DNA of 64,000 nucleotides. Origin: a virus. The position numbers and the translations under genes were made by a program. The stretch lies in IMG/VR virus record IMGVR_UViG_3300035698_005399, positions 1 to 64,000 of that record. One strand, given 5' to 3'. Shown one piece after another: positions 1 through 64,000 of the stretch. The notes under the pieces were generated by a model. The model ran no database searches. It saw only the letters and a program-made list of their open reading frames with translations, and was not told the origin of the DNA. Every line of letters starts with the position of its first letter. Position 1 is the first letter of the stretch.

Positions 1-143
1 CGGCGCTTGGTGTGGTCTTGGAAGCTGACAAAAGTTGTCTCTCCCAAGATGTCAACCGCTAGGCCCTTCATGGTGCCCGCGATGCGTTCGGTGGTTTTCT
101 TGTCCAGCGAAAGTGTTCGCCGTTGTTCTAATGTAAATGCCAT
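1..143 (-). CDS. Partial tail-fibre-locus protein, N-terminal 47 residues
   Basis: An open frame starts with ATG at 143 and runs off the left edge without a stop. It begins MAFTLEQRRTLSLDKK and continues into a G+C-rich segment, so only the N-terminus is visible. I do not recognise a family. Its first 16 codons are repeated almost exactly at 909-959, where they end in a stop codon. It lies downstream of two LamG proteins on the same strand and probably belongs to the same fibre or adhesin group. The A+T-rich start followed by G+C-rich sequence matches the mosaic pattern of its two upstream neighbours. Confidence 0.6.
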   Translation of the reverse strand, partial: MAFTLEQRRTLSLDKKTTERIAGTMKGLAVDILGETTFVSFQDHTKR

Positions 144-146
144 GAT
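96..146. repeat. 51-bp direct repeat, copy 1
   Basis: This segment matches 912-962 at 50 of 51 positions (a at 106 against t at 922). It covers the start codon and first codons of the partial gene at the left edge. The separation is 816 bp, almost the same as that of the anchor repeat in the neighbouring lectin genes (817 bp). Confidence 0.9.
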
Positions 147-172
147 GCTGGTTGATTTTGGTTTTTAGCCCG

Positions 173-901
173 CTATGTAGGTATATCAGTTGAGTAAGTT
201 GCGGTCCCTGCGCTGTCTGTGCCGGATGCCAAGCTGACGCTATCAATTAGGTTATCTTCAAACATGGCCCAAAATTGCGGGCTATAAGCCGATAGCGACA
301 AAGGCGACCCTCCGTTGTAGATTGCCGAAACCTGGGCCGCGCTGAGTTCAGTTGAAAATACAGCCGGTTCGTCTATAAGCCCAAAAATACTAGTAGGGCC
401 GCTTCGTGAGCTACCTACATTTACCTCGGACCCTGCGCCAACTTGGACGAATTCACCAGCGTTTGATGTCGTCAAAGCCTGGAGGGTGCCATTCACATAT
501 AGCTTGATCCCTGCGCTCGTTCCGCCGCCATCATATGTGCCTATAATCTGATTCCATTGTGATATTGGCGCAGCAATGGCCGATGTTCTTTGCCCGATAA
601 ATATGCCCGCGCTGCCGTTGCTGTAAATCCTAAAAAATGGCATAATCCCAGCACCAGATGCAGTAAAGTACATATCGAAATTATTGACCCCGTAAATCAG
701 CCCGCCACCAAGGAAAGGTCTACTATATTTAAACCGAACCGAAACAGAGAAAGGTACGGAGCCGCTAACGTCAATACTTGATGAAGCGTAATTTATTGAA
801 CCATTCTTTAAATCAATGCTCTTGGTGTTCGCAAAAGGCGGTGTTGCCCCGTATCCAGAATTCTTTTTTTCTAAATTAATTCCTAATCCAAATTTTGGCA
901 T
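173..901 (-). CDS. LamG/concanavalin-like lectin fibre protein 1
   Basis: A 242-residue protein, probably a virion adhesin that binds glycans. Residues 1-16 (MPKFGLGINLEKKNSG) are nearly the same as in the gene at 972-1718 and look like an attachment segment. Residues about 40-200 show a LamG-like jelly-roll pattern: WNQIIGTYDGGG, KLYVNGT, then GLIDEPAVFSTELSAAQVSAIYNG, a signature common at the end of LamG_3 domains. The first 15 codons are A+T-rich like the phage and the rest is visibly G+C-rich, which suggests that the lectin part was acquired from elsewhere. Domain assignment is by pattern only. Alternatives are other beta-sandwich adhesins. Confidence 0.8.
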   Translation of the reverse strand: MPKFGLGINLEKKNSGYGATPPFANTKSIDLKNGSINYASSSIDVSGSVPFSVSVRFKYSRPFLGGGLIYGVNNFDMYFTASGAGIMPFFRIYSNGSAGIFIGQRTSAIAAPISQWNQIIGTYDGGGTSAGIKLYVNGTLQALTTSNAGEFVQVGAGSEVNVGSSRSGPTSIFGLIDEPAVFSTELSAAQVSAIYNGGSPLSLSAYSPQFWAMFEDNLIDSVSLASGTDSAGTATYSTDIPT

Positions 902-908
902 AGTTAAT

Positions 909-959
909 TTATTTCTTGTCCTGCGAAAGTGTTCGCCGTTGTTCTAATGTAAATGCCAT
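909..959 (-). pseudogene. Truncated 16-codon copy of the left-edge gene's start
   Basis: ATG at 959 opens a 16-codon frame reading MAFTLEQRRTLSQDKK, then TAA at 911-909. It copies the start of the gene at 1-143 with one residue changed (Q for L). It sits exactly between two lectin genes and is most simply a leftover N-terminal anchor after a cassette was lost or inserted. Translation as a tiny peptide cannot be excluded. Confidence 0.65.
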
Positions 960-962
960 GAT
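912..962. repeat. 51-bp direct repeat, copy 2
   Basis: Second copy of the 96-146 repeat, with one mismatch. Together with the related 47-bp segments at 855-901 and 1672-1718, it defines a cassette period of about 816-817 bp in this locus. Confidence 0.9.
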
Positions 963-971
963 TATTTGGGG

Positions 972-1718
972 TTATGAAAGCCCGTAGGCCGCTTTATTTG
1001 CGTCGTAGTTTTGGAGAACCTCGGCTGTTGTTAATTCTACATTGTAGACTCTAACAATACCCAATTCACCCTTGTACTCACGCCCTGTTGAGTGATTCCA
1101 AGTTGCTATCCTTGCGTTGGTGGTCGTAGACGGGAAGGGGGTAGCGGCGGCGGGCAGTGTGGTTGTGGCGCCCAACACACCGTCCCTGTAAAACCTGACA
1201 ACGTTGCTTGAGTTTCGCGTCAACACAAACTGCGTCCACCCAACGAAGCCAGTTGCGAAGGATATGACGGACACCGTATTAATGTAAAAGTCCAACGCGG
1301 AGCCATTTCTGAAAACACTATAACCCCCCGATGCCGCGCCTCCATTGCTCTTGGCTATTATCCGCTGGAGCGGGTCCCCAGACAAGTCCGCTTGTATCCA
1401 AAACTCAATAGCGAAGCCCGTTACCCCAAAAAGGGATAGCGGGTTCGCGCTGTTTATGCTGCCTAATTCTACGTAATCGTTGTCCCCATCAAACGCAAAA
1501 TTCGGATTTGGCGAAGCCGTATAAACGGGGCCATTAGTTAACACCCCGTCATTGTTCCCGGTTAAGTCTGTCCACGTTGTACCGCTGCCGGGATAGCTTG
1601 CGGCATCCCCAGCATCCCAGTTGCCGACAAGGCCATCTGTGACATACCCCGGCGTTACGGTTGCCTCATGCCCAGAATTATTCTTCTCTAAATTTACTCC
1701 AAGTCCAAATTTTGGCAT
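972..1718 (-). CDS. LamG/concanavalin-like lectin fibre protein 2
   Basis: A 248-residue protein with the same N-terminal segment as its neighbour (MPKFGLGVNLEKNNSG), then an unrelated-looking linker and a LamG-type domain. Visible marks are FAIEFWIQADLSG, FVLTRNSSNVVRFYRDGVLG and the closing GELGIVRVYNVELTTAEVLQNYD. The nucleotide sequence of the anchor (1672-1718) aligns with 855-901, differing at about eight of 47 positions. The body is G+C-rich: 34 of 60 bases at 1081-1140, against 11 of 60 at 43321-43380. Likely role: surface-glycan binding by the virion. The locus looks like a rack of exchangeable lectin modules on a fixed anchor. Confidence 0.8.
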   Translation of the reverse strand: MPKFGLGVNLEKNNSGHEATVTPGYVTDGLVGNWDAGDAASYPGSGTTWTDLTGNNDGVLTNGPVYTASPNPNFAFDGDNDYVELGSINSANPLSLFGVTGFAIEFWIQADLSGDPLQRIIAKSNGGAASGGYSVFRNGSALDFYINTVSVISFATGFVGWTQFVLTRNSSNVVRFYRDGVLGATTTLPAAATPFPSTTTNARIATWNHSTGREYKGELGIVRVYNVELTTAEVLQNYDANKAAYGLS

Positions 1719-1728
1719 GAGCTAGTTA

Positions 1729-2235
1729 TTAGTCTGCTTGAGAAATACCAGCTACTATTGGAAATAGCTTTCTTACTACTGCTTCAATTTGTAAACCAGC
1801 GATTCCTTTAACTCCATCATTAGTACTTAAATCATAATTAGCACTATCGTCTGCAAATACTGACGAAGATGTATGGTTAGAATTAACTTTATACACTTGA
1901 TTGCTTTGTAAAAAGAAATCACCACTGACATACGCTTTACCAGATACCCAATTAAGTGTAACAATAAGGTTATCACCCCAATCTGAAGGAGTTTCATCAT
2001 CATCCTCAGTACCTGTAGCTGCTGCTAATCTAGTTAAAGCTAGAATATTTGCGCCACTATTGGTTTCTTTGATAATTGCTCTAGCTGTAGCCAAAAGCTT
2101 ATTTTTTGCGTCAACAGATACTCCTGAGAGATCTGTTTGTAATTGTTCTACTGCAACAACTCTTGCTGCAATTCCGACTCTATCAATAAAGTATTGATCT
2201 TTAGATAGAATATCTTTTTCTCTGTATGTTGGCAT
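1729..2235 (-). CDS. Small fibre protein with CBM5/12-like module
   Basis: A 168-residue protein starting MPTYREKDILSKDQYFIDRVG. Residues about 20-75 are helical. Residues about 100-135 read WVSGKAYVSGDFFLQSNQVY followed by a serine-rich stretch and FADDSANYDL. That resembles the short chitin-binding-like (CBM5/12) repeats seen in many phage tail proteins (W, AY, GD, Y, F, D spacing). It sits 10 bases downstream of the next fibre gene and is A+T-rich, unlike the two lectins after it, so it looks native. Probable role: tail-fibre tip or connector. The family is not recognised with certainty. Confidence 0.7.
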   Translation of the reverse strand: MPTYREKDILSKDQYFIDRVGIAARVVAVEQLQTDLSGVSVDAKNKLLATARAIIKETNSGANILALTRLAAATGTEDDDETPSDWGDNLIVTLNWVSGKAYVSGDFFLQSNQVYKVNSNHTSSSVFADDSANYDLSTNDGVKGIAGLQIEAVVRKLFPIVAGISQAD

Positions 2236-2244
2236 AATTAATTT

Positions 2245-2562
2245 TTATAGACGGTATAGGATTATACTTTCAGTAGCTCCTGGTGTGATCGCTGTAATGT
2301 TCCCATATAAGGTTAATCCCGCAGGATATACAATACTATCTAGTGTTCCAGTAGTATCGTTCATTGTAAAAAGGGTAGGTGTAGTTTCTGTAACAAAGGT
2401 AATAGCAAAAGCATTACCTGTCCAAGCATTAGCTCCAGTTACAATTTCTCTACTAGCACCACCAAAAGACATCACAATTTCACGTAGATGTGTTCTGTTC
2501 TGAACATCTAGTATCTTTGCTAGTTCTGTTGAGGATGCCCCTAAGTTGTTCGGTATACTCAT
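2245..2562 (-). CDS. Hypothetical small beta-rich virion protein
   Basis: A 105-residue protein starting MSIPNNLGASSTELAKIL. The first 35 residues look helical. The remainder alternates Thr, Val, Ile and Gly (GNAFAITFVTETTPTLFTMN, then GNITAITPG), as expected of a small beta barrel or sandwich. Similar short proteins often lie beside phage fibre genes, but I do not recognise the family. Its start overlaps the end of the small frame at 2480-2665 by 83 bases in a different phase, so one of the two may be miscalled. I favour this one as real because of its length and its spacing to the next gene. Confidence 0.7.
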   Translation of the reverse strand: MSIPNNLGASSTELAKILDVQNRTHLREIVMSFGGASREIVTGANAWTGNAFAITFVTETTPTLFTMNDTTGTLDSIVYPAGLTLYGNITAITPGATESIILYRL

Positions 2563-2665
2563 TATTTTTAAATTTCTTTTCTAGGTATGCTTCGGTTAGC
2601 TCAATTCTTTTAACTAACTCAATTTGATAAGCATACATTTCGTATAAAATGTTATCATTTTTCAT
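2480..2665 (-). CDS. Small helical ORF, 61 aa, overlapping its neighbour
   Basis: ATG at 2665 opens a 61-codon frame beginning MKNDNILYEMYAYQIELVKR, rich in Glu, Lys and Leu over the first 38 residues. It starts three bases past the 3' end of the tRNA and overlaps the 105-aa gene by 83 bases. The N-terminal half looks like real protein, while the overlapped C-terminal part (Arg, Ser, Thr) looks less so. It may be a genuine small gene preceding the fibre genes. A longer frame reaching to 2734 runs through the tRNA and is not likely. Confidence 0.45.
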   Translation of the reverse strand: MKNDNILYEMYAYQIELVKRIELTEAYLEKKFKNNEYTEQLRGILNRTSKDTRCSEQNTST

Positions 2666-2667
2666 TG

Positions 2668-2740
2668 CGAAGGTGGAAGGACTCGAACCCTCATCGTCAG
2701 GTTTGGAATCTGAAATGCTATCCAGTTGCACCACACCGAC
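2668..2740 (-). tRNA. tRNA-like gene, anticodon CCA (Trp)
   Basis: Read on the minus strand, 73 bases fold as a cloverleaf. The D stem is GTGC/GCAT and the anticodon loop is TTCCAAA (anticodon CCA) with a four-pair stem plus one A-C mismatch. The T arm is GAGGG-TTCGAGT-CCTTC with a canonical TTCGA. The acceptor stem is GTCGGTG/CACCTTC with two mismatches at positions 2 and 3, and the discriminator is G, usual for tRNA-Trp. CCA is not encoded (CAA follows). The mismatches may mean a decaying or specialised tRNA. It is the first feature of the minus-strand fibre unit. Confidence 0.8.
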
Positions 2741-2818
2741 AAAAAACTTCCTATATATGAAACGTTTTTTATGTAAAAATTGTTCCTTATATAGAAGAAT
2801 ATTTTAAAATATTTTTTT
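2741..2818. promoter_or_regulatory. Divergent intergenic region
   Basis: A very A+T-rich 78-base gap separates the minus-strand tRNA and fibre genes from the plus-strand structural genes, so it must hold or transmit promoters for both directions. Visible structure is an A+T palindrome (AATATTTTAAAATATT at 2798-2813) just before the plus-strand start. I could not identify a -33/-7 pair of the Bacteroidota type with confidence. Confidence 0.4.
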
Positions 2819-3181
2819 ATGGAATTAATTGACAGCATCCATGACCTAAAAGCACTACAGATTTCTGCAGAATTTAGGCATTGGATTACACCAGCAGAAC
2901 CGGAACATAGAACCTTAGAAAAACTATATACGTCGCTACAAGACGATATAGATAATTTAGTAGAATGTAGTTTGGGATCTGGACTAATACATCCTGGAGC
3001 ATTTAGCTCTAGGCGAATAGATATTAACCTAGATCAAGATATAGCAACCCAAATCGCCAACTGCCTATCTCTACTAAGAAGAACAGCAAGTGTATTAAGT
3101 AAAGACGAAGAGATACAAGATCTAGTCTATGACTTAATGAACTTGTTAAACAAGATAAATTATTTATTATCACTATCATGA
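2819..3181 (+). CDS. Hypothetical helical protein, first gene of late block
   Basis: A 120-residue protein starting MELIDSIHDLKALQISAEF. It looks mostly alpha-helical, with leucine-rich segments at about 60-120 (IATQIANCLSLLRRTASVL, then LMNLLNKINYLLSL) that could form a coiled coil or helical bundle. I do not recognise the family. It is the first plus-strand gene after the strand switch. Its stop overlaps the start of the next small gene (ATGA at 3178-3181), which suggests translational coupling. Confidence 0.65.
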   Translation: MELIDSIHDLKALQISAEFRHWITPAEPEHRTLEKLYTSLQDDIDNLVECSLGSGLIHPGAFSSRRIDINLDQDIATQIANCLSLLRRTASVLSKDEEIQDLVYDLMNLLNKINYLLSLS

Positions 3182-3357
3182 ACACAACATACACAGTCAC
3201 CATTCTTGGTGAAAAAAACGGAATTACAAAGAGCGTAATTATAACAGATAAGAAGCTAAGAGATGCTGTAGAACAAGCTGTTCTATCATTTGTTAATGCT
3301 GAATCTGGGTTTGAATTAACACAAGCAGACAAAGATTTGATAAAAGAATTCGAATAA
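3178..3357 (+). CDS. Small hypothetical protein, 59 aa
   Basis: An ATGA overlap at 3178 opens a 59-codon frame ending TAA at 3355-3357. It reads MNTTYTVTILGEKNGITKSV, then KKLRDAVEQAVLSFVNAESG. The first 20 residues suggest two beta strands and the rest a helix, a compact single-domain pattern. No family is recognised. Position, coupling to the gene before it, and codon use like its neighbours support it as real. Confidence 0.65.
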   Translation: MNTTYTVTILGEKNGITKSVIITDKKLRDAVEQAVLSFVNAESGFELTQADKDLIKEFE

Positions 3358-3369
3358 GGAACTTTTTGA

Positions 3370-3385
3370 TTAACATTGGTGTTAA
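3370..3385. promoter_or_regulatory. Palindrome TTAACATTGGTGTTAA
   Basis: A perfect six-base inverted repeat (TTAACA/TGTTAA) with a four-base centre lies eight bases before the start codon at 3393. An almost identical 16-mer (14 of 16) lies at 36189-36204, just after another operon boundary. This suggests an operator or part of a phage-specific promoter rather than chance, but function is inferred. Confidence 0.45.
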
Positions 3386-3392
3386 TTAATAT

Positions 3393-3794
3393 ATGAAAAC
3401 GCCAAAAATAGTACATCCTATTGAAACAAATGAATTTGGATTCTATAGACTGTATTTTACATTATCAAACTTCATTGCCGAAGAACCCTTGACACCTAAA
3501 GCATTAGATGTTATTTCGTCTATATGTTCTAGAGAGAAAGAGTTCTTGGGTAAGAAGAGGTTTAAGCATGACTTGGCTCAAACACTCAAGGTTAAAACCC
3601 CAAGGATTTACAAACTATTAGATGAATTAGAAAGAAGCAAGATGTTAATTCATACGGAGAATTCATATGAATTACCTAAAACTTTACAATCTCTTCAGTC
3701 TAACGTTAAATATTTATTAGATACAGAACAAACCCAGTTTGGCTATGAAATGTTATTCAACATTAAAGATGAATCTGACAATCTCAATAGTTGA
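3393..3794 (+). CDS. Winged-helix DNA-binding-like protein
   Basis: A 133-residue protein. Residues about 33-90 (PLTPKALDVISSICSREKEF through KTPRIYKLLDELERSKMLIHTE) have the layout of a winged helix: three helices with a recognition helix near KTPRIYKLLDELE, then a short beta wing. It could regulate late genes or act in replication. It follows directly on the palindrome at 3370-3385, which could be its own operator. Its end overlaps the next gene by 26 bases. The function is inferred from the fold pattern, and no specific family is named. Confidence 0.6.
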   Translation: MKTPKIVHPIETNEFGFYRLYFTLSNFIAEEPLTPKALDVISSICSREKEFLGKKRFKHDLAQTLKVKTPRIYKLLDELERSKMLIHTENSYELPKTLQSLQSNVKYLLDTEQTQFGYEMLFNIKDESDNLNS

Positions 3795-3987
3795 TCAAAT
3801 TGAACAACTAGAAAGACAATTGTATGTAAGAGGAGGTAGGAGACCAGAGTATTTGGTGCTTAGTAAATCTGCATATAGGGATCTTAAAGAAGAAAGAGGT
3901 ATACCTGCAACAGAAGAAATTCCAATGTACAGGGGATACTTTATCTACTTAACACCTACAGAGGACACAATTATTCATTTTAGATGA
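3769..3987 (+). CDS. Small hypothetical protein, 72 aa
   Basis: The likely start is ATG at 3769, giving MNLTISIVDQIEQLERQLY. The frame is open back to 3739, but the longer start would overlap the previous gene by over 50 bases. It has an N-terminal helix, then LVLSKSAYRDLKEERGIP and a beta segment (MYRGYFIYLTP). The pattern 'I have a key residue Y-R-G then hydrophobic strand' recurs in small phage head-region proteins, but no function can be given. It is coupled to the next gene through ATGA at 3984. Confidence 0.6.
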   Translation: MNLTISIVDQIEQLERQLYVRGGRRPEYLVLSKSAYRDLKEERGIPATEEIPMYRGYFIYLTPTEDTIIHFR

Positions 3988-4247
3988 GAGCCGAAAGCTT
4001 AGACAAAATAATTACAAAAACAGCAAAAGAACTTAATATTCCTAAGTCAGTAGTAAAGGAAGTAATCTACCATAAGTATCAGGAATTTAGAGATGCCATA
4101 AAAAATATGACACATCCTGAGATACTAGATGAATATTTCGGTAGATATAAGGTTATCCCAAAAAGACTATTAGAGTCAGATAACTACAAAGAACTGCAAT
4201 CAACTGCAGAAGTATATATAAATAGAAGAAAACAAAAACATGGGTAA
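3984..4247 (+). CDS. HU/IHF-like small protein
   Basis: An 87-residue protein whose first 60 residues resemble the helical half of HU/IHF proteins. It has SLDKIITKTAKELNIPKSVV, a second helix (KEVIYHKYQEFRDAIKN), then EILDEYFGRYKVIPKRL, corresponding to the 'GxFxxR' strand of HU. The long DNA-binding arm is missing, so any DNA binding would differ. HU/IHF-like genes are known from crAss-like phages in this part of the genome. The gene overlaps both neighbours by a few bases. Confidence 0.5.
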   Translation: MRAESLDKIITKTAKELNIPKSVVKEVIYHKYQEFRDAIKNMTHPEILDEYFGRYKVIPKRLLESDNYKELQSTAEVYINRRKQKHG

Positions 4248-4866
4248 AACAGATAATATCGGGTCAGATAGTGGACTTATCTTAACAGAAGGCACTAAAG
4301 CACGTAGAGAACTTGAACTACAAGAAACACAGAACAAAGAAAAGCAGGCACAAATTGATGCATACAATGGTGAAATCTTAAAGGGTTCCCCCACAGATGT
4401 AGCACGATTTGCTAATAGAAAGTACCTTAATAACACAATGATTGTTAAATTACTTAAACATGATTGGATTGATAAGAATGCTGAAAATACAATCTTTGGA
4501 TCTGCAGCAGTAAAGAAAATACATAAGATCTACATTGAAACCCCACAGATGGGTAAAGAAAGTATGATGATTGATAATCCACTACCATATAGATTTGAGG
4601 GAGTTATTGTGGCAATGGATACTGAGATCCCAACTAATGATCCACATTTTGCAGGATTAACAGTTGGTTCTTTTATACGAGTAAAAGGATTTGATTTAAA
4701 AGAGAACAGATACTACTTTGATGAAGGCAAAAGAGAATGGATTGATTTCCAAGACATGACTTCATTGGGTTCTAATATGTTCCCTAACTATGAAGGATTT
4801 GCTACAATTCATCCTTCATTAATTGAAAATACATTTCTAGAGTCTAGTGAGCTAGATTATGTCTAA
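4240..4866 (+). CDS. Hypothetical protein, 208 aa, head-gene cluster
   Basis: A 208-residue soluble protein. Residues 20-50 are a charged helix (RRELELQETQNKEKQAQIDA). The C-terminal 120 residues are mixed alpha/beta with a strand-rich part (YRFEGVIVAMDTEIPTNDPH). I do not recognise the family. The start overlaps the previous gene by eight bases and the end overlaps the next by eight, so it belongs to the same translation chain leading to endolysin and terminase. Confidence 0.65.
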   Translation: MGKTDNIGSDSGLILTEGTKARRELELQETQNKEKQAQIDAYNGEILKGSPTDVARFANRKYLNNTMIVKLLKHDWIDKNAENTIFGSAAVKKIHKIYIETPQMGKESMMIDNPLPYRFEGVIVAMDTEIPTNDPHFAGLTVGSFIRVKGFDLKENRYYFDEGKREWIDFQDMTSLGSNMFPNYEGFATIHPSLIENTFLESSELDYV

Positions 4867-5146
4867 GCTTAAAGAAATATTTGATGGATGGGCTAATGTT
4901 GCAAAAGAACGCTTTAATACATTAGACCCAGCCATTAAACTTGAAGCTGAGCAAAGATTAGAACATTGCGATAGATGCTATATGCGAACAAACAATAAGT
5001 GTGATACATCTAAAGTAGGAGTACATCTAGAAACAGGTATTAAAACTAAGGGTTGTGGTTGTAACTTATCAGCTAAGTCACTATCACCATGCTCAAAATG
5101 TCCATTGGGTATATGGAATAAAATGAAAGCTTGTGATGACATTTGA
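4859..5146 (+). CDS. Cys-rich, probably zinc-binding protein
   Basis: A 95-residue protein with eight cysteines arranged as CDRCYMRTNNKC, KGCGC, SPCSKCPLGIW and a final C near the end. The spacing (CxxC, CxC, CxxC) indicates metal binding, probably two zinc sites. Small proteins with the ending 'CPLGxW' are frequent in phages of Bacteroidota, beside lysis or packaging genes, without a known function. It overlaps the genes before and after it. Confidence 0.65.
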   Translation: MSKLKEIFDGWANVAKERFNTLDPAIKLEAEQRLEHCDRCYMRTNNKCDTSKVGVHLETGIKTKGCGCNLSAKSLSPCSKCPLGIWNKMKACDDI

Positions 5147-5627
5147 AAAAGCATACGAATTTATTGCACAATGGGAAGGTGGATATGTTAATGATCCAGA
5201 TGATTTGGGTGGAGAAACTAAATATGGTATAACCAAACGTAGATATCCACATCTTAATATTAAAACCTTGACTAAAGCAAAAGCTACAGAAATCTATCAT
5301 AAAGATTTCTGGTTACTTAGTAAAGCTGATAAACTACCATCAGAACTTAGATTATTACATTTTGATTGTGCTGTTAATCAAGGACCATATACTGCAGCTA
5401 GGATGCTACAAATGGCCATTAATGAAGAAGAAGTTATTATTGATGGTAATATTGGGCCGATAACATTAAATCATGCTCATTTAGCTACTCCAGACGCATA
5501 TGCTTTTTATAGAGCGTTAAGATATATGGAGATAACAGGATATAGACCAGTCAATGTAAAGTTCATTACTGGTTGGAAAAATAGATTAGAAGATTGCTTA
5601 GATGCGACATATGAAAATTTAAATTAA
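5136..5627 (+). CDS. GH108-type endolysin (N-acetylmuramidase)
   Basis: A 163-residue peptidoglycan hydrolase. The start is chosen at ATG 5136 rather than GTG 5133. Residues 14-33 (EGGYVNDPDDLGGETKYGIT) are the hallmark of glycoside hydrolase family 108, with the catalytic Glu in EGGY (E14). The C-terminal half has the family's peptidoglycan-binding pattern: DGNIGPITL, a Tyr-rich helix, then FITGWKNRLE. There is no signal peptide or membrane anchor, so export would need a holin (see 27715-29122). It overlaps the upstream gene by 11 bases. The assignment is strong at family level, but cleavage of the host wall is inferred. Confidence 0.9.
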   Translation: MTFEKAYEFIAQWEGGYVNDPDDLGGETKYGITKRRYPHLNIKTLTKAKATEIYHKDFWLLSKADKLPSELRLLHFDCAVNQGPYTAARMLQMAINEEEVIIDGNIGPITLNHAHLATPDAYAFYRALRYMEITGYRPVNVKFITGWKNRLEDCLDATYENLN

Positions 5628-5812
5628 TGAAATATGAAATAGATGACGTATTCAGAATGATTCGTTCAGTACTATTACAAATGGAAGAACAAATTATTGA
5701 TGAACACAGAGAAATGGATAGTGCTAAATCAGACCATATACCAATCAAAGGATTTATTATAGAACCATCATCAGAATCTAAACCTATTTACAAAAGACGT
5801 AGAAAAAAATAA
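5627..5812 (+). CDS. Small hypothetical protein, 61 aa
   Basis: A 61-residue protein with an N-terminal helix (MKYEIDDVFRMIRSVLLQME) and a strongly basic tail (KRRRKK). It starts in the TAATG overlap with the endolysin stop. The basic tail could bind nucleic acid. No family is recognised. It lies between endolysin and the gene preceding terminase. Confidence 0.6.
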   Translation: MKYEIDDVFRMIRSVLLQMEEQIIDEHREMDSAKSDHIPIKGFIIEPSSESKPIYKRRRKK

Positions 5813-5813
5813 T

Positions 5814-6359
5814 ATGGCTAAAATATTTATAATCCAAGAAGGAACACCATACTTTACGGCAGCAGCAATGCAAGTGCCAAAGTTAAAGTCTTTAATTGAT
5901 AAGTTCCCAGATGACTATGATAAGTATGCAGCATACCTATATCATATGACTTCTCCCACTTCCACCTACTTTGATTATGGTCCTGAAAAGGAAGAAAAGA
6001 TCTTAGATGATTTTGCTCCAGAACTTAAAGGTAAAAAGTTACATAAACTAATACCTGAATGTATGGCAGAACTACATAGTTTCAAAGCTGCAGAAATGCG
6101 ATTATTAGAATCAACTTTGATTGCTTGTGATAAAATTGGACAATATTTAGAATCAGTTGATTTTAGTGAAGCTGATGAACATGGTAGATTGATACATAGT
6201 CCTACCCAAGTTATGAACTCACTAGGTAGAATTGGTACATTAGTAGAAGGTTTGGCTAAAGTTAGAGAACAAGTTAAAAAAGGACTCCAATCACAAGAAG
6301 AATACTATGGAGATAGAGAACTTAATATGTTTGACCAAGTAAAGGAAACTAATGAATAA
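5814..6359 (+). CDS. Hypothetical protein upstream of terminase, possible small subunit
   Basis: A 181-residue, mostly helical acidic protein ending one base into the terminase start (TAATG). Position immediately upstream of the large terminase subunit, small size and helical content fit a small terminase subunit or packaging accessory. I see no recognisable helix-turn-helix and do not know a sequence signature for it. Residues 95-160 (EMRLLESTLIACDKIGQYLE, then VEGLAKVREQVKKGLQS) are amphipathic helices suited to oligomer formation. The assignment as small terminase is inference from place alone. Confidence 0.6.
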   Translation: MAKIFIIQEGTPYFTAAAMQVPKLKSLIDKFPDDYDKYAAYLYHMTSPTSTYFDYGPEKEEKILDDFAPELKGKKLHKLIPECMAELHSFKAAEMRLLESTLIACDKIGQYLESVDFSEADEHGRLIHSPTQVMNSLGRIGTLVEGLAKVREQVKKGLQSQEEYYGDRELNMFDQVKETNE

Positions 6360-8692
6360 TGATTAGAGGCAAAAACATAGAGATTGCACCAGAAGTTGCT
6401 TTTAAAATCACACCTAAATACTTAAGCAAATCAATTCCATTAGACTATCTAATTGAAAATAGAGAAGTTTATGGAGAAATTATTGAGCCCACAACAAATG
6501 ACCCAGTGCGTAATACGCAGTGGGAATATTTATTTTTTGTAGACTCATCAGTGTTTTGTCCAGCGGCCATAGCGTTTACTAAATCTGAAAAAGAGGTAGC
6601 AGGAACAGGCATTAAGCCTAGATATATGCCTTATTTAAAAGGTACTAAGAAGTATATTGATTATTGGAAAGAAGAAAGAAAACGTTGTTTAGAAGGATAT
6701 GAGCCGATTGTAAATGATAAGCCGTGTGGTATTAAAATCTCAGGAGAATATTACTTCTATCTGAACTATTTTCGCATCAAATTGACAGATGCAGATAATC
6801 CAGATGGAGGAGAAATAGAAGACTTCCCCAGATTCGCTGAAATGGATTATTACTATTTCATGGAATTAGATGCTAGAGAGAACCCTAGCAAATATGGCTT
6901 ACCTAAAACATATAAGAAACATATCTTACTGTCTAAAGCTAGACGTAAGGGGTTCTCCTTTAAGAATGCCGCAGGAGCACTATGGAAATATAGTTTCTTC
7001 CGCAAGGCCAAAGTAGCTATTGTATCACAAAGAGGAGAAAAAGCTGTAGAAACATTCGAGAAAGTGATGGAAGCAATGGACTTCTTGAGCGAACATACAG
7101 AATTTGGTGGACCTACTATTACTAGAACGCTTAATAAGACACAAGGCAAAGGTGTTGTTAAAGCTGGTGTTAAGACTAAAGATGGTAAAGAGAAAGGTAG
7201 ACTATCAGAAATCTATACTGTATCATTACATAATGCTGATGATAAAGCATCTGGGGCAGGTTGTGTTAGGGTAATTTTTGAAGAAGCAGGTATGATTAAT
7301 AACCTGAAGAACTCTTGGGCTTTTACAGAACCTACACTAAGATCTGGTGATATTATGAAAGGTATTGCTATTATCTTTGGTACTGGTGGTGATATGGATG
7401 GTGCTACACAAGATTTTGCTGATATGTTCAGTAATCCTGAAGCATATGGTTGTGCTGCATTTGATAATATCTATGAGTCTACACCAGGAGCTTCTAAGAA
7501 ATGTGGTCTATTTGTTCCTGATATGTGGTTTAGAGAAGGTTCTGAATTTAGACATCCTGAGACAGGACTTACAATACCTGGTGTTGATGACCAAGGTAAT
7601 GCTAATAGATGGGTGGCTGAGCTATCCCTTAATGCTGCTAGACACGCGGCTAGAAAAAAGGATAAACAGTCCTTTAATACAACAATCACGCAGTGGTGTA
7701 AGACACCAACAGAAGCTTTCTTAAGAGTATCAGGTAATGTATTCCCTGTAGCCGAGCTACAATATAGACTACAAAGCTTGAGAACTAATAGAAAAGTAGA
7801 CATGTTATCTACACCGGGAGAATTAGTAGATACTGCAGATGGAGTTATTTTCAAGGTAGATCTTGAAGGTAAACTAGAACCAATTAACAAATATCCAATA
7901 CCAACAAATACTAAGAATAGAGAAGGTGCAGTAGTACAATTTGAAGCTCCACAAACAATAGGTGGTAAAATACCTAGAGGAGCTTATATAGTTACTATTG
8001 ACCCTATTGCCATTGATACAGAAGGGAATGAATCATTAGTATCAATTTTGTGCATTAAGACAAAAAAATATGCATTTGATATAGGCCATGATGAGATTGT
8101 AATGAACTATGTGGGTAGACCTCATTATGATCCAATAGATTCAACCAATTATATTCTATTGAAAATGGCCAAATATTATAATGCTGATGTGACACATGAG
8201 AATGATAGATCTGGTAAAGTAGTACGTGACTTCTTTGTTAAGAATGGAGAGTTCACAAGACTATTGCAACCACCTGTTAATATCATGGAGAAGCATCTTC
8301 AAGGTCCGTCAAAAACAGCTATGCGTAAAACAGGGCATAGTTTCGGTAATGATAAATTAAAAGAACTAGGTGAACTTCTGACTAAGAGATGGCTCCTTGA
8401 AAAGAGAGGTCTTAATCCTATCACAGGGGAAGATGAAAGAAATCTAGATTTAATTGCAGACATAGGACTACTTGAAGAACTAATATCTTATAATAGAGAT
8501 AGAAACTGTGACCGCGTAATGGCTCTTATGGGAGCTGTTGTGCAAATGAAGGAAACATTTAATGAATACGTAAGTGGAGACGACGAAGATGACGATGAAA
8601 CAATTGCTTGGTTCGCAGGCAAAATGGTTAAAAAAATAGATAAAGATAATGATAAATCACTTTCCAACGCAACGCAGGGCTTTTTCAGCTAA
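6359..8692 (+). CDS. terL: Terminase large subunit
   Basis: A 777-residue DNA-packaging motor ATPase and nuclease. Walker A is a deviant form around residues 192-202 (LSKARRKGFSF; no GK[ST], with the Arg/Lys before the glycine). Walker B with catalytic Glu is IFEEAG near 306. The nuclease domain begins after about 540 with an acidic residue in TIDPIAID (near 547), a second acidic cluster in THENDRSGK (near 622), and a last Asp in RDRNCDRVMALMG (near 718). Length and variant Walker A fit the crAss-like terminase group. It overlaps the previous gene by one base and the portal by 44. Confidence 0.92.
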   Translation: MIRGKNIEIAPEVAFKITPKYLSKSIPLDYLIENREVYGEIIEPTTNDPVRNTQWEYLFFVDSSVFCPAAIAFTKSEKEVAGTGIKPRYMPYLKGTKKYIDYWKEERKRCLEGYEPIVNDKPCGIKISGEYYFYLNYFRIKLTDADNPDGGEIEDFPRFAEMDYYYFMELDARENPSKYGLPKTYKKHILLSKARRKGFSFKNAAGALWKYSFFRKAKVAIVSQRGEKAVETFEKVMEAMDFLSEHTEFGGPTITRTLNKTQGKGVVKAGVKTKDGKEKGRLSEIYTVSLHNADDKASGAGCVRVIFEEAGMINNLKNSWAFTEPTLRSGDIMKGIAIIFGTGGDMDGATQDFADMFSNPEAYGCAAFDNIYESTPGASKKCGLFVPDMWFREGSEFRHPETGLTIPGVDDQGNANRWVAELSLNAARHAARKKDKQSFNTTITQWCKTPTEAFLRVSGNVFPVAELQYRLQSLRTNRKVDMLSTPGELVDTADGVIFKVDLEGKLEPINKYPIPTNTKNREGAVVQFEAPQTIGGKIPRGAYIVTIDPIAIDTEGNESLVSILCIKTKKYAFDIGHDEIVMNYVGRPHYDPIDSTNYILLKMAKYYNADVTHENDRSGKVVRDFFVKNGEFTRLLQPPVNIMEKHLQGPSKTAMRKTGHSFGNDKLKELGELLTKRWLLEKRGLNPITGEDERNLDLIADIGLLEELISYNRDRNCDRVMALMGAVVQMKETFNEYVSGDDEDDDETIAWFAGKMVKKIDKDNDKSLSNATQGFFS

Positions 8693-11168
8693 AAATCGCA
8701 AATGGCGTAAAGAATGTGTGGATTATATTTGCTCTCAAGCAGATCAGTATCATAATGCTAACTATAAGCGCATGGCAGAAAATTATGGCATGTACCTTGA
8801 TCAAATTGATCAAGATGAATATAGAGCATGGGCTGATCCGCTGGACTTAAGTAAAGGTGAAACTAAAAATTTTATTCATGCCTTCAATATGGCACACAAT
8901 AAGATCAAGGTTCATCTAGGAGAAGAGTTACAAAGACCCTTCTACTATACTGCAATCAGCACAAGTCCTGAAGATAGTAATGAAGTTATAAGACAAAGGA
9001 ATAAAGAACTTCGTAACTATATTGAATTTCAGATTCAAAAAGAGATAGAACAGGCACAACTACAGATGCAGGTTAAAGAACTATCTCAAGAAAGAGGCGG
9101 TCTAACTAATTCACAAGTAAAAGGAATGGAGGAGGAACATAATGCTAAAATGCAGGAACTGCGTGATAGTGTTCTTACTCCAGCACAAATTAAAGCTAAA
9201 TTCTCTAACTACAAACTGGTTAAAGAAAAGTTAGCACACAAGATATTAAAGCAATACGAACAGTATAGTAAAGTTAAATATAAGAAGAATCAAGCATGGG
9301 AACATTATTTGCTATCTGGTGTAGAAGCAGTAATGGTAGAAGAACTTAATGGTGAAGCTGTTGTTACTCCATTAAATTCACTTGGTGTATCTTATCATAA
9401 AGGACCAGAACAACCATTCATTCAAAACGGATATTATGCGTCATATAAAAGAGAAATGACCATATCAGAAGTATTGGATAGATGGGGAGATCTTATGGCT
9501 GAAAAAGACAAGAACAAATATGAACGTTTAAACAACGTAGCAGGATTGAATACACCAATGATGTCTAAGACTGGTTATTCTGAAAGTCATTGGGAACACA
9601 GAAGTAATACTCGTGATTATTGGGAAGGGGAATCAGACATTCCACACGATGGCTCCTATGGACAATCTACTTCCTTTGATGATTACTTGACTGTATATAC
9701 AGCATTTTGGGTATCTCAACGTAGAGCCTATATACTTACTGCTACAGATGAGTATGGCGAAGAAACCGAAGAGATGTTAGATGAAAACTTCCAGATTCCA
9801 GAGGATGCAATGGTAGTTAAATATACTGATATTAGAGGTGGTAAGAAGAAAAGATATGAATGGGGCGAAGGTGCGTTCAGCGCAGAAGAGATATGGATTC
9901 GTCAGAATTGGCAAGGTACTCGTATTGAAGACAATGACTATGTAAATATCGAGCCATTATACTACAATCAACCAACCTTACATAATCCAACTGGTGGAGA
10001 ACTACCTATCTATGGTATGTTGGCTGATGCTAAGAATGGACCTATTGTATGTGTGTGGGATAGAATGAAGCCTTGGCAAAAGCTGTATTACTTCATTGTG
10101 AGCAAATTTATTAAGCTTATCTCACAAGACCGTTCAGTAGTAACCCTACTAAATGTATTAATGGTTGACAAGAAGATTGGTATTGAAAAGACTATGCAAC
10201 ACTTAGTTGACAATGCAATCATCCCATACAATCCATTAGCTTCTGAACAAGGTGCTAGACTAGCACATAACCACAAAGCAGCAGAACAGATTAATTTGTC
10301 TAATACACAACAGATTAATTACTATGCTGATATCCTAAGATTTGTGGAAGAAAAGATTGGTGATGCTGCAGGTGTACCTAAGCCTAGAGAAGGTAAGACT
10401 GCTAGTAGTACTAATGTTAGTGATAATAGACAAGACTTGGTGCAATCAGCTACTATTTCTGAAGCAATGTTCTATCAGCATGAACTATTGTGGGAAGATA
10501 TATTAAATGCTGTATTAAGAATCTCTGTACAGAATGTAGATAAGAAAGGTATTATCAATAGAGCCATTCTATCTGACGAAGAGATTGCTATTATTGAAAA
10601 TAAGGAATTAAGCAATTATGATGAGTTTGATGTAAAGATCGCAAACTCTCAGAAAGCACATCAGATTGTTGAAATGGCTAAGGGTCATGCTCAAGCTCTG
10701 ATTCAAAATGATAAAGTTAGTCTTTCTCAGTTTATGGAATTGGTTGGTATGGAGAATGTAGCAGAATTTAAACTCTACATTAAAGAAATCGAAGCTGATT
10801 TACAAGAAAGAGAGAAAGAAATGGGTCAATCACAACAGCAATCACAAGAGAAAATTGCTAAGATGCAGATTGATGATAGAGAAGATCAACAAAGCCACGA
10901 ATGGGATATGCAAGAACAGAAGTATACTCACGAAAAAGAAATCAAAGCTATGGATGTATACAAACTCCAGCAAGATCAAGATGCAGATAAAGATGGTATG
11001 CCAGATGCAATCGAAGCATATGTCAAAATGCAAAAGGTTATGCAAGATAGTAGCAAACTAGAGTTAGATGGAAGCAAGTTAGACTTAGAACAGAATAAGT
11101 TAAAATACCAGAAAGAAAAAGACGACAAGGATAGAGCATTAAAAAGAAGTCAGGGGAAAAGTTCTTAG
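8649..11168 (+). CDS. Portal protein
   Basis: An 839-residue portal. The position immediately after terminase, the length (crAss-like portals are about 800 residues), and conserved-looking segments (AFSAKNRKWRKECVDYICSQ, FNMAHNKIKVHLGEELQRP, KASSTNVSDNRQDLVQSATI) support it. The last 160 residues are a charged coiled coil. Within it, near 776-786, is an EF-hand or thrombospondin-3-like calcium loop (DQDADKDGMPD). The start lies inside the last codons of the terminase gene. Role: twelve copies form the DNA entry vertex and the platform for the ring proteins. Confidence 0.88.
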   Translation: MINHFPTQRRAFSAKNRKWRKECVDYICSQADQYHNANYKRMAENYGMYLDQIDQDEYRAWADPLDLSKGETKNFIHAFNMAHNKIKVHLGEELQRPFYYTAISTSPEDSNEVIRQRNKELRNYIEFQIQKEIEQAQLQMQVKELSQERGGLTNSQVKGMEEEHNAKMQELRDSVLTPAQIKAKFSNYKLVKEKLAHKILKQYEQYSKVKYKKNQAWEHYLLSGVEAVMVEELNGEAVVTPLNSLGVSYHKGPEQPFIQNGYYASYKREMTISEVLDRWGDLMAEKDKNKYERLNNVAGLNTPMMSKTGYSESHWEHRSNTRDYWEGESDIPHDGSYGQSTSFDDYLTVYTAFWVSQRRAYILTATDEYGEETEEMLDENFQIPEDAMVVKYTDIRGGKKKRYEWGEGAFSAEEIWIRQNWQGTRIEDNDYVNIEPLYYNQPTLHNPTGGELPIYGMLADAKNGPIVCVWDRMKPWQKLYYFIVSKFIKLISQDRSVVTLLNVLMVDKKIGIEKTMQHLVDNAIIPYNPLASEQGARLAHNHKAAEQINLSNTQQINYYADILRFVEEKIGDAAGVPKPREGKTASSTNVSDNRQDLVQSATISEAMFYQHELLWEDILNAVLRISVQNVDKKGIINRAILSDEEIAIIENKELSNYDEFDVKIANSQKAHQIVEMAKGHAQALIQNDKVSLSQFMELVGMENVAEFKLYIKEIEADLQEREKEMGQSQQQSQEKIAKMQIDDREDQQSHEWDMQEQKYTHEKEIKAMDVYKLQQDQDADKDGMPDAIEAYVKMQKVMQDSSKLELDGSKLDLEQNKLKYQKEKDDKDRALKRSQGKSS

Positions 11169-11220
11169 GCTATATAATAGCATATGAGCAATATCTCGGA
11201 AACTTTTAATAAAATTAAAC

Positions 11221-11237
11221 GTTAAAATAGTTAGAAC
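11221..11237 (+). promoter_or_regulatory. Leader motif before the scaffold-capsid genes
   Basis: A 17-base sequence (GTTAAAATAGTTAGAAC) lies directly before the start at 11238. It matches 36200-36216 before the cargo operon at 14 of 17 positions. Upstream, GGAAACTTTT at 11200-11209 sits about 20 bases away, as does GGAACTTTTT before the palindrome at 3370-3385. Together they suggest a phage-specific promoter in the 69-base gap after the portal gene. No experiment-based consensus was available. Confidence 0.4.
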
Positions 11238-12476
11238 ATGGACAATCAAGGATTAAATTTTCCAGATTTTGATGGCTTAGACTTACAAGCACTAGCAGAA
11301 GGCAGGGAGCCCAATGGTATTGTAAAATCAGTAGAAGCTAAAAAAGAAGAAGAAAAAGAAGAGGAACACAAAGAAGATAATAGAAATGCTATTGACCCTG
11401 TATATAAAGATTTAGATCTTACAGGTAATGATGCTGCTAAAAAAGAAGAAAAAGAGAAATCAAATTACGAAATAGAAGGTGAAGAAGCAGATGCAGCTAA
11501 GGCCGCAGAAGCTTTAGAAGCTGCTAAAGCAGATATGGAGAGTAACACTGATGCTGATGTTGATACTGACGTTGATAGTGATGATCCCATAGTTGTTAAG
11601 TTTCAAGAAGCCTTAGACTTTGGTACATTTATTGTACCTGAAGATTTCAAATTTGATGGATCTGAAGAAAAATTCAATGAGGCAGTAGAATTAACACAAG
11701 CGCATTACGCACAAGAAGCAGAAACCAGTTTAACATCTAGTATTCAAGATCCTAAATTAAAGGAGATTGTAGACTACGGTATTAAAGGTGGTAAATTTGC
11801 AGACATTGAATCATTTGGACAGTATCAGCAAATACAAAATAACTTTGAAACTGCTGACTTAACCGATGAAGATGTGCAGAAAGAAGTAATGCGAAGCTAT
11901 TATCAAACAACTGCTGGTAGTCTTGGCGCAGATAAAATTAATAAACTAGTCGATGAAGAAGTTGACTCAGGGAAATTAAAAGAAGCTGCAGAACAAGCAC
12001 AACAGTGGTTTATTAACGAAACAACAAAAGAAAAGACTAGGCTTGCTACAGAAGCCAAAGGCAAATTGGATGCTGAGAAAGAAGCATCTAAAGTATATAA
12101 CCAGAATTTTCAAAAAGCTCTCAATGAAACTAAGTTTCAGGACAATAAGAAAAGAGAAATTGTAGGAAGTTTTGATCAAGTGAAATTAGAAGATGGGCAA
12201 GAACTGTTAAAGTGGCATTATAATTTAATGCAAGTTCAGTCAAATCCTTCTCACTTCATCGAATTACTAGATATTTTAAATACTTATAATGAAGAAAAAG
12301 GTTTCAACTTTACTAAGATTAAGAATAAAGTAAAGACAGAAGAAACAAAAAGCTTATTTGACAAATTTAAAGGTAATAATGAAAGCGCAGCTTCAGGCTC
12401 TAGAGTTAAAAAAGAACAAGCTCAGACTGGCCTATTGCGTAATCCTGTAGATAGATATGTTAAAAAACTTAGATAA
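11238..12476 (+). CDS. Probable capsid scaffolding protein
   Basis: A 412-residue, highly acidic protein rich in Glu, Lys and Ala, lying between portal and capsid genes where tailed phages encode scaffolds. The first 120 residues are low-complexity (EEEKEEEHKEDNRN; DADVDTDVDSD), the middle is helical, and the C-terminus is basic (RNPVDRYVKKLR), as is typical of scaffolds that bind the capsid through a basic tail. No protease domain is seen. The identification is from position and composition and not from family motifs. Confidence 0.7.
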   Translation: MDNQGLNFPDFDGLDLQALAEGREPNGIVKSVEAKKEEEKEEEHKEDNRNAIDPVYKDLDLTGNDAAKKEEKEKSNYEIEGEEADAAKAAEALEAAKADMESNTDADVDTDVDSDDPIVVKFQEALDFGTFIVPEDFKFDGSEEKFNEAVELTQAHYAQEAETSLTSSIQDPKLKEIVDYGIKGGKFADIESFGQYQQIQNNFETADLTDEDVQKEVMRSYYQTTAGSLGADKINKLVDEEVDSGKLKEAAEQAQQWFINETTKEKTRLATEAKGKLDAEKEASKVYNQNFQKALNETKFQDNKKREIVGSFDQVKLEDGQELLKWHYNLMQVQSNPSHFIELLDILNTYNEEKGFNFTKIKNKVKTEETKSLFDKFKGNNESAASGSRVKKEQAQTGLLRNPVDRYVKKLR

Positions 12477-12479
12477 ATT

Positions 12480-13994
12480 ATGAATTTTACAATGCCAGGT
12501 CTGAAGCCAACTGTTATTACAGATGGTTTAGGAGGAAACAGTTTTAATGCTGCTCACCTTGTTCGTACTTACGGTGCTGATGTCCCTCACGAGATGTCAT
12601 ACAACGCAACCAACATGGCGCAGTTGTTTTCTGCAACAGACAGATACAATGACAAACCAATGCTTTCTATGACGGAAGCAAAAGGTAAGAAAGTATATTT
12701 GACCAACAACACTTATACTTGGAAGCTTAAAGGTCATCAAAAACAAAAGCTTCGTGTAGTAGAGAATATTGAAACCGGAGTTAGACCAGGTGAGCAATTC
12801 GGTGAATTCCGCGTTGTACTGGATAGAGCTTGGTTTAAATACCCTGATGTTTTGATTGGAGAGAATAATAACTATCCAATTGAAGTAGTAGGCAAGCCTA
12901 AAATGAGAGGTACTGGATATGAGTATACAATGAAGCTACAAACTTCTGATCCTACTCGCTATCTTCCAGCTACTCTTTTAGAAGTAGGTTGTGAATTTAC
13001 AAAAGTTTCTACTGCAATTCCAGAAGAAATGAACTCTGATTACGGTACAATGCAGTTTAACTCTGTATTCGAACTTCGTAACCAATTAGGTTATGTTGCT
13101 GAGAAAGTTGAGTTTACTGATCGTATGCTAAGAGTTGACAAGAATTCTACCAATGGATCACAGTGGAGACACTGGAGAGTACCTTATTTAGATAGTAATA
13201 ATAAAGTTCACATGAACTTCATGCCTATGGCTGAAGCAGAAATGTGGAACCAATTATATTCAGATATCGAATGGGGTCTTAACTATGGTAGAGCAAGTAC
13301 GGAAAGAGCACCTAATGGTTATCTTAAGCGTACAGGTCCAGGTTGGAGAGAACAGTTTGAATTTGCAAACACTCTATTCCATAATGGTAACTTAACCCTA
13401 TCTCGTCTAGACGAATGGTTGAGCAGCATTTACAGAGGTCGTAAAGACGCAAGCCCGCAATCGCGTAAACTTGTTCTAATGACTGGTGAAATGGGTGCTC
13501 TTATGTTCGATAGAATGGTAGCATCTGATGCATCTAGCTTCTTTACATTGGATACACATTTCCTTAGTGGTAATGATCCAAGACACCTTAGTTTTGGTGC
13601 ACAATTCACGCATTATCGTGGTAAGAATGGTCTTGACGTAACAGTCATGTTGAATCCTCAGTATGATGATCCAGACCTTTGCCCACAAATGCACCCAATT
13701 TATACTGATACTACAATTGACTCTTGGAGAATGGACATCTTTGACTTCGGTGCAAGTGTTCAAGATACAAGCGCATTAGGTAGTAACATCAAAATGGTAT
13801 GTGAGCAATACGCTGACCATTACTTTGTTTCGACAGGTAAGTGGAATCCTAAGACTGGTATGCCTATCAATGATGGCGCAGAAGGCCTTGCTGGTGGTGT
13901 AGGCGGTTACTCCGTACAAGCAGAAAAGAGTTATGGTCTAATGATTGAAGACATCTCAAGATGTGGAACAATCCAACTTAGATTCGATAGCTAA
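12480..13994 (+). CDS. Major capsid protein (HK97 fold)
   Basis: A 504-residue protein, the length of crAss-like capsid proteins (about 490-510), placed right after the scaffold. Segments I associate with this family are PGLKPTVITDGLGGNSFNA at the N-terminus, ERAPNGYLKRTGPGWREQ near residue 280, and KLVLMTGEMGALMF near 330. Codon use is less A+T-biased than in the neighbours, as expected of a highly expressed gene. A long hairpin follows at once, which could protect or end the message. The HK97 fold is assumed from family knowledge. Confidence 0.88.
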   Translation: MNFTMPGLKPTVITDGLGGNSFNAAHLVRTYGADVPHEMSYNATNMAQLFSATDRYNDKPMLSMTEAKGKKVYLTNNTYTWKLKGHQKQKLRVVENIETGVRPGEQFGEFRVVLDRAWFKYPDVLIGENNNYPIEVVGKPKMRGTGYEYTMKLQTSDPTRYLPATLLEVGCEFTKVSTAIPEEMNSDYGTMQFNSVFELRNQLGYVAEKVEFTDRMLRVDKNSTNGSQWRHWRVPYLDSNNKVHMNFMPMAEAEMWNQLYSDIEWGLNYGRASTERAPNGYLKRTGPGWREQFEFANTLFHNGNLTLSRLDEWLSSIYRGRKDASPQSRKLVLMTGEMGALMFDRMVASDASSFFTLDTHFLSGNDPRHLSFGAQFTHYRGKNGLDVTVMLNPQYDDPDLCPQMHPIYTDTTIDSWRMDIFDFGASVQDTSALGSNIKMVCEQYADHYFVSTGKWNPKTGMPINDGAEGLAGGVGGYSVQAEKSYGLMIEDISRCGTIQLRFDS

Positions 13995-14001
13995 ACCCGA
14001 T

Positions 14002-14045
14002 AATAATAGAGGCTTTGGAGAGAAATCTCCTTAGCCCTTATTATT
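14002..14045 (+). terminator. Long hairpin after the capsid gene
   Basis: Nested perfect arms AATAATA/TATTATT, GGCT/AGCC and GGAGA/TCTCC with a GAAA loop (14022-14025), separated by short mismatched steps, form a stem of about 18 pairs starting seven bases after the capsid stop. There is no run of T after it, so it may stabilise or process the capsid mRNA, or attenuate transcription, rather than end it fully. Confidence 0.7.
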
Positions 14046-14092
14046 TACTAAGATAGTAAACACAAAAAAGTCAAAATTAAAAGAGTTGAATT

Positions 14093-15142
14093 ATGCCAAA
14101 GTATTTAATTTATCCTAGCCCGGACAGAAAACCCGTGGTTAAATATGAAAGACGCACAGAGAATTTAGTTAATGGTAAACTGGAAGAAGATTTCCAAGAA
14201 GACAGAACTATGACTCGTGCTCCATTTACAAAATTTAGTTGGTCTGTAGCACCATCCAAGAAATTGGGAGGTCATTTAAATACAGGACTACTAGAATATA
14301 CGAAGAATCCGTATATTGACGCGAAGAATTTTAGAACTCCTGAATGGAAAACCATTCTAGAAGGTGTAGAAGAAATTACACTACAGACAATGTTAGAGTA
14401 TAAGCATGGACATGTCCCTACTTATTACAGTAATACCATTGATGTAAGAGTTTTAGAAAGACGGCCTGAGAATGTCATTGATAACTTCTTCCAAACTAGA
14501 GCAGCACTATTGAATTTTAATGATGGAGTAACTGTTTTAGATACAGATAACAATCCTATTCATGAAGTTCTGTATTATGGAATCACAAGCAGCGATGTAA
14601 TAGCTAATTCTTATCAAGAGCTTAATCCTGACACGTTATTCTATATTGCTAAAGAACAAGAAGAAGAAGAAAGAAAAGCAGAAAAGTCTAGATTAAAGAA
14701 TGGTGCCATTTCTCAATTAGAAGAAGTCTCCAAAAAGAATGACCGCGCAATTGTGGAATTCTGTAAAGTACTTAATCAACCAAAGAGTAGGAAAATCTCC
14801 TTAACTTCAGACTCTGCTTATAGTGCACTTGACAAATTTGTCAAAAGTGCTAACCAACAAGAAATTAACGAGTTTGTTCACGTATATAACATGTGGAAGT
14901 CTCCAGAGACAAAACGTAAGTTTAAAGCACATGTATTACTTTCTGATGCATTGGATACAAACGTATTGTGGATTAAAGGTAATGAATATACATGGCAACC
15001 CCCTCGTGAAGAGAATGGTGCTATACCTCCACCAGTGAATTTTTCAAGACAATCAGAAGTAATTGAGTTCTTAACCGAACAAAAATTTCAAGAAGAACAA
15101 GCCCTTATCAAAAGACAAATTGACGCAAAACTTAACGTCTAA
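14093..15142 (+). CDS. Structural protein downstream of capsid
   Basis: A 349-residue protein beginning MPKYLIYPSPDRKPVVKYER. The first half is beta-rich and includes a Thr/Tyr-rich part (ITLQTMLEYKHGHVPTYYSN). From residue 190 there is a charged coiled coil (EEEERKAEKSRLKNGAISQL) and a C-terminal amphipathic helix. It lies between capsid and a neck-type protein, so it is probably a capsid-associated virion protein. Its precise role and family are not recognised. It overlaps the next gene by one base. Confidence 0.65.
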   Translation: MPKYLIYPSPDRKPVVKYERRTENLVNGKLEEDFQEDRTMTRAPFTKFSWSVAPSKKLGGHLNTGLLEYTKNPYIDAKNFRTPEWKTILEGVEEITLQTMLEYKHGHVPTYYSNTIDVRVLERRPENVIDNFFQTRAALLNFNDGVTVLDTDNNPIHEVLYYGITSSDVIANSYQELNPDTLFYIAKEQEEEERKAEKSRLKNGAISQLEEVSKKNDRAIVEFCKVLNQPKSRKISLTSDSAYSALDKFVKSANQQEINEFVHVYNMWKSPETKRKFKAHVLLSDALDTNVLWIKGNEYTWQPPREENGAIPPPVNFSRQSEVIEFLTEQKFQEEQALIKRQIDAKLNV

Positions 15143-15897
15143 TGATTATACTAGGAATGCATGCTCAATTTGATTTAGAAGTGGACAGAATTGCCAGTGG
15201 TAATTCACCAGATTTTAATCGAAGAGAAAAAGATGACTATATCAATAAAGCCATTTGGATCTTTGTTAATCTAGGGTATGACCCCAAGAAGACAAAGCCA
15301 AGTGGTGGATTTGAAACAAGACAGTTCAACATTGATGCATTACGAACACTATTAATTAAATTTCCAACAGAGCAACCAGCACTGGTCCCAACTGAATTTG
15401 AGAGAGGCATTTGGGAGCTTCCCCTATCTACTTTAGAATATGAGTATTTACATTTTATTAGGGGTCAAGCAAGCATTGTTAAAAACAATTGCAAAAAGCT
15501 GGTATCGTTTGATTTATTAGAACATGACGATGATTATACCAATTATAATAAGCCCTCATATAAGTGGGGTAGAATTATTACCAGATTTGGAAAATCCTCT
15601 TTCTCCCCAACAACACCCCTTAACAAAGAAAAAGGATCAATATATTTCGAGACAGCAAACGAATTTGATATTGAAAACGTCAGAATTGAATACCTTAAGT
15701 ATCCCGACAAAGTTTTTGTTGGGGGCTATAATGAAATCAACGGCGTTTACTCATCAACAGATGCTACAGTAGATTGTGATATTGATTCTGCATACCATCC
15801 CGAAATTGTTTCTATAGCTGCACGAGAAGCAATGCGAGATATCCAAGACATTCAAGGATATCAACTGAAAGATGTGCAGACAAAAGAAAATTTATAA
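15142..15897 (+). CDS. Ring/connector-type neck protein
   Basis: A 251-residue protein. The N-terminal pattern DLEVDRIASGNSPDFNRREK, then DDYINKAIWIFVN, and the C-terminal HPEIVSIAAREAMRDIQDIQ are typical of the head-tail connector (ring) proteins of crAss-like phages and of P22-like adaptor families: an N-terminal helix pair, a beta domain, and a final helix. It starts in the TAATG overlap with the previous stop. The function is a likely ring below the portal. Exact ring number is not assignable from sequence alone. Confidence 0.6.
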   Translation: MIILGMHAQFDLEVDRIASGNSPDFNRREKDDYINKAIWIFVNLGYDPKKTKPSGGFETRQFNIDALRTLLIKFPTEQPALVPTEFERGIWELPLSTLEYEYLHFIRGQASIVKNNCKKLVSFDLLEHDDDYTNYNKPSYKWGRIITRFGKSSFSPTTPLNKEKGSIYFETANEFDIENVRIEYLKYPDKVFVGGYNEINGVYSSTDATVDCDIDSAYHPEIVSIAAREAMRDIQDIQGYQLKDVQTKENL

Positions 15898-15905
15898 AAT
15901 AAATT

Positions 15906-17612
15906 ATGAGTGATAAAGTAAGAGTAGAGAAAGTGATTGTAGCCGTAACAGGCTCAGCCCTTCCTGCCAATGGAACTAAATTTGTAAATGATACCGCAGC
16001 CGCAATTGGTGCTTTTGCTCCAGGTGCAGTCATGTTGACTGCTGGGCAAGTAGGTATTTATGCTGCAGATGGTTCTAATAGAAATACTGCTGTTGACGGA
16101 TTTACTGTTGCAGGTGAAAGGAAACTATTCATCGCACAAGGTAGAAGTACAGCAAATGATGTAAACCCCCTCCAAGTAAGAGGATTTGAAAAGTCTTCTG
16201 TCATTGACAGTAAGAACCCAATCCGATTTATTGGATCAACCTGTTCAGCACCACGCAACTCCGCCGTTATGATCGGATTAACTGCTGGTGATATTGTAGC
16301 AGCAGATGAGACGTTATATGGATTAACCATTGCCTATCATGGTAGACGCACAGACATCCTTAGTGGTAAAACTGGTCCTGCATTCTTTCCTGAATACACT
16401 ACACCAGACTATACTGCTTTAGGTACAGCCGCTGAAGATGCTAGAGATGGACTGGTTCAAAATTTAGTATATCAGATTAACTCCCATAGTTATGTATGGA
16501 ATAGTCCTTCTGCTATTGAAAATGTAGTTGCTTTCGCTATTGCCACACCAGACTCTGGTGCTGAAGATGCGCTTATTACTGCTGCTGCAGGTGCTGTAGC
16601 CCCAACTGCTACTAGTATTTCCGATGGTACTATTACTAGTATTTACATTGGTTATGACTCAGCAGGTAATGCTGTAACCATTCCTAATACGGAAAGTATT
16701 CAAAATACCTTCCTTGATTTGATTGCGAACACTGACTTGGCTGGTGCAGATCTTATTGTTCCTGTAGCTGTTAATGCAGTATCAGGCGCTGTAGCCGGAT
16801 ACCAAGGTGGTACAGGAGGCGTTGATGCAGAAGCATTTATTGTAATGGCATATGACAGTGCTGAAACACTTGCTTACATTGATACCATTCCTGAGACTAA
16901 AGAAAGAACTGAAATTAACCTAAGACAAGGTTTTGATACTGCTGCAGTTACTGTGAAAGTAGGTTCAAGACCTGATGAAGGACAAGGACAAGGTAGAAAG
17001 CTTAGACTATTCTACGAAGCTACTGATGCATTGCGTAAGTATGAGAAAACTCATCCTCAACTATATGCACCAAGTATCAACTATGGTAATGACATCGTTG
17101 AAACAAGTGATTACAATGTATATGCTATTGAGCATGACACAGAAGCACTTGTCTCTGATGGTACATCAGGAACACATCCTCATATTACTGTAGTAATGGT
17201 GCCATGTGGTGACACAGCACTTATTCAATCAATAGAAGATATCTTAGTTGCATTTGGTAATGCTAACAGATCTGAATTAGATGGAATCCTAGACGCTGAA
17301 GCTTATGCTGAAAGACTAGTATATCGTCCAGAGGAACTTGTTAACGCCGATTCTCCTTTTGCTGTTGTACTTGGTGAAATTGCCACGTATAATACTGCAA
17401 CAGGTGTTATTACTACAGTTGTACCAGCCGGTGCAAGTGCAGGTGATAGATTTGGTGTACAATTACTATACACAACAAACAACCTAACCGTTGATATTAA
17501 CACAACCAATGGTTATGATCTATATGGTACTGCGGGTGATGCCACCCTTAGTGCTGACGGCCTATATGTATATAAATACATAAACGCAGCAATAGGTTGG
17601 GTATTAGACTAA
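15906..17612 (+). CDS. Large structural protein, probably abundant
   Basis: A 568-residue protein rich in Ala, Thr, Val and Gly with few charged clusters, as in beta-sheet virion proteins. The N-terminus reads MSDKVRVEKVIVAVTGSALP. A middle region (GFDTAAVTVKVGSRPDEGQG) and a C-terminal beta-domain (AGDRFGVQLLYTTNNLTVDI) are visible. It may be an auxiliary capsid, head-fibre or tail component. It is followed by a structured RNA and the strongest intrinsic terminator in the window, which marks the end of the capsid transcription unit and fits a highly expressed product. I do not recognise the family. Confidence 0.6.
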   Translation: MSDKVRVEKVIVAVTGSALPANGTKFVNDTAAAIGAFAPGAVMLTAGQVGIYAADGSNRNTAVDGFTVAGERKLFIAQGRSTANDVNPLQVRGFEKSSVIDSKNPIRFIGSTCSAPRNSAVMIGLTAGDIVAADETLYGLTIAYHGRRTDILSGKTGPAFFPEYTTPDYTALGTAAEDARDGLVQNLVYQINSHSYVWNSPSAIENVVAFAIATPDSGAEDALITAAAGAVAPTATSISDGTITSIYIGYDSAGNAVTIPNTESIQNTFLDLIANTDLAGADLIVPVAVNAVSGAVAGYQGGTGGVDAEAFIVMAYDSAETLAYIDTIPETKERTEINLRQGFDTAAVTVKVGSRPDEGQGQGRKLRLFYEATDALRKYEKTHPQLYAPSINYGNDIVETSDYNVYAIEHDTEALVSDGTSGTHPHITVVMVPCGDTALIQSIEDILVAFGNANRSELDGILDAEAYAERLVYRPEELVNADSPFAVVLGEIATYNTATGVITTVVPAGASAGDRFGVQLLYTTNNLTVDINTTNGYDLYGTAGDATLSADGLYVYKYINAAIGWVLD

Positions 17613-17621
17613 ACTGATATT

Positions 17622-17688
17622 CCAACTTATGATTATGCTTCGGCATAATGGTTCAACTCCCTTGACTACCCGTGTTTTCTTAAGTTGG
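17622..17688 (+). ncRNA. Structured RNA element with three-way-junction fold
   Basis: Ten bases after the stop of the preceding gene, a perfect 8-bp stem (CCAACTTA at 17622-17629 with TAAGTTGG at 17681-17688) closes around two inner hairpins. The first is TTATGC-TTCG-GCATAA (17633-17648) and the second is weaker (GGTtCAA with TTGactACC, about 17650-17670). The TTCG tetraloop is a strong folding seed. An intrinsic terminator follows immediately, so this could be a 3' end stabiliser of the capsid-unit message or a small RNA. It does not fit a tRNA. No family is known to me. Confidence 0.55.
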
Positions 17689-17727
17689 CTCCTTTCCCTC
17701 CATTTTGGGAGGGGGGCCTTCTTTTTT
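17687..17727 (+). terminator. Intrinsic terminator
   Basis: A G+C-rich stem (CCCTCC at 17696-17701 with GGAGGG at 17708-17713, extended by three T-G pairs and an outer GG/CC) is followed by TTCTTTTTT (17719-17727). It ends the transcription unit that begins upstream of portal or capsid. The next gene starts 14 bases later, so the fibre genes probably have their own promoter or depend on read-through. Confidence 0.85.
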
Positions 17728-17740
17728 AAAAACCCCCACT

Positions 17741-18379
17741 ATGATTAGCAACAGAAAAACAAAATTGACAAATGATGGAAGAGGTGCCGAATCAATTAAT
17801 GTAAAATTAAAAAGATTCTTACCATATTCTATCTTTATTGATAAGCAAAGTTATAAAAATAAATATAGACAGCTTCCTACTAATGGAATCTCTCTATATG
17901 ACTTTGTTGTATCAACTCTAGTAAGAGGAGGATATACATGTGCATCACTTGGAGCAAGTGATACTGTACTATACAATGACCTACTTTTACCAGAAAACCT
18001 ATTCGTTACCAGAGCAGGACAAACATCCAAGACTCTTGAAGGTAAGAAAAAAGATATTGATCTTTATGGTGTAATAGATACCATTCTTGAATATACATGT
18101 TCATGTGGTACTCCTAATACGAGACTCTATTACTCGGAAAAAAGATCCAAAGAATTATATATACCTAATAATGTAGGTATTGAATATAAAAACTCTGCGA
18201 ATTATCCTTGGAGTGAAGCTCCAGTAATTCCTAGAACTGATTATAATAGTCAACTTGCAAGAGTTGCTTATGATAAAAGTAACAACCAGGGCAGTAGACT
18301 TAGCCCAGAAAGACCCAATAGAGCGTATAGCTTAAAGCAAATCATTACTGATTATGCTGATTCAATTTCTTGTTCATAA
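17741..18379 (+). CDS. Hypothetical structural protein, 212 aa
   Basis: The start is taken at ATG 17741, because an upstream in-frame codon lies inside the terminator. The product begins MISNRKTKLTNDGRGAES and contains a Cys pair (TCSCGTP) near residue 128. It looks globular, mixed alpha/beta, without membrane segments. It is the first gene after the terminator and precedes the fibre genes, so it may be a fibre adaptor or neck-associated protein. The stop overlaps the next start (TAATG at 18378). No family is recognised. Confidence 0.65.
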   Translation: MISNRKTKLTNDGRGAESINVKLKRFLPYSIFIDKQSYKNKYRQLPTNGISLYDFVVSTLVRGGYTCASLGASDTVLYNDLLLPENLFVTRAGQTSKTLEGKKKDIDLYGVIDTILEYTCSCGTPNTRLYYSEKRSKELYIPNNVGIEYKNSANYPWSEAPVIPRTDYNSQLARVAYDKSNNQGSRLSPERPNRAYSLKQIITDYADSISCS

Positions 18380-18915
18380 TGGCTAAAAAAATAATTTCCA
18401 CTGGAAAAATATATATTGATGAGTCATTGCTTAAACAAAGTAAGCCTACATCAGTAAAAGATACTAGAGGATTAGATAGAAAGTATTATGAATTAGATTT
18501 ATCAGCAAGTACTACAAATACTACAAATATTAATACAAATACTACAAATATTAATACAAATGGTATTGCTATTGATTTGATTAATACAAATGCAGATGGA
18601 CTAAAACGTAAGGTTTTAAACATTGGTACTTGGAATATGCATGCTGCGGGTGGTGGTAGTCAAACTAAAACTATTGCTCATGGTATTACACAATCAAATA
18701 TACGTAACGCAGAAGGAGTTCTTGTAAATAATGCTTTAGATACATACTACGCCTCTGGATATATTGGTGCTGCAGGTGATGTTCAATGGACTATTACTAC
18801 TATTGGTCCCACATTAATAACTGTAACTAGAAGACCTTCTGGAGATTTTGACGCGGCTACTTTTGATGGTACAGGTAGTATTAATAGAGGATACTTAATT
18901 ATAGATTACGTTTAA
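18379..18915 (+). CDS. Putative tail-fibre or tail-fold protein with TTN repeats
   Basis: A 178-residue protein starting MAKKIISTGKIYIDESLLKQ. After a 50-residue N-terminus comes a Thr/Asn-rich run encoded by two perfect 21-bp repeats (TTNINTN units), then a beta-rich domain with GTWNMHAAGGGSQTKTIAHG and DVQWTITTIGPTLITVTRRP. Such head-repeat-tip organisation is usual in phage fibres, the repeat acting as a flexible or trimeric shaft. Role in adsorption is inferred. Confidence 0.65.
   Translation: MAKKIISTGKIYIDESLLKQSKPTSVKDTRGLDRKYYELDLSASTTNTTNINTNTTNINTNGIAIDLINTNADGLKRKVLNIGTWNMHAAGGGSQTKTIAHGITQSNIRNAEGVLVNNALDTYYASGYIGAAGDVQWTITTIGPTLITVTRRPSGDFDAATFDGTGSINRGYLIIDYV
18511..18561 (+). 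repeat. Tandem 21-bp coding repeat
   Basis: Two perfect copies of a 21-base unit (ACTACAAATATTAATACAAA then T), at 18520-18540 and 18541-18561, preceded by a partial copy at 18511-18519. They encode TTNINTN units. Length variation here would alter the shaft of the fibre protein. Confidence 0.9.
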
Positions 18916-18926
18916 ATAATAAAATA

Positions 18927-20774
18927 ATGAGTTTATTCGGAAACAACATAAGTGGAGATTGCACAGACTGCCCAGATATAACTTCATCATGGATACTTAC
19001 TGATGGTATTACATCACAAGTAGTTGAACAAGATGAATCAGTTATCGTTACTAATGGAACTGGGATATTAGCTACAGTTTCTGCAATTAACACATTGACA
19101 ATAACACTAAATGCAAACATTGGTGATTTATTAAATGTATCTTCTACAACTCCTGCTATAGGAAATGCATTATTATGGAATGGTTCATCTTGGGTGCCAC
19201 AAAGTATGAGCTTAGATTTTGATTGCTCAGATTTAAATGCGTGTAGTATTGGTAATCTTGGCGATGTACTTATTGAAACAGAGTTATTTGATGGTATTGT
19301 ACTATCATATGATTCCGCTACAGAAAGCTTTGTGCCATCACAACCTGGATTTACAGTAGAAGTAGGAGTAGAATCAGCCTTTATGGTTGTTACTGATGCA
19401 GTATATACACCATCAGTATTGAAATTTGAAGCTACTACTGCTGGTGGGTTAGCTGTATCCAATGATTTCACAGATGCCACAACTGAAATTGTACGTTACG
19501 GTATAGATATTTCAACAGCTAGTCCTGGTGATTACTTGATTTACAGTGGAGATTCAGTAACATGGACAAGTGTTACACCAGGCGCTTATACATTCCAGTG
19601 TTCTGAACTAGCTTCTTGTTCATTAACCGCGTTAGGTGACGTTACAGGCTCTCCTTCAGCAGGTCAGGCACTAGTTTATGATGCTGATTTTGGAGTATGG
19701 TCTCCTGCTACTATTAGTGGAACCTTTGCGGGCATCACATTAGCTGCAGATTCAGGTACAAGCGAACTAGTAGAATCTGGTGATACCCTTACTCTTGCTG
19801 GTGGTCTTGGTATTGATTCAGTTGTTAGTGCGTCAGACACAGTAACATTTAGTTTAAACGCATCTATAGATGATTTAACTGATGTAGATATCACAGGTGC
19901 TGCTAGTGGTGACATATTACAATTGAATGGTTCTGGTGATTGGGTACCACTTACTCCATCTACCATTACTGATACTAATATTGGACTAAATAACCTAACA
20001 GTACCTACTTTAACCAATAGGATATTATCAGGTACAACTACAACAAGTCTATTAACATTTAATAATTTTGGAACAATTAGTCTTCTTTCTATTAATGACT
20101 TAACTCTTGATTCTTCTTCTGGTGTAATTTCTATGGGTGATACAATTGTAACAGATGTATCAGCTATTAGATTTACAGATCGGTCAAATCCATCAGATGC
20201 TTTTATGTGGAATATTGGTGAAGGTGGTAACAATACAGTCCAGACTCCTTATTCAGATGATCTATCTGTTCAATCAAGACTAGACTTTAATTATAATTCT
20301 GGAACATTACCACACCAATTTCAAATCTTTGAAGATGGTCATATTGGAATTAATCAAGCATACTACCTGCCAAATAATATTGTAGGAGCTTCTGTTAATT
20401 ATGTATTAACATTACTTGATGCTACTTCTGGCGAAACCGGATGGCAAGCAAGTTCGGGCTCAGGTGCAGTAGAACTATCAGATCTTACCGATGCTGATAC
20501 TACTGGTTTAGCAGATGGAGACTTATTAGGATATGATGGTGCAAACTGGGTTCCAGTAACCCCATCACAATATGCAGTGGATTCAAGTACTGGATTAACT
20601 TCTGGTACAATAGTTACTCTTTCTGCAGCTACAGTGAATTTAATCTTAGTGGCTAGAAATGGTCAAATTCTATATCCTGGAACAGACTATACCCACACAA
20701 CAGGATCAACAACTGTAACTTTTATACCAGCATTTTCTGGTGGAGAAGATGTAATAGTACATTACTTTAAATAA
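18927..20774 (+). CDS. Tail fibre with repeated GDxL...WVP units
   Basis: A 615-residue fibre-like protein composed of Thr/Ser/Gly-rich beta repeats. At least four copies of a motif of the type 'G(D/N)xL-x(4)-(G/S)xxWVP' can be seen: NALLWNGSSWVP, DYLIYSGDSVTW, DILQLNGSGDWVP and DLLGYDGANWVP. Two are followed by CSDLNACS and CSELASCS, a duplicated two-Cys loop. The last 80 residues (VARNGQILYPGTDYTHTTGS, then FSGGEDVIVHYFK) form a typical phage adhesin tip, predicted as a beta sandwich. Function: recognition of the host surface, inferred. Confidence 0.8.
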   Translation: MSLFGNNISGDCTDCPDITSSWILTDGITSQVVEQDESVIVTNGTGILATVSAINTLTITLNANIGDLLNVSSTTPAIGNALLWNGSSWVPQSMSLDFDCSDLNACSIGNLGDVLIETELFDGIVLSYDSATESFVPSQPGFTVEVGVESAFMVVTDAVYTPSVLKFEATTAGGLAVSNDFTDATTEIVRYGIDISTASPGDYLIYSGDSVTWTSVTPGAYTFQCSELASCSLTALGDVTGSPSAGQALVYDADFGVWSPATISGTFAGITLAADSGTSELVESGDTLTLAGGLGIDSVVSASDTVTFSLNASIDDLTDVDITGAASGDILQLNGSGDWVPLTPSTITDTNIGLNNLTVPTLTNRILSGTTTTSLLTFNNFGTISLLSINDLTLDSSSGVISMGDTIVTDVSAIRFTDRSNPSDAFMWNIGEGGNNTVQTPYSDDLSVQSRLDFNYNSGTLPHQFQIFEDGHIGINQAYYLPNNIVGASVNYVLTLLDATSGETGWQASSGSGAVELSDLTDADTTGLADGDLLGYDGANWVPVTPSQYAVDSSTGLTSGTIVTLSAATVNLILVARNGQILYPGTDYTHTTGSTTVTFIPAFSGGEDVIVHYFK

Positions 20775-20780
20775 ATAAAT

Positions 20781-22238
20781 ATGTCAAGAATTAGATTAGA
20801 CATTCAATCAACATTATCTCCTGCAGCCAATCAGATAATGGCTACGGATTCTGGTGGTGCATTAATATTTGTTTCTGCGCCTACTGCTGATGGGCAATCT
20901 CTTATTAGAACAGGTGGTGTATTAGCATGGTCTACTATTGCTGGTTCATCTTATATTGGCGATGCTACAAGTCATACTGCAAACGGCAATCTAAATATGA
21001 ATACATTAAATATCAGTAATGCTGGTATTATTACTGCAGATAGAATTGCTCTAGCTGACCAAGGCGGAGATACACTTCCTTGGCTTATATACGAAGGACC
21101 AAGTAATGAATTTATTATTGAAAATAATTCTGCTCAAATGCTTAGTCTAACTACCAATTATGAATTAATTCTTGGCGGGTATGGTATTGGTGCTAGAACA
21201 GGAGCGGGTATAGCATATAATTTAGCAATAGATGGTAATGGTATGGTTATTGAAACTCCGGCTAGTGGGGTTGTGGGCGGAAGTACAGTATATGGTTCTG
21301 ATGATGTACTTACTACAAACAGAATTGTATATACAAGAGATCTGGCGATATCTCCAACTGCTAATTTAACATTAACTTTTAGCGGATTAAACAATGATAT
21401 TGTTTTAGATGATGGTGTTATTTTTACTAATGCCATTACATTTAATGTAGCTGCTGCAGATAACTTAACCATTACTGAAGAAGAGGCGGCCAGCGTTAGT
21501 TATATAAGATTTAAAAAATCATCAACCGATTTACTATCTGTTGATGAAGATGGTAATATTCAATTTCATACATACACCTCTATAGGTAGTGTAGCAGGTA
21601 CAGTAGTAAGCATATTAACCGCAGACAGTTCAGGTAATATTTTAAATACTGCTCCTGAAATTGATGTACTTGACAATGTTACTGCAGGATCACCTAGTAG
21701 TGGAGATGCTTTAATATATGATGGTGTTGATACATGGGTGTCACAACAAATTACTCCTATTGATATTAATGCATTAAGTGGTGGATCATTAATATTACAA
21801 GCACAACTATCACCCGGAGACACAATAGGATTTCCTACAACTACTCAATCAAGTGGCAACTTATGGGGAATATATTTCATGCAAGGTACAGCTGTACCTT
21901 GGGCCAGCAATGTTACTACTGGTACAAAACTCACAGGAGTAATAGTTATACCTAGCACTCTTGCTGCTTATAAGATTTATGGGTATGGTATTTCAACTAT
22001 TGCGTCAGGTGCAGCAGAAGATATAACTACTACTCTATTAGTAAATGGCGGAACCACTACAGGTTCTTCTTCATTAAGTACAGCTACTTCTGCTGGAGCA
22101 GGCAAATTAGCAGCAAGTATAGTATTAGGTACTCCTGAGACAATGATAGCAGGGGACATAATTCAAATAGATGTAACAACAGTCAATGGGACAACACCTA
22201 CTGGCTTAGCATTTTACATTGAACTAAGAAGAGTATAA
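20781..22238 (+). CDS. Second tail-fibre protein
   Basis: A 485-residue beta-rich protein beginning MSRIRLDIQSTLSPAANQIM. It shares the fibre motif SPSSGDALIYDGVDTWVSQQ with the preceding gene and has a 170-residue C-terminal domain (starting near SGGSLILQAQLSPGDTIGFP and ending FYIELRRV) that looks like a separate receptor-binding module. It starts six bases after the previous stop and its stop overlaps the next start (TAATG). Probably part of the same adhesion apparatus. Confidence 0.75.
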   Translation: MSRIRLDIQSTLSPAANQIMATDSGGALIFVSAPTADGQSLIRTGGVLAWSTIAGSSYIGDATSHTANGNLNMNTLNISNAGIITADRIALADQGGDTLPWLIYEGPSNEFIIENNSAQMLSLTTNYELILGGYGIGARTGAGIAYNLAIDGNGMVIETPASGVVGGSTVYGSDDVLTTNRIVYTRDLAISPTANLTLTFSGLNNDIVLDDGVIFTNAITFNVAAADNLTITEEEAASVSYIRFKKSSTDLLSVDEDGNIQFHTYTSIGSVAGTVVSILTADSSGNILNTAPEIDVLDNVTAGSPSSGDALIYDGVDTWVSQQITPIDINALSGGSLILQAQLSPGDTIGFPTTTQSSGNLWGIYFMQGTAVPWASNVTTGTKLTGVIVIPSTLAAYKIYGYGISTIASGAAEDITTTLLVNGGTTTGSSSLSTATSAGAGKLAASIVLGTPETMIAGDIIQIDVTTVNGTTPTGLAFYIELRRV

Positions 22239-24874
22239 TGGCACTACACATAGTATCGGGAGTAGAAACAATTAACTCAACTACATCTTATCCAGATGGA
22301 ATTTCAATTCCGACTGGTACAACATTAATCCTTGAAGATGGCACTGATCTAGATACACCATTTATTAATATAACAGGAACATTATCCGCCACAGGAATTG
22401 GCGTAAATGATTCAGTTAAAATTAAATTGGCTGGAGATAGAGCTGTACCAACATCTGGCAATGATCCTACAGAAGGTAGAATTATGGTTATGACTGGTGG
22501 TAATCTTTTATTAAAAGGACCAGATGCTAATCTCAAAACACCATTTACTAGATTACTTAGTACAGTTAATATAACAGATGATACAATTGTAGTCGGCGGC
22601 GTAATTGGATGGAAGGTAGGAGATACTCTTGGTATCTCGCAATCTACAATGTATGCATGGGAAACTGAAGAAAGAACTATTATCGGAATTAGTATTACTG
22701 CTGGTGTATATACTCTTACATTAAACTCAGCTTTATATTATTCCCATTATGGCTCAAACAGTTCTACGTATGATATTACCACAAATGGTAAGACAAAAAC
22801 TATGGATGTCCGTACAGTTGTATCTAACTTAAGCAGACCCATTGAAGTATATACAGATGCTGCTGATGCATATGGTGCTCATATTATGAAAATGACTGAT
22901 GCTAATTCATTAGTATTAATAGGAACACAACTAAGCAGACTAGGTATGAGTGAGCCATCTACATTTCCTTATCAGCCATTTGGAGATACTGGTGGGCCAT
23001 ATGATAGATTTGATTCGCCTTCTGGATCAGGTTTACCTGGAAAATATAGTGTTCATTGGCATCACAATGGAGATAATTCTATTGGAGACTATTGTAAAAA
23101 TGTTGTTACATATCGAAGTAGACATAAGTCATTTGTAATTCATGATTCAAATGGTGTTCTATTAGAAGACAATGTTGCTTATAGAGGATGGAATCATCAA
23201 TTCAGTCTTGGTGAAGATGGTAGAGCACAAGATTGTGTAGTCAATAGAAACTTAGTACAATACTTTAGAAGGATGTACAATGGTAGTGATCCCGGCACAA
23301 ATGATACAGACTTCGCATTTAAATCTAATGGTGGCTCTCTAAGAGAAAATAGAGTTGCCGGTGGGTCATGGCAAAATGAAATGCACCCCGGTGCTTTTTG
23401 GATTACTACACCCAGTATTACTATGAGAGATAATATTGTCTCTGGTGGTATTGCTGGTATTGGTTTCTATTTTGATTTTGTAGGTTCCAGAGATGATGGT
23501 ACATTCTTAGAATTAGATCCTTCTGTTGAATATGATACTATGATTTTTGAAAGAAATCAAGCATCTAGTATTATTGCTGAAGGCGGTCATAAATTTGGAA
23601 CCACAAATGATCTTATACAAGGTATAAATTATACCAGTGTTGCAATTGGATTTTCATATAGAACTTCTGGTTTTGCATTGTGGATGGATCAATTTGATCC
23701 TGATAGACCTACTACTGGAAGAGGCAGCTTTGAATATCTAGTGAATGATTTTAAAGCTTATTCTTGTACTGGGTTTGTTTGGAGTGAATCACCAGCATTT
23801 AGATTAAGTGATTTTGCAGGATTCCATATTGGAACTGCAGGAATGGCAATGGGTGGTTTTTGGGAAGACGGTGTAATACTTAAAAGAGATCTTCTTAAAG
23901 AAGATGAATCTATTATTGCGGATACTAGAAATCCTGCACTACATCCAAACTTTGGAAATTTGAGTGATGATACTGCTCATTATGAAGGATACTTTTTAAA
24001 TAGAGGTCTAGTATCTGGTGCTACAGTTTTAACTGATATGACTAATGTTCGTACTGCAGCATTTAATGTATGGAGTACAGATAAAACTGGTGGTATGAAA
24101 TTATTCAAACGCATGCATAGCATTAAGAATGTATATGTTGATGGATATATAAATTATATTAGAATTACTCATGCTCACGAAGGACCATTTTATTTAACCG
24201 ATTGGAACATTGATAATAAAGATCCGAACTTAAATGCTACATTTGATAGAAGTGATATTGTTGTAGATTTGGGCCAAGATGGTTTAGGTAATACTGATGG
24301 TTTAACTTCTGGTAAAGGTCCAGCACCACATTCACAAACAAGTGATGACGGTCAAATTAAATACCAAAGCACTAATCAATTTAATGCTGGCCTATTTGAC
24401 TTAGATAATAATTTATTATATACTGGTGATGGTACTACTCTCGCTGCAGATAAATACTATGTTGTTCGAGTAACTTCTAGATCATCTGATGTATTAGGTA
24501 TAATTGCTAATAAAGCAGATGGTGCTGCTACATGGTATGATACTAATCATGCTCTTACTTATAGACAAGTACATGAGATGTATGATATTTCTTCTACAGC
24601 AATTAAAGCAATTGGTTCTAATTTAACATATACTTCTTCCGCAGTAGATATACAAATAGACGCATATGGTTCGTTCGATGGAGCAGAAGCTACTATTAAT
24701 AGTAATGCTGTTACATATAATGCAAACAACTATAGAGACGGATTTAATGTTAATTATCTCTTGGGAGATGTGCAACCCCCAGTAGGTACTAATAACGCAA
24801 CGAATGTTTTTGCTGCAGACTTATATGTTGATAGCATAATCATAAATACAGTTTCAACACCATTATTCACATGA
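22238..24874 (+). CDS. G8/CEMIP-like beta-helix tailspike depolymerase
   Basis: An 878-residue protein. Residues about 20-95 match the G8 domain pattern (SIPTGTTLILEDGTDLDTPF, then NITGTLSATG and VMTGGNLLLKG). Residues about 265-420 resemble the parallel beta-helix of the CEMIP/TMEM2 (KIAA1199) hyaluronidases: YSVHWHHNGD (H273, H275, H276), SFVIHDSNGVLLEDNVAYRG and NHQFSLGEDG. By analogy the virion protein would bind or cut a uronic-acid-containing polysaccharide of the host capsule. Substrate is unknown. The last 250 residues form other beta modules. Start is coupled to the preceding fibre gene. Confidence 0.7.
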   Translation: MALHIVSGVETINSTTSYPDGISIPTGTTLILEDGTDLDTPFINITGTLSATGIGVNDSVKIKLAGDRAVPTSGNDPTEGRIMVMTGGNLLLKGPDANLKTPFTRLLSTVNITDDTIVVGGVIGWKVGDTLGISQSTMYAWETEERTIIGISITAGVYTLTLNSALYYSHYGSNSSTYDITTNGKTKTMDVRTVVSNLSRPIEVYTDAADAYGAHIMKMTDANSLVLIGTQLSRLGMSEPSTFPYQPFGDTGGPYDRFDSPSGSGLPGKYSVHWHHNGDNSIGDYCKNVVTYRSRHKSFVIHDSNGVLLEDNVAYRGWNHQFSLGEDGRAQDCVVNRNLVQYFRRMYNGSDPGTNDTDFAFKSNGGSLRENRVAGGSWQNEMHPGAFWITTPSITMRDNIVSGGIAGIGFYFDFVGSRDDGTFLELDPSVEYDTMIFERNQASSIIAEGGHKFGTTNDLIQGINYTSVAIGFSYRTSGFALWMDQFDPDRPTTGRGSFEYLVNDFKAYSCTGFVWSESPAFRLSDFAGFHIGTAGMAMGGFWEDGVILKRDLLKEDESIIADTRNPALHPNFGNLSDDTAHYEGYFLNRGLVSGATVLTDMTNVRTAAFNVWSTDKTGGMKLFKRMHSIKNVYVDGYINYIRITHAHEGPFYLTDWNIDNKDPNLNATFDRSDIVVDLGQDGLGNTDGLTSGKGPAPHSQTSDDGQIKYQSTNQFNAGLFDLDNNLLYTGDGTTLAADKYYVVRVTSRSSDVLGIIANKADGAATWYDTNHALTYRQVHEMYDISSTAIKAIGSNLTYTSSAVDIQIDAYGSFDGAEATINSNAVTYNANNYRDGFNVNYLLGDVQPPVGTNNATNVFAADLYVDSIIINTVSTPLFT

Positions 24875-26673
24875 GCGTAGTATTCACATTCAACAATGTA
24901 GTAGTTGATAAAACCAAGAACATTTCCTTAATTGAAAATGGTTACTCTGAAGATATCCAGAATATATTTGGATTCTCTTTACAAGCATCTTTAGAAAGTA
25001 CTTCAATAGGAACATTGGGCAACTATTTTCCTGATTCATCTGATGCACAAGCTATATTAACTGATTTACCAAGTCCTACATTTAGAACTCCTGGTGGAAC
25101 AGATAGCTGGGCTACTTCTAGAAATGCTTCATATAATGGCGGAGGTAGTAGATATTTTGTTGATAATAATATTATGCCATTTGAAAGTAATGTTGTAGGC
25201 AATGTTATATATGACAATTCTATTGAAAAGGATAAAGTAGATAAATCTATTGATGATGAATTACAACCACACAATTTCTTTTTAAAATTTGAAGCTGGTA
25301 TTGCTAGTATTAATGATTCTGGAAGCCACTCTTATGTAATTAATTATCATACTGATTGGAATGGTAGTAGCTATGACACAACTGAAATAGATGCTGCTTT
25401 AGCAATTGGCATATATGATTATGTAGAAATAGGAAACGAATTGAATGCTACAGGGTATGAGCTTACTTTTCCTACTGCAGATGAAACTTCTGAAGGCGGG
25501 CATGGATGGGATGTTGCAACACAAGATTATATCCAACAAAATAGAGATTTCTATAGAGATAGAACTACTTATTTGGAAACCCAAAAAGGAACTTACGCTA
25601 ATTTAAAGATACTAATGACGGCACCACCGCCACAATTTCTTTTATATCAGAAATTTAATGTCCCTCAAACATCATGGTCTAAAACTATTATTAGACAAAA
25701 AGATTTTGTAGAAAAACTAGTAGCGGACCTTACCACTGGAGCTACTGTAATTGATGGATGGATTCATCATATCTATAATCAAGTAGGAGACTTTCTCTCT
25801 ACTAGTACTCAGGGCACTCCTCCGGGAGTAAGAGATCCAAGTCAAACAATGGTTGAAAACGCATTAGCTTTTGTTAGTAAAGTAGATGTGTCAGGCCAAC
25901 TAATTGGAGATTATCCTTATCATGGACTTAAAGGAAATTATGTAGAATACATTTTAAGGAATTACATTACTCCATATGAAGAAGCTTATCCAGGATTAGA
26001 CCATACAGTTACTGAATGGGCTTTTTCAAATGGTGGCACAGGTACAGTAGACACCATGCTTGCTGCAGCCAATGTAATGAAGTACTTATTGGCCTTCAAT
26101 AGAATTAATGAAGTTATTGATGGTAAGATAACACTAGCAACATATCAAAAGTTTCTTTCTAAACCACCAGAACAACGTGTAGCAAACGATAGAGCCTATG
26201 CTTTATCAGTTATGTTTCCAGCACAAGCAACTAATTTCTGGAAGACTGCTGCTATTTATACAGCTACTGACTTTCAACCAAGTGTAGAACTTCAAGTATT
26301 CAAATTATTCAAGTCTGTAGAAGGCGGTACATTTATTGGAACCACAAAACATCTAGGCGATAACACAAGTTTAGTCATGGATGAAGATGTTGCTATTGAA
26401 CTATTTGAAGATAGTAGTAATAATCAATGGTTATACTACGTTAATGTAACAGATGAAGACATTACAATTAACATGTCTGGAACAAATACTTATGTTCAAG
26501 GTGACGGTGCAGCAGGCTTCTCTGCGAATTCAATCGCAGACGAATGGGTATCAGGCACTTATGCATATGATGGTATCAGCGCAGAGGTAACAAACTACCC
26601 AATGATTTCAATTAATTCTGTTGGTTCAGATAACACTTTAAGGGCAAGAACTGTAGGAAGAATTGAACTTTAA
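24871..26673 (+). CDS. Virion glycoside hydrolase (clan-A-like TIM barrel)
   Basis: A 600-residue protein overlapping the tailspike gene by four bases. The pattern of a (beta/alpha)8 glycosidase can be followed: SYVINYHTDW, then YDYVEIGNELNATGY with E190 as the likely acid/base, WIHHIYN, and HTVTEWAFSN with E382 as the likely nucleophile. The 'GNE' plus 'TEW' pair is the clan GH-A arrangement seen in families such as GH39, GH51 and GH79. The C-terminal 120 residues form a beta domain (ITINMSGTNTYVQGDG). It probably works with the preceding spike on host glycans. The family is not certain. Confidence 0.65.
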   Translation: MSVVFTFNNVVVDKTKNISLIENGYSEDIQNIFGFSLQASLESTSIGTLGNYFPDSSDAQAILTDLPSPTFRTPGGTDSWATSRNASYNGGGSRYFVDNNIMPFESNVVGNVIYDNSIEKDKVDKSIDDELQPHNFFLKFEAGIASINDSGSHSYVINYHTDWNGSSYDTTEIDAALAIGIYDYVEIGNELNATGYELTFPTADETSEGGHGWDVATQDYIQQNRDFYRDRTTYLETQKGTYANLKILMTAPPPQFLLYQKFNVPQTSWSKTIIRQKDFVEKLVADLTTGATVIDGWIHHIYNQVGDFLSTSTQGTPPGVRDPSQTMVENALAFVSKVDVSGQLIGDYPYHGLKGNYVEYILRNYITPYEEAYPGLDHTVTEWAFSNGGTGTVDTMLAAANVMKYLLAFNRINEVIDGKITLATYQKFLSKPPEQRVANDRAYALSVMFPAQATNFWKTAAIYTATDFQPSVELQVFKLFKSVEGGTFIGTTKHLGDNTSLVMDEDVAIELFEDSSNNQWLYYVNVTDEDITINMSGTNTYVQGDGAAGFSANSIADEWVSGTYAYDGISAEVTNYPMISINSVGSDNTLRARTVGRIEL

Positions 26674-26698
26674 TGTTAAAAATATTGTTATAATAGTT

Positions 26699-26995
26699 AT
26701 GGAAAACATTACACTTTCAAAAAGAAGCCAAGAAAAAATTCAATCTTTAATTGATAATAAAGATGGATTGGTAAAAGAATTACAAGACAAGGTTCAAAAG
26801 AACTATCAAGAAAATTTAAATGACCTTGAAAAAAGATTCTCTAGTCAGCTAGAAGCATTTATCAATGGCATTGTTAGTCAGTTGGCTGATGATGATGGAG
26901 AATATGTTCTAACTAAAGAAGAGGATGAATTTGTCTTAAAACCTAAAACTCCAGAAGATGGCGATATTCAGCACGACGATAAGCAAAGCGAGTAA
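26699..26995 (+). CDS. Coiled-coil small protein
   Basis: A 98-residue protein if started at ATG 26699 (a longer frame opens at 26663). Residues 10-60 form a charged coiled coil (LIDNKDGLVKELQDKVQKNY, then LNDLEKRFSSQLEAF), followed by an acidic tail (LADDDGEYVLTKEEDEFV). It has no membrane segment and no recognised domain. A trimeric or dimeric virion connector, or a fibre chaperone, is possible. The end overlaps the next gene by 38 bases. Confidence 0.6.
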   Translation: MENITLSKRSQEKIQSLIDNKDGLVKELQDKVQKNYQENLNDLEKRFSSQLEAFINGIVSQLADDDGEYVLTKEEDEFVLKPKTPEDGDIQHDDKQSE

Positions 26996-27518
26996 TTGTG
27001 ATACAGTTACATTAACAGATACATTTACCAGTGGGGCATTTAAGCTTACTGGTTTTTCTGCTGTATCAGCAGAACTAAATGTATATAGTCATCTTGCATT
27101 AACAACAATTACAACATACGATGTTATTGATGATACTATAGCAGGTGCTTATGGCACATTAACAATTAGTGGCGATGACTTAATAGTAACTACATCAGCT
27201 TTCGCAGATGGTATTTGGTTCTTTGAATTCGAATATACGTATACTGATGTTACATTAAAAACTGAAACCGTATGTATATGTATTAATATTGATTGCGACA
27301 TGCAACAAGATATTGTACAAAACATTAATACAAGATCTTTAACTACAGCAACCAATTGTGATACTTGTGATGATGATTCTTCATTACCTATTAAGTATCC
27401 AATGATGCACCATGCATTAGAGATTGCAGTAGAATGCCAACTGTGTGAAAAAGCAATTGATATTTTTGATTACTTGACATACAAAGTTGATTCAAATCAA
27501 GATTGCTTAGGATGTTAA
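26958..27518 (+). CDS. Cys-rich beta-structured protein
   Basis: A 186-residue protein with ten cysteines, four pairs of them in TNCDTC, VECQLC, QDCLGC and TVCICINIDC. The first 110 residues are an immunoglobulin-like or fibre-type beta sandwich (TLTISGDDLIVTTSAF, then WFFEFEYTYTDVTLKTE). The C-terminal 70 residues carry most CxxC motifs and probably bind metal or form disulfides. It lies within the fibre genes. Role unknown; a virion accessory adhesin is plausible. Confidence 0.65.
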   Translation: MAIFSTTISKASNCDTVTLTDTFTSGAFKLTGFSAVSAELNVYSHLALTTITTYDVIDDTIAGAYGTLTISGDDLIVTTSAFADGIWFFEFEYTYTDVTLKTETVCICINIDCDMQQDIVQNINTRSLTTATNCDTCDDDSSLPIKYPMMHHALEIAVECQLCEKAIDIFDYLTYKVDSNQDCLGC

Positions 27519-27712
27519 CACTTGAAAACTATACACTAAAACAACTACGGTTACAATACCCAACCGAATATAAAAAACAAATAGTTGATTTTGCCACACA
27601 ATATATTTATTACGAAATGTATGGTTTGGAATCAAAATCAGAATTAATTTATGACTGTCTTGTTGAAAATACAGGATTGAATTATTTTATAGAAAACTAT
27701 GCATTACTATAA
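27512..27712 (+). CDS. Small hypothetical protein, 66 aa
   Basis: The ATG at 27512 overlaps the previous stop (ATGTTAA), giving MLTLENYTLKQLRLQYPTEY. The TTG at 27503 is less likely. The product is Tyr/Leu-rich and helical, without a membrane segment. No family is recognised. Confidence 0.6.
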   Translation: MLTLENYTLKQLRLQYPTEYKKQIVDFATQYIYYEMYGLESKSELIYDCLVENTGLNYFIENYALL

Positions 27713-27714
27713 CA

Positions 27715-28071
27715 ATGACATCAATTTTATTAACAGCGACAGAAATATTAACCTATCTACCAGAAGGCATATTTGGATTAATAATTATTCTCTTAGTAAT
27801 TGCTATTAGAGAATTATGGCAAAAAATTAATAAAAAAGAAGATTCGATTGCTATTTTAAATAGAGAACATACAAAACAAATGGCAGCAAAAGATCAACTA
27901 TATAAAGAAGCATTAGAGCATGTATTATTAGGATTAAAAGAATCCAACGAAATTGTTCATAAAATTACAATGAATATTAGTACAATGAACAAACCATTAA
28001 GAGAAGATATAGCAGATCATGATAAACGAATATATACTCTAGTAACAGAAATTAAAAGCCTTATAAAATAA
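27715..28071 (+). CDS. Membrane-anchored coiled-coil protein, possible lysis accessory
   Basis: A 118-residue protein with one transmembrane helix at about residues 16-34 (PEGIFGLIIILLVIAIREL) and a C-terminal cytoplasmic or periplasmic coiled coil (residues 38-115, charged). Such single-span proteins with a coiled coil near lysis genes are typical of holins, i-spanins or phage receptor-associated membrane proteins. Orientation cannot be decided. It ends in TAATG with the next gene, so it is co-expressed with the PAS protein and the three-span-type holin-like gene. Confidence 0.6.
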   Translation: MTSILLTATEILTYLPEGIFGLIIILLVIAIRELWQKINKKEDSIAILNREHTKQMAAKDQLYKEALEHVLLGLKESNEIVHKITMNISTMNKPLREDIADHDKRIYTLVTEIKSLIK

Positions 28072-28532
28072 TGACCTATCAAAAAGAAATAGCAGAACAA
28101 ATAAGTGATCTTATAGAAAAAAAAGGACTATTAGAATTATCTTATAAGGCATCTCAGGCATTCATTCAAGCTACCAAAGTATACTTGGTTATTTCAGATG
28201 CAAATGGCGGAAGGTTTATATGGATTAATCCAACATTAAAAGAAAAACTTGGTTTTGGATTCAAAGAACTAACTGAAAATAAAGCTATAGATTTTATTCA
28301 TCCTGATGACGTACAAGCTACTATTAATGCACAAAATAAATTATATGGGAAAACAATTTCTCCTGTAGACGGATTTACAAATAGATACATTACCAAAAGA
28401 AAAAAAATTATTTATATTGAATGGGTTGAAAATATTCGTTTAAATGGTACATGGTTTTCTATTGCAATTGATTCAACTGAAGATAAGTATGTTGAACAGA
28501 AAAAACTATACCCTGAGTTATGGCAAGATTAA
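28071..28532 (+). CDS. PAS-domain protein
   Basis: A 153-residue protein. After a 30-residue helix, residues about 45-140 follow the PAS fold: AFIQATKVYLVISDANGGRF as the first strands, WINPTLKEKLGFGFKELTEN, then FIHPDDVQATINAQNKLYG ('IHPDD' is characteristic of PAS domains), and two closing strands (KKIIYIEWVENIRLNGTWFS). There is no kinase, GGDEF or DNA-binding domain, so this is a stand-alone sensor or protein-binding module. It is coupled to a membrane protein upstream and a holin-like protein downstream. Its role is unknown; sensing of redox state or of a small ligand to time lysis is one idea. Confidence 0.75.
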   Translation: MTYQKEIAEQISDLIEKKGLLELSYKASQAFIQATKVYLVISDANGGRFIWINPTLKEKLGFGFKELTENKAIDFIHPDDVQATINAQNKLYGKTISPVDGFTNRYITKRKKIIYIEWVENIRLNGTWFSIAIDSTEDKYVEQKKLYPELWQD

Positions 28533-29122
28533 AAAGAAAAAACAGAATAGATACTGTCGTAGTAGAACCTGTTATAACAGAGCCTACTGAAGATGCTCCA
28601 TATGGCTATAAGAAGTCTGGTAAAGCTAAGAAACCACCATTAAAGGATAGAGAAGGCTGGCAGAAGTTTAAGGATGTCTTTCCTGATATAGGGGCAGGCA
28701 TTTTTGATATTGCAGGAAACTTCATTCCGGGTGCAGATTCTATTGCTGATATGATTAGAGGATTAGATGGACCCTCTGAAGAAGATAAAGCAGCGGCATT
28801 AGCTTATGCTAAGCAACTAGAACTAGACATGTTTGAAGCAGAAGTTAAAGATAGGGATTCTGCTAGAACAATGAACACAGAGTCTTTAAAATCCATAGAC
28901 TCATTTGTTAGAAGATTTCCATATTACTTAGCAGCAGGTGTACTTTTGATAGCTATGGTATTCATGGGACTAATTCTATTTGGAGGATTTATTATTGTGG
29001 GTGATGTAAGCTGGATGATTGTAGGCACACTGATGTCTGGATTCACAACCATTCTTGCATTCTTCTTTGGTAGCTCAATTGGTTCTAAGATGAAAGATGA
29101 GAAAGATAATATATTTAGATAA
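28520..29122 (+). CDS. Holin-like membrane protein (3TM-superfamily type)
   Basis: A 200-residue protein. It has a basic N-terminus, then FDIAGNFIPGADSIADMIRG, a charged helix ending EVKDRDSAR near 113-116, and two transmembrane helices at about 135-160 and 164-185 (WMIVGTLMSGFTTILAFFFG), closed by GSSIGSKMKDE. The 'DRDSAR ... two spans ... GSSxGS-K' pattern is that of the phage holin 3TM superfamily. Likely role: membrane pore releasing the GH108 endolysin at lysis. It overlaps the PAS gene by 13 bases and its stop overlaps the nuclease start. Confidence 0.75.
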   Translation: MARLKRKNRIDTVVVEPVITEPTEDAPYGYKKSGKAKKPPLKDREGWQKFKDVFPDIGAGIFDIAGNFIPGADSIADMIRGLDGPSEEDKAAALAYAKQLELDMFEAEVKDRDSARTMNTESLKSIDSFVRRFPYYLAAGVLLIAMVFMGLILFGGFIIVGDVSWMIVGTLMSGFTTILAFFFGSSIGSKMKDEKDNIFR

Positions 29123-29898
29123 TGAAACACACGGTAGAAACAACAAGGGAAATATTGGAAGAAACATTTAGCCAGTTAGTATTTGAAGAGGAGTTTCATA
29201 CATACACTATAGGTGACAGAACATTACCCAGTGTATCAAAAAAACTTACAAGATTTTATGATGCTTTTGATTCAGATAAAGTAGCATTCTATTATACAAA
29301 GAAATGGAATAAAAATAATCCAAATGAACAAAAGACAAAAGAACAAGTACTCCAAGAATGGAAAGATAAAAGCACTATTGCATTGGATAAAGGAAATGAA
29401 GTTCACGATTATGCTGAGTACTATCCTAAATTTCCAGAACCCGCCTACCTCGAACAAAGGGGTATCCTTGAATTCTTTAATAACTTACCCGATCATTATG
29501 AAGTAGTTTATGTTGAGCTTAGAATGCACAATGATAGATTTGCAGGAACAGCCGACTTAATTCTATTGAATACAAAAACTAATAAACTAGTTATTGTAGA
29601 TTGGAAAACCAATAAGGATTTGTTTAAAAACTTTAAACGTAAGAAATTATTATATCCTTTTGAAGGATTATTAGATGCTCCTATTAATCGTTATAAGATT
29701 CAACTGAATCATTATAAAATGTTAATAGAAGACATGACTGTCTTTGAAGTAGAAGACATGTGGGTTGCTTGGTTAACACAAAAAGAAGATCCTACCAGAA
29801 AAGCTAAATATATTGGAGAGAATTACATCCTATATAAGGTTTACAACTGGAGTAAAAAACTAAAAAGGTATTATGAGCAGCTTGAAATCCATATCTAG
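29122..29898 (+). CDS. PD-(D/E)XK nuclease (RecB/Cas4-like)
   Basis: A 258-residue nuclease. Motifs visible are KGNEVHDYAE (H95), RFAGTADLILL (D145), LVIVDWKTNK (D160, K162) and YKIQLNHYKML with the trailing Gln-Tyr helix, the full RecB-type PD-(D/E)XK layout. There is no visible iron-sulfur cysteine set, so it is not Cas4 proper. Such nucleases occur in the structural block of crAss-like phages, where they may resolve packaged DNA or degrade host DNA. Its end overlaps the next gene by 26 bases. Confidence 0.85.
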   Translation: MKHTVETTREILEETFSQLVFEEEFHTYTIGDRTLPSVSKKLTRFYDAFDSDKVAFYYTKKWNKNNPNEQKTKEQVLQEWKDKSTIALDKGNEVHDYAEYYPKFPEPAYLEQRGILEFFNNLPDHYEVVYVELRMHNDRFAGTADLILLNTKTNKLVIVDWKTNKDLFKNFKRKKLLYPFEGLLDAPINRYKIQLNHYKMLIEDMTVFEVEDMWVAWLTQKEDPTRKAKYIGENYILYKVYNWSKKLKRYYEQLEIHI

Positions 29899-30586
29899 TC
29901 ACACCGATGCAATTAGAGCATTAGTTAAAGAAACATCAGATGATTCAATTTATTCTGATGAATTTTTATATAAGCTATTAGTTGATAGTAGAGCAACTAT
30001 CCTTAGTCAAGAAATTACAAAGTATAAGTATATTTCTCAAGATAACTATCAGAGATTTTGCATGCCGCTTGATTCTACTAAGAATTCAGATTGTATAGAT
30101 TGCTTACCTATAGAAATTGCATGCGCAGGATTAGAAAATGTTTGGAAGAGTAGATATAAAATGCCTCTAGTAATTACTGGTAGAGATAAAGCTATGCTAT
30201 CAACATATAATGTAGATTTTACAATAAGTCTATCACCAAGTAACATGGAGCAAAGAAGTCTGCAGGAATATTCTAAAGTAAATCCTAATAGGGTTTCTTA
30301 TGAAATGAATAATAACAGCTTCTTCTTATTTAATAGAGACTGGCTTGTTGTACAGTTTAAAGGAATTTTTCATGATCCATCTGAATTAAGTGATATTAGA
30401 GTATGTAATACAGAAGGTGTTGAAGGTGGAGGAAATTGTTTTGACCCAGACACAGACCATTTTCCATTAGATCCTACCTTGAACGATAGAGTTTATAAAT
30501 TCGTATTAGAAAAATTAGGATACTCCAAACAAATTCCAGATGACATTACTAATGACGGTAAATCTTCAATAAGCAATGAAGTCTGA
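29873..30586 (+). CDS. Neck/ring-type virion protein
   Basis: A 237-residue protein with YSDEFLYKLLVDSRATILSQ near residue 30, a pattern frequent in crAss-like neck proteins. It contains a Cys pair (SDCIDC) and a beta-rich second half. It lies between the nuclease and the other neck genes, and the genes to its right lead to the muzzle-like protein. It probably forms one of the tail rings. Evidence is context and weak sequence resemblance only. Confidence 0.6.
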   Translation: MSSLKSISSHTDAIRALVKETSDDSIYSDEFLYKLLVDSRATILSQEITKYKYISQDNYQRFCMPLDSTKNSDCIDCLPIEIACAGLENVWKSRYKMPLVITGRDKAMLSTYNVDFTISLSPSNMEQRSLQEYSKVNPNRVSYEMNNNSFFLFNRDWLVVQFKGIFHDPSELSDIRVCNTEGVEGGGNCFDPDTDHFPLDPTLNDRVYKFVLEKLGYSKQIPDDITNDGKSSISNEV

Positions 30587-30998
30587 AACACTAACTACAG
30601 CCAAAACATATAAGACCTATCAAGGTAAGCTTTCTAAAGAAGAGTACCTTACTATTAACGATAAGTTTAATAATATTCTTTTTGAAGAATTATTACACAC
30701 AGGAGATGCTATTACTTTACCCAAAGGAATGGGCCAACTGCAAGTTGTAAAGTTCAAGCCTACTAAGAAGCGAGCTGTAGACTTCAATGCAACCAAAAAA
30801 TATGGTAAAACTATTTACCATGATAATGTAGAAACTGATGGATATGCTGCTAGATTACACTGGCATAAAAAGTCTTATCGTTTTAAAAATAAGTATTTTT
30901 TTAGTTTTAGATTTACAAGACATCGTGTTAGATATGATGATTTCTCACTAACAAAATACATTAGAGAAAATGGTTTATACCACCTAACTGAGTTATGA
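30576..30998 (+). CDS. Conserved neck-cluster protein, basic
   Basis: A 140-residue basic protein. The core (GDAITLPKGMGQLQVVKFKP, then VDFNATKKYGKTIYHDNVET, DGYAARLHWHKK) is a combination I associate with a small conserved family in phages of Bacteroidota, placed between ring and stabilisation genes. Earlier surveys of crAss-like phages describe IHF-like genes in this area, but this sequence does not show a clear HU/IHF pattern to me. It may bind DNA or the virion neck. Confidence 0.6.
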   Translation: MKSETLTTAKTYKTYQGKLSKEEYLTINDKFNNILFEELLHTGDAITLPKGMGQLQVVKFKPTKKRAVDFNATKKYGKTIYHDNVETDGYAARLHWHKKSYRFKNKYFFSFRFTRHRVRYDDFSLTKYIRENGLYHLTEL

Positions 30999-31831
30999 CA
31001 AAAACCGTACAATACGTTCCATTAGAGGCTACACTACGACCAGTATATACTACGCTACCCAGCAGTAACATTGAATTTGATACCATCTTAGAATGGGCCT
31101 ATGATGCAATGGAAGCTATTGAAGTTAGATATACCTTCCAAGAAAATGTCGAATTCCTACAAGTTGTCAACCATAGAGCTATGGTGCCAGTTGGTTTAAA
31201 GTATATTGAACAATTACTATACAAGCTTAGTCTTGATAATGATGAAGAAGAAGTAATCTTGGACATCCTTAGACAAGACCAAGATGGTAATAATGAAACA
31301 CCAACCACAACTGCAGATCAATACTTCTTATCTCCTATAGTAAGAAGTAGCTGGAGTCCGCTTAGAGCTAGTACCAGCATCTGGACTAGACAAGTGCATT
31401 GTGCAGTTAGCCCAAATTTATATGCTACATCTGAACATGAATATACAATAGATCCAGGCGGTTGCATTACTACATCCTTTGAAGATGGGTTTATAGCAAT
31501 CGCTTGTTTGTCTCATCCTAAAAATTCCCAAGGTCAATTCCTTGTTCCTGATGAGAGAGATTATAGAAGGGCTGTTGAAAATTATATTCTATTCAAATAT
31601 TGGGAGCTTAGATATAATATGAAAGAAGAAGGCGCAGATAAAAGAATGATGTATTACCAACAACAATGGGATATATTTGCTGCTAAAGTATCTGGAGATC
31701 TTATGTTATTCTCTTTAGATGGTTTACAGAACTTCCAAGATCAAATGTTACGTATTGGGCCAAACACAGATAGCTACCACTCAGGATATGGAAATTTAGG
31801 TAGAAGAGAAGTGACAAAATTTCATAACTAA
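30995..31831 (+). CDS. Tail adaptor/stabilisation protein
   Basis: A 278-residue protein. Residues near 150-200 (TIDPGGCITTSFEDGFIAIA, then LVPDERDYRRAVENYILFKY) match a widespread head-tail adaptor pattern: beta hairpin 'SFxxGxIxIxY' followed by a proline-containing loop and the 'PDxxxxxxAIxxYI' helix. It is followed directly by the muzzle-like gene (TAATG overlap). Probable role: lower ring connecting the portal to the tail knob. Confidence 0.65.
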   Translation: MTKTVQYVPLEATLRPVYTTLPSSNIEFDTILEWAYDAMEAIEVRYTFQENVEFLQVVNHRAMVPVGLKYIEQLLYKLSLDNDEEEVILDILRQDQDGNNETPTTTADQYFLSPIVRSSWSPLRASTSIWTRQVHCAVSPNLYATSEHEYTIDPGGCITTSFEDGFIAIACLSHPKNSQGQFLVPDERDYRRAVENYILFKYWELRYNMKEEGADKRMMYYQQQWDIFAAKVSGDLMLFSLDGLQNFQDQMLRIGPNTDSYHSGYGNLGRREVTKFHN

Positions 31832-34800
31832 TGAATAATTTCAGTCAAGGAATGAATAGAGATGCAGGAGACAAGTTTAGGCCAAATTCATCTTGGCCTT
31901 TCGCATTGAATGCTGTTAATGTATCTCGTGATGGAAATAAATCTTCTATTATAAATGAAGAAGGTAATAAAACTTGTGGTGATTTACCAGAAGGATTTGA
32001 TATCATTGGCCATGCTGAATCTAATTCAGACCTGACCTATTTATTTTTAACTGATAATACAGTAAGTATAATTGCCACTATTGATAATAATTGCAATTAT
32101 AATGAAATTGTTAGAAGTTCTTGTTTAAATTTTAAAGATTATCATGCTATCGATGCTCAATATAAAGAAGTAGATGGTTGTGAACCAGCTTTATATTGGG
32201 TAGATAATTTCAATTTAGATAAACAAGTTAATATTGCTGAACTTAGAACATACATTGATAATGATGCATTAGCAACTGCTTGGTTTGCTGCTAATGGTAC
32301 ACCATTACCCAAAAGTTTTAAAGATGGATTTTATATTCAACAAGCAAATATATATGATGCTTGGAATTGTAATGCATTTAAACAAGTTAAAGATATTAAA
32401 GTTCCTGTAATTACATTCAATAAAATGCTAGATTCAGGTGGACAATTAGAAGCAGGTGCTTATCAAGTTGTTGTTAGATACATTGATTTAGATGATAATA
32501 GAACAGATTGGTTTGCTCCTACATTACCTGTACCAATTATTGATGAGGATTATAATGGTCCTTATACATGTATTGATGGATGCCTAGCAGGTACAACTAC
32601 TAGTAAAGCACTTGAATATAATATTACTAATATAGATACATCATATCCTTATTTTGAAGTAGCTTATATTCATACTAGTGAAAATGTTGAAACTGCTTAT
32701 ATTGAAAGTAAGAATTCTACATTTAGTCTGACATTTTTACTTACTGGTACTGCAGAAGAACAACTTGATGTAGTTGATATCAATGTATCTACTGCAAAGT
32801 GGGCAGTGAGTAAAGGATTAATACAACATCACAATAAATTAATTAAATATGGTGTAAAGGAAAGAGATATTGATCACACGGCTTTTACTCGTAGTGCATT
32901 AAATATTAAAAGTAGATATTGGATATCTGATGTAGATCATGATCATAAAGAATTTGGTATTAAAACACCATATTATTACTCTAGAACTAGAGGTTATATG
33001 CGAGATGAAGTATATGCTTTTGCTGTAGTTTGGGTATTTAATGATGGTTCTAAAACAACACCTTATCATATTCCTGGTAGAGCTAAAGATACAACTTCAC
33101 AAGGAGTCGTAATGGGATATACAGGATTATTAAATACAAATGCTGGTGCCCATATAACAGGTGAATGGGATAGTACAACATATAGTGATGCATCATCTTT
33201 CACAGGATGGTCTGCAGAAGACATTAAATATCTTCAAGACCAAGGTTATTCCGATACTGAAATTGAAAGATGGATGGTTTATAATACCGCATTACCAGAT
33301 GATACCCCCGCATCTGGTACTAATGGCTCAGGAGAGCTGGCCTTTTACGAATCCAAGGATTACACATATCCTGAAATCACTTCGTGTGATGGAACCCGCG
33401 TATACGAGCAATTGTCTGGTACACCAATTCGCTACCATAAAATGCCTGATGCTACTCTTGAGCCGTTACACTATCAAGATACTAATGATAATAATAATTT
33501 ACTAACTAGAAGTTTAGGTATGGAATTTGATAATGTAGTACCCCCAGTAGAATATGCAGATCAAATCCAAGGTTATTATATTGTACGAGCTAAAGTTACA
33601 CCAGAAAATCAAAGCATTATCTCCAAAGGAGTAATGTGGAATACTACTTATGTTGATCCATCATCAAATTTAAGATTTCCAAGACCTACTTACTGGTGGA
33701 CTAGAAAAATAGCAACTACATTTGGTATTTCTGATTCTGAAAGAACCCATACTGAATTCTGGAGTAATGAATCAACATTTAATTCAGATGATTTGTCTAA
33801 AGCATCTCATTTTAAAATGGAAAATGAAATTTCGGGAGACAGAGGCGTTGTTTATTTAGGTAGTTGTGATGTTGGTGCTAGAGTAGCATTTCAGGATACT
33901 ACATTTAATAAAAATCCATTAACTCCATCATACGGACATACCAATAGATCATTTAATACTAGTGGTTATCTTCCATTAAATTCCATTATTTCAGATTTCT
34001 TTGGAGAAAATTTTTATAATGTAGGAAGAGAAACCAAATATCTTGTTCAATTTGAAGATGCCTATAGGCCACAAAGTCCTATAATATCTTCATCAGATAA
34101 TTATGGAACCAATGAGACATTTGGTTATTATACTGCGGCTAAACAATTTCTACCAAATCAATATGGGAACATTGATGGTTTAATATACTACTCTTGTAGT
34201 ACTATGCATTTAGCTACTGATCCTTTATATCATTTTAGAAGAATATTTGGTGGAGATACATTTATTAGTGAATTAAATTTTAGAAGATTTCAAGGTGAAA
34301 ACCCTGCAGATTTTGATTTTAGTGGTTTGAGTGGATCTTGTGCTAGTCGTTCAGATATTATGGTAAGAGTAAATGCCGGATCTCATACTAAGTGCTATAC
34401 TGAATCTAGAATTAATGCTGATCTACGGCATACATTAGGAGCAATAACAGTTGTAAATGATTCTAGTGGTGATCCAACTAATGTAGATGATGGGTATTTA
34501 CCAAAAGCCATTTGTAAAAAATTACCATTTGACACAGATGATTACTATACAGAACAAATTGCTAAAGCTTGGGAAGTAGATAATACGTTTGAATATAATT
34601 CAGATTTTTCAAAAGAAAACGAATTGCTTCCAATATTTCCATTAAGTTTTACATTTGATTATTGTTCAGATTGTCAGGCCGAATATCCATATAGATTTGT
34701 ATGGAGTCAATCTGCATTTGGTCAAGAGCAAGTAGATAACTATAGTGTGTTCTTAGCTAATGATTTTAAAGATATTCCTCAACATAAAGGAAGACTTGAA

Positions 34801-36192
34801 ACAGCATTTATTAAATCACATCAGTTATATTTCTTAACTGAGCAAGCATTATTTATGCAACCTACTGATGATCAAGCCTTACAGACAAATGAAAATGTTT
34901 TATACGTGGGCTCAGGAGCCTTTGGTAGACTTGATCCTAAAGAAGTAGTAAGTACTGATTATGGTTTTGCTGGTAGTGTTAGCCAATGGGCTGTAAAGAC
35001 TACTGATGCCGGAACCTTCTGGCCTGATATTAATCAAGGTAAAGTATTTGTGTTATCCAATCAATTGAACGCCATATCAGAAGTTGGTATGGAATCATGG
35101 TTTACAGAAAAAATGAATAATTCATTTGCTAATGCTTGGGAAAATAATGCTGGTAAACCATATCCTCTAGCTGATACACCACAAGCTTATAATGGTGTTG
35201 GTGCACAAATTAGTTATGACTTAAGATACAGACGACTCATATTAACATATAAAGACTGGGAAATTACACCTAGAGCACAAGCTCTAATTGGTAATGGTAA
35301 TCTAATTTATAATTTAGAAACAAGTAAATTTGAATTACTTGTACCTGATGCACTAATTGGTTTAGTGGGGAATAATAATCCTACTGAAATATCAACCAGT
35401 AAATTTGCAGAAAGTACGGACGAAACATCAGAAACTCCACAAGCATTTGGTACTAGAGTATATGCCAGCTTTAATGTTGATGATATTAAAGAATACTTCC
35501 AGAACAAAAGCTTTACTGTAAGCTACAGTATGCATACCAATACATGGATTAGCTTTCATAGTTATATTCCATCTTATATCTTTAATACCAATCAATTTTT
35601 CTTTACATCTGCTAATAATGGATTATGGAAGCATGATGAAAGAAATTTCCAAACTTTCTATGGCATCAAGAAAGACCATATCATTGAATATACACATACA
35701 AGTAGTTTCCAAACACAGAAGTATGATAGTATTCATTATGTATCTGATGTACAAGACTATGATACAGCATTGAAGTCTTGGAAAGATGTTCCTGCTATTA
35801 CGTTTGATAAAGTGATTGTATATACAGATACACAATCTACTGGTAAAACAGATATTATCAATGGTAGTGATAGTTACATTGAAGAACTCACATACAACCC
35901 AGATAACATTACTGTACACAGGCATGATAGAACATGGAAGATGAATAAGATTAGAGATATGGTTGTGGACTATACTGTACCACTCTTTAGACTTAACGCT
36001 GCAGCATTAGAAGCTGATTACTTTATTGATAAAGTTCCTAATACAGCAGCTACATCAAGCACTAAAGATATCTATGAACAAGGTAGAATCAGGAATAAAT
36101 TTTGCAATACCAGATTGTTCTTTAATCCATTGAATGACTATCGTATTGTAACAGATATTGTAACAACAATGACTAGAAACTCTATTCGTTAA
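31831..36192 (+). CDS. Large tail protein, muzzle/knob candidate
   Basis: A 1453-residue protein starting MNNFSQGMNRDAGDKFRPNS and SWPFALNAVNVSRDGNKSSI, a start typical of the large tail-hub proteins of phages of Bacteroidota (a beta-propeller-like N-terminus with the phrase 'DxN...ALN...NxxxxxGN'). The rest is Tyr/Asn/Thr-rich beta structure with scattered Cys pairs (CSDCQAEYPYR). Length, place after the ring genes and before the cargo genes fit the muzzle of crAss-like virions, which closes the tail and guides ejection. Its end overlaps the palindrome at 36189-36204. Confidence 0.65.
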   Translation: MNNFSQGMNRDAGDKFRPNSSWPFALNAVNVSRDGNKSSIINEEGNKTCGDLPEGFDIIGHAESNSDLTYLFLTDNTVSIIATIDNNCNYNEIVRSSCLNFKDYHAIDAQYKEVDGCEPALYWVDNFNLDKQVNIAELRTYIDNDALATAWFAANGTPLPKSFKDGFYIQQANIYDAWNCNAFKQVKDIKVPVITFNKMLDSGGQLEAGAYQVVVRYIDLDDNRTDWFAPTLPVPIIDEDYNGPYTCIDGCLAGTTTSKALEYNITNIDTSYPYFEVAYIHTSENVETAYIESKNSTFSLTFLLTGTAEEQLDVVDINVSTAKWAVSKGLIQHHNKLIKYGVKERDIDHTAFTRSALNIKSRYWISDVDHDHKEFGIKTPYYYSRTRGYMRDEVYAFAVVWVFNDGSKTTPYHIPGRAKDTTSQGVVMGYTGLLNTNAGAHITGEWDSTTYSDASSFTGWSAEDIKYLQDQGYSDTEIERWMVYNTALPDDTPASGTNGSGELAFYESKDYTYPEITSCDGTRVYEQLSGTPIRYHKMPDATLEPLHYQDTNDNNNLLTRSLGMEFDNVVPPVEYADQIQGYYIVRAKVTPENQSIISKGVMWNTTYVDPSSNLRFPRPTYWWTRKIATTFGISDSERTHTEFWSNESTFNSDDLSKASHFKMENEISGDRGVVYLGSCDVGARVAFQDTTFNKNPLTPSYGHTNRSFNTSGYLPLNSIISDFFGENFYNVGRETKYLVQFEDAYRPQSPIISSSDNYGTNETFGYYTAAKQFLPNQYGNIDGLIYYSCSTMHLATDPLYHFRRIFGGDTFISELNFRRFQGENPADFDFSGLSGSCASRSDIMVRVNAGSHTKCYTESRINADLRHTLGAITVVNDSSGDPTNVDDGYLPKAICKKLPFDTDDYYTEQIAKAWEVDNTFEYNSDFSKENELLPIFPLSFTFDYCSDCQAEYPYRFVWSQSAFGQEQVDNYSVFLANDFKDIPQHKGRLETAFIKSHQLYFLTEQALFMQPTDDQALQTNENVLYVGSGAFGRLDPKEVVSTDYGFAGSVSQWAVKTTDAGTFWPDINQGKVFVLSNQLNAISEVGMESWFTEKMNNSFANAWENNAGKPYPLADTPQAYNGVGAQISYDLRYRRLILTYKDWEITPRAQALIGNGNLIYNLETSKFELLVPDALIGLVGNNNPTEISTSKFAESTDETSETPQAFGTRVYASFNVDDIKEYFQNKSFTVSYSMHTNTWISFHSYIPSYIFNTNQFFFTSANNGLWKHDERNFQTFYGIKKDHIIEYTHTSSFQTQKYDSIHYVSDVQDYDTALKSWKDVPAITFDKVIVYTDTQSTGKTDIINGSDSYIEELTYNPDNITVHRHDRTWKMNKIRDMVVDYTVPLFRLNAAALEADYFIDKVPNTAATSSTKDIYEQGRIRNKFCNTRLFFNPLNDYRIVTDIVTTMTRNSIR

Positions 36193-36216
36193 CATGCGTG
36201 TTAAAATAATTTTAAC
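36189..36216 (+). promoter_or_regulatory. Double palindrome before the cargo operon
   Basis: The 16-mer at 36189-36204 (TTAACATGCGTGTTAA) copies the palindrome before 3393. It runs into a second perfect inverted repeat (TGTTAAAATAATTTTAACA at 36199-36217) that shares the 17-base leader motif with 11221-11237. The 61-base gap holding it separates the muzzle gene from the cargo genes. A regulated promoter is likely, but I cannot place a transcription start. Confidence 0.45.
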
Positions 36217-36253
36217 AAAGGAAACTAAAACTTAAAAAAAATGGTTATATATT

Positions 36254-37552
36254 ATGATGCCTACTAACTATAATCGAATTAAGAAATTAGCCAATGGTGG
36301 TGATACAGATGACCCACCTGCAAAAAGGTCTATGGCTACTGAACCAGGAGGCATACCTGCTAGATCAAGCCTATTACATCAAGGGATTCGTAGTATGGCA
36401 GATGTAGCTCTCCCGCATAACGCTGCTCAACTCGTAGCACATTTGATTACTGGAGATCAAAACTATGGATTAAAAGATAGTACTCCGGGCGCACGACATG
36501 CTTTAACTAGAGCCGCTTTAGCCTCAATGGCTAGAACTGGAAAGAATCAAGGCCAAATTACATATGAAGACTATGGCGAACAAATGCCATCTACTATAGA
36601 ACATTTTAATGCTTCAAAAGGAGAAGCAATGGGGGCTAGTGCTATGTCTATTGATTTTAGAGCAGCTACAGAATTTGGAAAAGCTGGTTACAGTTATGAT
36701 CCAGAAACAGGCGATATTAAGTTTACAGATCGTTATGATTGGAATAAAGTAAAAGATCCCGGAGAAGGATATGGTGAAATACGAGCCATAGTAGGAGATA
36801 TTGCTCCCAACATGGAGCAAGAAAAACAACCACCACAATACATTGGGCAAACTAATGTTAATGCATATAATCGTACTAAATTTTTATACCCTAACACATA
36901 TGATACATATAGCAGGTTTCATAAAGCTAATATGGGGCCAGTAGATAATGTTGTAGATGGTACAATAGATGGTGTAATAGACATATTTAAAGGTCGTTCA
37001 AATATAGTAAACAATGTACAAGAACAAATACAACAAGGTGCTGGGCAAGCACAAGAAGCAATTCAACAAGGAGCCAACCAATTGCAACAAGGTATTGGTC
37101 AAGTCCGTAAACGATTAGGCTTTGAAGATGGTGGTAAAATAAATACTCCAATGAATCATAGATACAAGCGCGTTAAAAAAATGGCTGCTGGAGGTGGTAT
37201 TGAACAAGGCATAAGTAGTATTGCTCCTTTGCTTAACTTTCTTCCTGGTGTTGGACAATTAGCAGCACCTATGATGGGTGCTCTTGCCCCTTTATTTGGT
37301 GCAATGACTGAAACCAAACCCCTTATCCCATCCGCAGCACATTCAGCATCAAATCTGAACATAGCACCTAAGTCTTTAGCTAATGGTGGACCAACACAAT
37401 CACATAATGTTCATGGTGGTTTACTAAACTTTAATGGCCCATCACATGCTAAAGGAGGTATTCCTTTTCAAGGAGTAGAGGTTGAAGGTGGTGAAACTAA
37501 TTGGAAAGATTATGTGTTTTCTGATAGACTAAAATACAAACATGCTAAATAA
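36254..37552 (+). CDS. GG-motif cargo (ejected virion) protein
   Basis: A 432-residue protein. It contains the short motif 'x-A-x-GG' at several places: KKLANGGDTDDP near residue 11, FEDGGK, VKKMAAGGG and KSLANGGPTQ, then VHGG and AKGGIPFQ. The C-terminus ends EVEGGETNWKDYVFSDRL, a tail that recurs in large phages of Bacteroidota. Residues 235-275 are a Gln/Ala-rich helical repeat (QEQIQQGAGQAQEAIQQG), and 305-345 are hydrophobic (IAPLLNFLPGVGQLAAPMMG). Probably packaged with the DNA and ejected; the GG motifs may be processing or packaging signals. The start could also be the second ATG at 36257. Confidence 0.65.
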   Translation: MMPTNYNRIKKLANGGDTDDPPAKRSMATEPGGIPARSSLLHQGIRSMADVALPHNAAQLVAHLITGDQNYGLKDSTPGARHALTRAALASMARTGKNQGQITYEDYGEQMPSTIEHFNASKGEAMGASAMSIDFRAATEFGKAGYSYDPETGDIKFTDRYDWNKVKDPGEGYGEIRAIVGDIAPNMEQEKQPPQYIGQTNVNAYNRTKFLYPNTYDTYSRFHKANMGPVDNVVDGTIDGVIDIFKGRSNIVNNVQEQIQQGAGQAQEAIQQGANQLQQGIGQVRKRLGFEDGGKINTPMNHRYKRVKKMAAGGGIEQGISSIAPLLNFLPGVGQLAAPMMGALAPLFGAMTETKPLIPSAAHSASNLNIAPKSLANGGPTQSHNVHGGLLNFNGPSHAKGGIPFQGVEVEGGETNWKDYVFSDRLKYKHAK

Positions 37553-39806
37553 GAAATATAACAAAATGACCTTTGCTGATGTTAGCAAGGTAATGGCTCG
37601 TAAGTATAAGGGTCAAGACTTTGATCCTATTGCACAAAGGACATTAGACATGCAGATGCAAGAACTAATGGCTTTAAATGAAGCTGCTAAGCCACCAGAA
37701 CCACAAGGTATGCAATTTGCTAACGGTGGTTCTGTAGATGATACACAAGATAATAAGAAAAGTAAAGCTGAGCTTAAAAGAGAAGAAAGAAGCAGATTTT
37801 CTGCAAATAACCAAGCAATATTTAGTGAAGAATTAGATAATGCTGGAATATTTGGTCTTAAACGAGCACAGATACTAGCACAAACAGCATTAGAATCTGG
37901 AAATTTTGGGGAAACATATGGTAATCTATCAGAATATGGGGGAAATACTGAAGCTGCTGCCAGAAAATATTTTAAAAGATATGATGGCAAAAATGGAAAT
38001 ACAGAACCAGGTGATGGTTATCGCTATAGAGGTAGAGGTAATATAATGACTACTGGAAGAAAGGGGTACAGGGAAGCTGGTGAAAGATTAGGATTAGATT
38101 TAGAAAACAATCCTGATCTATTATTAGACCCCCGTAATGCTGCTTTAGCCGCCATAGATTATTGGGAGACCAATGTTGATGCTAGAATGAAAGGAAACTA
38201 TTCAGATACAGCAACAGCCACTAGGGCTATTAGAGGAGATACAGGAGATACATTTCCCGAAGAAGCTCATTTTGAAAAAAGAGAAGCTTATTTTGCTAAA
38301 CTTTCAAAATCAAATTCTGATAAAGCGGTTATAGTAAAACCAGAACCAGGGGGATATAAATGGAATCCTCAACGTAAATATACAACACCTCAAGCAGAAC
38401 AAGCAAAACCACCAATGATAATGAAATATGGAGGATATCACAGAAATGTAAATAGAAGAAGTCTATCAACTGGTGGAAATTTATCAAAGATGAGCCCGTT
38501 GTTTAATAAGCCTTGGTTAGATGGTATGGGACGTGGTGCTGTTAACAGTGTATTAGGGGAAGCAGATAATCAAATGCAAGCGACAATTAATAGTAGTCCT
38601 TATAGTAGAAATATTAGAGCTGCAAATCTAACAAATTCATTAGCTCCAGATGTTAGTAATATGAATTTTCAAGAATCACTTGAAACTGTAGCAATGGCAA
38701 ATATGAATTTTCCAAGATTGCAAAATTTTATTGGAACAGGAGGAATAAGTAACACAGTAGCACAACCTAGTCCAGGTAATATTAATAATCAAGGACAAAC
38801 GAGTCAAGCACAACAAGTTGCTATGAGGAATACACAAATACCTGGAGGGACTAATGGTCTTGGGAGCAATACATGGTATCCTCAACCAAATCAAAGAAGT
38901 GCACAAGCAGCACAACGTGTTCAAACAGGACCATTTCAAGATAATGCTCCAGCACCAATGCCAGCACCATCACAAGGTCCAGTTGTACAATTTCCACAAC
39001 AATCTAATCTTTTAAACACACCTAATTATAATGCCTCATTGACTCCAGATTATAGCAATCCTCCTCCACAAGAAGCAGATCTAGCTGATCCCACAACTCC
39101 ACAACAACGTCAAGGATTGTTTGGTGATATTACTACCGGAGATAAAATGCAATTGGCAAGTAGTATTCCTAGTGCAGCATATAATTTAATGCAGTCCTTT
39201 AAACCAGCAGAACAATATTCTCCTACTGTAAATGAACAAGCTGGTAAAGCCATGTCTCAATTAGACAACCTTAGTATTGATATGCAACCATTAATTAATC
39301 AAAATAATCTAGCATTTAATACTGCTAGAAGACAACTTGGTAATCAAATGGGCGGTGGAGCATTAGCAGCTAATTTAGCTAATTTGACTTCCAATACTAA
39401 TCAGAATATGAATCAGGCTCAATTGTCTGGTCAACAACTAAATAATCAGTATAAGACTCAAGCCGCATCTACACGCATGAACTTGGGTGAAGCTGATAGA
39501 GCAGCAGCAGAACAGTCTAGAGGACTTAACATTGCAGCTAAGGCTACTAAGCAGAACTTTGCAGCAACAGCAGCAGGTCAACTTGGAGAAGGATTGAATC
39601 AATCTGGACAAGCTCTTAACTCAGGCAAGTTTAATAAACTAGTAACAGGCTTGGCTAAATCTGCCAACTTCTACTTTAATTCAAATACTAATACAATTGA
39701 TATAGCATCATATAAAACAGATCACCCAGATGAATACGCTGCTGTTCTAGCACAATTTGGTGGTGATGAAAAGAAAGTAATAGCATACTTCCAAAAGAAA
39801 GGATAA
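37542..39806 (+). CDS. Cargo protein with GH19-like lysozyme domain
   Basis: A 754-residue protein. Residues about 85-245 are a GH19-type domain: QTALESGNFG with catalytic-type E118, EYGGNTEAAARKYF, then GYRYRGRGNIMTTGRKGYREAG and LDLENNPDLLLDPRNAALAA. That is the arrangement of phage chitinase-like endolysins. Before it lies the motif FANGG (59-63). The rest is Gln/Asn-rich and disordered (SQAQQVAMRNTQ; NQAQLSGQQLNN), with a structured C-terminal 60 residues. Placed among cargo genes, it is probably a virion-associated peptidoglycan hydrolase used at entry, distinct from the GH108 lysin at 5136. It overlaps the upstream gene by 11 bases. Confidence 0.75.
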   Translation: MLNKKYNKMTFADVSKVMARKYKGQDFDPIAQRTLDMQMQELMALNEAAKPPEPQGMQFANGGSVDDTQDNKKSKAELKREERSRFSANNQAIFSEELDNAGIFGLKRAQILAQTALESGNFGETYGNLSEYGGNTEAAARKYFKRYDGKNGNTEPGDGYRYRGRGNIMTTGRKGYREAGERLGLDLENNPDLLLDPRNAALAAIDYWETNVDARMKGNYSDTATATRAIRGDTGDTFPEEAHFEKREAYFAKLSKSNSDKAVIVKPEPGGYKWNPQRKYTTPQAEQAKPPMIMKYGGYHRNVNRRSLSTGGNLSKMSPLFNKPWLDGMGRGAVNSVLGEADNQMQATINSSPYSRNIRAANLTNSLAPDVSNMNFQESLETVAMANMNFPRLQNFIGTGGISNTVAQPSPGNINNQGQTSQAQQVAMRNTQIPGGTNGLGSNTWYPQPNQRSAQAAQRVQTGPFQDNAPAPMPAPSQGPVVQFPQQSNLLNTPNYNASLTPDYSNPPPQEADLADPTTPQQRQGLFGDITTGDKMQLASSIPSAAYNLMQSFKPAEQYSPTVNEQAGKAMSQLDNLSIDMQPLINQNNLAFNTARRQLGNQMGGGALAANLANLTSNTNQNMNQAQLSGQQLNNQYKTQAASTRMNLGEADRAAAEQSRGLNIAAKATKQNFAATAAGQLGEGLNQSGQALNSGKFNKLVTGLAKSANFYFNSNTNTIDIASYKTDHPDEYAAVLAQFGGDEKKVIAYFQKKG

Positions 39807-39807
39807 T

Positions 39808-41802
39808 ATGATCTCACCAGGAATGCAACCCGCACAAGGGCCAAGTCAACATAAATTCTATGAATTACCAGCTAATGAAATATTTAAGCTGGTTAATCAA
39901 AGACAATCAACTTATGACGTACAAGCAGAAAAACTTGGTGCCATGAGTGATATGATGAGTGCGTTAGACATTCATGAAAATTATCATCCAGAATATGGTA
40001 AGCAGGTAGAGGCTATTACTAGTGAAATTGATAGATTAACTAATGGTCAACATGACCTAACACAACCAGATGGGATTCGTTCACTAAACATGCTTAAGCG
40101 CCGTGTAGGTAGACAGTTTGGTCCAGATGGTGACTTTGGCATTATGGCGCAAGCAACTAGTCAATATAGAAAACAAGCTGCTCAATATGATGAAACTTAT
40201 AAAGATAATCAGAGATGGGCCGCTGCTTATAAAGAAGGATTATCACCCGCAGGATTAGAAAAAGATCCCATTACAGGACTTAGAAATCTTACACCCTCAC
40301 AGTCTTTATTTGCTGCCGAACCCGTAACACAAGAAGCCATAAATAAAGCTAGTATACAAGCCATCAGCGCGGTTGCTTCTAGTACTATTGGTCAAGAACT
40401 TGGAATTGTGGATGTTGAAGGTTTAGTTAAAGTCCTTAAATCAAGTTCAACCGAAGCCGTTCAAAAAAAGGAATTAATGAGGATATTGGATACATATCTA
40501 GATGGTAATGGTGAATTGACTAAAAGTAGAATGATTGAAAATTTGATTGATATGAAGGGAAATCCTATATTTGATCAAATGTCTGAACAAGAAAGATTAG
40601 AAGATGCTGAAGAAATGGCTAGAGAAGATGTGCTATCTATAATTACAGGCATAGCAGATCCCGCAGCATGGGAGAAAATTAATAATTCAATCAGTGTGCT
40701 TAGTGGAGATGACAAAGACGACGGGAATAATATAAATGATCCTAGTGCAAAATATGAACCGGCTAAACCTGGAAATAAGGATGATGAACTAACTGGAAAA
40801 AAAGGACAAGAAGCACTAGGTCTTGTTAATTGGGACGGAAAAAATAATTCTATTCCTCCTGATTTTATGGAATATCACGATAAGGTTGAAGAACGTATTC
40901 TAAATGGTGGTGGCCATAATACAGTAGAAATAAGAATGCAACAAACATATGATAGATATGAGCGTGAAGGTAATGAAAAAGGTGCCGCTAAAATGTTAGA
41001 GAATATAAAATCACATGCTCAAGAAAGATATGATAAAGAATATGGTGGTAATAGAAAAAAATATGAAGAAATCACAACTAGATTAAATGACAACGGGATT
41101 ACATTTGCTACACCTGAAGAAGAAATTGCATTTGTACAAGAAGCTTATACAAATGTGTCTAGACAACTAAGTGCTCCTGTATTCATACCTAGAAATCAAT
41201 TAAAAGATAGTTGGTCAGGATTAAAAACTTCACTTGAAGAGGTTATGACTGTTAATCTTGATATGATGGTTACTCCTCACGATAGTTATTCTAATGAACC
41301 ACAAAAAATACATAAGTTTATTGCTGGGCCAGAAGGATTAGGACATGGGGTAGAACCATACGAAGCAAAAAGATTTACAAATCCACAAATTACTGGTATT
41401 CGAGATGATGGAAAGATAATAATGAAAGTTACTGTAAAGCACGGTAAAGTTCAAGAAGACGTATCATTTGCAACGAAAAGTAATATGGAAGCATTTACCG
41501 AATCCACACGATTAAATAGTCAAGTATATGACATTCTTAATGATGAAGATAACAAATTAGCATTGAGCATGGGGGAGGCAATTGATCTGTATACTCCCGC
41601 AACATATATGGTTACTGATACTGAATCAGGTGAACAAATTATGTTAGAAGAACCAAAAGTACAATTGGTATTAATTAATCCAGAAACACATGAGTTGTTT
41701 AGTGAGCCCCATGTCATAATGGATGGTGAATATGATATGCCATTATCAAGCTATAGAAGGCAAAACGAACAATACTTGATGGAAGTATTATCACAATATT
41801 AA
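39808..41802 (+). CDS. Internal virion (cargo) protein, 664 aa
   Basis: A 664-residue soluble protein, mostly helical, beginning MISPGMQPAQGPSQHKFYEL. Residues 20-130 carry repeated helix heptads (AEKLGAMSDMMSALDIHENY) and the segment TNGQHDLTQPDGIRSLNMLK. The acidic linker near residue 300-335 (SGDDKDDGNNINDPS) separates two halves. No enzymatic motif is visible. Its place between the GH19 cargo and the giant polymerase, and its size, match the internal proteins ejected into the host. No specific family is recognised. Confidence 0.6.
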   Translation: MISPGMQPAQGPSQHKFYELPANEIFKLVNQRQSTYDVQAEKLGAMSDMMSALDIHENYHPEYGKQVEAITSEIDRLTNGQHDLTQPDGIRSLNMLKRRVGRQFGPDGDFGIMAQATSQYRKQAAQYDETYKDNQRWAAAYKEGLSPAGLEKDPITGLRNLTPSQSLFAAEPVTQEAINKASIQAISAVASSTIGQELGIVDVEGLVKVLKSSSTEAVQKKELMRILDTYLDGNGELTKSRMIENLIDMKGNPIFDQMSEQERLEDAEEMAREDVLSIITGIADPAAWEKINNSISVLSGDDKDDGNNINDPSAKYEPAKPGNKDDELTGKKGQEALGLVNWDGKNNSIPPDFMEYHDKVEERILNGGGHNTVEIRMQQTYDRYEREGNEKGAAKMLENIKSHAQERYDKEYGGNRKKYEEITTRLNDNGITFATPEEEIAFVQEAYTNVSRQLSAPVFIPRNQLKDSWSGLKTSLEEVMTVNLDMMVTPHDSYSNEPQKIHKFIAGPEGLGHGVEPYEAKRFTNPQITGIRDDGKIIMKVTVKHGKVQEDVSFATKSNMEAFTESTRLNSQVYDILNDEDNKLALSMGEAIDLYTPATYMVTDTESGEQIMLEEPKVQLVLINPETHELFSEPHVIMDGEYDMPLSSYRRQNEQYLMEVLSQY

Positions 41803-41806
41803 AATT

Positions 41807-44800
41807 ATGAGATCAGTTAATGCTGGTGGTTCTAAAGAGCCAATTAAAACAGGAGAAGTAGTTAATTCAGGTAATACTGATAATTCAATTGAATTTAAAA
41901 AATTAAGATCTGTAAACCCCTCATCGGGTACAAGTTTTTATGCTCCTGATCCAAAAGGGCAACATCAAGGATTAAATCTAGAAGATACTTATAATCAAGA
42001 ATTAGTAAATAAGGTTATTGCAAATAATCAATCAGGTTATGATAAAGCATTTAATGCTATTGTTGGTGGTATTGCATCTGGTGGTTTAACTGCTGTTGAA
42101 GACTTGAGTTATATGGCTCAATCTGCCGCAGACCTTCTCAGTAAAGGTAAATTGATTGATGAGTGGGAAAGAAATGCTGTTGCTGAAGCAATGCAAAAAG
42201 CTAAAGAAAACTTATCAGAAGCGTTACCTATTTATGGTAATCCTATGGGATTTTGGAATTCTACTAAATCAGTACTTGATTCAGCTATTGGATTTGCATT
42301 ACCCGGCGCTTTGGCTATTAAAGGTGTGTCTGCTATTCAGAAACTACCAAGAGCCTTACAGCTCGCAACACGTTCTAAGAGAGCACATGCTTATTTAGAA
42401 ATGATGCGAGCTAGTGGTGGAGTAGAAAGAATTACTAATGCTCTTGCCGCAGGTACTTTACAGAACCATGCTGAAGGTGTTATGATGGGAATGGAGGTAT
42501 ATGAAAATACTTTAAATAATCAATTAGAAGCAAATCCTAATGCTACAAAAGAACAAACAGATAGATATGAATTAGCAGCTAATGATGCTGCTGATAGATT
42601 TTTAGTGGCTAACAGAGCAATGATTTTAAGTGACGCGTTTAGTTTACATGGTATTTATCAAGGTAAACAAATGGTGCGTAATTTAATGAATGCTCCAGGT
42701 TGGCAAAATAGATTTCGTCAATTTGGTACAAGCTTAGTTAAACCTAATGCTGACAACCTAATTTTACAAAATGCTAAAGAAGGCGTTGAAGAAATCTATC
42801 AAGGTGTACAACAAAAGGAACAAGAATATCAAGCTTTAAAGAGTGCTAATTTAGATATTAGTACATATGAAGCAGAAACGTTTGATAGAATTTGGGGCTT
42901 TATTACAGAACCCACTACATTATATGAAGGACTATTAGGATTTGTTGGCGGTGGCGCACAGAGAATTATAACAGAGGCCGCAGCAGGCAAATTCTCTTCA
43001 TCATCTAGAGCACAAAAGGCTCAAGCATATGAACAACAACAAGCAGTAATTCAAGCATCACAAGAATATCTAGATGGTTCATTGCGTGATGTTAGAAAAG
43101 TTGTAAATTTTGTAGAGCAAGCATCAGGAACAGAGTCTAGTGTACTAGGCGAAACAGTAATGGATAAAAAATTCATTGAAATTGCTGTAATGAACTTTGA
43201 AGCAGGTACCACGGAATCATTAGAAAGACAATTAGATGCTATTATTGAGAATGAAGAAGGTACTTATGAAAAAGAAGCTATTAGTGATGCTAGACGACAT
43301 AAAGAATTATTAGGCAAATTAGAAACTCAATATATTAAATTTGCTAAGTATGAAAATCAATTAACTTTATTTGATAATAGACAAGCATACGATCTAACTA
43401 ATAGATATGCTGATGATGTTAACAAGAGAAAGCAAATAGCATTTACAACATTACAAAAAGAAGCTGCCTTATTAGTTGAAGGACAAACTATTGCTCAAGA
43501 TGAAAATGGTGTTATTAAAAATGCTCCATTCATACTTGATCCTACTTCAGATACTTTAATAGGTGTTGATGATGCAGCTAAAGAAAAATATGAAAAGGCT
43601 CTAAATCAATTAAAAGATACAGAAGCTTACAAAGAGTGGAAGGCTTTAAGTAATCAACATGATAAATTACTTGGTAAAAGAAAACTATTAAATGATGCAT
43701 ATAAAAGAGATATTGATCCAACCAGACAAGTAGATTTATACAGAGTTAGAAAAGAAAAGGAAGAAAAAATTGTTAAAAGGGCTGCAGAAATTGTTCAAGA
43801 AGAAATTGATGCTGCACAAGAAGCAGCAGTAAATGAAAGTATAGAGAAGAAAAAAGCAGATGCTCCAACAAAAGCAAAAGCTAAGCCTACAGAAACCACT
43901 GAAGAAAAAACTACTCCTCTTAGTGAACAAGAAGAAGCTGAACAATCATTTCTACCAGTACCTCTTGCTACTAATGAAGATGGTACTACACAAGAAGGAC
44001 AAGATGAATCTACTACTGAATCATCATTAGAGGCCATGTCTAAAGAATTGACATCTACTGGTCTTATGACTGCTCCTGAACTTGATAGAGTTGATGAGGC
44101 TAGAAAGATATTAGCTAAAATTAAAGCTGATATTGCAGAAGGTATTAAGAATGGTTTAACTGTAGAACAAATTGTAGCTCAGGTATTGTCTAAAGGATAT
44201 AATTTTAGTTCAGATCAAATTGATAGTTTATATGATTATATTGAATCGCGTATTGAAAGATATAATAGATTAGGCGCACGAGATTCTTTAGATCCAATTG
44301 GTGATCTTAGAGAATTACATGAGGCTGAAGCATTAGCTGAAACAGAAGAAGAAAAAGGCGAAGTTGAAATTGCAATTGCAGAAATAAACAAGCCTTCGGT
44401 ATTTGCACCAGTTGATGCTCAACAATTATTTGATCATTACATAGAAACTATTAAAGGAGCAATTACTCCTTGGAGTACAATAGAAGATATTATTGAAGCT
44501 CTTAAAGCTTCTGATGCTGATTTTGCTGATAGATATGAAAGAACTGATAAAGAAACTTTTCATGCTAAAATTGATAACTTAGTTACTGAATTTCTTAATG
44601 ATGCGTTTGAAGAAGAAGTTGACCAAAATCAAAGACGTTTAGAAGACGATAGACAGAAAGATGAAGTTACTCAAGAAAAAGAAGATGCTGTTGAAAAAAT
44701 TGATGAAAAAACCAAAGAAAGTACTGTTCTTAATTTGGAAGGTGCTGTTATTGGATTAACATATAGAGCTAGTATTTCGAGTAGTGGTGATGTTAATGCT

Positions 44801-47800
44801 GAAACAATTGAAGACTTAGAGGCATTTATTTTTGATAACCCTTGGTATAATAGTCTTATTCTTGACAGAGAGCATATTAAGGTTGGTTCAAAGCTTACAT
44901 TAAGAGTAATAGACCATCGTAGAGATGGTAAAAAATGGACACATAAAGTAAAAGGCGTTGATGTAAACCAAGATGTATTTAAGGAAGAAGTTCCTATTGA
45001 AGAATATATGGACAAAGTATACATTGGTGCTTTTGATAGCAATGATGAAATGATTGGTTTAGTATATGCTCCATTCCAAGTATCAAATTTTAAAGGCAAG
45101 CAAGCTAATAGAAAAATTAGACAGGCTGTTGTTGAAAATGGTGATGTTGAAATGGAAGTAGATACTATTACGGCTGGTGCGATAGCTCGTATGGGCAAAA
45201 GGGCTGCTTTCGCAACTAATATGCCAGATAGTCCTATTTTATTAAATGATGGTACTATATTTACAGGCGATCACCCTCCTAAAGGATTTCCATTATTATT
45301 TAAAGGAGAAGATATTAAGTCATATAGAGGTACTACATTTACTTATATTCAAACAGTGGATGGGCCAATTCCAATTCCTTTAAACGTAAATAAAGCTAGA
45401 AATATAGATGGCGTTATAGACATCTTGATTAAAGCTACAGAAAGCTTTTTCACACAAGATACTAAATCAGCAACAGAATTTAGAGACACCATTAAAGAAA
45501 AAACCAATATTGATATATTTAGTGAAGCAGGATTAAGAGCTTTCTTTAACAGATATGTATATGCTGCTGATGGCGGTATTATGAGCGATATGGCAAAAAG
45601 AAAATCTACATATGGTGGAGTTTCTATTTGGAATAGAGAAGGAGTATCTATTGTTGAATATGGTTTAGGTGGTGAAAAGAAAACAAATAGTTTCAGTGCT
45701 GCAAGAATGGAATCTAATCCAGAAAACTTGGGTGTGGCTATGAAATCTTTAAGAAATGCATTAGCTCATACTTTCCTTAAAGTAAATAAAGCTAATCTGG
45801 ATGGGTTAGATAGCAAATATACTGTATTAACTCTTGACAAAAATGGTAGCATTCATGATATAAATGAAGGAAAAACATATAGAGAATTTCTTGCAGAAAA
45901 AGTATTTGCAACAAATGTTGCTACACCTAAGCTAAGCAATGGTAAGAGAGCACACACCATTAGTGATGTGATTACATTGAAACCTGTAGGAGAGCAGCTT
46001 AAAAGAGCTGTAGAGAATCCTACTGTAGAAGTAAATGAAAAAGAAGAAGAAGCTATAGAAAATACTGCTGAAACTAGAGCAAAAGCAATCTTGGCCAAAA
46101 GGAAAGCTAAAAAAGCTAATACTGACTTAGATGATTATCTACCAGATTTTGATTCTGATAAATCTGATACTAAATCATCACCAGACATTATAACTATAGA
46201 TAATGACGATTTATTAATTGAACATCTTACTTCTACGGAACAGATTCAAATTATAGATTATCTTGCTTCTGAAATTGCTAATCTGGCATTACAAAGTGAT
46301 AATCTTAAAGCACAAGATGCTGATATAAGTGAAGTATTTAGAGGTTTTGAAAAAAAGCTTAGAGATTCTGTTGAGACACAAGAATGGTTGGCTGGAATAG
46401 ATGACACATTTAATTTAGAAGCAGCTAAAGCCAAAGTTAAATCTCTTATTGCTAGAATTGATTTTCTTGAAAAATTAGTTAAAAATAGATTATCTGTTAT
46501 TGGTGTTGTTAATGAAAATAACACAGAAGTTGCCGATACTTTAATAGAACGTAATACTTATAGTGAAGGATTTAGTCTTACATTAAATCCTAAAGATACT
46601 GCGGGTGCTAAGCTTAAGTATTGGTTGATGCGAATCAAGATGGAAGCCAATGGAGAGACTGTTCAATCAGATTTTACAGAAACCACAGGTGTAGAATTTG
46701 ATAGATATATCCCATATGATCATGCTTTTGAAGTATTGAGTGAAATTACTGCAGGACATCCTGCTGATTGGGATACTATGTTAGAAGTCATTAGAATAAA
46801 TCAAGGTAATCTTGTTTGGTTACCAGGTTTATATAATGAGATAAAAGATGTAAAAGACGAACAATTACAGAATCAGTTTATTACTGCTATGACCAAGCGT
46901 AATACAAACATGAAGAAAGCAGCATTTCGTCGTAATGCAGAAAATGAATTCTTCTTTTCTGTTATAGATGAAAACTCTAACTCTGTCACACAAGCTACTT
47001 TGGAAAAATGGCAAATTAACTTCTTGAATAATGAAAAAATGTTCATTCATAAAGAAGGCAAAAAGACATTAGATAAAGATCGTTTAAAAGAATTAGAAAG
47101 AATTCATGATGCATTAACTCTTCGTTTGATTAAAAGTGAAAATGTGCCACTAGCAGAAATCAATGAGTTGTTAGGAGAATTTGGTATCTCTATATCTAAA
47201 AAGATTTATGATAAGCTTGCTTCTAAAAATAAAGATGGTCATTTAACTCTTTTTAGAAATGGTGAAAAATACACTTATAATATAGCTCAAGTTTTTCAAG
47301 GATTTGGTCCATTTAGTAAAAAAATATTAATTGCCCCATTAGCAAAAGATGATAGTATTACTGACGAGTTTAACTTGTTTAGTGATAACAGTTTATTTTC
47401 AATGGCTAGATATGTTGGTCAACATGATCCAACACTTTCTTCTAACAGTTTTAGAGTAGGTGATAAAAGTATTTATGCATATCGCCTAAACAACTTGATT
47501 ACTGAAAGAATAGAAGAATTAAAAGACCCGCGTAAAGCTTTGCCATTAATGAAAATGGCTTACAACAAACACGCCGGTATTTTAGAACACATGTATAAAA
47601 AAGAAAAAGGTGAATTTGTCTTTGATGAAAACGGATTACCCATTATCAAAGATGAATCATTTGTTGACTTGTTTCAAATATCAGACTTATCACTAGAAGC
47701 ATTAAAAGACCTAACCTCTTCATTAGAAGGTGCTGGTCTTATAGATCTAGATGAAGGTAGTCATGAATTTGCTAAAGTTATTTTATACCAAGCTAAACAA

Positions 47801-50800
47801 AGAAGACTCAAGCACTCTCAAAAAAGAGTTGGTACTATGTTATTTCCAACTTTTTCTGATAAGACTGGAGCAGACATGGTGCAAACTTATCTTGAAGATG
47901 TAGTTTTAAATGATGATGGTACTTTATCAGATCAAACTGCAGAACTAATCTATCAAAGAGTAGTTAGACCTGAAGTAAATAGAATTAAAGCAAATGCGAA
48001 TCGTAAAGAAAAATATAACATCAAGTCATATAATGCTGGTGCCGCGTTATTCTATGCGTTTCCAGAACTAAATGATAGAGAAGCATTCCCAGAACTATAT
48101 GATAAGGGTATACTTAAGCCTATGGATATAGTTTCAAAGGCCGCTATTAGAAGTGCTATTAAAGCGCACTATCAAAAACTAATTGATAATAAAGTAGCGG
48201 ACTGGAAGAAGCATGGGTTAGATGATAAAATGGATAAAAACTATAAGAAATTATTAAGAGAATCTATTGCCCAAAAAAATATCACTCCAGAACATATGCT
48301 TAGGGCTGCTGCCGCTGATTTTGAAGTAAACTATACATTGAACACAGCAGATATGTTCAAATTGTTTCATGGTGATCCAGCATTATATTTTAAAATTAGC
48401 GATAAGGATGTCAAAAACAAACAAAAAAACAAAAAGAATTTAAATGCTGCTGACTATATACAAATTGTAAAAGATACATTTACTAACGTTGGTAAACGTC
48501 TAGCTGCAGATATTGCACCGGGTCAAAACATTGCATATGATTTCAAATCAAGTTTCAGAATGGTATTGTTACCAGATCAGAAAAGGGAATCAACGTCTTT
48601 ACCTTATTACGCAAGACTTAAGATCAAAGGACTCAATGACTACAAAGAAATTGAAGGCGCAGATGCTCAAGAATTTACTACATTCGCTGAGCACTTGGAG
48701 ATACTTTTCAAAATGGGTAAGCTACCTACTGGAGTTTATAAAAATGCGTTAGAGAAATATACCACCTGGGTCAAAAAAGAAAAGGCTGGAATACCTCTTA
48801 CAAAAGATGATTATATTAGTAAGAAAGATTTAGGATTGGTGATGCAACCACTTAAACCAGTATATACTAATAACATCGCAACCGATGGTGTTTATCGTAG
48901 AATTTATATCAAGTCTTCATCCATTCCATTACTTCCACAGTTAACCAACGGTTTAGAAATAGACAAGTTGCGTAAAGCTATGGAAAGAGATGGTATTGAT
49001 AGAGCTGCATTTGGTACTGCGTTTAAAGTAGGTGCTCCACTTAATCCTATTGAGGGCATGTGGAATCCCGATAGTACAATTAATGAAGATACACTTAGCT
49101 TCAAAGATTCTCCTGCAGTATTAGTTCTTCCTAGAAAAGGATTTAGAATTCAACAAGAGATTCCTGATAAGGATGAACAGGTTAACCCTGGTTCACAGGA
49201 AAGAAAGCTTCTATTCACTGACCTATTGCATATAGATGGAATGAAAGAGTTGAAAAATGAATTTAATTCCGCTTGGGATTCATTATTTGAATTGCGTAAA
49301 AAGGTATTGTATAACGAACTAAATGATGAAAATAATAAACTAGATTTCAATAAGCTTCAGACAATGTTAAAGGAAGAAGCTGTATCTCGCAACTGGCCTA
49401 TCAATGATAGACTAGCATTAGAAGTAATGAATGATCAGTTCACACTGCCTCTATGGGCAATGCAGTCTAGAGGACGTATTGAAGCATTACTTAATAGTAT
49501 TATTGACAATAAAATTCGTAAGATTAAGTTTCCAGGCAAATCATTTGTACTTGCCACAGAAGAAGGTTTTAGACAACTACAGGGAACTGATTTAAAAAAC
49601 AGTGGTATTAAGTTTAATAAATATTGGAAGGGCGAATTAACACATACTTCTGCTGACAAACAAACAACTGATGTAATTGTTCCTTGGAAATATACTAATG
49701 ATAAAGGTGAAAAAATACCCATCCCTTTAACTTCAGAAGGACTGGTTGATACTGATAAATTAGGTGATGAAGATTTAGGTAGAATGTTTGGATTCCGTAT
49801 CCCAACACAAGGCTTGAATTCAATGGCTAACATTCGTGTAGTAGGGTATTTACCTGCTGAAATGGGTGATGTTATTATTGCATCTAGAGATTTTACAAAG
49901 CAAATGGGTTCTGACTTTGATGTTGATAAATTATATTCATACAGAAAGCATTACTATACTGATAATCAAGGTAAGATAAGAACCATTACAGAAAAGACTA
50001 TTGCTGCAGATCTCCCCAAACATATGCAAAACAAGCTTGTAGAAATGAAGTTGATTAATAAAATAATTGACATTCACTATCAAGTAATGGATAATTCAGA
50101 TGTGGAAATCCAAAAAAGAATTGCAGAACCACTATCTTTTCAAGAACTTAAAAAACAAGACGCTGAAGGTAATGAAATTGGTCTTGCTAAAAAACATGAT
50201 GATTTAAGAAATCAAAATACTGATAAGAGTTTCTTCTCACCAATGTCAAGTAATTATCAAAGAGGTAAATTGATTAATGGTACTGCTGGTAAAGCTGGTG
50301 TTGGCGCATTCTCGTTAGACTCTGTGTTTAATGCTATGATTCAAGGTAGAAATGTAACTGTTACTAATTTCCAAAAGACTATGTTTGGAATTACAACTAA
50401 TGGTGATTTAAGTAGTCCGTTTGTTCTATCAGATAATGGTAGAACTAAAGGAGAAGTTGTATCAGGATATCAGTCTGCTGCAGTTGATAATGAAAACGAA
50501 CAGATTCTTGACAAGTTAAATATTAATAAACATACATTTGCTTTCATTCGTGCAATGAATCAATTAGGGTATGAAGAATCTCATGCGGCAGCTATTTTAA
50601 ATCAGCCAATTATTAGAAAACTGGTTGCGAGATTAGGTGCAGCAGAATCTCCTTTGTCTGATGATCAAGTAAATGATGATAGTGTATTACTAGACGAACT
50701 TACAAAAGAATTTGAAGAAATCAAAATAAACCCAGATATAAACTTATCTGTTGAAGAATATGAAAAGGCTATCCCAGGTGATAAGAGTGTTCCATACTAT

Positions 50801-53800
50801 GCACAAATTCAAATAGAGGCTATTGAAAACTTTCTTACTATACGTAAATTAGGTAGAAGATTAGGTACCTTTCAAGGCTTAATGAATACAGACTCTGCAG
50901 GTATTGGTAAGAACATGATGTTTACTTTTACCAAGTATAATGATGCTCAACAAGCGGCCAAGCAATCTATTACTTTAGATGGAGAAAAAGGTAATATTAC
51001 GAATATGGATTCGTTAATTAATCCCAATGCAGAAACTCCTACTAATGAATTTTCTAGTATGTCTAACAGACATATATTAAAGACTGCCTATGAACTGTTT
51101 GGAGTATTTTTTCCATATAATACACCAGGCTTTAGAGAAATGGTTCACCAAACTAGTACTGTGTCCAATGAAGACTTTGATAGTAGTTTGAACCAGAAGA
51201 CTAATAATAGAAATAAATTATTTAGTCACTTTATGAGCTATACATATAGTGCAATGTTTGAAGATAATGAAAAATTATATTTTGATTCAAAAGATAAAAA
51301 TGCACTAGGACAGAATATTTTAAAGTTACAACAATCTGAAATCAAAGGAAATAAATTCTTACGAAAACTTAAGGTTAGGTTACAGAGAGGAATAATTCCA
51401 ACAACCATTACTATTAATGCTACTAAAGAAGATTCAAGTCAAGATCTTGACACTCACATTGCATTTACTGAGCTATTAAATTCTACACAAGAAATTGATG
51501 GGGTTAGGGTCAGTGATATGGCTAGAGATCTTATTAGTTACGCATACTTAACTGGTGGACATCAACAAGCCACACAGTTTACAAAATATATTCCTGTATC
51601 ATATTTAGTGAATACAGATTTTGCTGACAAATTGAACAAATTAGATTTCAATAACAAGGCCGCTTTATTAAATATGAATCCCAATATTCCAATAGAAGAA
51701 CCCTTCTATAAAAGATTGGCCGGATTTACTATTCAATATGCTCAACATAATCCTTGGGTGCTTACACAAGATTCTACATTAGATCATAACAAAGAAGTTA
51801 TCTACGATAAAACTATTGTAGATGAAGCTCCTAGTATTGTATCAAAAAGAGTAGAAGAACCCAGTGGTAAAGCCAAATGGGTAATCTTCATAAAGACTGA
51901 TATTAATGGTGAACCCGCGCTTATGCGTACTGATAAACTTGGTGGTTCTCAAACAAGAGAATATAACAAGAATGAACCCACATCTAACAATACTAAATTT
52001 GATAAGACTAAGAATAAGAAAGTCCTTCAACCTAGTCCTAAAAAAGTTGATTCTACACAACCTAAATTGGTTGAACCAGCAAATAAAACTAATCCATTAA
52101 ATATTACTGCAGGCAAGAATACTGATAATATATTAATTAGTATCTTATCACATCCTGATATTTCACCAGAACTAAAAGCATACGCACAAGAGCTTGCCGA
52201 ACTGGGTATTCTTAATGACAATATTACATGGAAGATACTTGATAAAAGTAATCCGGCTAAAGGAAAGCATCACGGAAATGCTAAAGGTTCTACTATATTT
52301 ATTAATCCTGATAGACATGCTACTGCAGAAGACTTAGCAGAAACCATATTACATGAATTGACACATGCTATTACAGCATATCAGATTCACTCATATGAAA
52401 AGAATAAAAACTCTGTATCACCTAAGATGCAAGAGTCAATGGCTAAGCTGGAACAATTCATGGATAAAGCTCAAGAAATATTTAAAGAGCAAAAAGAAGA
52501 ATTAAAGAAGAAACTAAGTACTGAGGAATTTAATAAATTAGAATATGCGTTAGGATTAAATGCGGCTAATAAAACACCTTTATCTGGGGTAAGAGAATTA
52601 CTTGCTACAGCACGTACTAATAAGACTGTAAAAGACTTTCTTAATAATAATATATGGCAAGGTAAGAAATCTTTAATGGAAAGATTCTTAGAACTAATTA
52701 GTAGAATCTGGAAAGACCTTGGTATTAAAAATGGTGGTGATGTGAGCAAAGGAGTATTGGCAGAGATGTATAATATTGTTCAAGAAAGTAATAATGTAGC
52801 AAAAAAGCCAGATATTAATGATTCAGCATTAGGAATTAAAGATGATGCTTATTCTGATAAATTACCAGCTTTTACTGGAGATCAATGGAATGCTAAGAAT
52901 GCTGCTGAGATTGAATTAGGCATGCGTCACAAAGATGGTGCACCTAAGAGATATTCTAATTACGAAAGAGCGTTAGCTAGGCTACAGGCATTACGCAAGA
53001 AGCACCCACATAAGAAGATGAAGATGGCCAAGGTCATGGGTGAACCAGGAGATAATAGAGTCTATTATTCACCAGCTTTAGAAAATGAAATGTATGATGA
53101 TTATCTTCCAATGTTTGATTTGGATGAAGAATCAAGAGTATATGCAGACTTAGAATCTGTTATCAAGTCACAATTACAAGAGGTTAATAGAAGAATTGGT
53201 GAATATAAGAACATTCTTAGGAATGAGCATATGTCTATAGCAGATAAGAGAGATGCTGTTGCTGCAATGGATAGGTTAAACACTAGAAGAAAAGATTTAG
53301 CTGAGTCAGTTAAAGCTTCTAAAAAACTAATCTCACCAAGAGAATTAGGTCCATTTGGAGAAAAGCATTTACAAGAGATTGAAGAAATTGTTGATAAGGA
53401 TGATATGAATGCTTCTGAGATAGAATATGCAAATAGACTAATTCACTTATGGCAAGCTGCTGGCAAGAGAGATTTAAGACCAGATGAAGAACATGTCTTC
53501 TTAACAAGAGAAGAATTAGAAAACGATATGTGGTTTGATGGTGATGAAACTTTTGCTGGATTCAATTATTATGCTAATAAAGCTGCTAAGTTTAAAAGTA
53601 AGCTGGCTAATAGAGAACGCGCTATTGTTGGAAATTTTGTAAGAAAGTATACTAGAACTGAATTATCAGATGATGATATTTTTGGTGCTATTACTGATGC
53701 ATACTTATTATCCTCAATGACATTAGATGTATCTAGACATAATGATCCAATGCTTAATGCAATCTTTATTGGAATTAAATCTAAGATAAAAGCTGCTAAC

Positions 53801-56608
53801 TTAGAATATGACCGCAAAGTAAAAGAATTTACAAAACTTATCAAAGTTGCTTTACCTGAGTTAAAGAAATTATCAGAAGGAAATAACCCTTATGAAATTT
53901 TCCTACAAAAGGATAAAGATGGTGAACTTACTGGGGGATTAATTTTTCCATTTAGTCAAGACTTCTTTGATAAAAGATCTGAACTAAGACATAAAAGTCT
54001 TAAATCTGATAAAGGATATGAGCAATTTGTAGATTGGAAGAGATCTAATCTAATGATAATGGACCCAAGGATTCTATTTCCAGATGTTGAATTATTCAAG
54101 CGTCAACAATATAGTGATGCTATGCGCGAAAAACATATTGCTGAACTAAAAGAACAAATGGGAGAAGAAGTATATGAAAAGTATTACAAAGAATTAGAAA
54201 ATAAAATTGGTCAATTCAAAGCTACCTACGAATATAAGAAGATGACTTCTACTGATGAAGAATTTGAAAATTGGAATAAAGAAAATTCACCATACTGGTA
54301 TGCTAGACTAATCAATGATAAGAATAAAATTACAGGTTCTGATGGTAAGAATATCTATTCATATGGATGGGAATATACTGTAGAGATTCCTAGAAAAACT
54401 AATAAAGTTGGTAAAGAAACAGGCTGGTATGATAAGAACTATGATAAAGTTCATCAGAATAAAGCTGTTAGTGAGTTGTATGAATTTATATCAAGTCAAT
54501 TGACTGAAATGACCTCATATTTACCACCACACATTACCAAAGATATGCGTATTAATACCCTACCAGACTTAGAAGCAGCATGGTTAGAAGAAGTAAATGG
54601 TAGTGGAATGTCTGCAGCAGTAGGCATGGGTCGTATGATGGATGATTTAAAAAGAGTACTACGTTCTGAAGATAACTTAGAACAAATCAATCAACCATTA
54701 GATCCATTAACAAAGCAACAAGAACGTTTTGTTCATGCTAGAAATCCAAGTATGTTGGAAAGTAAAGCTACTCAAAAATTAAATATTGCCAAAGCTAAAT
54801 ATCTAGCGGATACAGGAAAGAACATGCCATTCAAAGTGCAAGTTGCTACCAAGAAAAAGATTGTTGATGAATTAGTAAGAAGCTCAAGAAGATCCTTAGA
54901 TTTGGAAAAAATCCTAAGAGGATATATTGCATCATCTACATTGTTTAAGCATAAATCATCTTTACAAGATGAAGTCAAGCTTGTTGAGAATGTATTTATG
55001 AAACGAGTGGAATATGAAACAAATTCTGTTGGTGATAAAGTAACAGATGGCTATGGTAGAGATATCTTATCTCGTGCTAATCTAGCAAACTATAAGTCAA
55101 TGCTACAATATCACTTGGATCATTTCTACAATCTTCCTGCTGAAAAAATTATGGGTAAGACCAATAAAAAACTATTGCTCACTGAAGAAAAAGCGGTTAA
55201 GCAAAGTATTGATGAAGCACAAACTGCATTAAATGAATCTTTAGCAGCAGGCTCTATTGAGCAAGAAGAATATGATGTACAATCTAAATACTTAGAAGAA
55301 CAACTTAAAGGACTTGGTGGTGTAGTAACTGGTTCTGGTATGGTAAATCTAGTATTGCGTTATATCCACTTTAAAGGTATGGGTTGGAACGTATTCTCTG
55401 CATTTTCTAACATGGGATTTGGTGTAATGGCCAACCTAGTAGAAGCAGCAGATGGTAGAACATTTACTACAAAAGAATTCTGGCAGGCAATGAAAATTGT
55501 TAAAGGTAGTATATTTAAAAATGCTACATTTAATCAAATGCAAACTGCAGATGCCATTAAGATTAGAAGCATCATGGATAAATATGACTTCTTAAAGACA
55601 AGCAAGAACGAAGTATATCGTTCACAACTGCATAATCAATTTGAAAAAGGTAGATTTTTATCTCCATATAACTTAACTGATAGATCAGAATACTTTAACC
55701 AAGCACCTGTTGTTGTAGCTATTATGTTACATCAAAAGATTAAGAATCTTAAAGGAGAAGAAGTTAGTCTATGGGAAGCTTTTGATAAGAATGGTGAATT
55801 CAATACTGCAGAATATGGAACAAATTGGCTGGTAGAAAAAAAGGGGGGAAGTCCCAGCCCTGAGATATCTTTCAGTATTCAGGTTGACCAAGCAATTAAG
55901 AGAATTCATGGTAACTATGATCCAGAGAGTCCTTTGCAACTTAAAGAAACAGCTTTAGGTAGAGCATCTGCACAATTTAGAACATGGTTGTTTGAAGGTA
56001 TGGCTGGTAGATTTGATACAAGAGGTGATAAAAATGGCATCTATGATGATGCTGCTGGAATTTATCTTAAAGGTCGTTATGTTTCATTATTTCAAGTAAT
56101 GAGAGGTAATGAGGAACATAGCGGAATTAGTAATCTACTATTTACTACAAAACAATTATTTAGAAAACTTGCATCTGCTGCTCCATTTGTAGATATGCCT
56201 ACAGAATTTGATAAAAGATTCAGTGAGGTAGATGCTGCTAACATGAGAGGCAACTTACAAGAGCTTGTTACATATGGTGTCTTATTAGGTCTTGCTGCGC
56301 TTCTAAAAGGTGCTGCTGGAGATGATGATGATATGGCAATTGCCAATTTATTACTCAATCAACTTAATAGATTACAAACGGATGTTGAAATGTATATTAA
56401 TCCTGCCACTTGGACTAAAACTGTATTAGATGATCCAATTCCTGGTACAAAAGTAATATCAGATTTTAGCAGATGGATGATTTCAGCAACTGAATTTGTT
56501 CAAGGTAAAGATGGTTCTGGAGAAAAAATGTTTGATAATACACTCAAAATGACTCCGGGTCCTGGTCAAATTAAAAGATTATTTGACGCATCAGAACAAG
56601 TATATTAA
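41807..56608 (+). CDS. Giant virion RNA polymerase with zincin motif
   Basis: A 4933-residue protein. The RNA polymerase core lies around residues 2100-3000, where RIPTQGLNSMANIRVVGYLP precedes the catalytic loop GSDFDVDKLYSY with D2703, D2705 and D2707. This is the DxDxD motif of single-chain crAss-like and YonO-type polymerases (two double-psi barrels). A zincin-like metallopeptidase motif, ETILHELTHAITA, has H3516, E3517 and H3520. The N-terminus (MRSVNAGGSKEP) carries the GG motif of the cargo proteins. Low-complexity acidic linkers occur near 650-760 and 1440-1490. It is likely packaged, ejected and used to transcribe early genes. Very long fused polymerase forms are known from some crAss-like groups. 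Confidence 0.85.
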   Translation: MRSVNAGGSKEPIKTGEVVNSGNTDNSIEFKKLRSVNPSSGTSFYAPDPKGQHQGLNLEDTYNQELVNKVIANNQSGYDKAFNAIVGGIASGGLTAVEDLSYMAQSAADLLSKGKLIDEWERNAVAEAMQKAKENLSEALPIYGNPMGFWNSTKSVLDSAIGFALPGALAIKGVSAIQKLPRALQLATRSKRAHAYLEMMRASGGVERITNALAAGTLQNHAEGVMMGMEVYENTLNNQLEANPNATKEQTDRYELAANDAADRFLVANRAMILSDAFSLHGIYQGKQMVRNLMNAPGWQNRFRQFGTSLVKPNADNLILQNAKEGVEEIYQGVQQKEQEYQALKSANLDISTYEAETFDRIWGFITEPTTLYEGLLGFVGGGAQRIITEAAAGKFSSSSRAQKAQAYEQQQAVIQASQEYLDGSLRDVRKVVNFVEQASGTESSVLGETVMDKKFIEIAVMNFEAGTTESLERQLDAIIENEEGTYEKEAISDARRHKELLGKLETQYIKFAKYENQLTLFDNRQAYDLTNRYADDVNKRKQIAFTTLQKEAALLVEGQTIAQDENGVIKNAPFILDPTSDTLIGVDDAAKEKYEKALNQLKDTEAYKEWKALSNQHDKLLGKRKLLNDAYKRDIDPTRQVDLYRVRKEKEEKIVKRAAEIVQEEIDAAQEAAVNESIEKKKADAPTKAKAKPTETTEEKTTPLSEQEEAEQSFLPVPLATNEDGTTQEGQDESTTESSLEAMSKELTSTGLMTAPELDRVDEARKILAKIKADIAEGIKNGLTVEQIVAQVLSKGYNFSSDQIDSLYDYIESRIERYNRLGARDSLDPIGDLRELHEAEALAETEEEKGEVEIAIAEINKPSVFAPVDAQQLFDHYIETIKGAITPWSTIEDIIEALKASDADFADRYERTDKETFHAKIDNLVTEFLNDAFEEEVDQNQRRLEDDRQKDEVTQEKEDAVEKIDEKTKESTVLNLEGAVIGLTYRASISSSGDVNAETIEDLEAFIFDNPWYNSLILDREHIKVGSKLTLRVIDHRRDGKKWTHKVKGVDVNQDVFKEEVPIEEYMDKVYIGAFDSNDEMIGLVYAPFQVSNFKGKQANRKIRQAVVENGDVEMEVDTITAGAIARMGKRAAFATNMPDSPILLNDGTIFTGDHPPKGFPLLFKGEDIKSYRGTTFTYIQTVDGPIPIPLNVNKARNIDGVIDILIKATESFFTQDTKSATEFRDTIKEKTNIDIFSEAGLRAFFNRYVYAADGGIMSDMAKRKSTYGGVSIWNREGVSIVEYGLGGEKKTNSFSAARMESNPENLGVAMKSLRNALAHTFLKVNKANLDGLDSKYTVLTLDKNGSIHDINEGKTYREFLAEKVFATNVATPKLSNGKRAHTISDVITLKPVGEQLKRAVENPTVEVNEKEEEAIENTAETRAKAILAKRKAKKANTDLDDYLPDFDSDKSDTKSSPDIITIDNDDLLIEHLTSTEQIQIIDYLASEIANLALQSDNLKAQDADISEVFRGFEKKLRDSVETQEWLAGIDDTFNLEAAKAKVKSLIARIDFLEKLVKNRLSVIGVVNENNTEVADTLIERNTYSEGFSLTLNPKDTAGAKLKYWLMRIKMEANGETVQSDFTETTGVEFDRYIPYDHAFEVLSEITAGHPADWDTMLEVIRINQGNLVWLPGLYNEIKDVKDEQLQNQFITAMTKRNTNMKKAAFRRNAENEFFFSVIDENSNSVTQATLEKWQINFLNNEKMFIHKEGKKTLDKDRLKELERIHDALTLRLIKSENVPLAEINELLGEFGISISKKIYDKLASKNKDGHLTLFRNGEKYTYNIAQVFQGFGPFSKKILIAPLAKDDSITDEFNLFSDNSLFSMARYVGQHDPTLSSNSFRVGDKSIYAYRLNNLITERIEELKDPRKALPLMKMAYNKHAGILEHMYKKEKGEFVFDENGLPIIKDESFVDLFQISDLSLEALKDLTSSLEGAGLIDLDEGSHEFAKVILYQAKQRRLKHSQKRVGTMLFPTFSDKTGADMVQTYLEDVVLNDDGTLSDQTAELIYQRVVRPEVNRIKANANRKEKYNIKSYNAGAALFYAFPELNDREAFPELYDKGILKPMDIVSKAAIRSAIKAHYQKLIDNKVADWKKHGLDDKMDKNYKKLLRESIAQKNITPEHMLRAAAADFEVNYTLNTADMFKLFHGDPALYFKISDKDVKNKQKNKKNLNAADYIQIVKDTFTNVGKRLAADIAPGQNIAYDFKSSFRMVLLPDQKRESTSLPYYARLKIKGLNDYKEIEGADAQEFTTFAEHLEILFKMGKLPTGVYKNALEKYTTWVKKEKAGIPLTKDDYISKKDLGLVMQPLKPVYTNNIATDGVYRRIYIKSSSIPLLPQLTNGLEIDKLRKAMERDGIDRAAFGTAFKVGAPLNPIEGMWNPDSTINEDTLSFKDSPAVLVLPRKGFRIQQEIPDKDEQVNPGSQERKLLFTDLLHIDGMKELKNEFNSAWDSLFELRKKVLYNELNDENNKLDFNKLQTMLKEEAVSRNWPINDRLALEVMNDQFTLPLWAMQSRGRIEALLNSIIDNKIRKIKFPGKSFVLATEEGFRQLQGTDLKNSGIKFNKYWKGELTHTSADKQTTDVIVPWKYTNDKGEKIPIPLTSEGLVDTDKLGDEDLGRMFGFRIPTQGLNSMANIRVVGYLPAEMGDVIIASRDFTKQMGSDFDVDKLYSYRKHYYTDNQGKIRTITEKTIAADLPKHMQNKLVEMKLINKIIDIHYQVMDNSDVEIQKRIAEPLSFQELKKQDAEGNEIGLAKKHDDLRNQNTDKSFFSPMSSNYQRGKLINGTAGKAGVGAFSLDSVFNAMIQGRNVTVTNFQKTMFGITTNGDLSSPFVLSDNGRTKGEVVSGYQSAAVDNENEQILDKLNINKHTFAFIRAMNQLGYEESHAAAILNQPIIRKLVARLGAAESPLSDDQVNDDSVLLDELTKEFEEIKINPDINLSVEEYEKAIPGDKSVPYYAQIQIEAIENFLTIRKLGRRLGTFQGLMNTDSAGIGKNMMFTFTKYNDAQQAAKQSITLDGEKGNITNMDSLINPNAETPTNEFSSMSNRHILKTAYELFGVFFPYNTPGFREMVHQTSTVSNEDFDSSLNQKTNNRNKLFSHFMSYTYSAMFEDNEKLYFDSKDKNALGQNILKLQQSEIKGNKFLRKLKVRLQRGIIPTTITINATKEDSSQDLDTHIAFTELLNSTQEIDGVRVSDMARDLISYAYLTGGHQQATQFTKYIPVSYLVNTDFADKLNKLDFNNKAALLNMNPNIPIEEPFYKRLAGFTIQYAQHNPWVLTQDSTLDHNKEVIYDKTIVDEAPSIVSKRVEEPSGKAKWVIFIKTDINGEPALMRTDKLGGSQTREYNKNEPTSNNTKFDKTKNKKVLQPSPKKVDSTQPKLVEPANKTNPLNITAGKNTDNILISILSHPDISPELKAYAQELAELGILNDNITWKILDKSNPAKGKHHGNAKGSTIFINPDRHATAEDLAETILHELTHAITAYQIHSYEKNKNSVSPKMQESMAKLEQFMDKAQEIFKEQKEELKKKLSTEEFNKLEYALGLNAANKTPLSGVRELLATARTNKTVKDFLNNNIWQGKKSLMERFLELISRIWKDLGIKNGGDVSKGVLAEMYNIVQESNNVAKKPDINDSALGIKDDAYSDKLPAFTGDQWNAKNAAEIELGMRHKDGAPKRYSNYERALARLQALRKKHPHKKMKMAKVMGEPGDNRVYYSPALENEMYDDYLPMFDLDEESRVYADLESVIKSQLQEVNRRIGEYKNILRNEHMSIADKRDAVAAMDRLNTRRKDLAESVKASKKLISPRELGPFGEKHLQEIEEIVDKDDMNASEIEYANRLIHLWQAAGKRDLRPDEEHVFLTREELENDMWFDGDETFAGFNYYANKAAKFKSKLANRERAIVGNFVRKYTRTELSDDDIFGAITDAYLLSSMTLDVSRHNDPMLNAIFIGIKSKIKAANLEYDRKVKEFTKLIKVALPELKKLSEGNNPYEIFLQKDKDGELTGGLIFPFSQDFFDKRSELRHKSLKSDKGYEQFVDWKRSNLMIMDPRILFPDVELFKRQQYSDAMREKHIAELKEQMGEEVYEKYYKELENKIGQFKATYEYKKMTSTDEEFENWNKENSPYWYARLINDKNKITGSDGKNIYSYGWEYTVEIPRKTNKVGKETGWYDKNYDKVHQNKAVSELYEFISSQLTEMTSYLPPHITKDMRINTLPDLEAAWLEEVNGSGMSAAVGMGRMMDDLKRVLRSEDNLEQINQPLDPLTKQQERFVHARNPSMLESKATQKLNIAKAKYLADTGKNMPFKVQVATKKKIVDELVRSSRRSLDLEKILRGYIASSTLFKHKSSLQDEVKLVENVFMKRVEYETNSVGDKVTDGYGRDILSRANLANYKSMLQYHLDHFYNLPAEKIMGKTNKKLLLTEEKAVKQSIDEAQTALNESLAAGSIEQEEYDVQSKYLEEQLKGLGGVVTGSGMVNLVLRYIHFKGMGWNVFSAFSNMGFGVMANLVEAADGRTFTTKEFWQAMKIVKGSIFKNATFNQMQTADAIKIRSIMDKYDFLKTSKNEVYRSQLHNQFEKGRFLSPYNLTDRSEYFNQAPVVVAIMLHQKIKNLKGEEVSLWEAFDKNGEFNTAEYGTNWLVEKKGGSPSPEISFSIQVDQAIKRIHGNYDPESPLQLKETALGRASAQFRTWLFEGMAGRFDTRGDKNGIYDDAAGIYLKGRYVSLFQVMRGNEEHSGISNLLFTTKQLFRKLASAAPFVDMPTEFDKRFSEVDAANMRGNLQELVTYGVLLGLAALLKGAAGDDDDMAIANLLLNQLNRLQTDVEMYINPATWTKTVLDDPIPGTKVISDFSRWMISATEFVQGKDGSGEKMFDNTLKMTPGPGQIKRLFDASEQVY

Positions 56609-56611
56609 TAA

Positions 56612-56648
56612 AAACAAAGGGACTACAGAAATGTAAATCCCTTTGTTT
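56612..56648. terminator. Bidirectional terminator between convergent operons
   Basis: A perfect 11-bp stem (AAACAAAGGGA at 56612-56622 with TCCCTTTGTTT at 56638-56648), loop of 15 bases, flanked by T-rich sequence in both orientations (TTTCTTTTTC on the plus strand; TTTTTATTAATA on the minus). It lies between the 3' ends of the giant gene and the minus-strand operon and covers the last codons of the 83-aa minus gene. Confidence 0.85.
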
Positions 56649-56874
56649 CTTTTTCAAATTTATGGCCAAGATATTTAACAATATCTGTCTGACCATAATA
56701 TATACCATCACGAATTGATTGTTGATTATTGAGAAGTAGGCTAAGTAATTGGTCTACTTCTTGTTCATTTAGGTCTGACTCTAATTGACTTTCAAATTCA
56801 CATTTATATGTTTCATCAAAAATACTACAATTTATTAAACGTTGGAGATTTGAAATATCATAAAGATCTAACAT
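56623..56874 (-). CDS. Hypothetical small protein, 83 aa
   Basis: An 83-residue acidic, Leu/Gln-rich protein starting MLDLYDISNLQRLINCSIF, predicted helical throughout with a short basic C-terminus. It is the last gene of the minus operon and ends in the shared terminator. The start overlaps the preceding stop (TAATG). No family is recognised. It is small and acidic, as are many phage host-takeover proteins. Confidence 0.6.
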   Translation of the reverse strand: MLDLYDISNLQRLINCSIFDETYKCEFESQLESDLNEQEVDQLLSLLLNNQQSIRDGIYYGQTDIVKYLGHKFEKETKGFTFL

Positions 56875-57311
56875 TACTTAATCTTATTAAATTCGTCTGC
56901 TAAAAGTTCAGCTTCACTTTTTTGATGCGCTGCATCCCATCTTTGTATACCACTATGATTGGTTGCTCGAGTAGGCTGATATGGTTCATTACTTAGATCA
57001 TCCATATTCCAACCATATAATTTCTCATTCTGCTTTATATCTATGTCCCGTGGTGCTGTATTCATTTTTCGAAATTCTGCATCTATAGCATGTATATCAA
57101 GAATTGAAACATCATTTCCTGGTGTAGTACTTTCAACTTCTTCTGCAAAACTCCACAACTTGTTAGAACTAGTTTCTACAAGATTATAAAGAACATCTAA
57201 TTCTGTTTCTGATATTTTACCAGACATCTCGCGTAAAGGATCATACAACGAATATGTAAGTTTGTCAATCATCACAATGACATCTTTTATCTTTTTTAAA
57301 TTTTCATTCAT
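56874..57311 (-). CDS. Hypothetical helical protein, 145 aa
   Basis: The start at ATG 57311 (MNENLKKIKDVIVMIDKL) is preferred over the upstream in-frame start at 57344, because it overlaps the previous gene's stop in the usual way. Residues 1-75 are a helical bundle (VDELYNLVE-like). Residues 90-135 are charged and probably unstructured, with conserved-looking aromatic pairs (YGWNMDDLSN, GIQRWDAAHQ). The function is unknown; it is part of the nucleotide-metabolism operon. Confidence 0.6.
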   Translation of the reverse strand: MNENLKKIKDVIVMIDKLTYSLYDPLREMSGKISETELDVLYNLVETSSNKLWSFAEEVESTTPGNDVSILDIHAIDAEFRKMNTAPRDIDIKQNEKLYGWNMDDLSNEPYQPTRATNHSGIQRWDAAHQKSEAELLADEFNKIK

Positions 57312-57489
57312 CTTTTTCTCTTTTACTATATAATTCTCGGACAAATTCTCCTAGTTCAATATCAGAACCTTCTTTTTTAACATTCAATATTTTATTCATT
57401 GTTGCTAAAATTTGAGCTTGTCTAAGTGTCATTCTATCAAATACCACATGTCCAAAATCTGGGTGGTCTACTATTACTTCATAACTCAT
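57304..57489 (-). CDS. Hypothetical small protein, 61 aa
   Basis: The start is ATG 57489 (MSYEVIVDHPDFGHVVFDRM), and the upstream TTG at 57495 is less likely. It has a short beta hairpin followed by a helix rich in Leu and Gln (TLRQAQILATMNKILNVK) and a charged end. It overlaps neighbours on both sides, so it belongs to one translation chain. No family is recognised. Confidence 0.6.
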   Translation of the reverse strand: MSYEVIVDHPDFGHVVFDRMTLRQAQILATMNKILNVKKEGSDIELGEFVRELYSKREKDE

Positions 57490-57772
57490 GATCAATTCTA
57501 TTTAAATACGATTCTACTATTCTTGCACAACCAAATATATACATACCAAGTTCAACTATAGTATTCCAAAATACTTGTAATTCTTCTAGTGTATAATATG
57601 CGTCTTCTTCCCCTAGTTGTTCTAAGTGTAATAAGTATATAAAATATTGATATTCTAATACATTTTTAATATCTAGTTGTTCAGCTTCGCATAATTCGTT
57701 TAAGCTAGTGCAATACATGTCTATATTTGGGATTGCATATACATCATCTTCAGCGAAGCAACGATATTCCAT
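57479..57772 (-). CDS. Hypothetical acidic protein, 97 aa
   Basis: A 97-residue acidic protein, helical, with many Tyr, Leu and Glu (LEYQYFIYLLHLEQLGEEDA). It starts in a TAATG overlap with the HAD gene and its stop overlaps the next start. Function unknown; no membrane segment. Confidence 0.6.
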   Translation of the reverse strand: MEYRCFAEDDVYAIPNIDMYCTSLNELCEAEQLDIKNVLEYQYFIYLLHLEQLGEEDAYYTLEELQVFWNTIVELGMYIFGCARIVESYLNRIDHEL

Positions 57773-58152
57773 TAAAGTATATTATTTTGTTTTAGGAGTT
57801 TTTCCACACCATTCCAATTAACATATGGTCTTCTATTATTATCTACTGGATGAAACAAAGGTACTCCAATTGCAGCATCATCAATATAATAATTGGCATA
57901 TGCTTTTGGAGAATCTGTCCATTCATGTTGTGAAGGATTTGCGTTTACACCAAACAAAGGAACCCCAATAGTTTCTTTCATAAATGCAACTGCTTCCTTC
58001 AATTCTTTTCCGCTACGCATCGTGTATAGGATAAGGTGATGTCCTTTTACTACTAATGCTTTTAATACACGTCTACAATGGGGAATTTCTGTACCTATTT
58101 CTGGGTACACATGTTCCACTACTGTTCCGTCAAAATCTACTGCTATAATCAT
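57772..58152 (-). CDS. HAD-superfamily phosphatase
   Basis: A 126-residue protein if started at ATG 58152, which overlaps the reductase stop (TAATG). Upstream in-frame starts fall inside the reductase. The N-terminus MIIAVDFDGTVVEH is HAD motif I (D6 and D8), LYTMRSGK is motif II, and the C-terminal YYIDDAAIG is motif IV. It has no cap domain, as in small phage 5'-nucleotidase or phosphoesterase types such as the BT0820-like family. Located in the nucleotide operon, it may dephosphorylate nucleotides or remove a host signalling nucleotide. Confidence 0.8.
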   Translation of the reverse strand: MIIAVDFDGTVVEHVYPEIGTEIPHCRRVLKALVVKGHHLILYTMRSGKELKEAVAFMKETIGVPLFGVNANPSQHEWTDSPKAYANYYIDDAAIGVPLFHPVDNNRRPYVNWNGVEKLLKQNNIL

Positions 58153-60677
58153 TAACATTTGCTTTCTCCACAAGCCTTACATATTTGACAACCTTCTTCA
58201 AACACTACTTGATCACTACCACAGTTATCACAAACTACAGTAGACTTACTTCCATCAGGAATATATTTCTTTAGACATCGTGCAATTGCTTTACTGAATG
58301 AAGTAATTCCACCTTTTGTTTTGTTTAATTGTTCGACAACAAATTTAATATCTGCACCATGTCTAAGAGCAGTTGATACCAATCTTGCAATAGCTTCTTG
58401 TTCGTCTGACATTGCGCTTGCAAAATCAAATGAATGTACACTACCAGATTGATATGTGTATCTACCTCTAGTTTCCTTTAAAAGTTCACCTTTGCCTGCT
58501 TTAAAATGTTCACCATGCATTACGAATACTTCGTATGGTTTACCATCAAATAAGCCAACCACAACATTATATGTATCTCCTTTAACACTTGTTATATGAG
58601 ATTCTGCAACTAATGCTTTAGGTCGTTTGGGCGCATCATTATAATCAAACGCAATCTGTTTAGATTCATCACTGATTAATACACCATCTCTACAACCATC
58701 CCTATATATTGTTACACCTTTAAGGTTTTTCTTCCATGCTTCAATATAAATTTTAGCAACTTCATCTTTTGTTACATCTTTGGGAAGATTGATAGTAGAA
58801 CTAATACTATGTGATGTATATTTTTGAATTACAGCTTGCATGTCTAACCTAGCCATCCAATTAATATCATTTGCTGTAGAACCAAACCAAGGAGATTTTT
58901 CAAATAATTTTTGAACATTTTCTTTGCTTAGAGCAGCTACATTAATTCCTGGGTCTTTTTCAATCCAAAATTTAAATTGTGGATGTAATATTGGAAATTC
59001 TTGCCATTGATCACCATTCTTATCAGTAAAATCTACTCTTGTATTTTTATCTATAGGATTGATTTTCTTACGTCTTAAATAATAAGGCAAAAATAATGGT
59101 TCGATTCCACTACTGGTCTGTGTTAAAATACTCATAGAACCGGCTGGTGCTACAGTAGACCAACTTACATTCCGTCTACCATATTTGATCATCCTTTCAA
59201 CTTGTTCTGGAAATTCTTCCACAAGCATTTGATAGAAATCATTACGACCTTTAGTAAATCCGCCTCTATCTGTAAAGAATTCTAAATTAGAATCATATCC
59301 TTCAAAACTACCTTTAAGAATAGCAAGATCAGTCATACAATCTAATTCAGCTTTCATCTTAAGCTTCATTATACTTTCTACTTTGGCCAATGCTTCTTTA
59401 CTATCGTATTGAAGTCCCATTAAAGCAAGCATATCAGCTAGTGCGGTAAGACCACTACCAGTTCTACGCGAAGCTTTAGCAGTAGTATAAATATTCTCCC
59501 ATAGTTCTAATTCTGTAAGTTTAGAATCTTCAGGATCAGTTTTAATCTTTTCAATAATTCTAAGAACATAATCCAATTCCAAGTCTACAATTAAGTCAGA
59601 CATGTATTGTAATTCATAGAATAAGCGATAGATCATAGCATCATCATGTCCAACAAGTGAAAGTAAATTCCGTAGAATGAGTCTGCACGCATCATAAATC
59701 TGCATAAATATTTCCCCGCATGGATTTGTAGTAACTCCACGAAATTGGGGATAAACTCCATCAGGAGAATAATTCCAGTGTTTATCAATAAATATTTGGC
59801 CCGGTTCAGCATTGTCCCAAGCATTTTCAACGATTTGTTCATATAATTCTTTTGCTTTAATTTTTTTGTAATATCCTAATGCTCCTTCTGTTAATGTATT
59901 GTATTCAATAGAATCCAATTTAACACCAGAATCAAGATTTGGTGCTATATCACAAGGAAATCTTAAGATATAATCCTTATCTGCTAATACTGCCTCCATG
60001 AAATCATCACGAAGCATTACAGAAATGTTTGCGCCAGTAACTTTAGTTCGATCCTTCTTAATGTTTACAAATTCAAAGACATCTGGATGCCTACAATCCA
60101 TTGTAATCATTAATGCTCCCCTGCGTCCATTCTGAGCTACCTCTCGCGTGGTATTAGAAAATCTATGTGTGAAACTAACAGCTCCAGTAGAAGTCCTCGC
60201 AGCATTGGTCGTAGGAGTTTGTGATGGCCTTAGTGTAGATATATCAATGCCTACTCCACCACGCCTTTTCATAAGTTGAGCTAATTGCTCATCCTTTTTC
60301 ATAATACCTCCATAACTATCTTCTGGTTGACCTACCACAAAACAATTACTCAAAGAACCAATCATATCAGTTCCTAATATTGCCATAATGCTTCCTTGTG
60401 GAACAATATGGTCAAAGTTTGTTAGATTGCTAAAGAAATAATCTTGGCCGTAATGATTAATTCTTGGGTATAACATTTTACCAAAACCTGATAAATCATT
60501 AAAGTTTTTTTTAAACTTTTTTTGGTTAAACGTTTCAGTATGTTTTCTTAAAAACTCATGTGCCATCCTTTCATGGGTAGCATCAGGAGTTAGTTCGTTT
60601 TGATCAGCATACTTCGATATAAATACCGAGGCTGCTAATTCATCTTCTTTAAAATAATGTAATAATTCTTTGTTCAT
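58152..60677 (-). CDS. nrdJ: Class II (B12-dependent) ribonucleotide reductase
   Basis: An 841-residue adenosylcobalamin-dependent ribonucleotide reductase. It has C112 in GSLSNCFVVG, N318-P-C320-G-E322 (the radical site triad), and the partner C331. The C-terminal zinc-ribbon and redox tail reads CDNCGSDQVVFEEGCQICKA with a final CGESKC. No ATP-cone is seen at the N-terminus, so allosteric activity control is probably absent. It makes deoxynucleotides for phage replication without needing oxygen or a radical-storage subunit, so it works in aerobic or anaerobic hosts that have cobalamin. Start MNKELLHYFKEDEL is clear. Confidence 0.92.
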   Translation of the reverse strand: MNKELLHYFKEDELAASVFISKYADQNELTPDATHERMAHEFLRKHTETFNQKKFKKNFNDLSGFGKMLYPRINHYGQDYFFSNLTNFDHIVPQGSIMAILGTDMIGSLSNCFVVGQPEDSYGGIMKKDEQLAQLMKRRGGVGIDISTLRPSQTPTTNAARTSTGAVSFTHRFSNTTREVAQNGRRGALMITMDCRHPDVFEFVNIKKDRTKVTGANISVMLRDDFMEAVLADKDYILRFPCDIAPNLDSGVKLDSIEYNTLTEGALGYYKKIKAKELYEQIVENAWDNAEPGQIFIDKHWNYSPDGVYPQFRGVTTNPCGEIFMQIYDACRLILRNLLSLVGHDDAMIYRLFYELQYMSDLIVDLELDYVLRIIEKIKTDPEDSKLTELELWENIYTTAKASRRTGSGLTALADMLALMGLQYDSKEALAKVESIMKLKMKAELDCMTDLAILKGSFEGYDSNLEFFTDRGGFTKGRNDFYQMLVEEFPEQVERMIKYGRRNVSWSTVAPAGSMSILTQTSSGIEPLFLPYYLRRKKINPIDKNTRVDFTDKNGDQWQEFPILHPQFKFWIEKDPGINVAALSKENVQKLFEKSPWFGSTANDINWMARLDMQAVIQKYTSHSISSTINLPKDVTKDEVAKIYIEAWKKNLKGVTIYRDGCRDGVLISDESKQIAFDYNDAPKRPKALVAESHITSVKGDTYNVVVGLFDGKPYEVFVMHGEHFKAGKGELLKETRGRYTYQSGSVHSFDFASAMSDEQEAIARLVSTALRHGADIKFVVEQLNKTKGGITSFSKAIARCLKKYIPDGSKSTVVCDNCGSDQVVFEEGCQICKACGESKC

Positions 60678-60727
60678 AAACTATCTAAGCTTTGAGTAAT
60701 ATATAACGCTCAGATTTGTAAAAAGTT

Positions 60728-61036
60728 TCACGTAGGAAGAGTAATTTCAATTTGTTTTTTTAGCACGACTTCTTGATAATAATACGCCATTGCATTGAAC
60801 ATAATGCCTCCAACATGATGTATGTTGTTTTCTGGATCTAGTTCTTCTCCATTACTTAGGGCATGTGCGTGTCGTAATAAGCTATCTATAAGCTTTTCCT
60901 TTGGGAATCCATCTTTCCAGTTGTCACGTTCATATTTTTGACAACCAAACATCATTACTTCAACCAAAGGAGTTAATGCTTCATAGTCTAATAATGACCA
61001 TTCTAATTTTCCTTCATTAAATCTTTGTGCACCCAT
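60728..61036 (-). CDS. dATP/dGTP diphosphohydrolase-like (DUF5664)
   Basis: A 102-residue protein that closely fits the DUF5664 family: RFNEGKLEWSLLDYEALTPL, then MMFGCQKYERDNWKDGFPK, DSLLRHAHALSNGEELDPEN, and a His/Tyr-rich end. The all-helical Glu/Asp/His set would bind metal and cleave dATP or dGTP to the monophosphate. Such enzymes occur in phages that alter their dATP or dGTP pools or replace a base in their DNA. It sits in the same operon as the reductase and overlaps the upstream gene by 34 bases. Confidence 0.8.
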   Translation of the reverse strand: MGAQRFNEGKLEWSLLDYEALTPLVEVMMFGCQKYERDNWKDGFPKEKLIDSLLRHAHALSNGEELDPENNIHHVGGIMFNAMAYYYQEVVLKKQIEITLPT

Positions 61037-61563
61037 AATAATGATTTATTAAATGTTTCTTCTTTCACGTTAATAAGAGAATCATATTCTTCTGCTTCAA
61101 AGTCATCTTTTAAGCCTAGATCTTTTATAATCTCTTCTCTTTTTTCCTCTGTTTTAGCTAAAATATGATATGCTTGTACAGGTCTACTACGAACTTTAAA
61201 ATTATCTTTTAAAAATTTAATAGTATACATCTCACTATACTTACTTTCTATAAAGGCTTCATATGCTTTTATATCAACTACTTTTATAACAATGATAAAA
61301 TGATCATTGCCAACCTCATAGTGGGTATCATAAATATCACATTCTACAATAGTTGGTAAAAGGAGATCCAAAATATTATTGCTATTCGTTTTCACTAAAA
61401 TAAATAACTTTTCTTTTGGGTCTCCTTGGTAATCAACATCGTTAATATAAGCATTAAACAAACAATCTTTTTGAGCAAGTTTATCCATTGCGTGAGATAT
61501 ACAACCATTCTCACTAAAATATACAGAAGGAAACAAGTATTTAAATGTTCTTGTTTTTTGCAT
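61003..61563 (-). CDS. Hypothetical protein, 186 aa
   Basis: A 186-residue mixed alpha/beta protein beginning MQKTRTFKYLFPSVYFSENG. A central beta-rich part (LFILVKTNSNNILDLLLPTI, then HFIIVIKVVDIKAYEAFIES) is followed by a helical region with a Lys/Glu-rich segment. No catalytic motif is evident and no family is recognised. It overlaps both the endonuclease gene and the diphosphohydrolase gene, so it is co-translated with them. Confidence 0.6.
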   Translation of the reverse strand: MQKTRTFKYLFPSVYFSENGCISHAMDKLAQKDCLFNAYINDVDYQGDPKEKLFILVKTNSNNILDLLLPTIVECDIYDTHYEVGNDHFIIVIKVVDIKAYEAFIESKYSEMYTIKFLKDNFKVRSRPVQAYHILAKTEEKREEIIKDLGLKDDFEAEEYDSLINVKEETFNKSLLWVHKDLMKEN

Positions 61564-61918
61564 TTTGTAACAATTCTACAAAGTCTTTTGCTTTCATAAC
61601 AATTAACTCTTCTTCTTCTTTTTTCCCTTTCCTGTGTGCGATTATTACAGGATACTCCGATTCGGGACTATTTGGAGGTAGCATTGTACTAATTCTTGTT
61701 TCAATTTCATGTATTAGCTTAGGATAATTAATCCCGCTTGCTACATGTTTACATTGAAACAAGTAAGGTATAAATGCTAGGTCAACGCCGCAGTCGTCTA
61801 ATAATCTGCTGGCATGTCTGGTTGTTTTGCAATGTTCGTGTCCTAATTGTCTGAATATTTTTGCCCATTTACGTTCATATCTATGACCTACTTCTCTATT
61901 TCTTTTTCCATTTATCAT
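61541..61918 (-). CDS. PD-(D/E)XK endonuclease (resolvase-like)
   Basis: A 125-residue protein with the layout of small Holliday-junction-type or restriction-type nucleases: GHRYERKWAKIF with E15, then SRLLDDCGVDLAFIPYLFQC with D46 and the Q55-x-K57 active-site pair. The first eight residues are basic. In the operon with nucleotide-metabolism genes it may act on replication intermediates or as a general phage nuclease. It overlaps the upstream gene (ATGA). Confidence 0.75.
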   Translation of the reverse strand: MINGKRNREVGHRYERKWAKIFRQLGHEHCKTTRHASRLLDDCGVDLAFIPYLFQCKHVASGINYPKLIHEIETRISTMLPPNSPESEYPVIIAHRKGKKEEEELIVMKAKDFVELLQNAKNKNI

Positions 61919-62646
61919 AAATATGGAGTAGTTTTAACTAACTCCTTTATTGTTTTTACTTTATTTACGATTTCGTTCAATCCTAAATTTGCAATTACAT
62001 TTTCATCATTGTGCCAAAAATTATTAAGTTCTGTTAATGGTAAGCATCTAGTACGAATGCCTAAATTTTCAACATTGTTCAACAATTCTCTAAATTTATT
62101 CTTATAGGTACTACTTTTTGTAGTATTATAAAACTCATCATTATACCAATATTCAAATGCTTCTACATCTATAGGCATATAATTATCAATAACAATCCTA
62201 TTTATAATATACTTTCGAAATTCCGGCTTAACCATTAAATTAGAATGAATAATCTTTTTATCTAAAATAGAACTACTATTCAAAATTTGAATTCCTGCAT
62301 TTATCAATAAACTATAATTTATCCCATTAGATGAAAACTCATTACTCAAACTAAATCGCTGTTTTATTGGAACTATACCGTGCATCTCCTTTATTTCAAA
62401 TGTATTTGCATTTACATATTGATGTGTTATATAATTTTCAAGATTTGTTAAATGATCATATAGATCCACATCAATATTATTAGTAAAAGCAAGCAACTTA
62501 ATACCCCGCTCAACACTACCACTTTCATAGAATTCATGATGCAAACCATCGTTAAGAATAATAGTTTTAAACATACTTCCTATTTGATTACTAATAGTGT
62601 TAATATCAATATTTTCTTCAAATATATCATACATATTATTATGCAC
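61915..62646 (-). CDS. Unknown protein next to the E1-like gene
   Basis: A frame of 243 codons if started at GTG 62646 (a later ATG is four codons in). It is Asn/Ile/Leu-rich and A+T-rich, without cysteines in clusters. Segments are GLHHEFYESGSVERGIKLLA, DLYDHLTNLENYITHQYVNA, and VDVEAFEYWYND-like in the second half. No family is recognised. The open frame continues upstream for another 68 codons that read like real protein, so the true start may be elsewhere (see 62647-62838). Its stop overlaps the endonuclease start. Confidence 0.6.
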   Translation of the reverse strand: MHNNMYDIFEENIDINTISNQIGSMFKTIILNDGLHHEFYESGSVERGIKLLAFTNNIDVDLYDHLTNLENYITHQYVNANTFEIKEMHGIVPIKQRFSLSNEFSSNGINYSLLINAGIQILNSSSILDKKIIHSNLMVKPEFRKYIINRIVIDNYMPIDVEAFEYWYNDEFYNTTKSSTYKNKFRELLNNVENLGIRTRCLPLTELNNFWHNDENVIANLGLNEIVNKVKTIKELVKTTPYL

Positions 62647-62838
62647 TGCTTTTTGAATTTTATTATTATAAGATTCTAATAAATGAGAAAATACATTATA
62701 TGGAAAAGGAATTAATTTATCAAAATTAATACAGTTTAGAATATCTTTTTTGAAAAGATAACCTCGAAAATTTTCAAATTTATTATCGGCTTGTGTTTTT
62801 GTAATATCAATAATGATATCAATTCTAGAATTTTTAAT
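62647..62838 (-). other. In-frame upstream extension lacking a standard start codon
   Basis: The 187-base gap before the GTG at 62646 is open in the same frame back to 62850 and encodes plausible protein: RIDIIIDITKTQADNKFENF, then RGYLFKKDILNCINFDKLIP. No ATG, GTG or TTG opens it; the first candidates are ATT codons at 62838 or 62823. Possibilities are a non-standard ATT start, a +1 shift from the E1-like gene (which ends in an A/T run at about 62834-62845), or an indel. Confidence 0.5.
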
Positions 62839-63583
62839 TTTTCGTCTCCGTTAATACACACGGTTCGCAACTATTGTTCCCATCTATAATTATATTTTCT
62901 TGTGTTGTAAAAGTAAACATTGGTAATTCATAGCAAGTTTTAACTGGAAAACTAAACATTTCAACTTGAAGATTCTGATTTGCGATAATATTCAAATATA
63001 ACTGTAACATATAAGCGCCAATAATGGCTCCATTATGAGATGTTGCCTTATAAGAACATGGTGCATCTTGTACCTCAGAATCATCAAAGAATTCAGCTTC
63101 ATATTGTTCGATCTTATCTGGTGTAACACAATAAACAATACCTGTTTCTGCACTCATTCTACCATCTATAAACAAACAATTTTCACCACCATTACTTTTA
63201 GTATGTTTTTTCCATGCATCAAACATTAAACGTCTTGCTTTCATGTTATCAAATGCTGAAAATACTACATCTGTTACAGTTGATTCTTCTACAAATTCAC
63301 CAACAGGAGTAATTTTCATTTCATCACACATTTTATCACAAACATCCATGACAGAATCTGATTTTAATGAACCAATATGATCTGTAAAATAAGCTTGTCC
63401 TCCAATATTATGCGTCTCAATGGTATCCATTTCATATAAATAAATGTTATACCCTACTCTACTTAAAAATATGGCAAGCCAGCTACCAATACCCCCGGCA
63501 CCACCCAGAGTGACATGATTGTCACCTGAGTTGTACCAGTTAGCATCGGTAAATCTAGCATGCATTTCGTTTTTTTCACTCAT
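62834..63583 (-). CDS. Ubiquitin-E1/ThiF-like adenylyltransferase
   Basis: A 249-residue protein with the ThiF/E1 fold. The ATP loop is GGAGGIGSW (27-35), the strand and nucleotide site MDTIETHNIGGQAYF (D52, N59, Q63), and FDNMKARRLM contains D112 or its neighbour. APCSYKATSHNGAIIGAYML places C176 where E1 enzymes carry the catalytic Cys. Two further Cys close the protein (NNSCEPC). It would adenylate and perhaps transfer a ubiquitin-like or sulfur-carrier protein. No such partner is in view; it may lie right of the window. The lack of a JAB or E2 gene in view leaves its pathway open. Confidence 0.85.
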   Translation of the reverse strand: MSEKNEMHARFTDANWYNSGDNHVTLGGAGGIGSWLAIFLSRVGYNIYLYEMDTIETHNIGGQAYFTDHIGSLKSDSVMDVCDKMCDEMKITPVGEFVEESTVTDVVFSAFDNMKARRLMFDAWKKHTKSNGGENCLFIDGRMSAETGIVYCVTPDKIEQYEAEFFDDSEVQDAPCSYKATSHNGAIIGAYMLQLYLNIIANQNLQVEMFSFPVKTCYELPMFTFTTQENIIIDGNNSCEPCVLTETKN

Positions 63584-64000
63584 ATTGTCGATGTTGATAG
63601 TTTATATTTTGCGATTAAATCATCAAAAAATAATACTAAATCTTCTAATTTTTCTTTAGTAGCATTATCATAAATATTAATAGTAAGAAGCTGACTTCTA
63701 CAATTTGTAGCAAGAGCCAAATAATCAGCATCTTGATCAGCATCTACTGGGGAAATATTAAAATAATCTTGCGCTTCGTTTTCGAAACTATCTGCTAAAG
63801 CTTGAAAATAAGTATCAGTATTTTTAAGTGTAATTTTTCCAACTTTTAATACAGCATCATAAAGCAATAAAGCATGATATCCTGTTGCTGATAATGTAAT
63901 AAATTTACCTAAAAACTTTTTAACATCATAAGAAATATTTATTTGCGCCGCCAACGCCGGTGATTTTTCTTTTTGTGTTTTCCCTTCTTCTGATGTGATT
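63580..64000 (-). CDS. Partial hypothetical protein, upstream of the E1-like gene
   Basis: The frame is open to the right edge, so the true start lies outside; a TTG at 63954 is only an internal codon. Visible residues read ITSEEGKTQKEKSPALAAQI, then a helical region (NISYDVKKFLGKFITLSATG) and an acidic part (FENEAQDYFNISPVDADQDA). The end overlaps the E1-like start by four bases, so the two are co-translated. It does not end in Gly-Gly and shows no ubiquitin-like fold by eye. No family is recognised. Confidence 0.6.
   Translation of the reverse strand, partial: ITSEEGKTQKEKSPALAAQINISYDVKKFLGKFITLSATGYHALLLYDAVLKVGKITLKNTDTYFQALADSFENEAQDYFNISPVDADQDADYLALATNCRSQLLTINIYDNATKEKLEDLVLFFDDLIAKYKLSTSTI

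Follow-up and report, generated by a model that had tools for sequence, protein, structure and literature searches.

Our analysis concerns a window of 64,000 bases, which is the beginning of an 83,494-base virus record; coordinates above 64,000 refer to the same record outside the window, where the DNA is covered by the pieces L002 (60001-80000) and L003 (75001-83494). Close to the right end of the window lies the gene of a 249-residue E1-like enzyme. The original prediction had suggested that this enzyme is part of a small conjugation system, for example PRTRC or an E1-E2-JAB cluster, possibly a minimal or new one, as no E2, JAB or ubiquitin partner was in view. This description holds for the window, but not for the record, in which JAB, E2-like and ubiquitin-like genes lie immediately to the right. 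The partners seemed to be missing because the window stops at 64,000, whereas the record reaches 83,494. Extension to the right thus yielded all three, including a small ubiquitin-like protein (Ubl) ending in KSG-E, and with these genes directly adjoining E1 the system is of the proposed kind and not minimal. The genes of the region are as follows.

67111-68358, minus strand: metallophosphoesterase-like open reading frame (ORF)
66404-67114, minus strand: uracil-DNA glycosylase (UDG), neighbour of the operon
66165-66395, minus strand: Ubl of 76 residues ending in KSG-E, with a predicted ubiquitin fold
65770-66165, minus strand: small coiled and acidic, tail-like protein of 131 residues
64733-65773, minus strand: likely E2-like protein of 346 residues with H103-S-H105 and C120, assigned from model, motif and position
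63580-64770, minus strand: JAB/JAMM metalloprotease of 396 residues, assigned from a Prok-JAB match; the part from 63580 to 64000 lies inside the window
62834-63583, minus strand: E1-like activating enzyme of 249 residues with an ATG start, assigned from a Pfam ThiF match, invariant residues and its place in one phage clade
61915-62646, minus strand: possible divergent fifth component, X, of 243 residues, with a weak hhalign link to the X2 family

From the Ubl gene through E1, consecutive genes overlap by 1-38 bases and form a single operon. JAB and E1 share an ATGA overlap at 63580-63583. The predicted translational coupling of E1 to the gene upstream therefore stands; its partner is no unknown protein, however, but the C-terminal 139 residues of the 396-residue JAB, cut by the window end.

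The 249-residue protein matches Pfam ThiF (PF00899) over residues 21-203 with E=6e-17 and 62 bits, above a cut-off of 28.1. It carries one ThiF domain (ThiF/UBA type) and is the sole PF00899 match across the whole record. The E1-type motifs ascribed to this ORF are indeed present: the adenylation motif GAGGIG occupies residues 28-33, and the nucleotide-binding residues are conserved, with G28, G30, I32, D53, N59, K74 and D112 kept in 66-67 of 67 aligned relatives and G31 in 65 of 67. Cys176, named beforehand as the candidate catalytic residue, is invariant (67/67), in agreement with its predicted role. For the JAB, Prok-JAB (PF14464) scores 27 bits at a cut-off of 25, and E50, H124-x-H126, S134 and D137, all encoded outside the window, are conserved in 81-84 relatives with at most one exception each. 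A second JAB was sought across the record and not found, and a Pfam search detected no NlpC/P60 domain in the JAB protein.

Neither Pfam nor PDB sequence searches matched the E2-like protein to a known family. Its H105, C120 and G122 are conserved in 79 of 79 sequences. An AlphaFold model of a 329-residue relative (L017) features a helix (24-36) and a four-strand meander, then a loop with C130 and further helices, with pLDDT mostly at least 90 in the region of the first helix and the meander. Foldseek gave only weak PDB matches for this model (E 0.02-0.1), among the top of which rank the UBC-fold chains Ube2W and TSG101 UEV (E 0.03-0.1). The motif YMHSH...CxGxGPI resembles HPHV...LCxGxG of a planctomycete E2 and LCQGG of the PRTRC protein B, a likeness without statistical weight; in hhalign comparisons of the phage E2 with these two proteins just the Cys motif aligned, and not significantly. 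From fold layout, motif and position, we regard the 346-residue protein as a likely, not a proven, E2.

The Ubl family also had no match among Pfam and PDB sequences. An AlphaFold model of the 79-residue Ubl of locus L066, built on a 26-row alignment, shows the order b-b-a-b-b-b at a mean pLDDT of 85, and Foldseek against the PDB found ubiquitin and ISG15 as top matches with probability 1.00 (TM 0.53-0.71 across the top eight, best E 9.5e-4). As modelled, the Ubl has the ubiquitin (beta-grasp) fold. The domain is closed by an invariant glycine, G78 in L066 and G75 in the window phage, and the chain continues beyond it in 82 of 82 Ubls, by 1-4 residues in 14 of them and by at least 59 in the rest. 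Most relatives possess a precursor tail of 59-221 residues; the Ubl of the window phage comprises 76 residues and ends in SG-E. At loci with a short Ubl, a separate small acidic ORF usually precedes E2, and the 131-residue protein is that piece here. Because at least one residue trails the invariant glycine, the Ubl precursor would need trimming, and processing by the JAB is likely; a JAB gene is always close by.

Judged by eye, the precursor tails of L012, L026, L053 and many other loci begin with a SAP/HeH-like helical part and finish in an acidic helix, for example SEIDDMF. Such tails could hint at DNA binding. We keep this likeness as a hint, because the best Pfam score of any tail (L053, SAP, E=3e-4, 20.8 bits) stays below the cut-off of 23.9.

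Most loci encode a protein of 200-380 residues downstream of E1. Two families were distinguished, X1 with 57 proteins and X2 with 12, which hhalign shows to be homologous (95%, E 3e-8). In the window, the place is taken by the ORF at 61915-62646, which starts 187 bases after E1 and corresponds to the second unknown neighbour of the original prediction. phmmer found no homologues of this 243-residue protein, and hhalign joins it weakly to X2 (39%, P=3e-4). It is a possible divergent member of X.

The E1 sequence used singly as a query retrieved no relatives, whereas an 8-row E1 alignment (A1) found 143 in IMG/VR, of which 80 loci were kept. In named phages, tblastn detected E1 relatives in 81 records, chiefly of Steigviridae (Crassvirales) and of Flavobacterium psychrophilum phages, in whose neighbourhoods the same block occurs under the labels 'metalloprotease domain' and 'thiamine biosynthesis protein ThiF' and otherwise as hypothetical proteins. 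IMG/VR and named phages together, the window phage included, gave 88 loci, and iterated profiles were run over every ORF of these. The 88 loci include redundant ones (clustering leaves 66 distinct Ubls at 80% identity and 38 E1s at 60%); they contain E1 in 88, JAB in 86, the E2-like protein in 86 and Ubl in 82 cases. Wherever a locus reaches the Ubl, which is the case in 82, its genes stand in the order Ubl-E2-JAB-E1, and the other six end at a contig edge; the linkage across related phages that had been asked for beforehand is hence present. It is found in the cultured phage crAss001, in DAC15 and in Flavobacterium psychrophilum phages. In crAss001, profiles assign gp79 to Ubl, gp78 to E2, gp77 to JAB, gp76 to E1 and gp75 to X. 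Pairwise distances of the four proteins correlate with each other (Spearman 0.51-0.77).

The site of the cassette is constant: it lies in the replication block with primase, UDG, Holliday-junction resolvase and ribonucleotide reductase. It is not general to crAss-like phages, because the E1 and E2 profiles had no match in the genomes of three Suoliviridae, two Intestiviridae and Cellulophaga phi4:1. Among 84,980 species genomes scanned, only seven relatives were recovered. Three of these are on phage-resembling contigs (L092-L094), with the four-gene set in L092 and L094, and four come from a cellular planctomycete/Thermoplasmata operon (L095-L098). Plasmids contained distant E1s only.

In some loci the cassette genes are interrupted. 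In six loci (L006, L033, L049, L052, L062, L079), the ORF of a homing endonuclease splits JAB precisely where HxH is encoded, and such ORFs likewise split E1 at GGIG in L032 and L071 and E2 at YMH|SH in L090; in six of these nine loci, the endonuclease ORF is on the opposite strand. Rfam group I introns were found at four insertion sites, i.e., in JAB of L052 and L079, in E1 of L071 and in E2 of L090. Elements of this sort are commonly found lodged in the codons under strongest constraint. Insertion at catalytic codons is an independent sign of constraint on the cassette genes.

The window phage itself may be crAss-like: its TerL, portal and MCP match crAss-like PHROGs, and the nearest matches of its TerL, with some 30% identity, are in Suoliviridae and in Flavobacterium phages. 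Several other features of the record may be mentioned. A single ORF at 41807-56608 encodes 4,933 residues; its product could be a giant protein of the virion or of RNA-polymerase type, such as crAss-like phages have. A DNA polymerase, recognised by eye, is split over two overlapping ORFs (L002:17344-18408 and 18384-19202, minus strand). Finally, record positions 79783-82881 (L003:4783-7881, minus strand) hold three consecutive genes that make up an NAD-salvage set: one resembles nicotinamide phosphoribosyltransferase (PF04095, E=3e-29), the next is NUDIX-like as judged by eye, and another is CTP_transf-like (PF01467, E=3e-11). NAD-salvage genes of this kind have been linked to counter-defence, and the set may counter NAD-depleting defences.

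In a tree of E1 sequences, drawn without those of Bil and Cap2, all 38 non-redundant phage E1s fall into one clade (99/96), apart from PRTRC, MoeB, ThiF and TcdA, and this clade adjoins the E1s of the planctomycete/Thermoplasmata operon (95/89). The latter are the nearest cellular E1s (hhalign 99.9%) and a sister group, and their operon has the order Ubl-E2(Zn)-JAB-E1 in common with the phage cassette. However, it resides on cellular contigs, its E2 contains Cys-rich, Zn-binding-like modules that the phage E2 does not share, its Ubl is ThiS-like and by profile unrelated to the phage Ubl, and it is without a SAP/HeH-like tail. The plasmid system PRTRC (Iyer family 6d) comprises Ubl C, F, E2 B, JAB A and ThiF, and its order C-F-B-A-ThiF mirrors the phage order Ubl-tail-E2-JAB-E1. 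By hhalign, its E1 and JAB are related to the phage proteins at 98.8% and 81.5%, respectively, and both JABs contain AFFSxTD, whereas E2 and Ubl are unrelated by profile and the PRTRC E1s form a separate clade. With hhalign, the phage Ubl had no significant relation to either PRTRC C or the planctomycete Ubl. Moreover, 6d E2 proteins are without the upstream His (PMC1779556), unlike the phage E2 with its HSH ahead of the Cys. The phage E1 scores 29 bits against TIGR03736 (PRTRC E1), for which the cut-off is 145, and no PRTRC ParB-family protein and no proteins E/F were seen around the phage operon; they are present in L091 and L099-L106.

Bil, a bacterial defence system, is likewise a four-gene set of Ubl (BilA), E2 (BilB), JAB (BilC) and E1 (BilD), in which BilC trims BilA and frees its C-terminal Gly (PMC11354881). 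As described, BilA consists of two Ub domains and BilD of two adenylation domains (PMC11354881). By this description the phage cassette differs, since it has a single Ub domain (76 residues) and a single adenylation domain (249 residues), and it sits in phage genomes. From these comparisons, the phage cassette appears to be of the same broad kind as Iyer 6d/PRTRC and Bil, yet a distinct branch, because gene order, E1 and JAB are related to those of PRTRC but ParB, E and F are missing and the E1 stays below the family cut-off.

We therefore consider it probable, at roughly three chances in four, that the E1 belongs to a phage-encoded Ubl conjugation cassette, Ubl-(tail)-E2-JAB-E1. This cassette most likely serves Ubl activation, conjugation and deconjugation, and we infer the following order of steps. 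The Ubl would be made as a precursor, which the JAB cuts behind the invariant Gly. E1 would then adenylate that Gly using ATP and take the Ubl onto Cys176, from where it might be handed to Cys120 of the E2, beside the HSH motif. The Ubl could then become attached to target proteins at their lysines or at other amines, and the JAB might also strip it from these. No E3 was found. As targets, we can only guess at proteins, of the phage or of its host, that are located at replicating DNA, or at host proteins that are disabled early. A role linked to replication or to early takeover is favoured because the place of the cassette in the replication block is constant. On balance, we think that a phage lineage including the cultured crAss001 has a complete, self-sufficient ubiquitin-type pathway in its core replication block, with a JAB-matured Ubl that tags proteins in takeover or replication, although we hold this with less assurance than the assignment of the E1 to a conjugation cassette.

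The main rival for the purpose of the cassette is that the same chemistry serves inter-phage defence or counter-defence, by tagging rival virion proteins like Bil or by disabling host immune proteins, instead of replication. Bacterial E1-E2-JAB-Ubl systems such as Bil and CBASS Cap2/Cap3 are antiviral (PMC11354881, PMC10097602), and the window phage also bears NAD-salvage genes. This purpose is conceivable but the less probable one, as the cassette has a constant site in the replication block, not in a variable accessory region, and behaves like a vertically retained core set in its lineages. Alternatively, the Ubl could carry sulfur or act as a maturation factor that undergoes processing, activated and trimmed by E1 and JAB with no protein conjugation. 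ThiS/MoaD/CysO-type systems have E1, beta-grasp and JAB parts too, and the E1 fold is common to ThiF/MoeB. We consider this unlikely, given that the cassette never comes without an E2-like protein and an E1, each of which has an invariant Cys, that by eye no rhodanese, sulfurtransferase or sulfur-pathway gene is seen among the operon neighbours, and that NCBIfam ThiF and MoeB scores remain far below their cut-offs.

Phage-borne pairs of Ubl and JAB are also known from lambdoid tail assembly (TAPI/TAPK; PMC1779556), and a pair of this lambda gpI/gpK type might have gained an E1. TAPI/TAPK, however, are part of a tail module and come without E1 or E2, whereas the cassette lies in the replication module, apart from the structural genes, and its JAB, the only one found in the record, is without an NlpC/P60 match; such an origin is thus highly improbable. 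Least probable of all is an ordinary ThiF/MoeB cofactor enzyme, as the GenBank annotation of crAss001 ('thiamine biosynthesis protein') has it, which was also the outcome that the original prediction had named as its refutation. The E1 forms a separate clade in the tree, its scores against NCBIfam ThiF/MoeB equivalogs fall well short (e.g., 61 bits at a cut-off of 159, 19 at 377), and Ubl, E2 and JAB accompany it in 82 of 82 complete loci, by which a cofactor role is refuted in practice.

E1 and JAB had already been labelled singly in GenBank; E2, Ubl and the system as a whole are without description in the searchable records and papers. Our literature search, which did not extend to subscription papers, found nothing that links crAss-like phages to ubiquitin, and PMC7886860, PMC6235969 and PMC10172136 are silent on the subject.

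Bacterial Ubl conjugation has so far been known chiefly from plasmids or antiphage systems. That crAss-like phages have a complete set as a constant part of their replication block reverses this relation and suggests that these viruses bring their own protein-tagging machinery. If true, this would be the first full ubiquitin-type cascade recognised in phages. It provides function predictions for five crAss001 genes so far hypothetical or mis-annotated, gp75-gp79, and since crAss001 is cultivable on its Bacteroides host, targets, maturation and need of the system are directly testable. The cassette would moreover place a further deep branch of E1, E2 and Ubl in the early evolution of ubiquitin-like systems.
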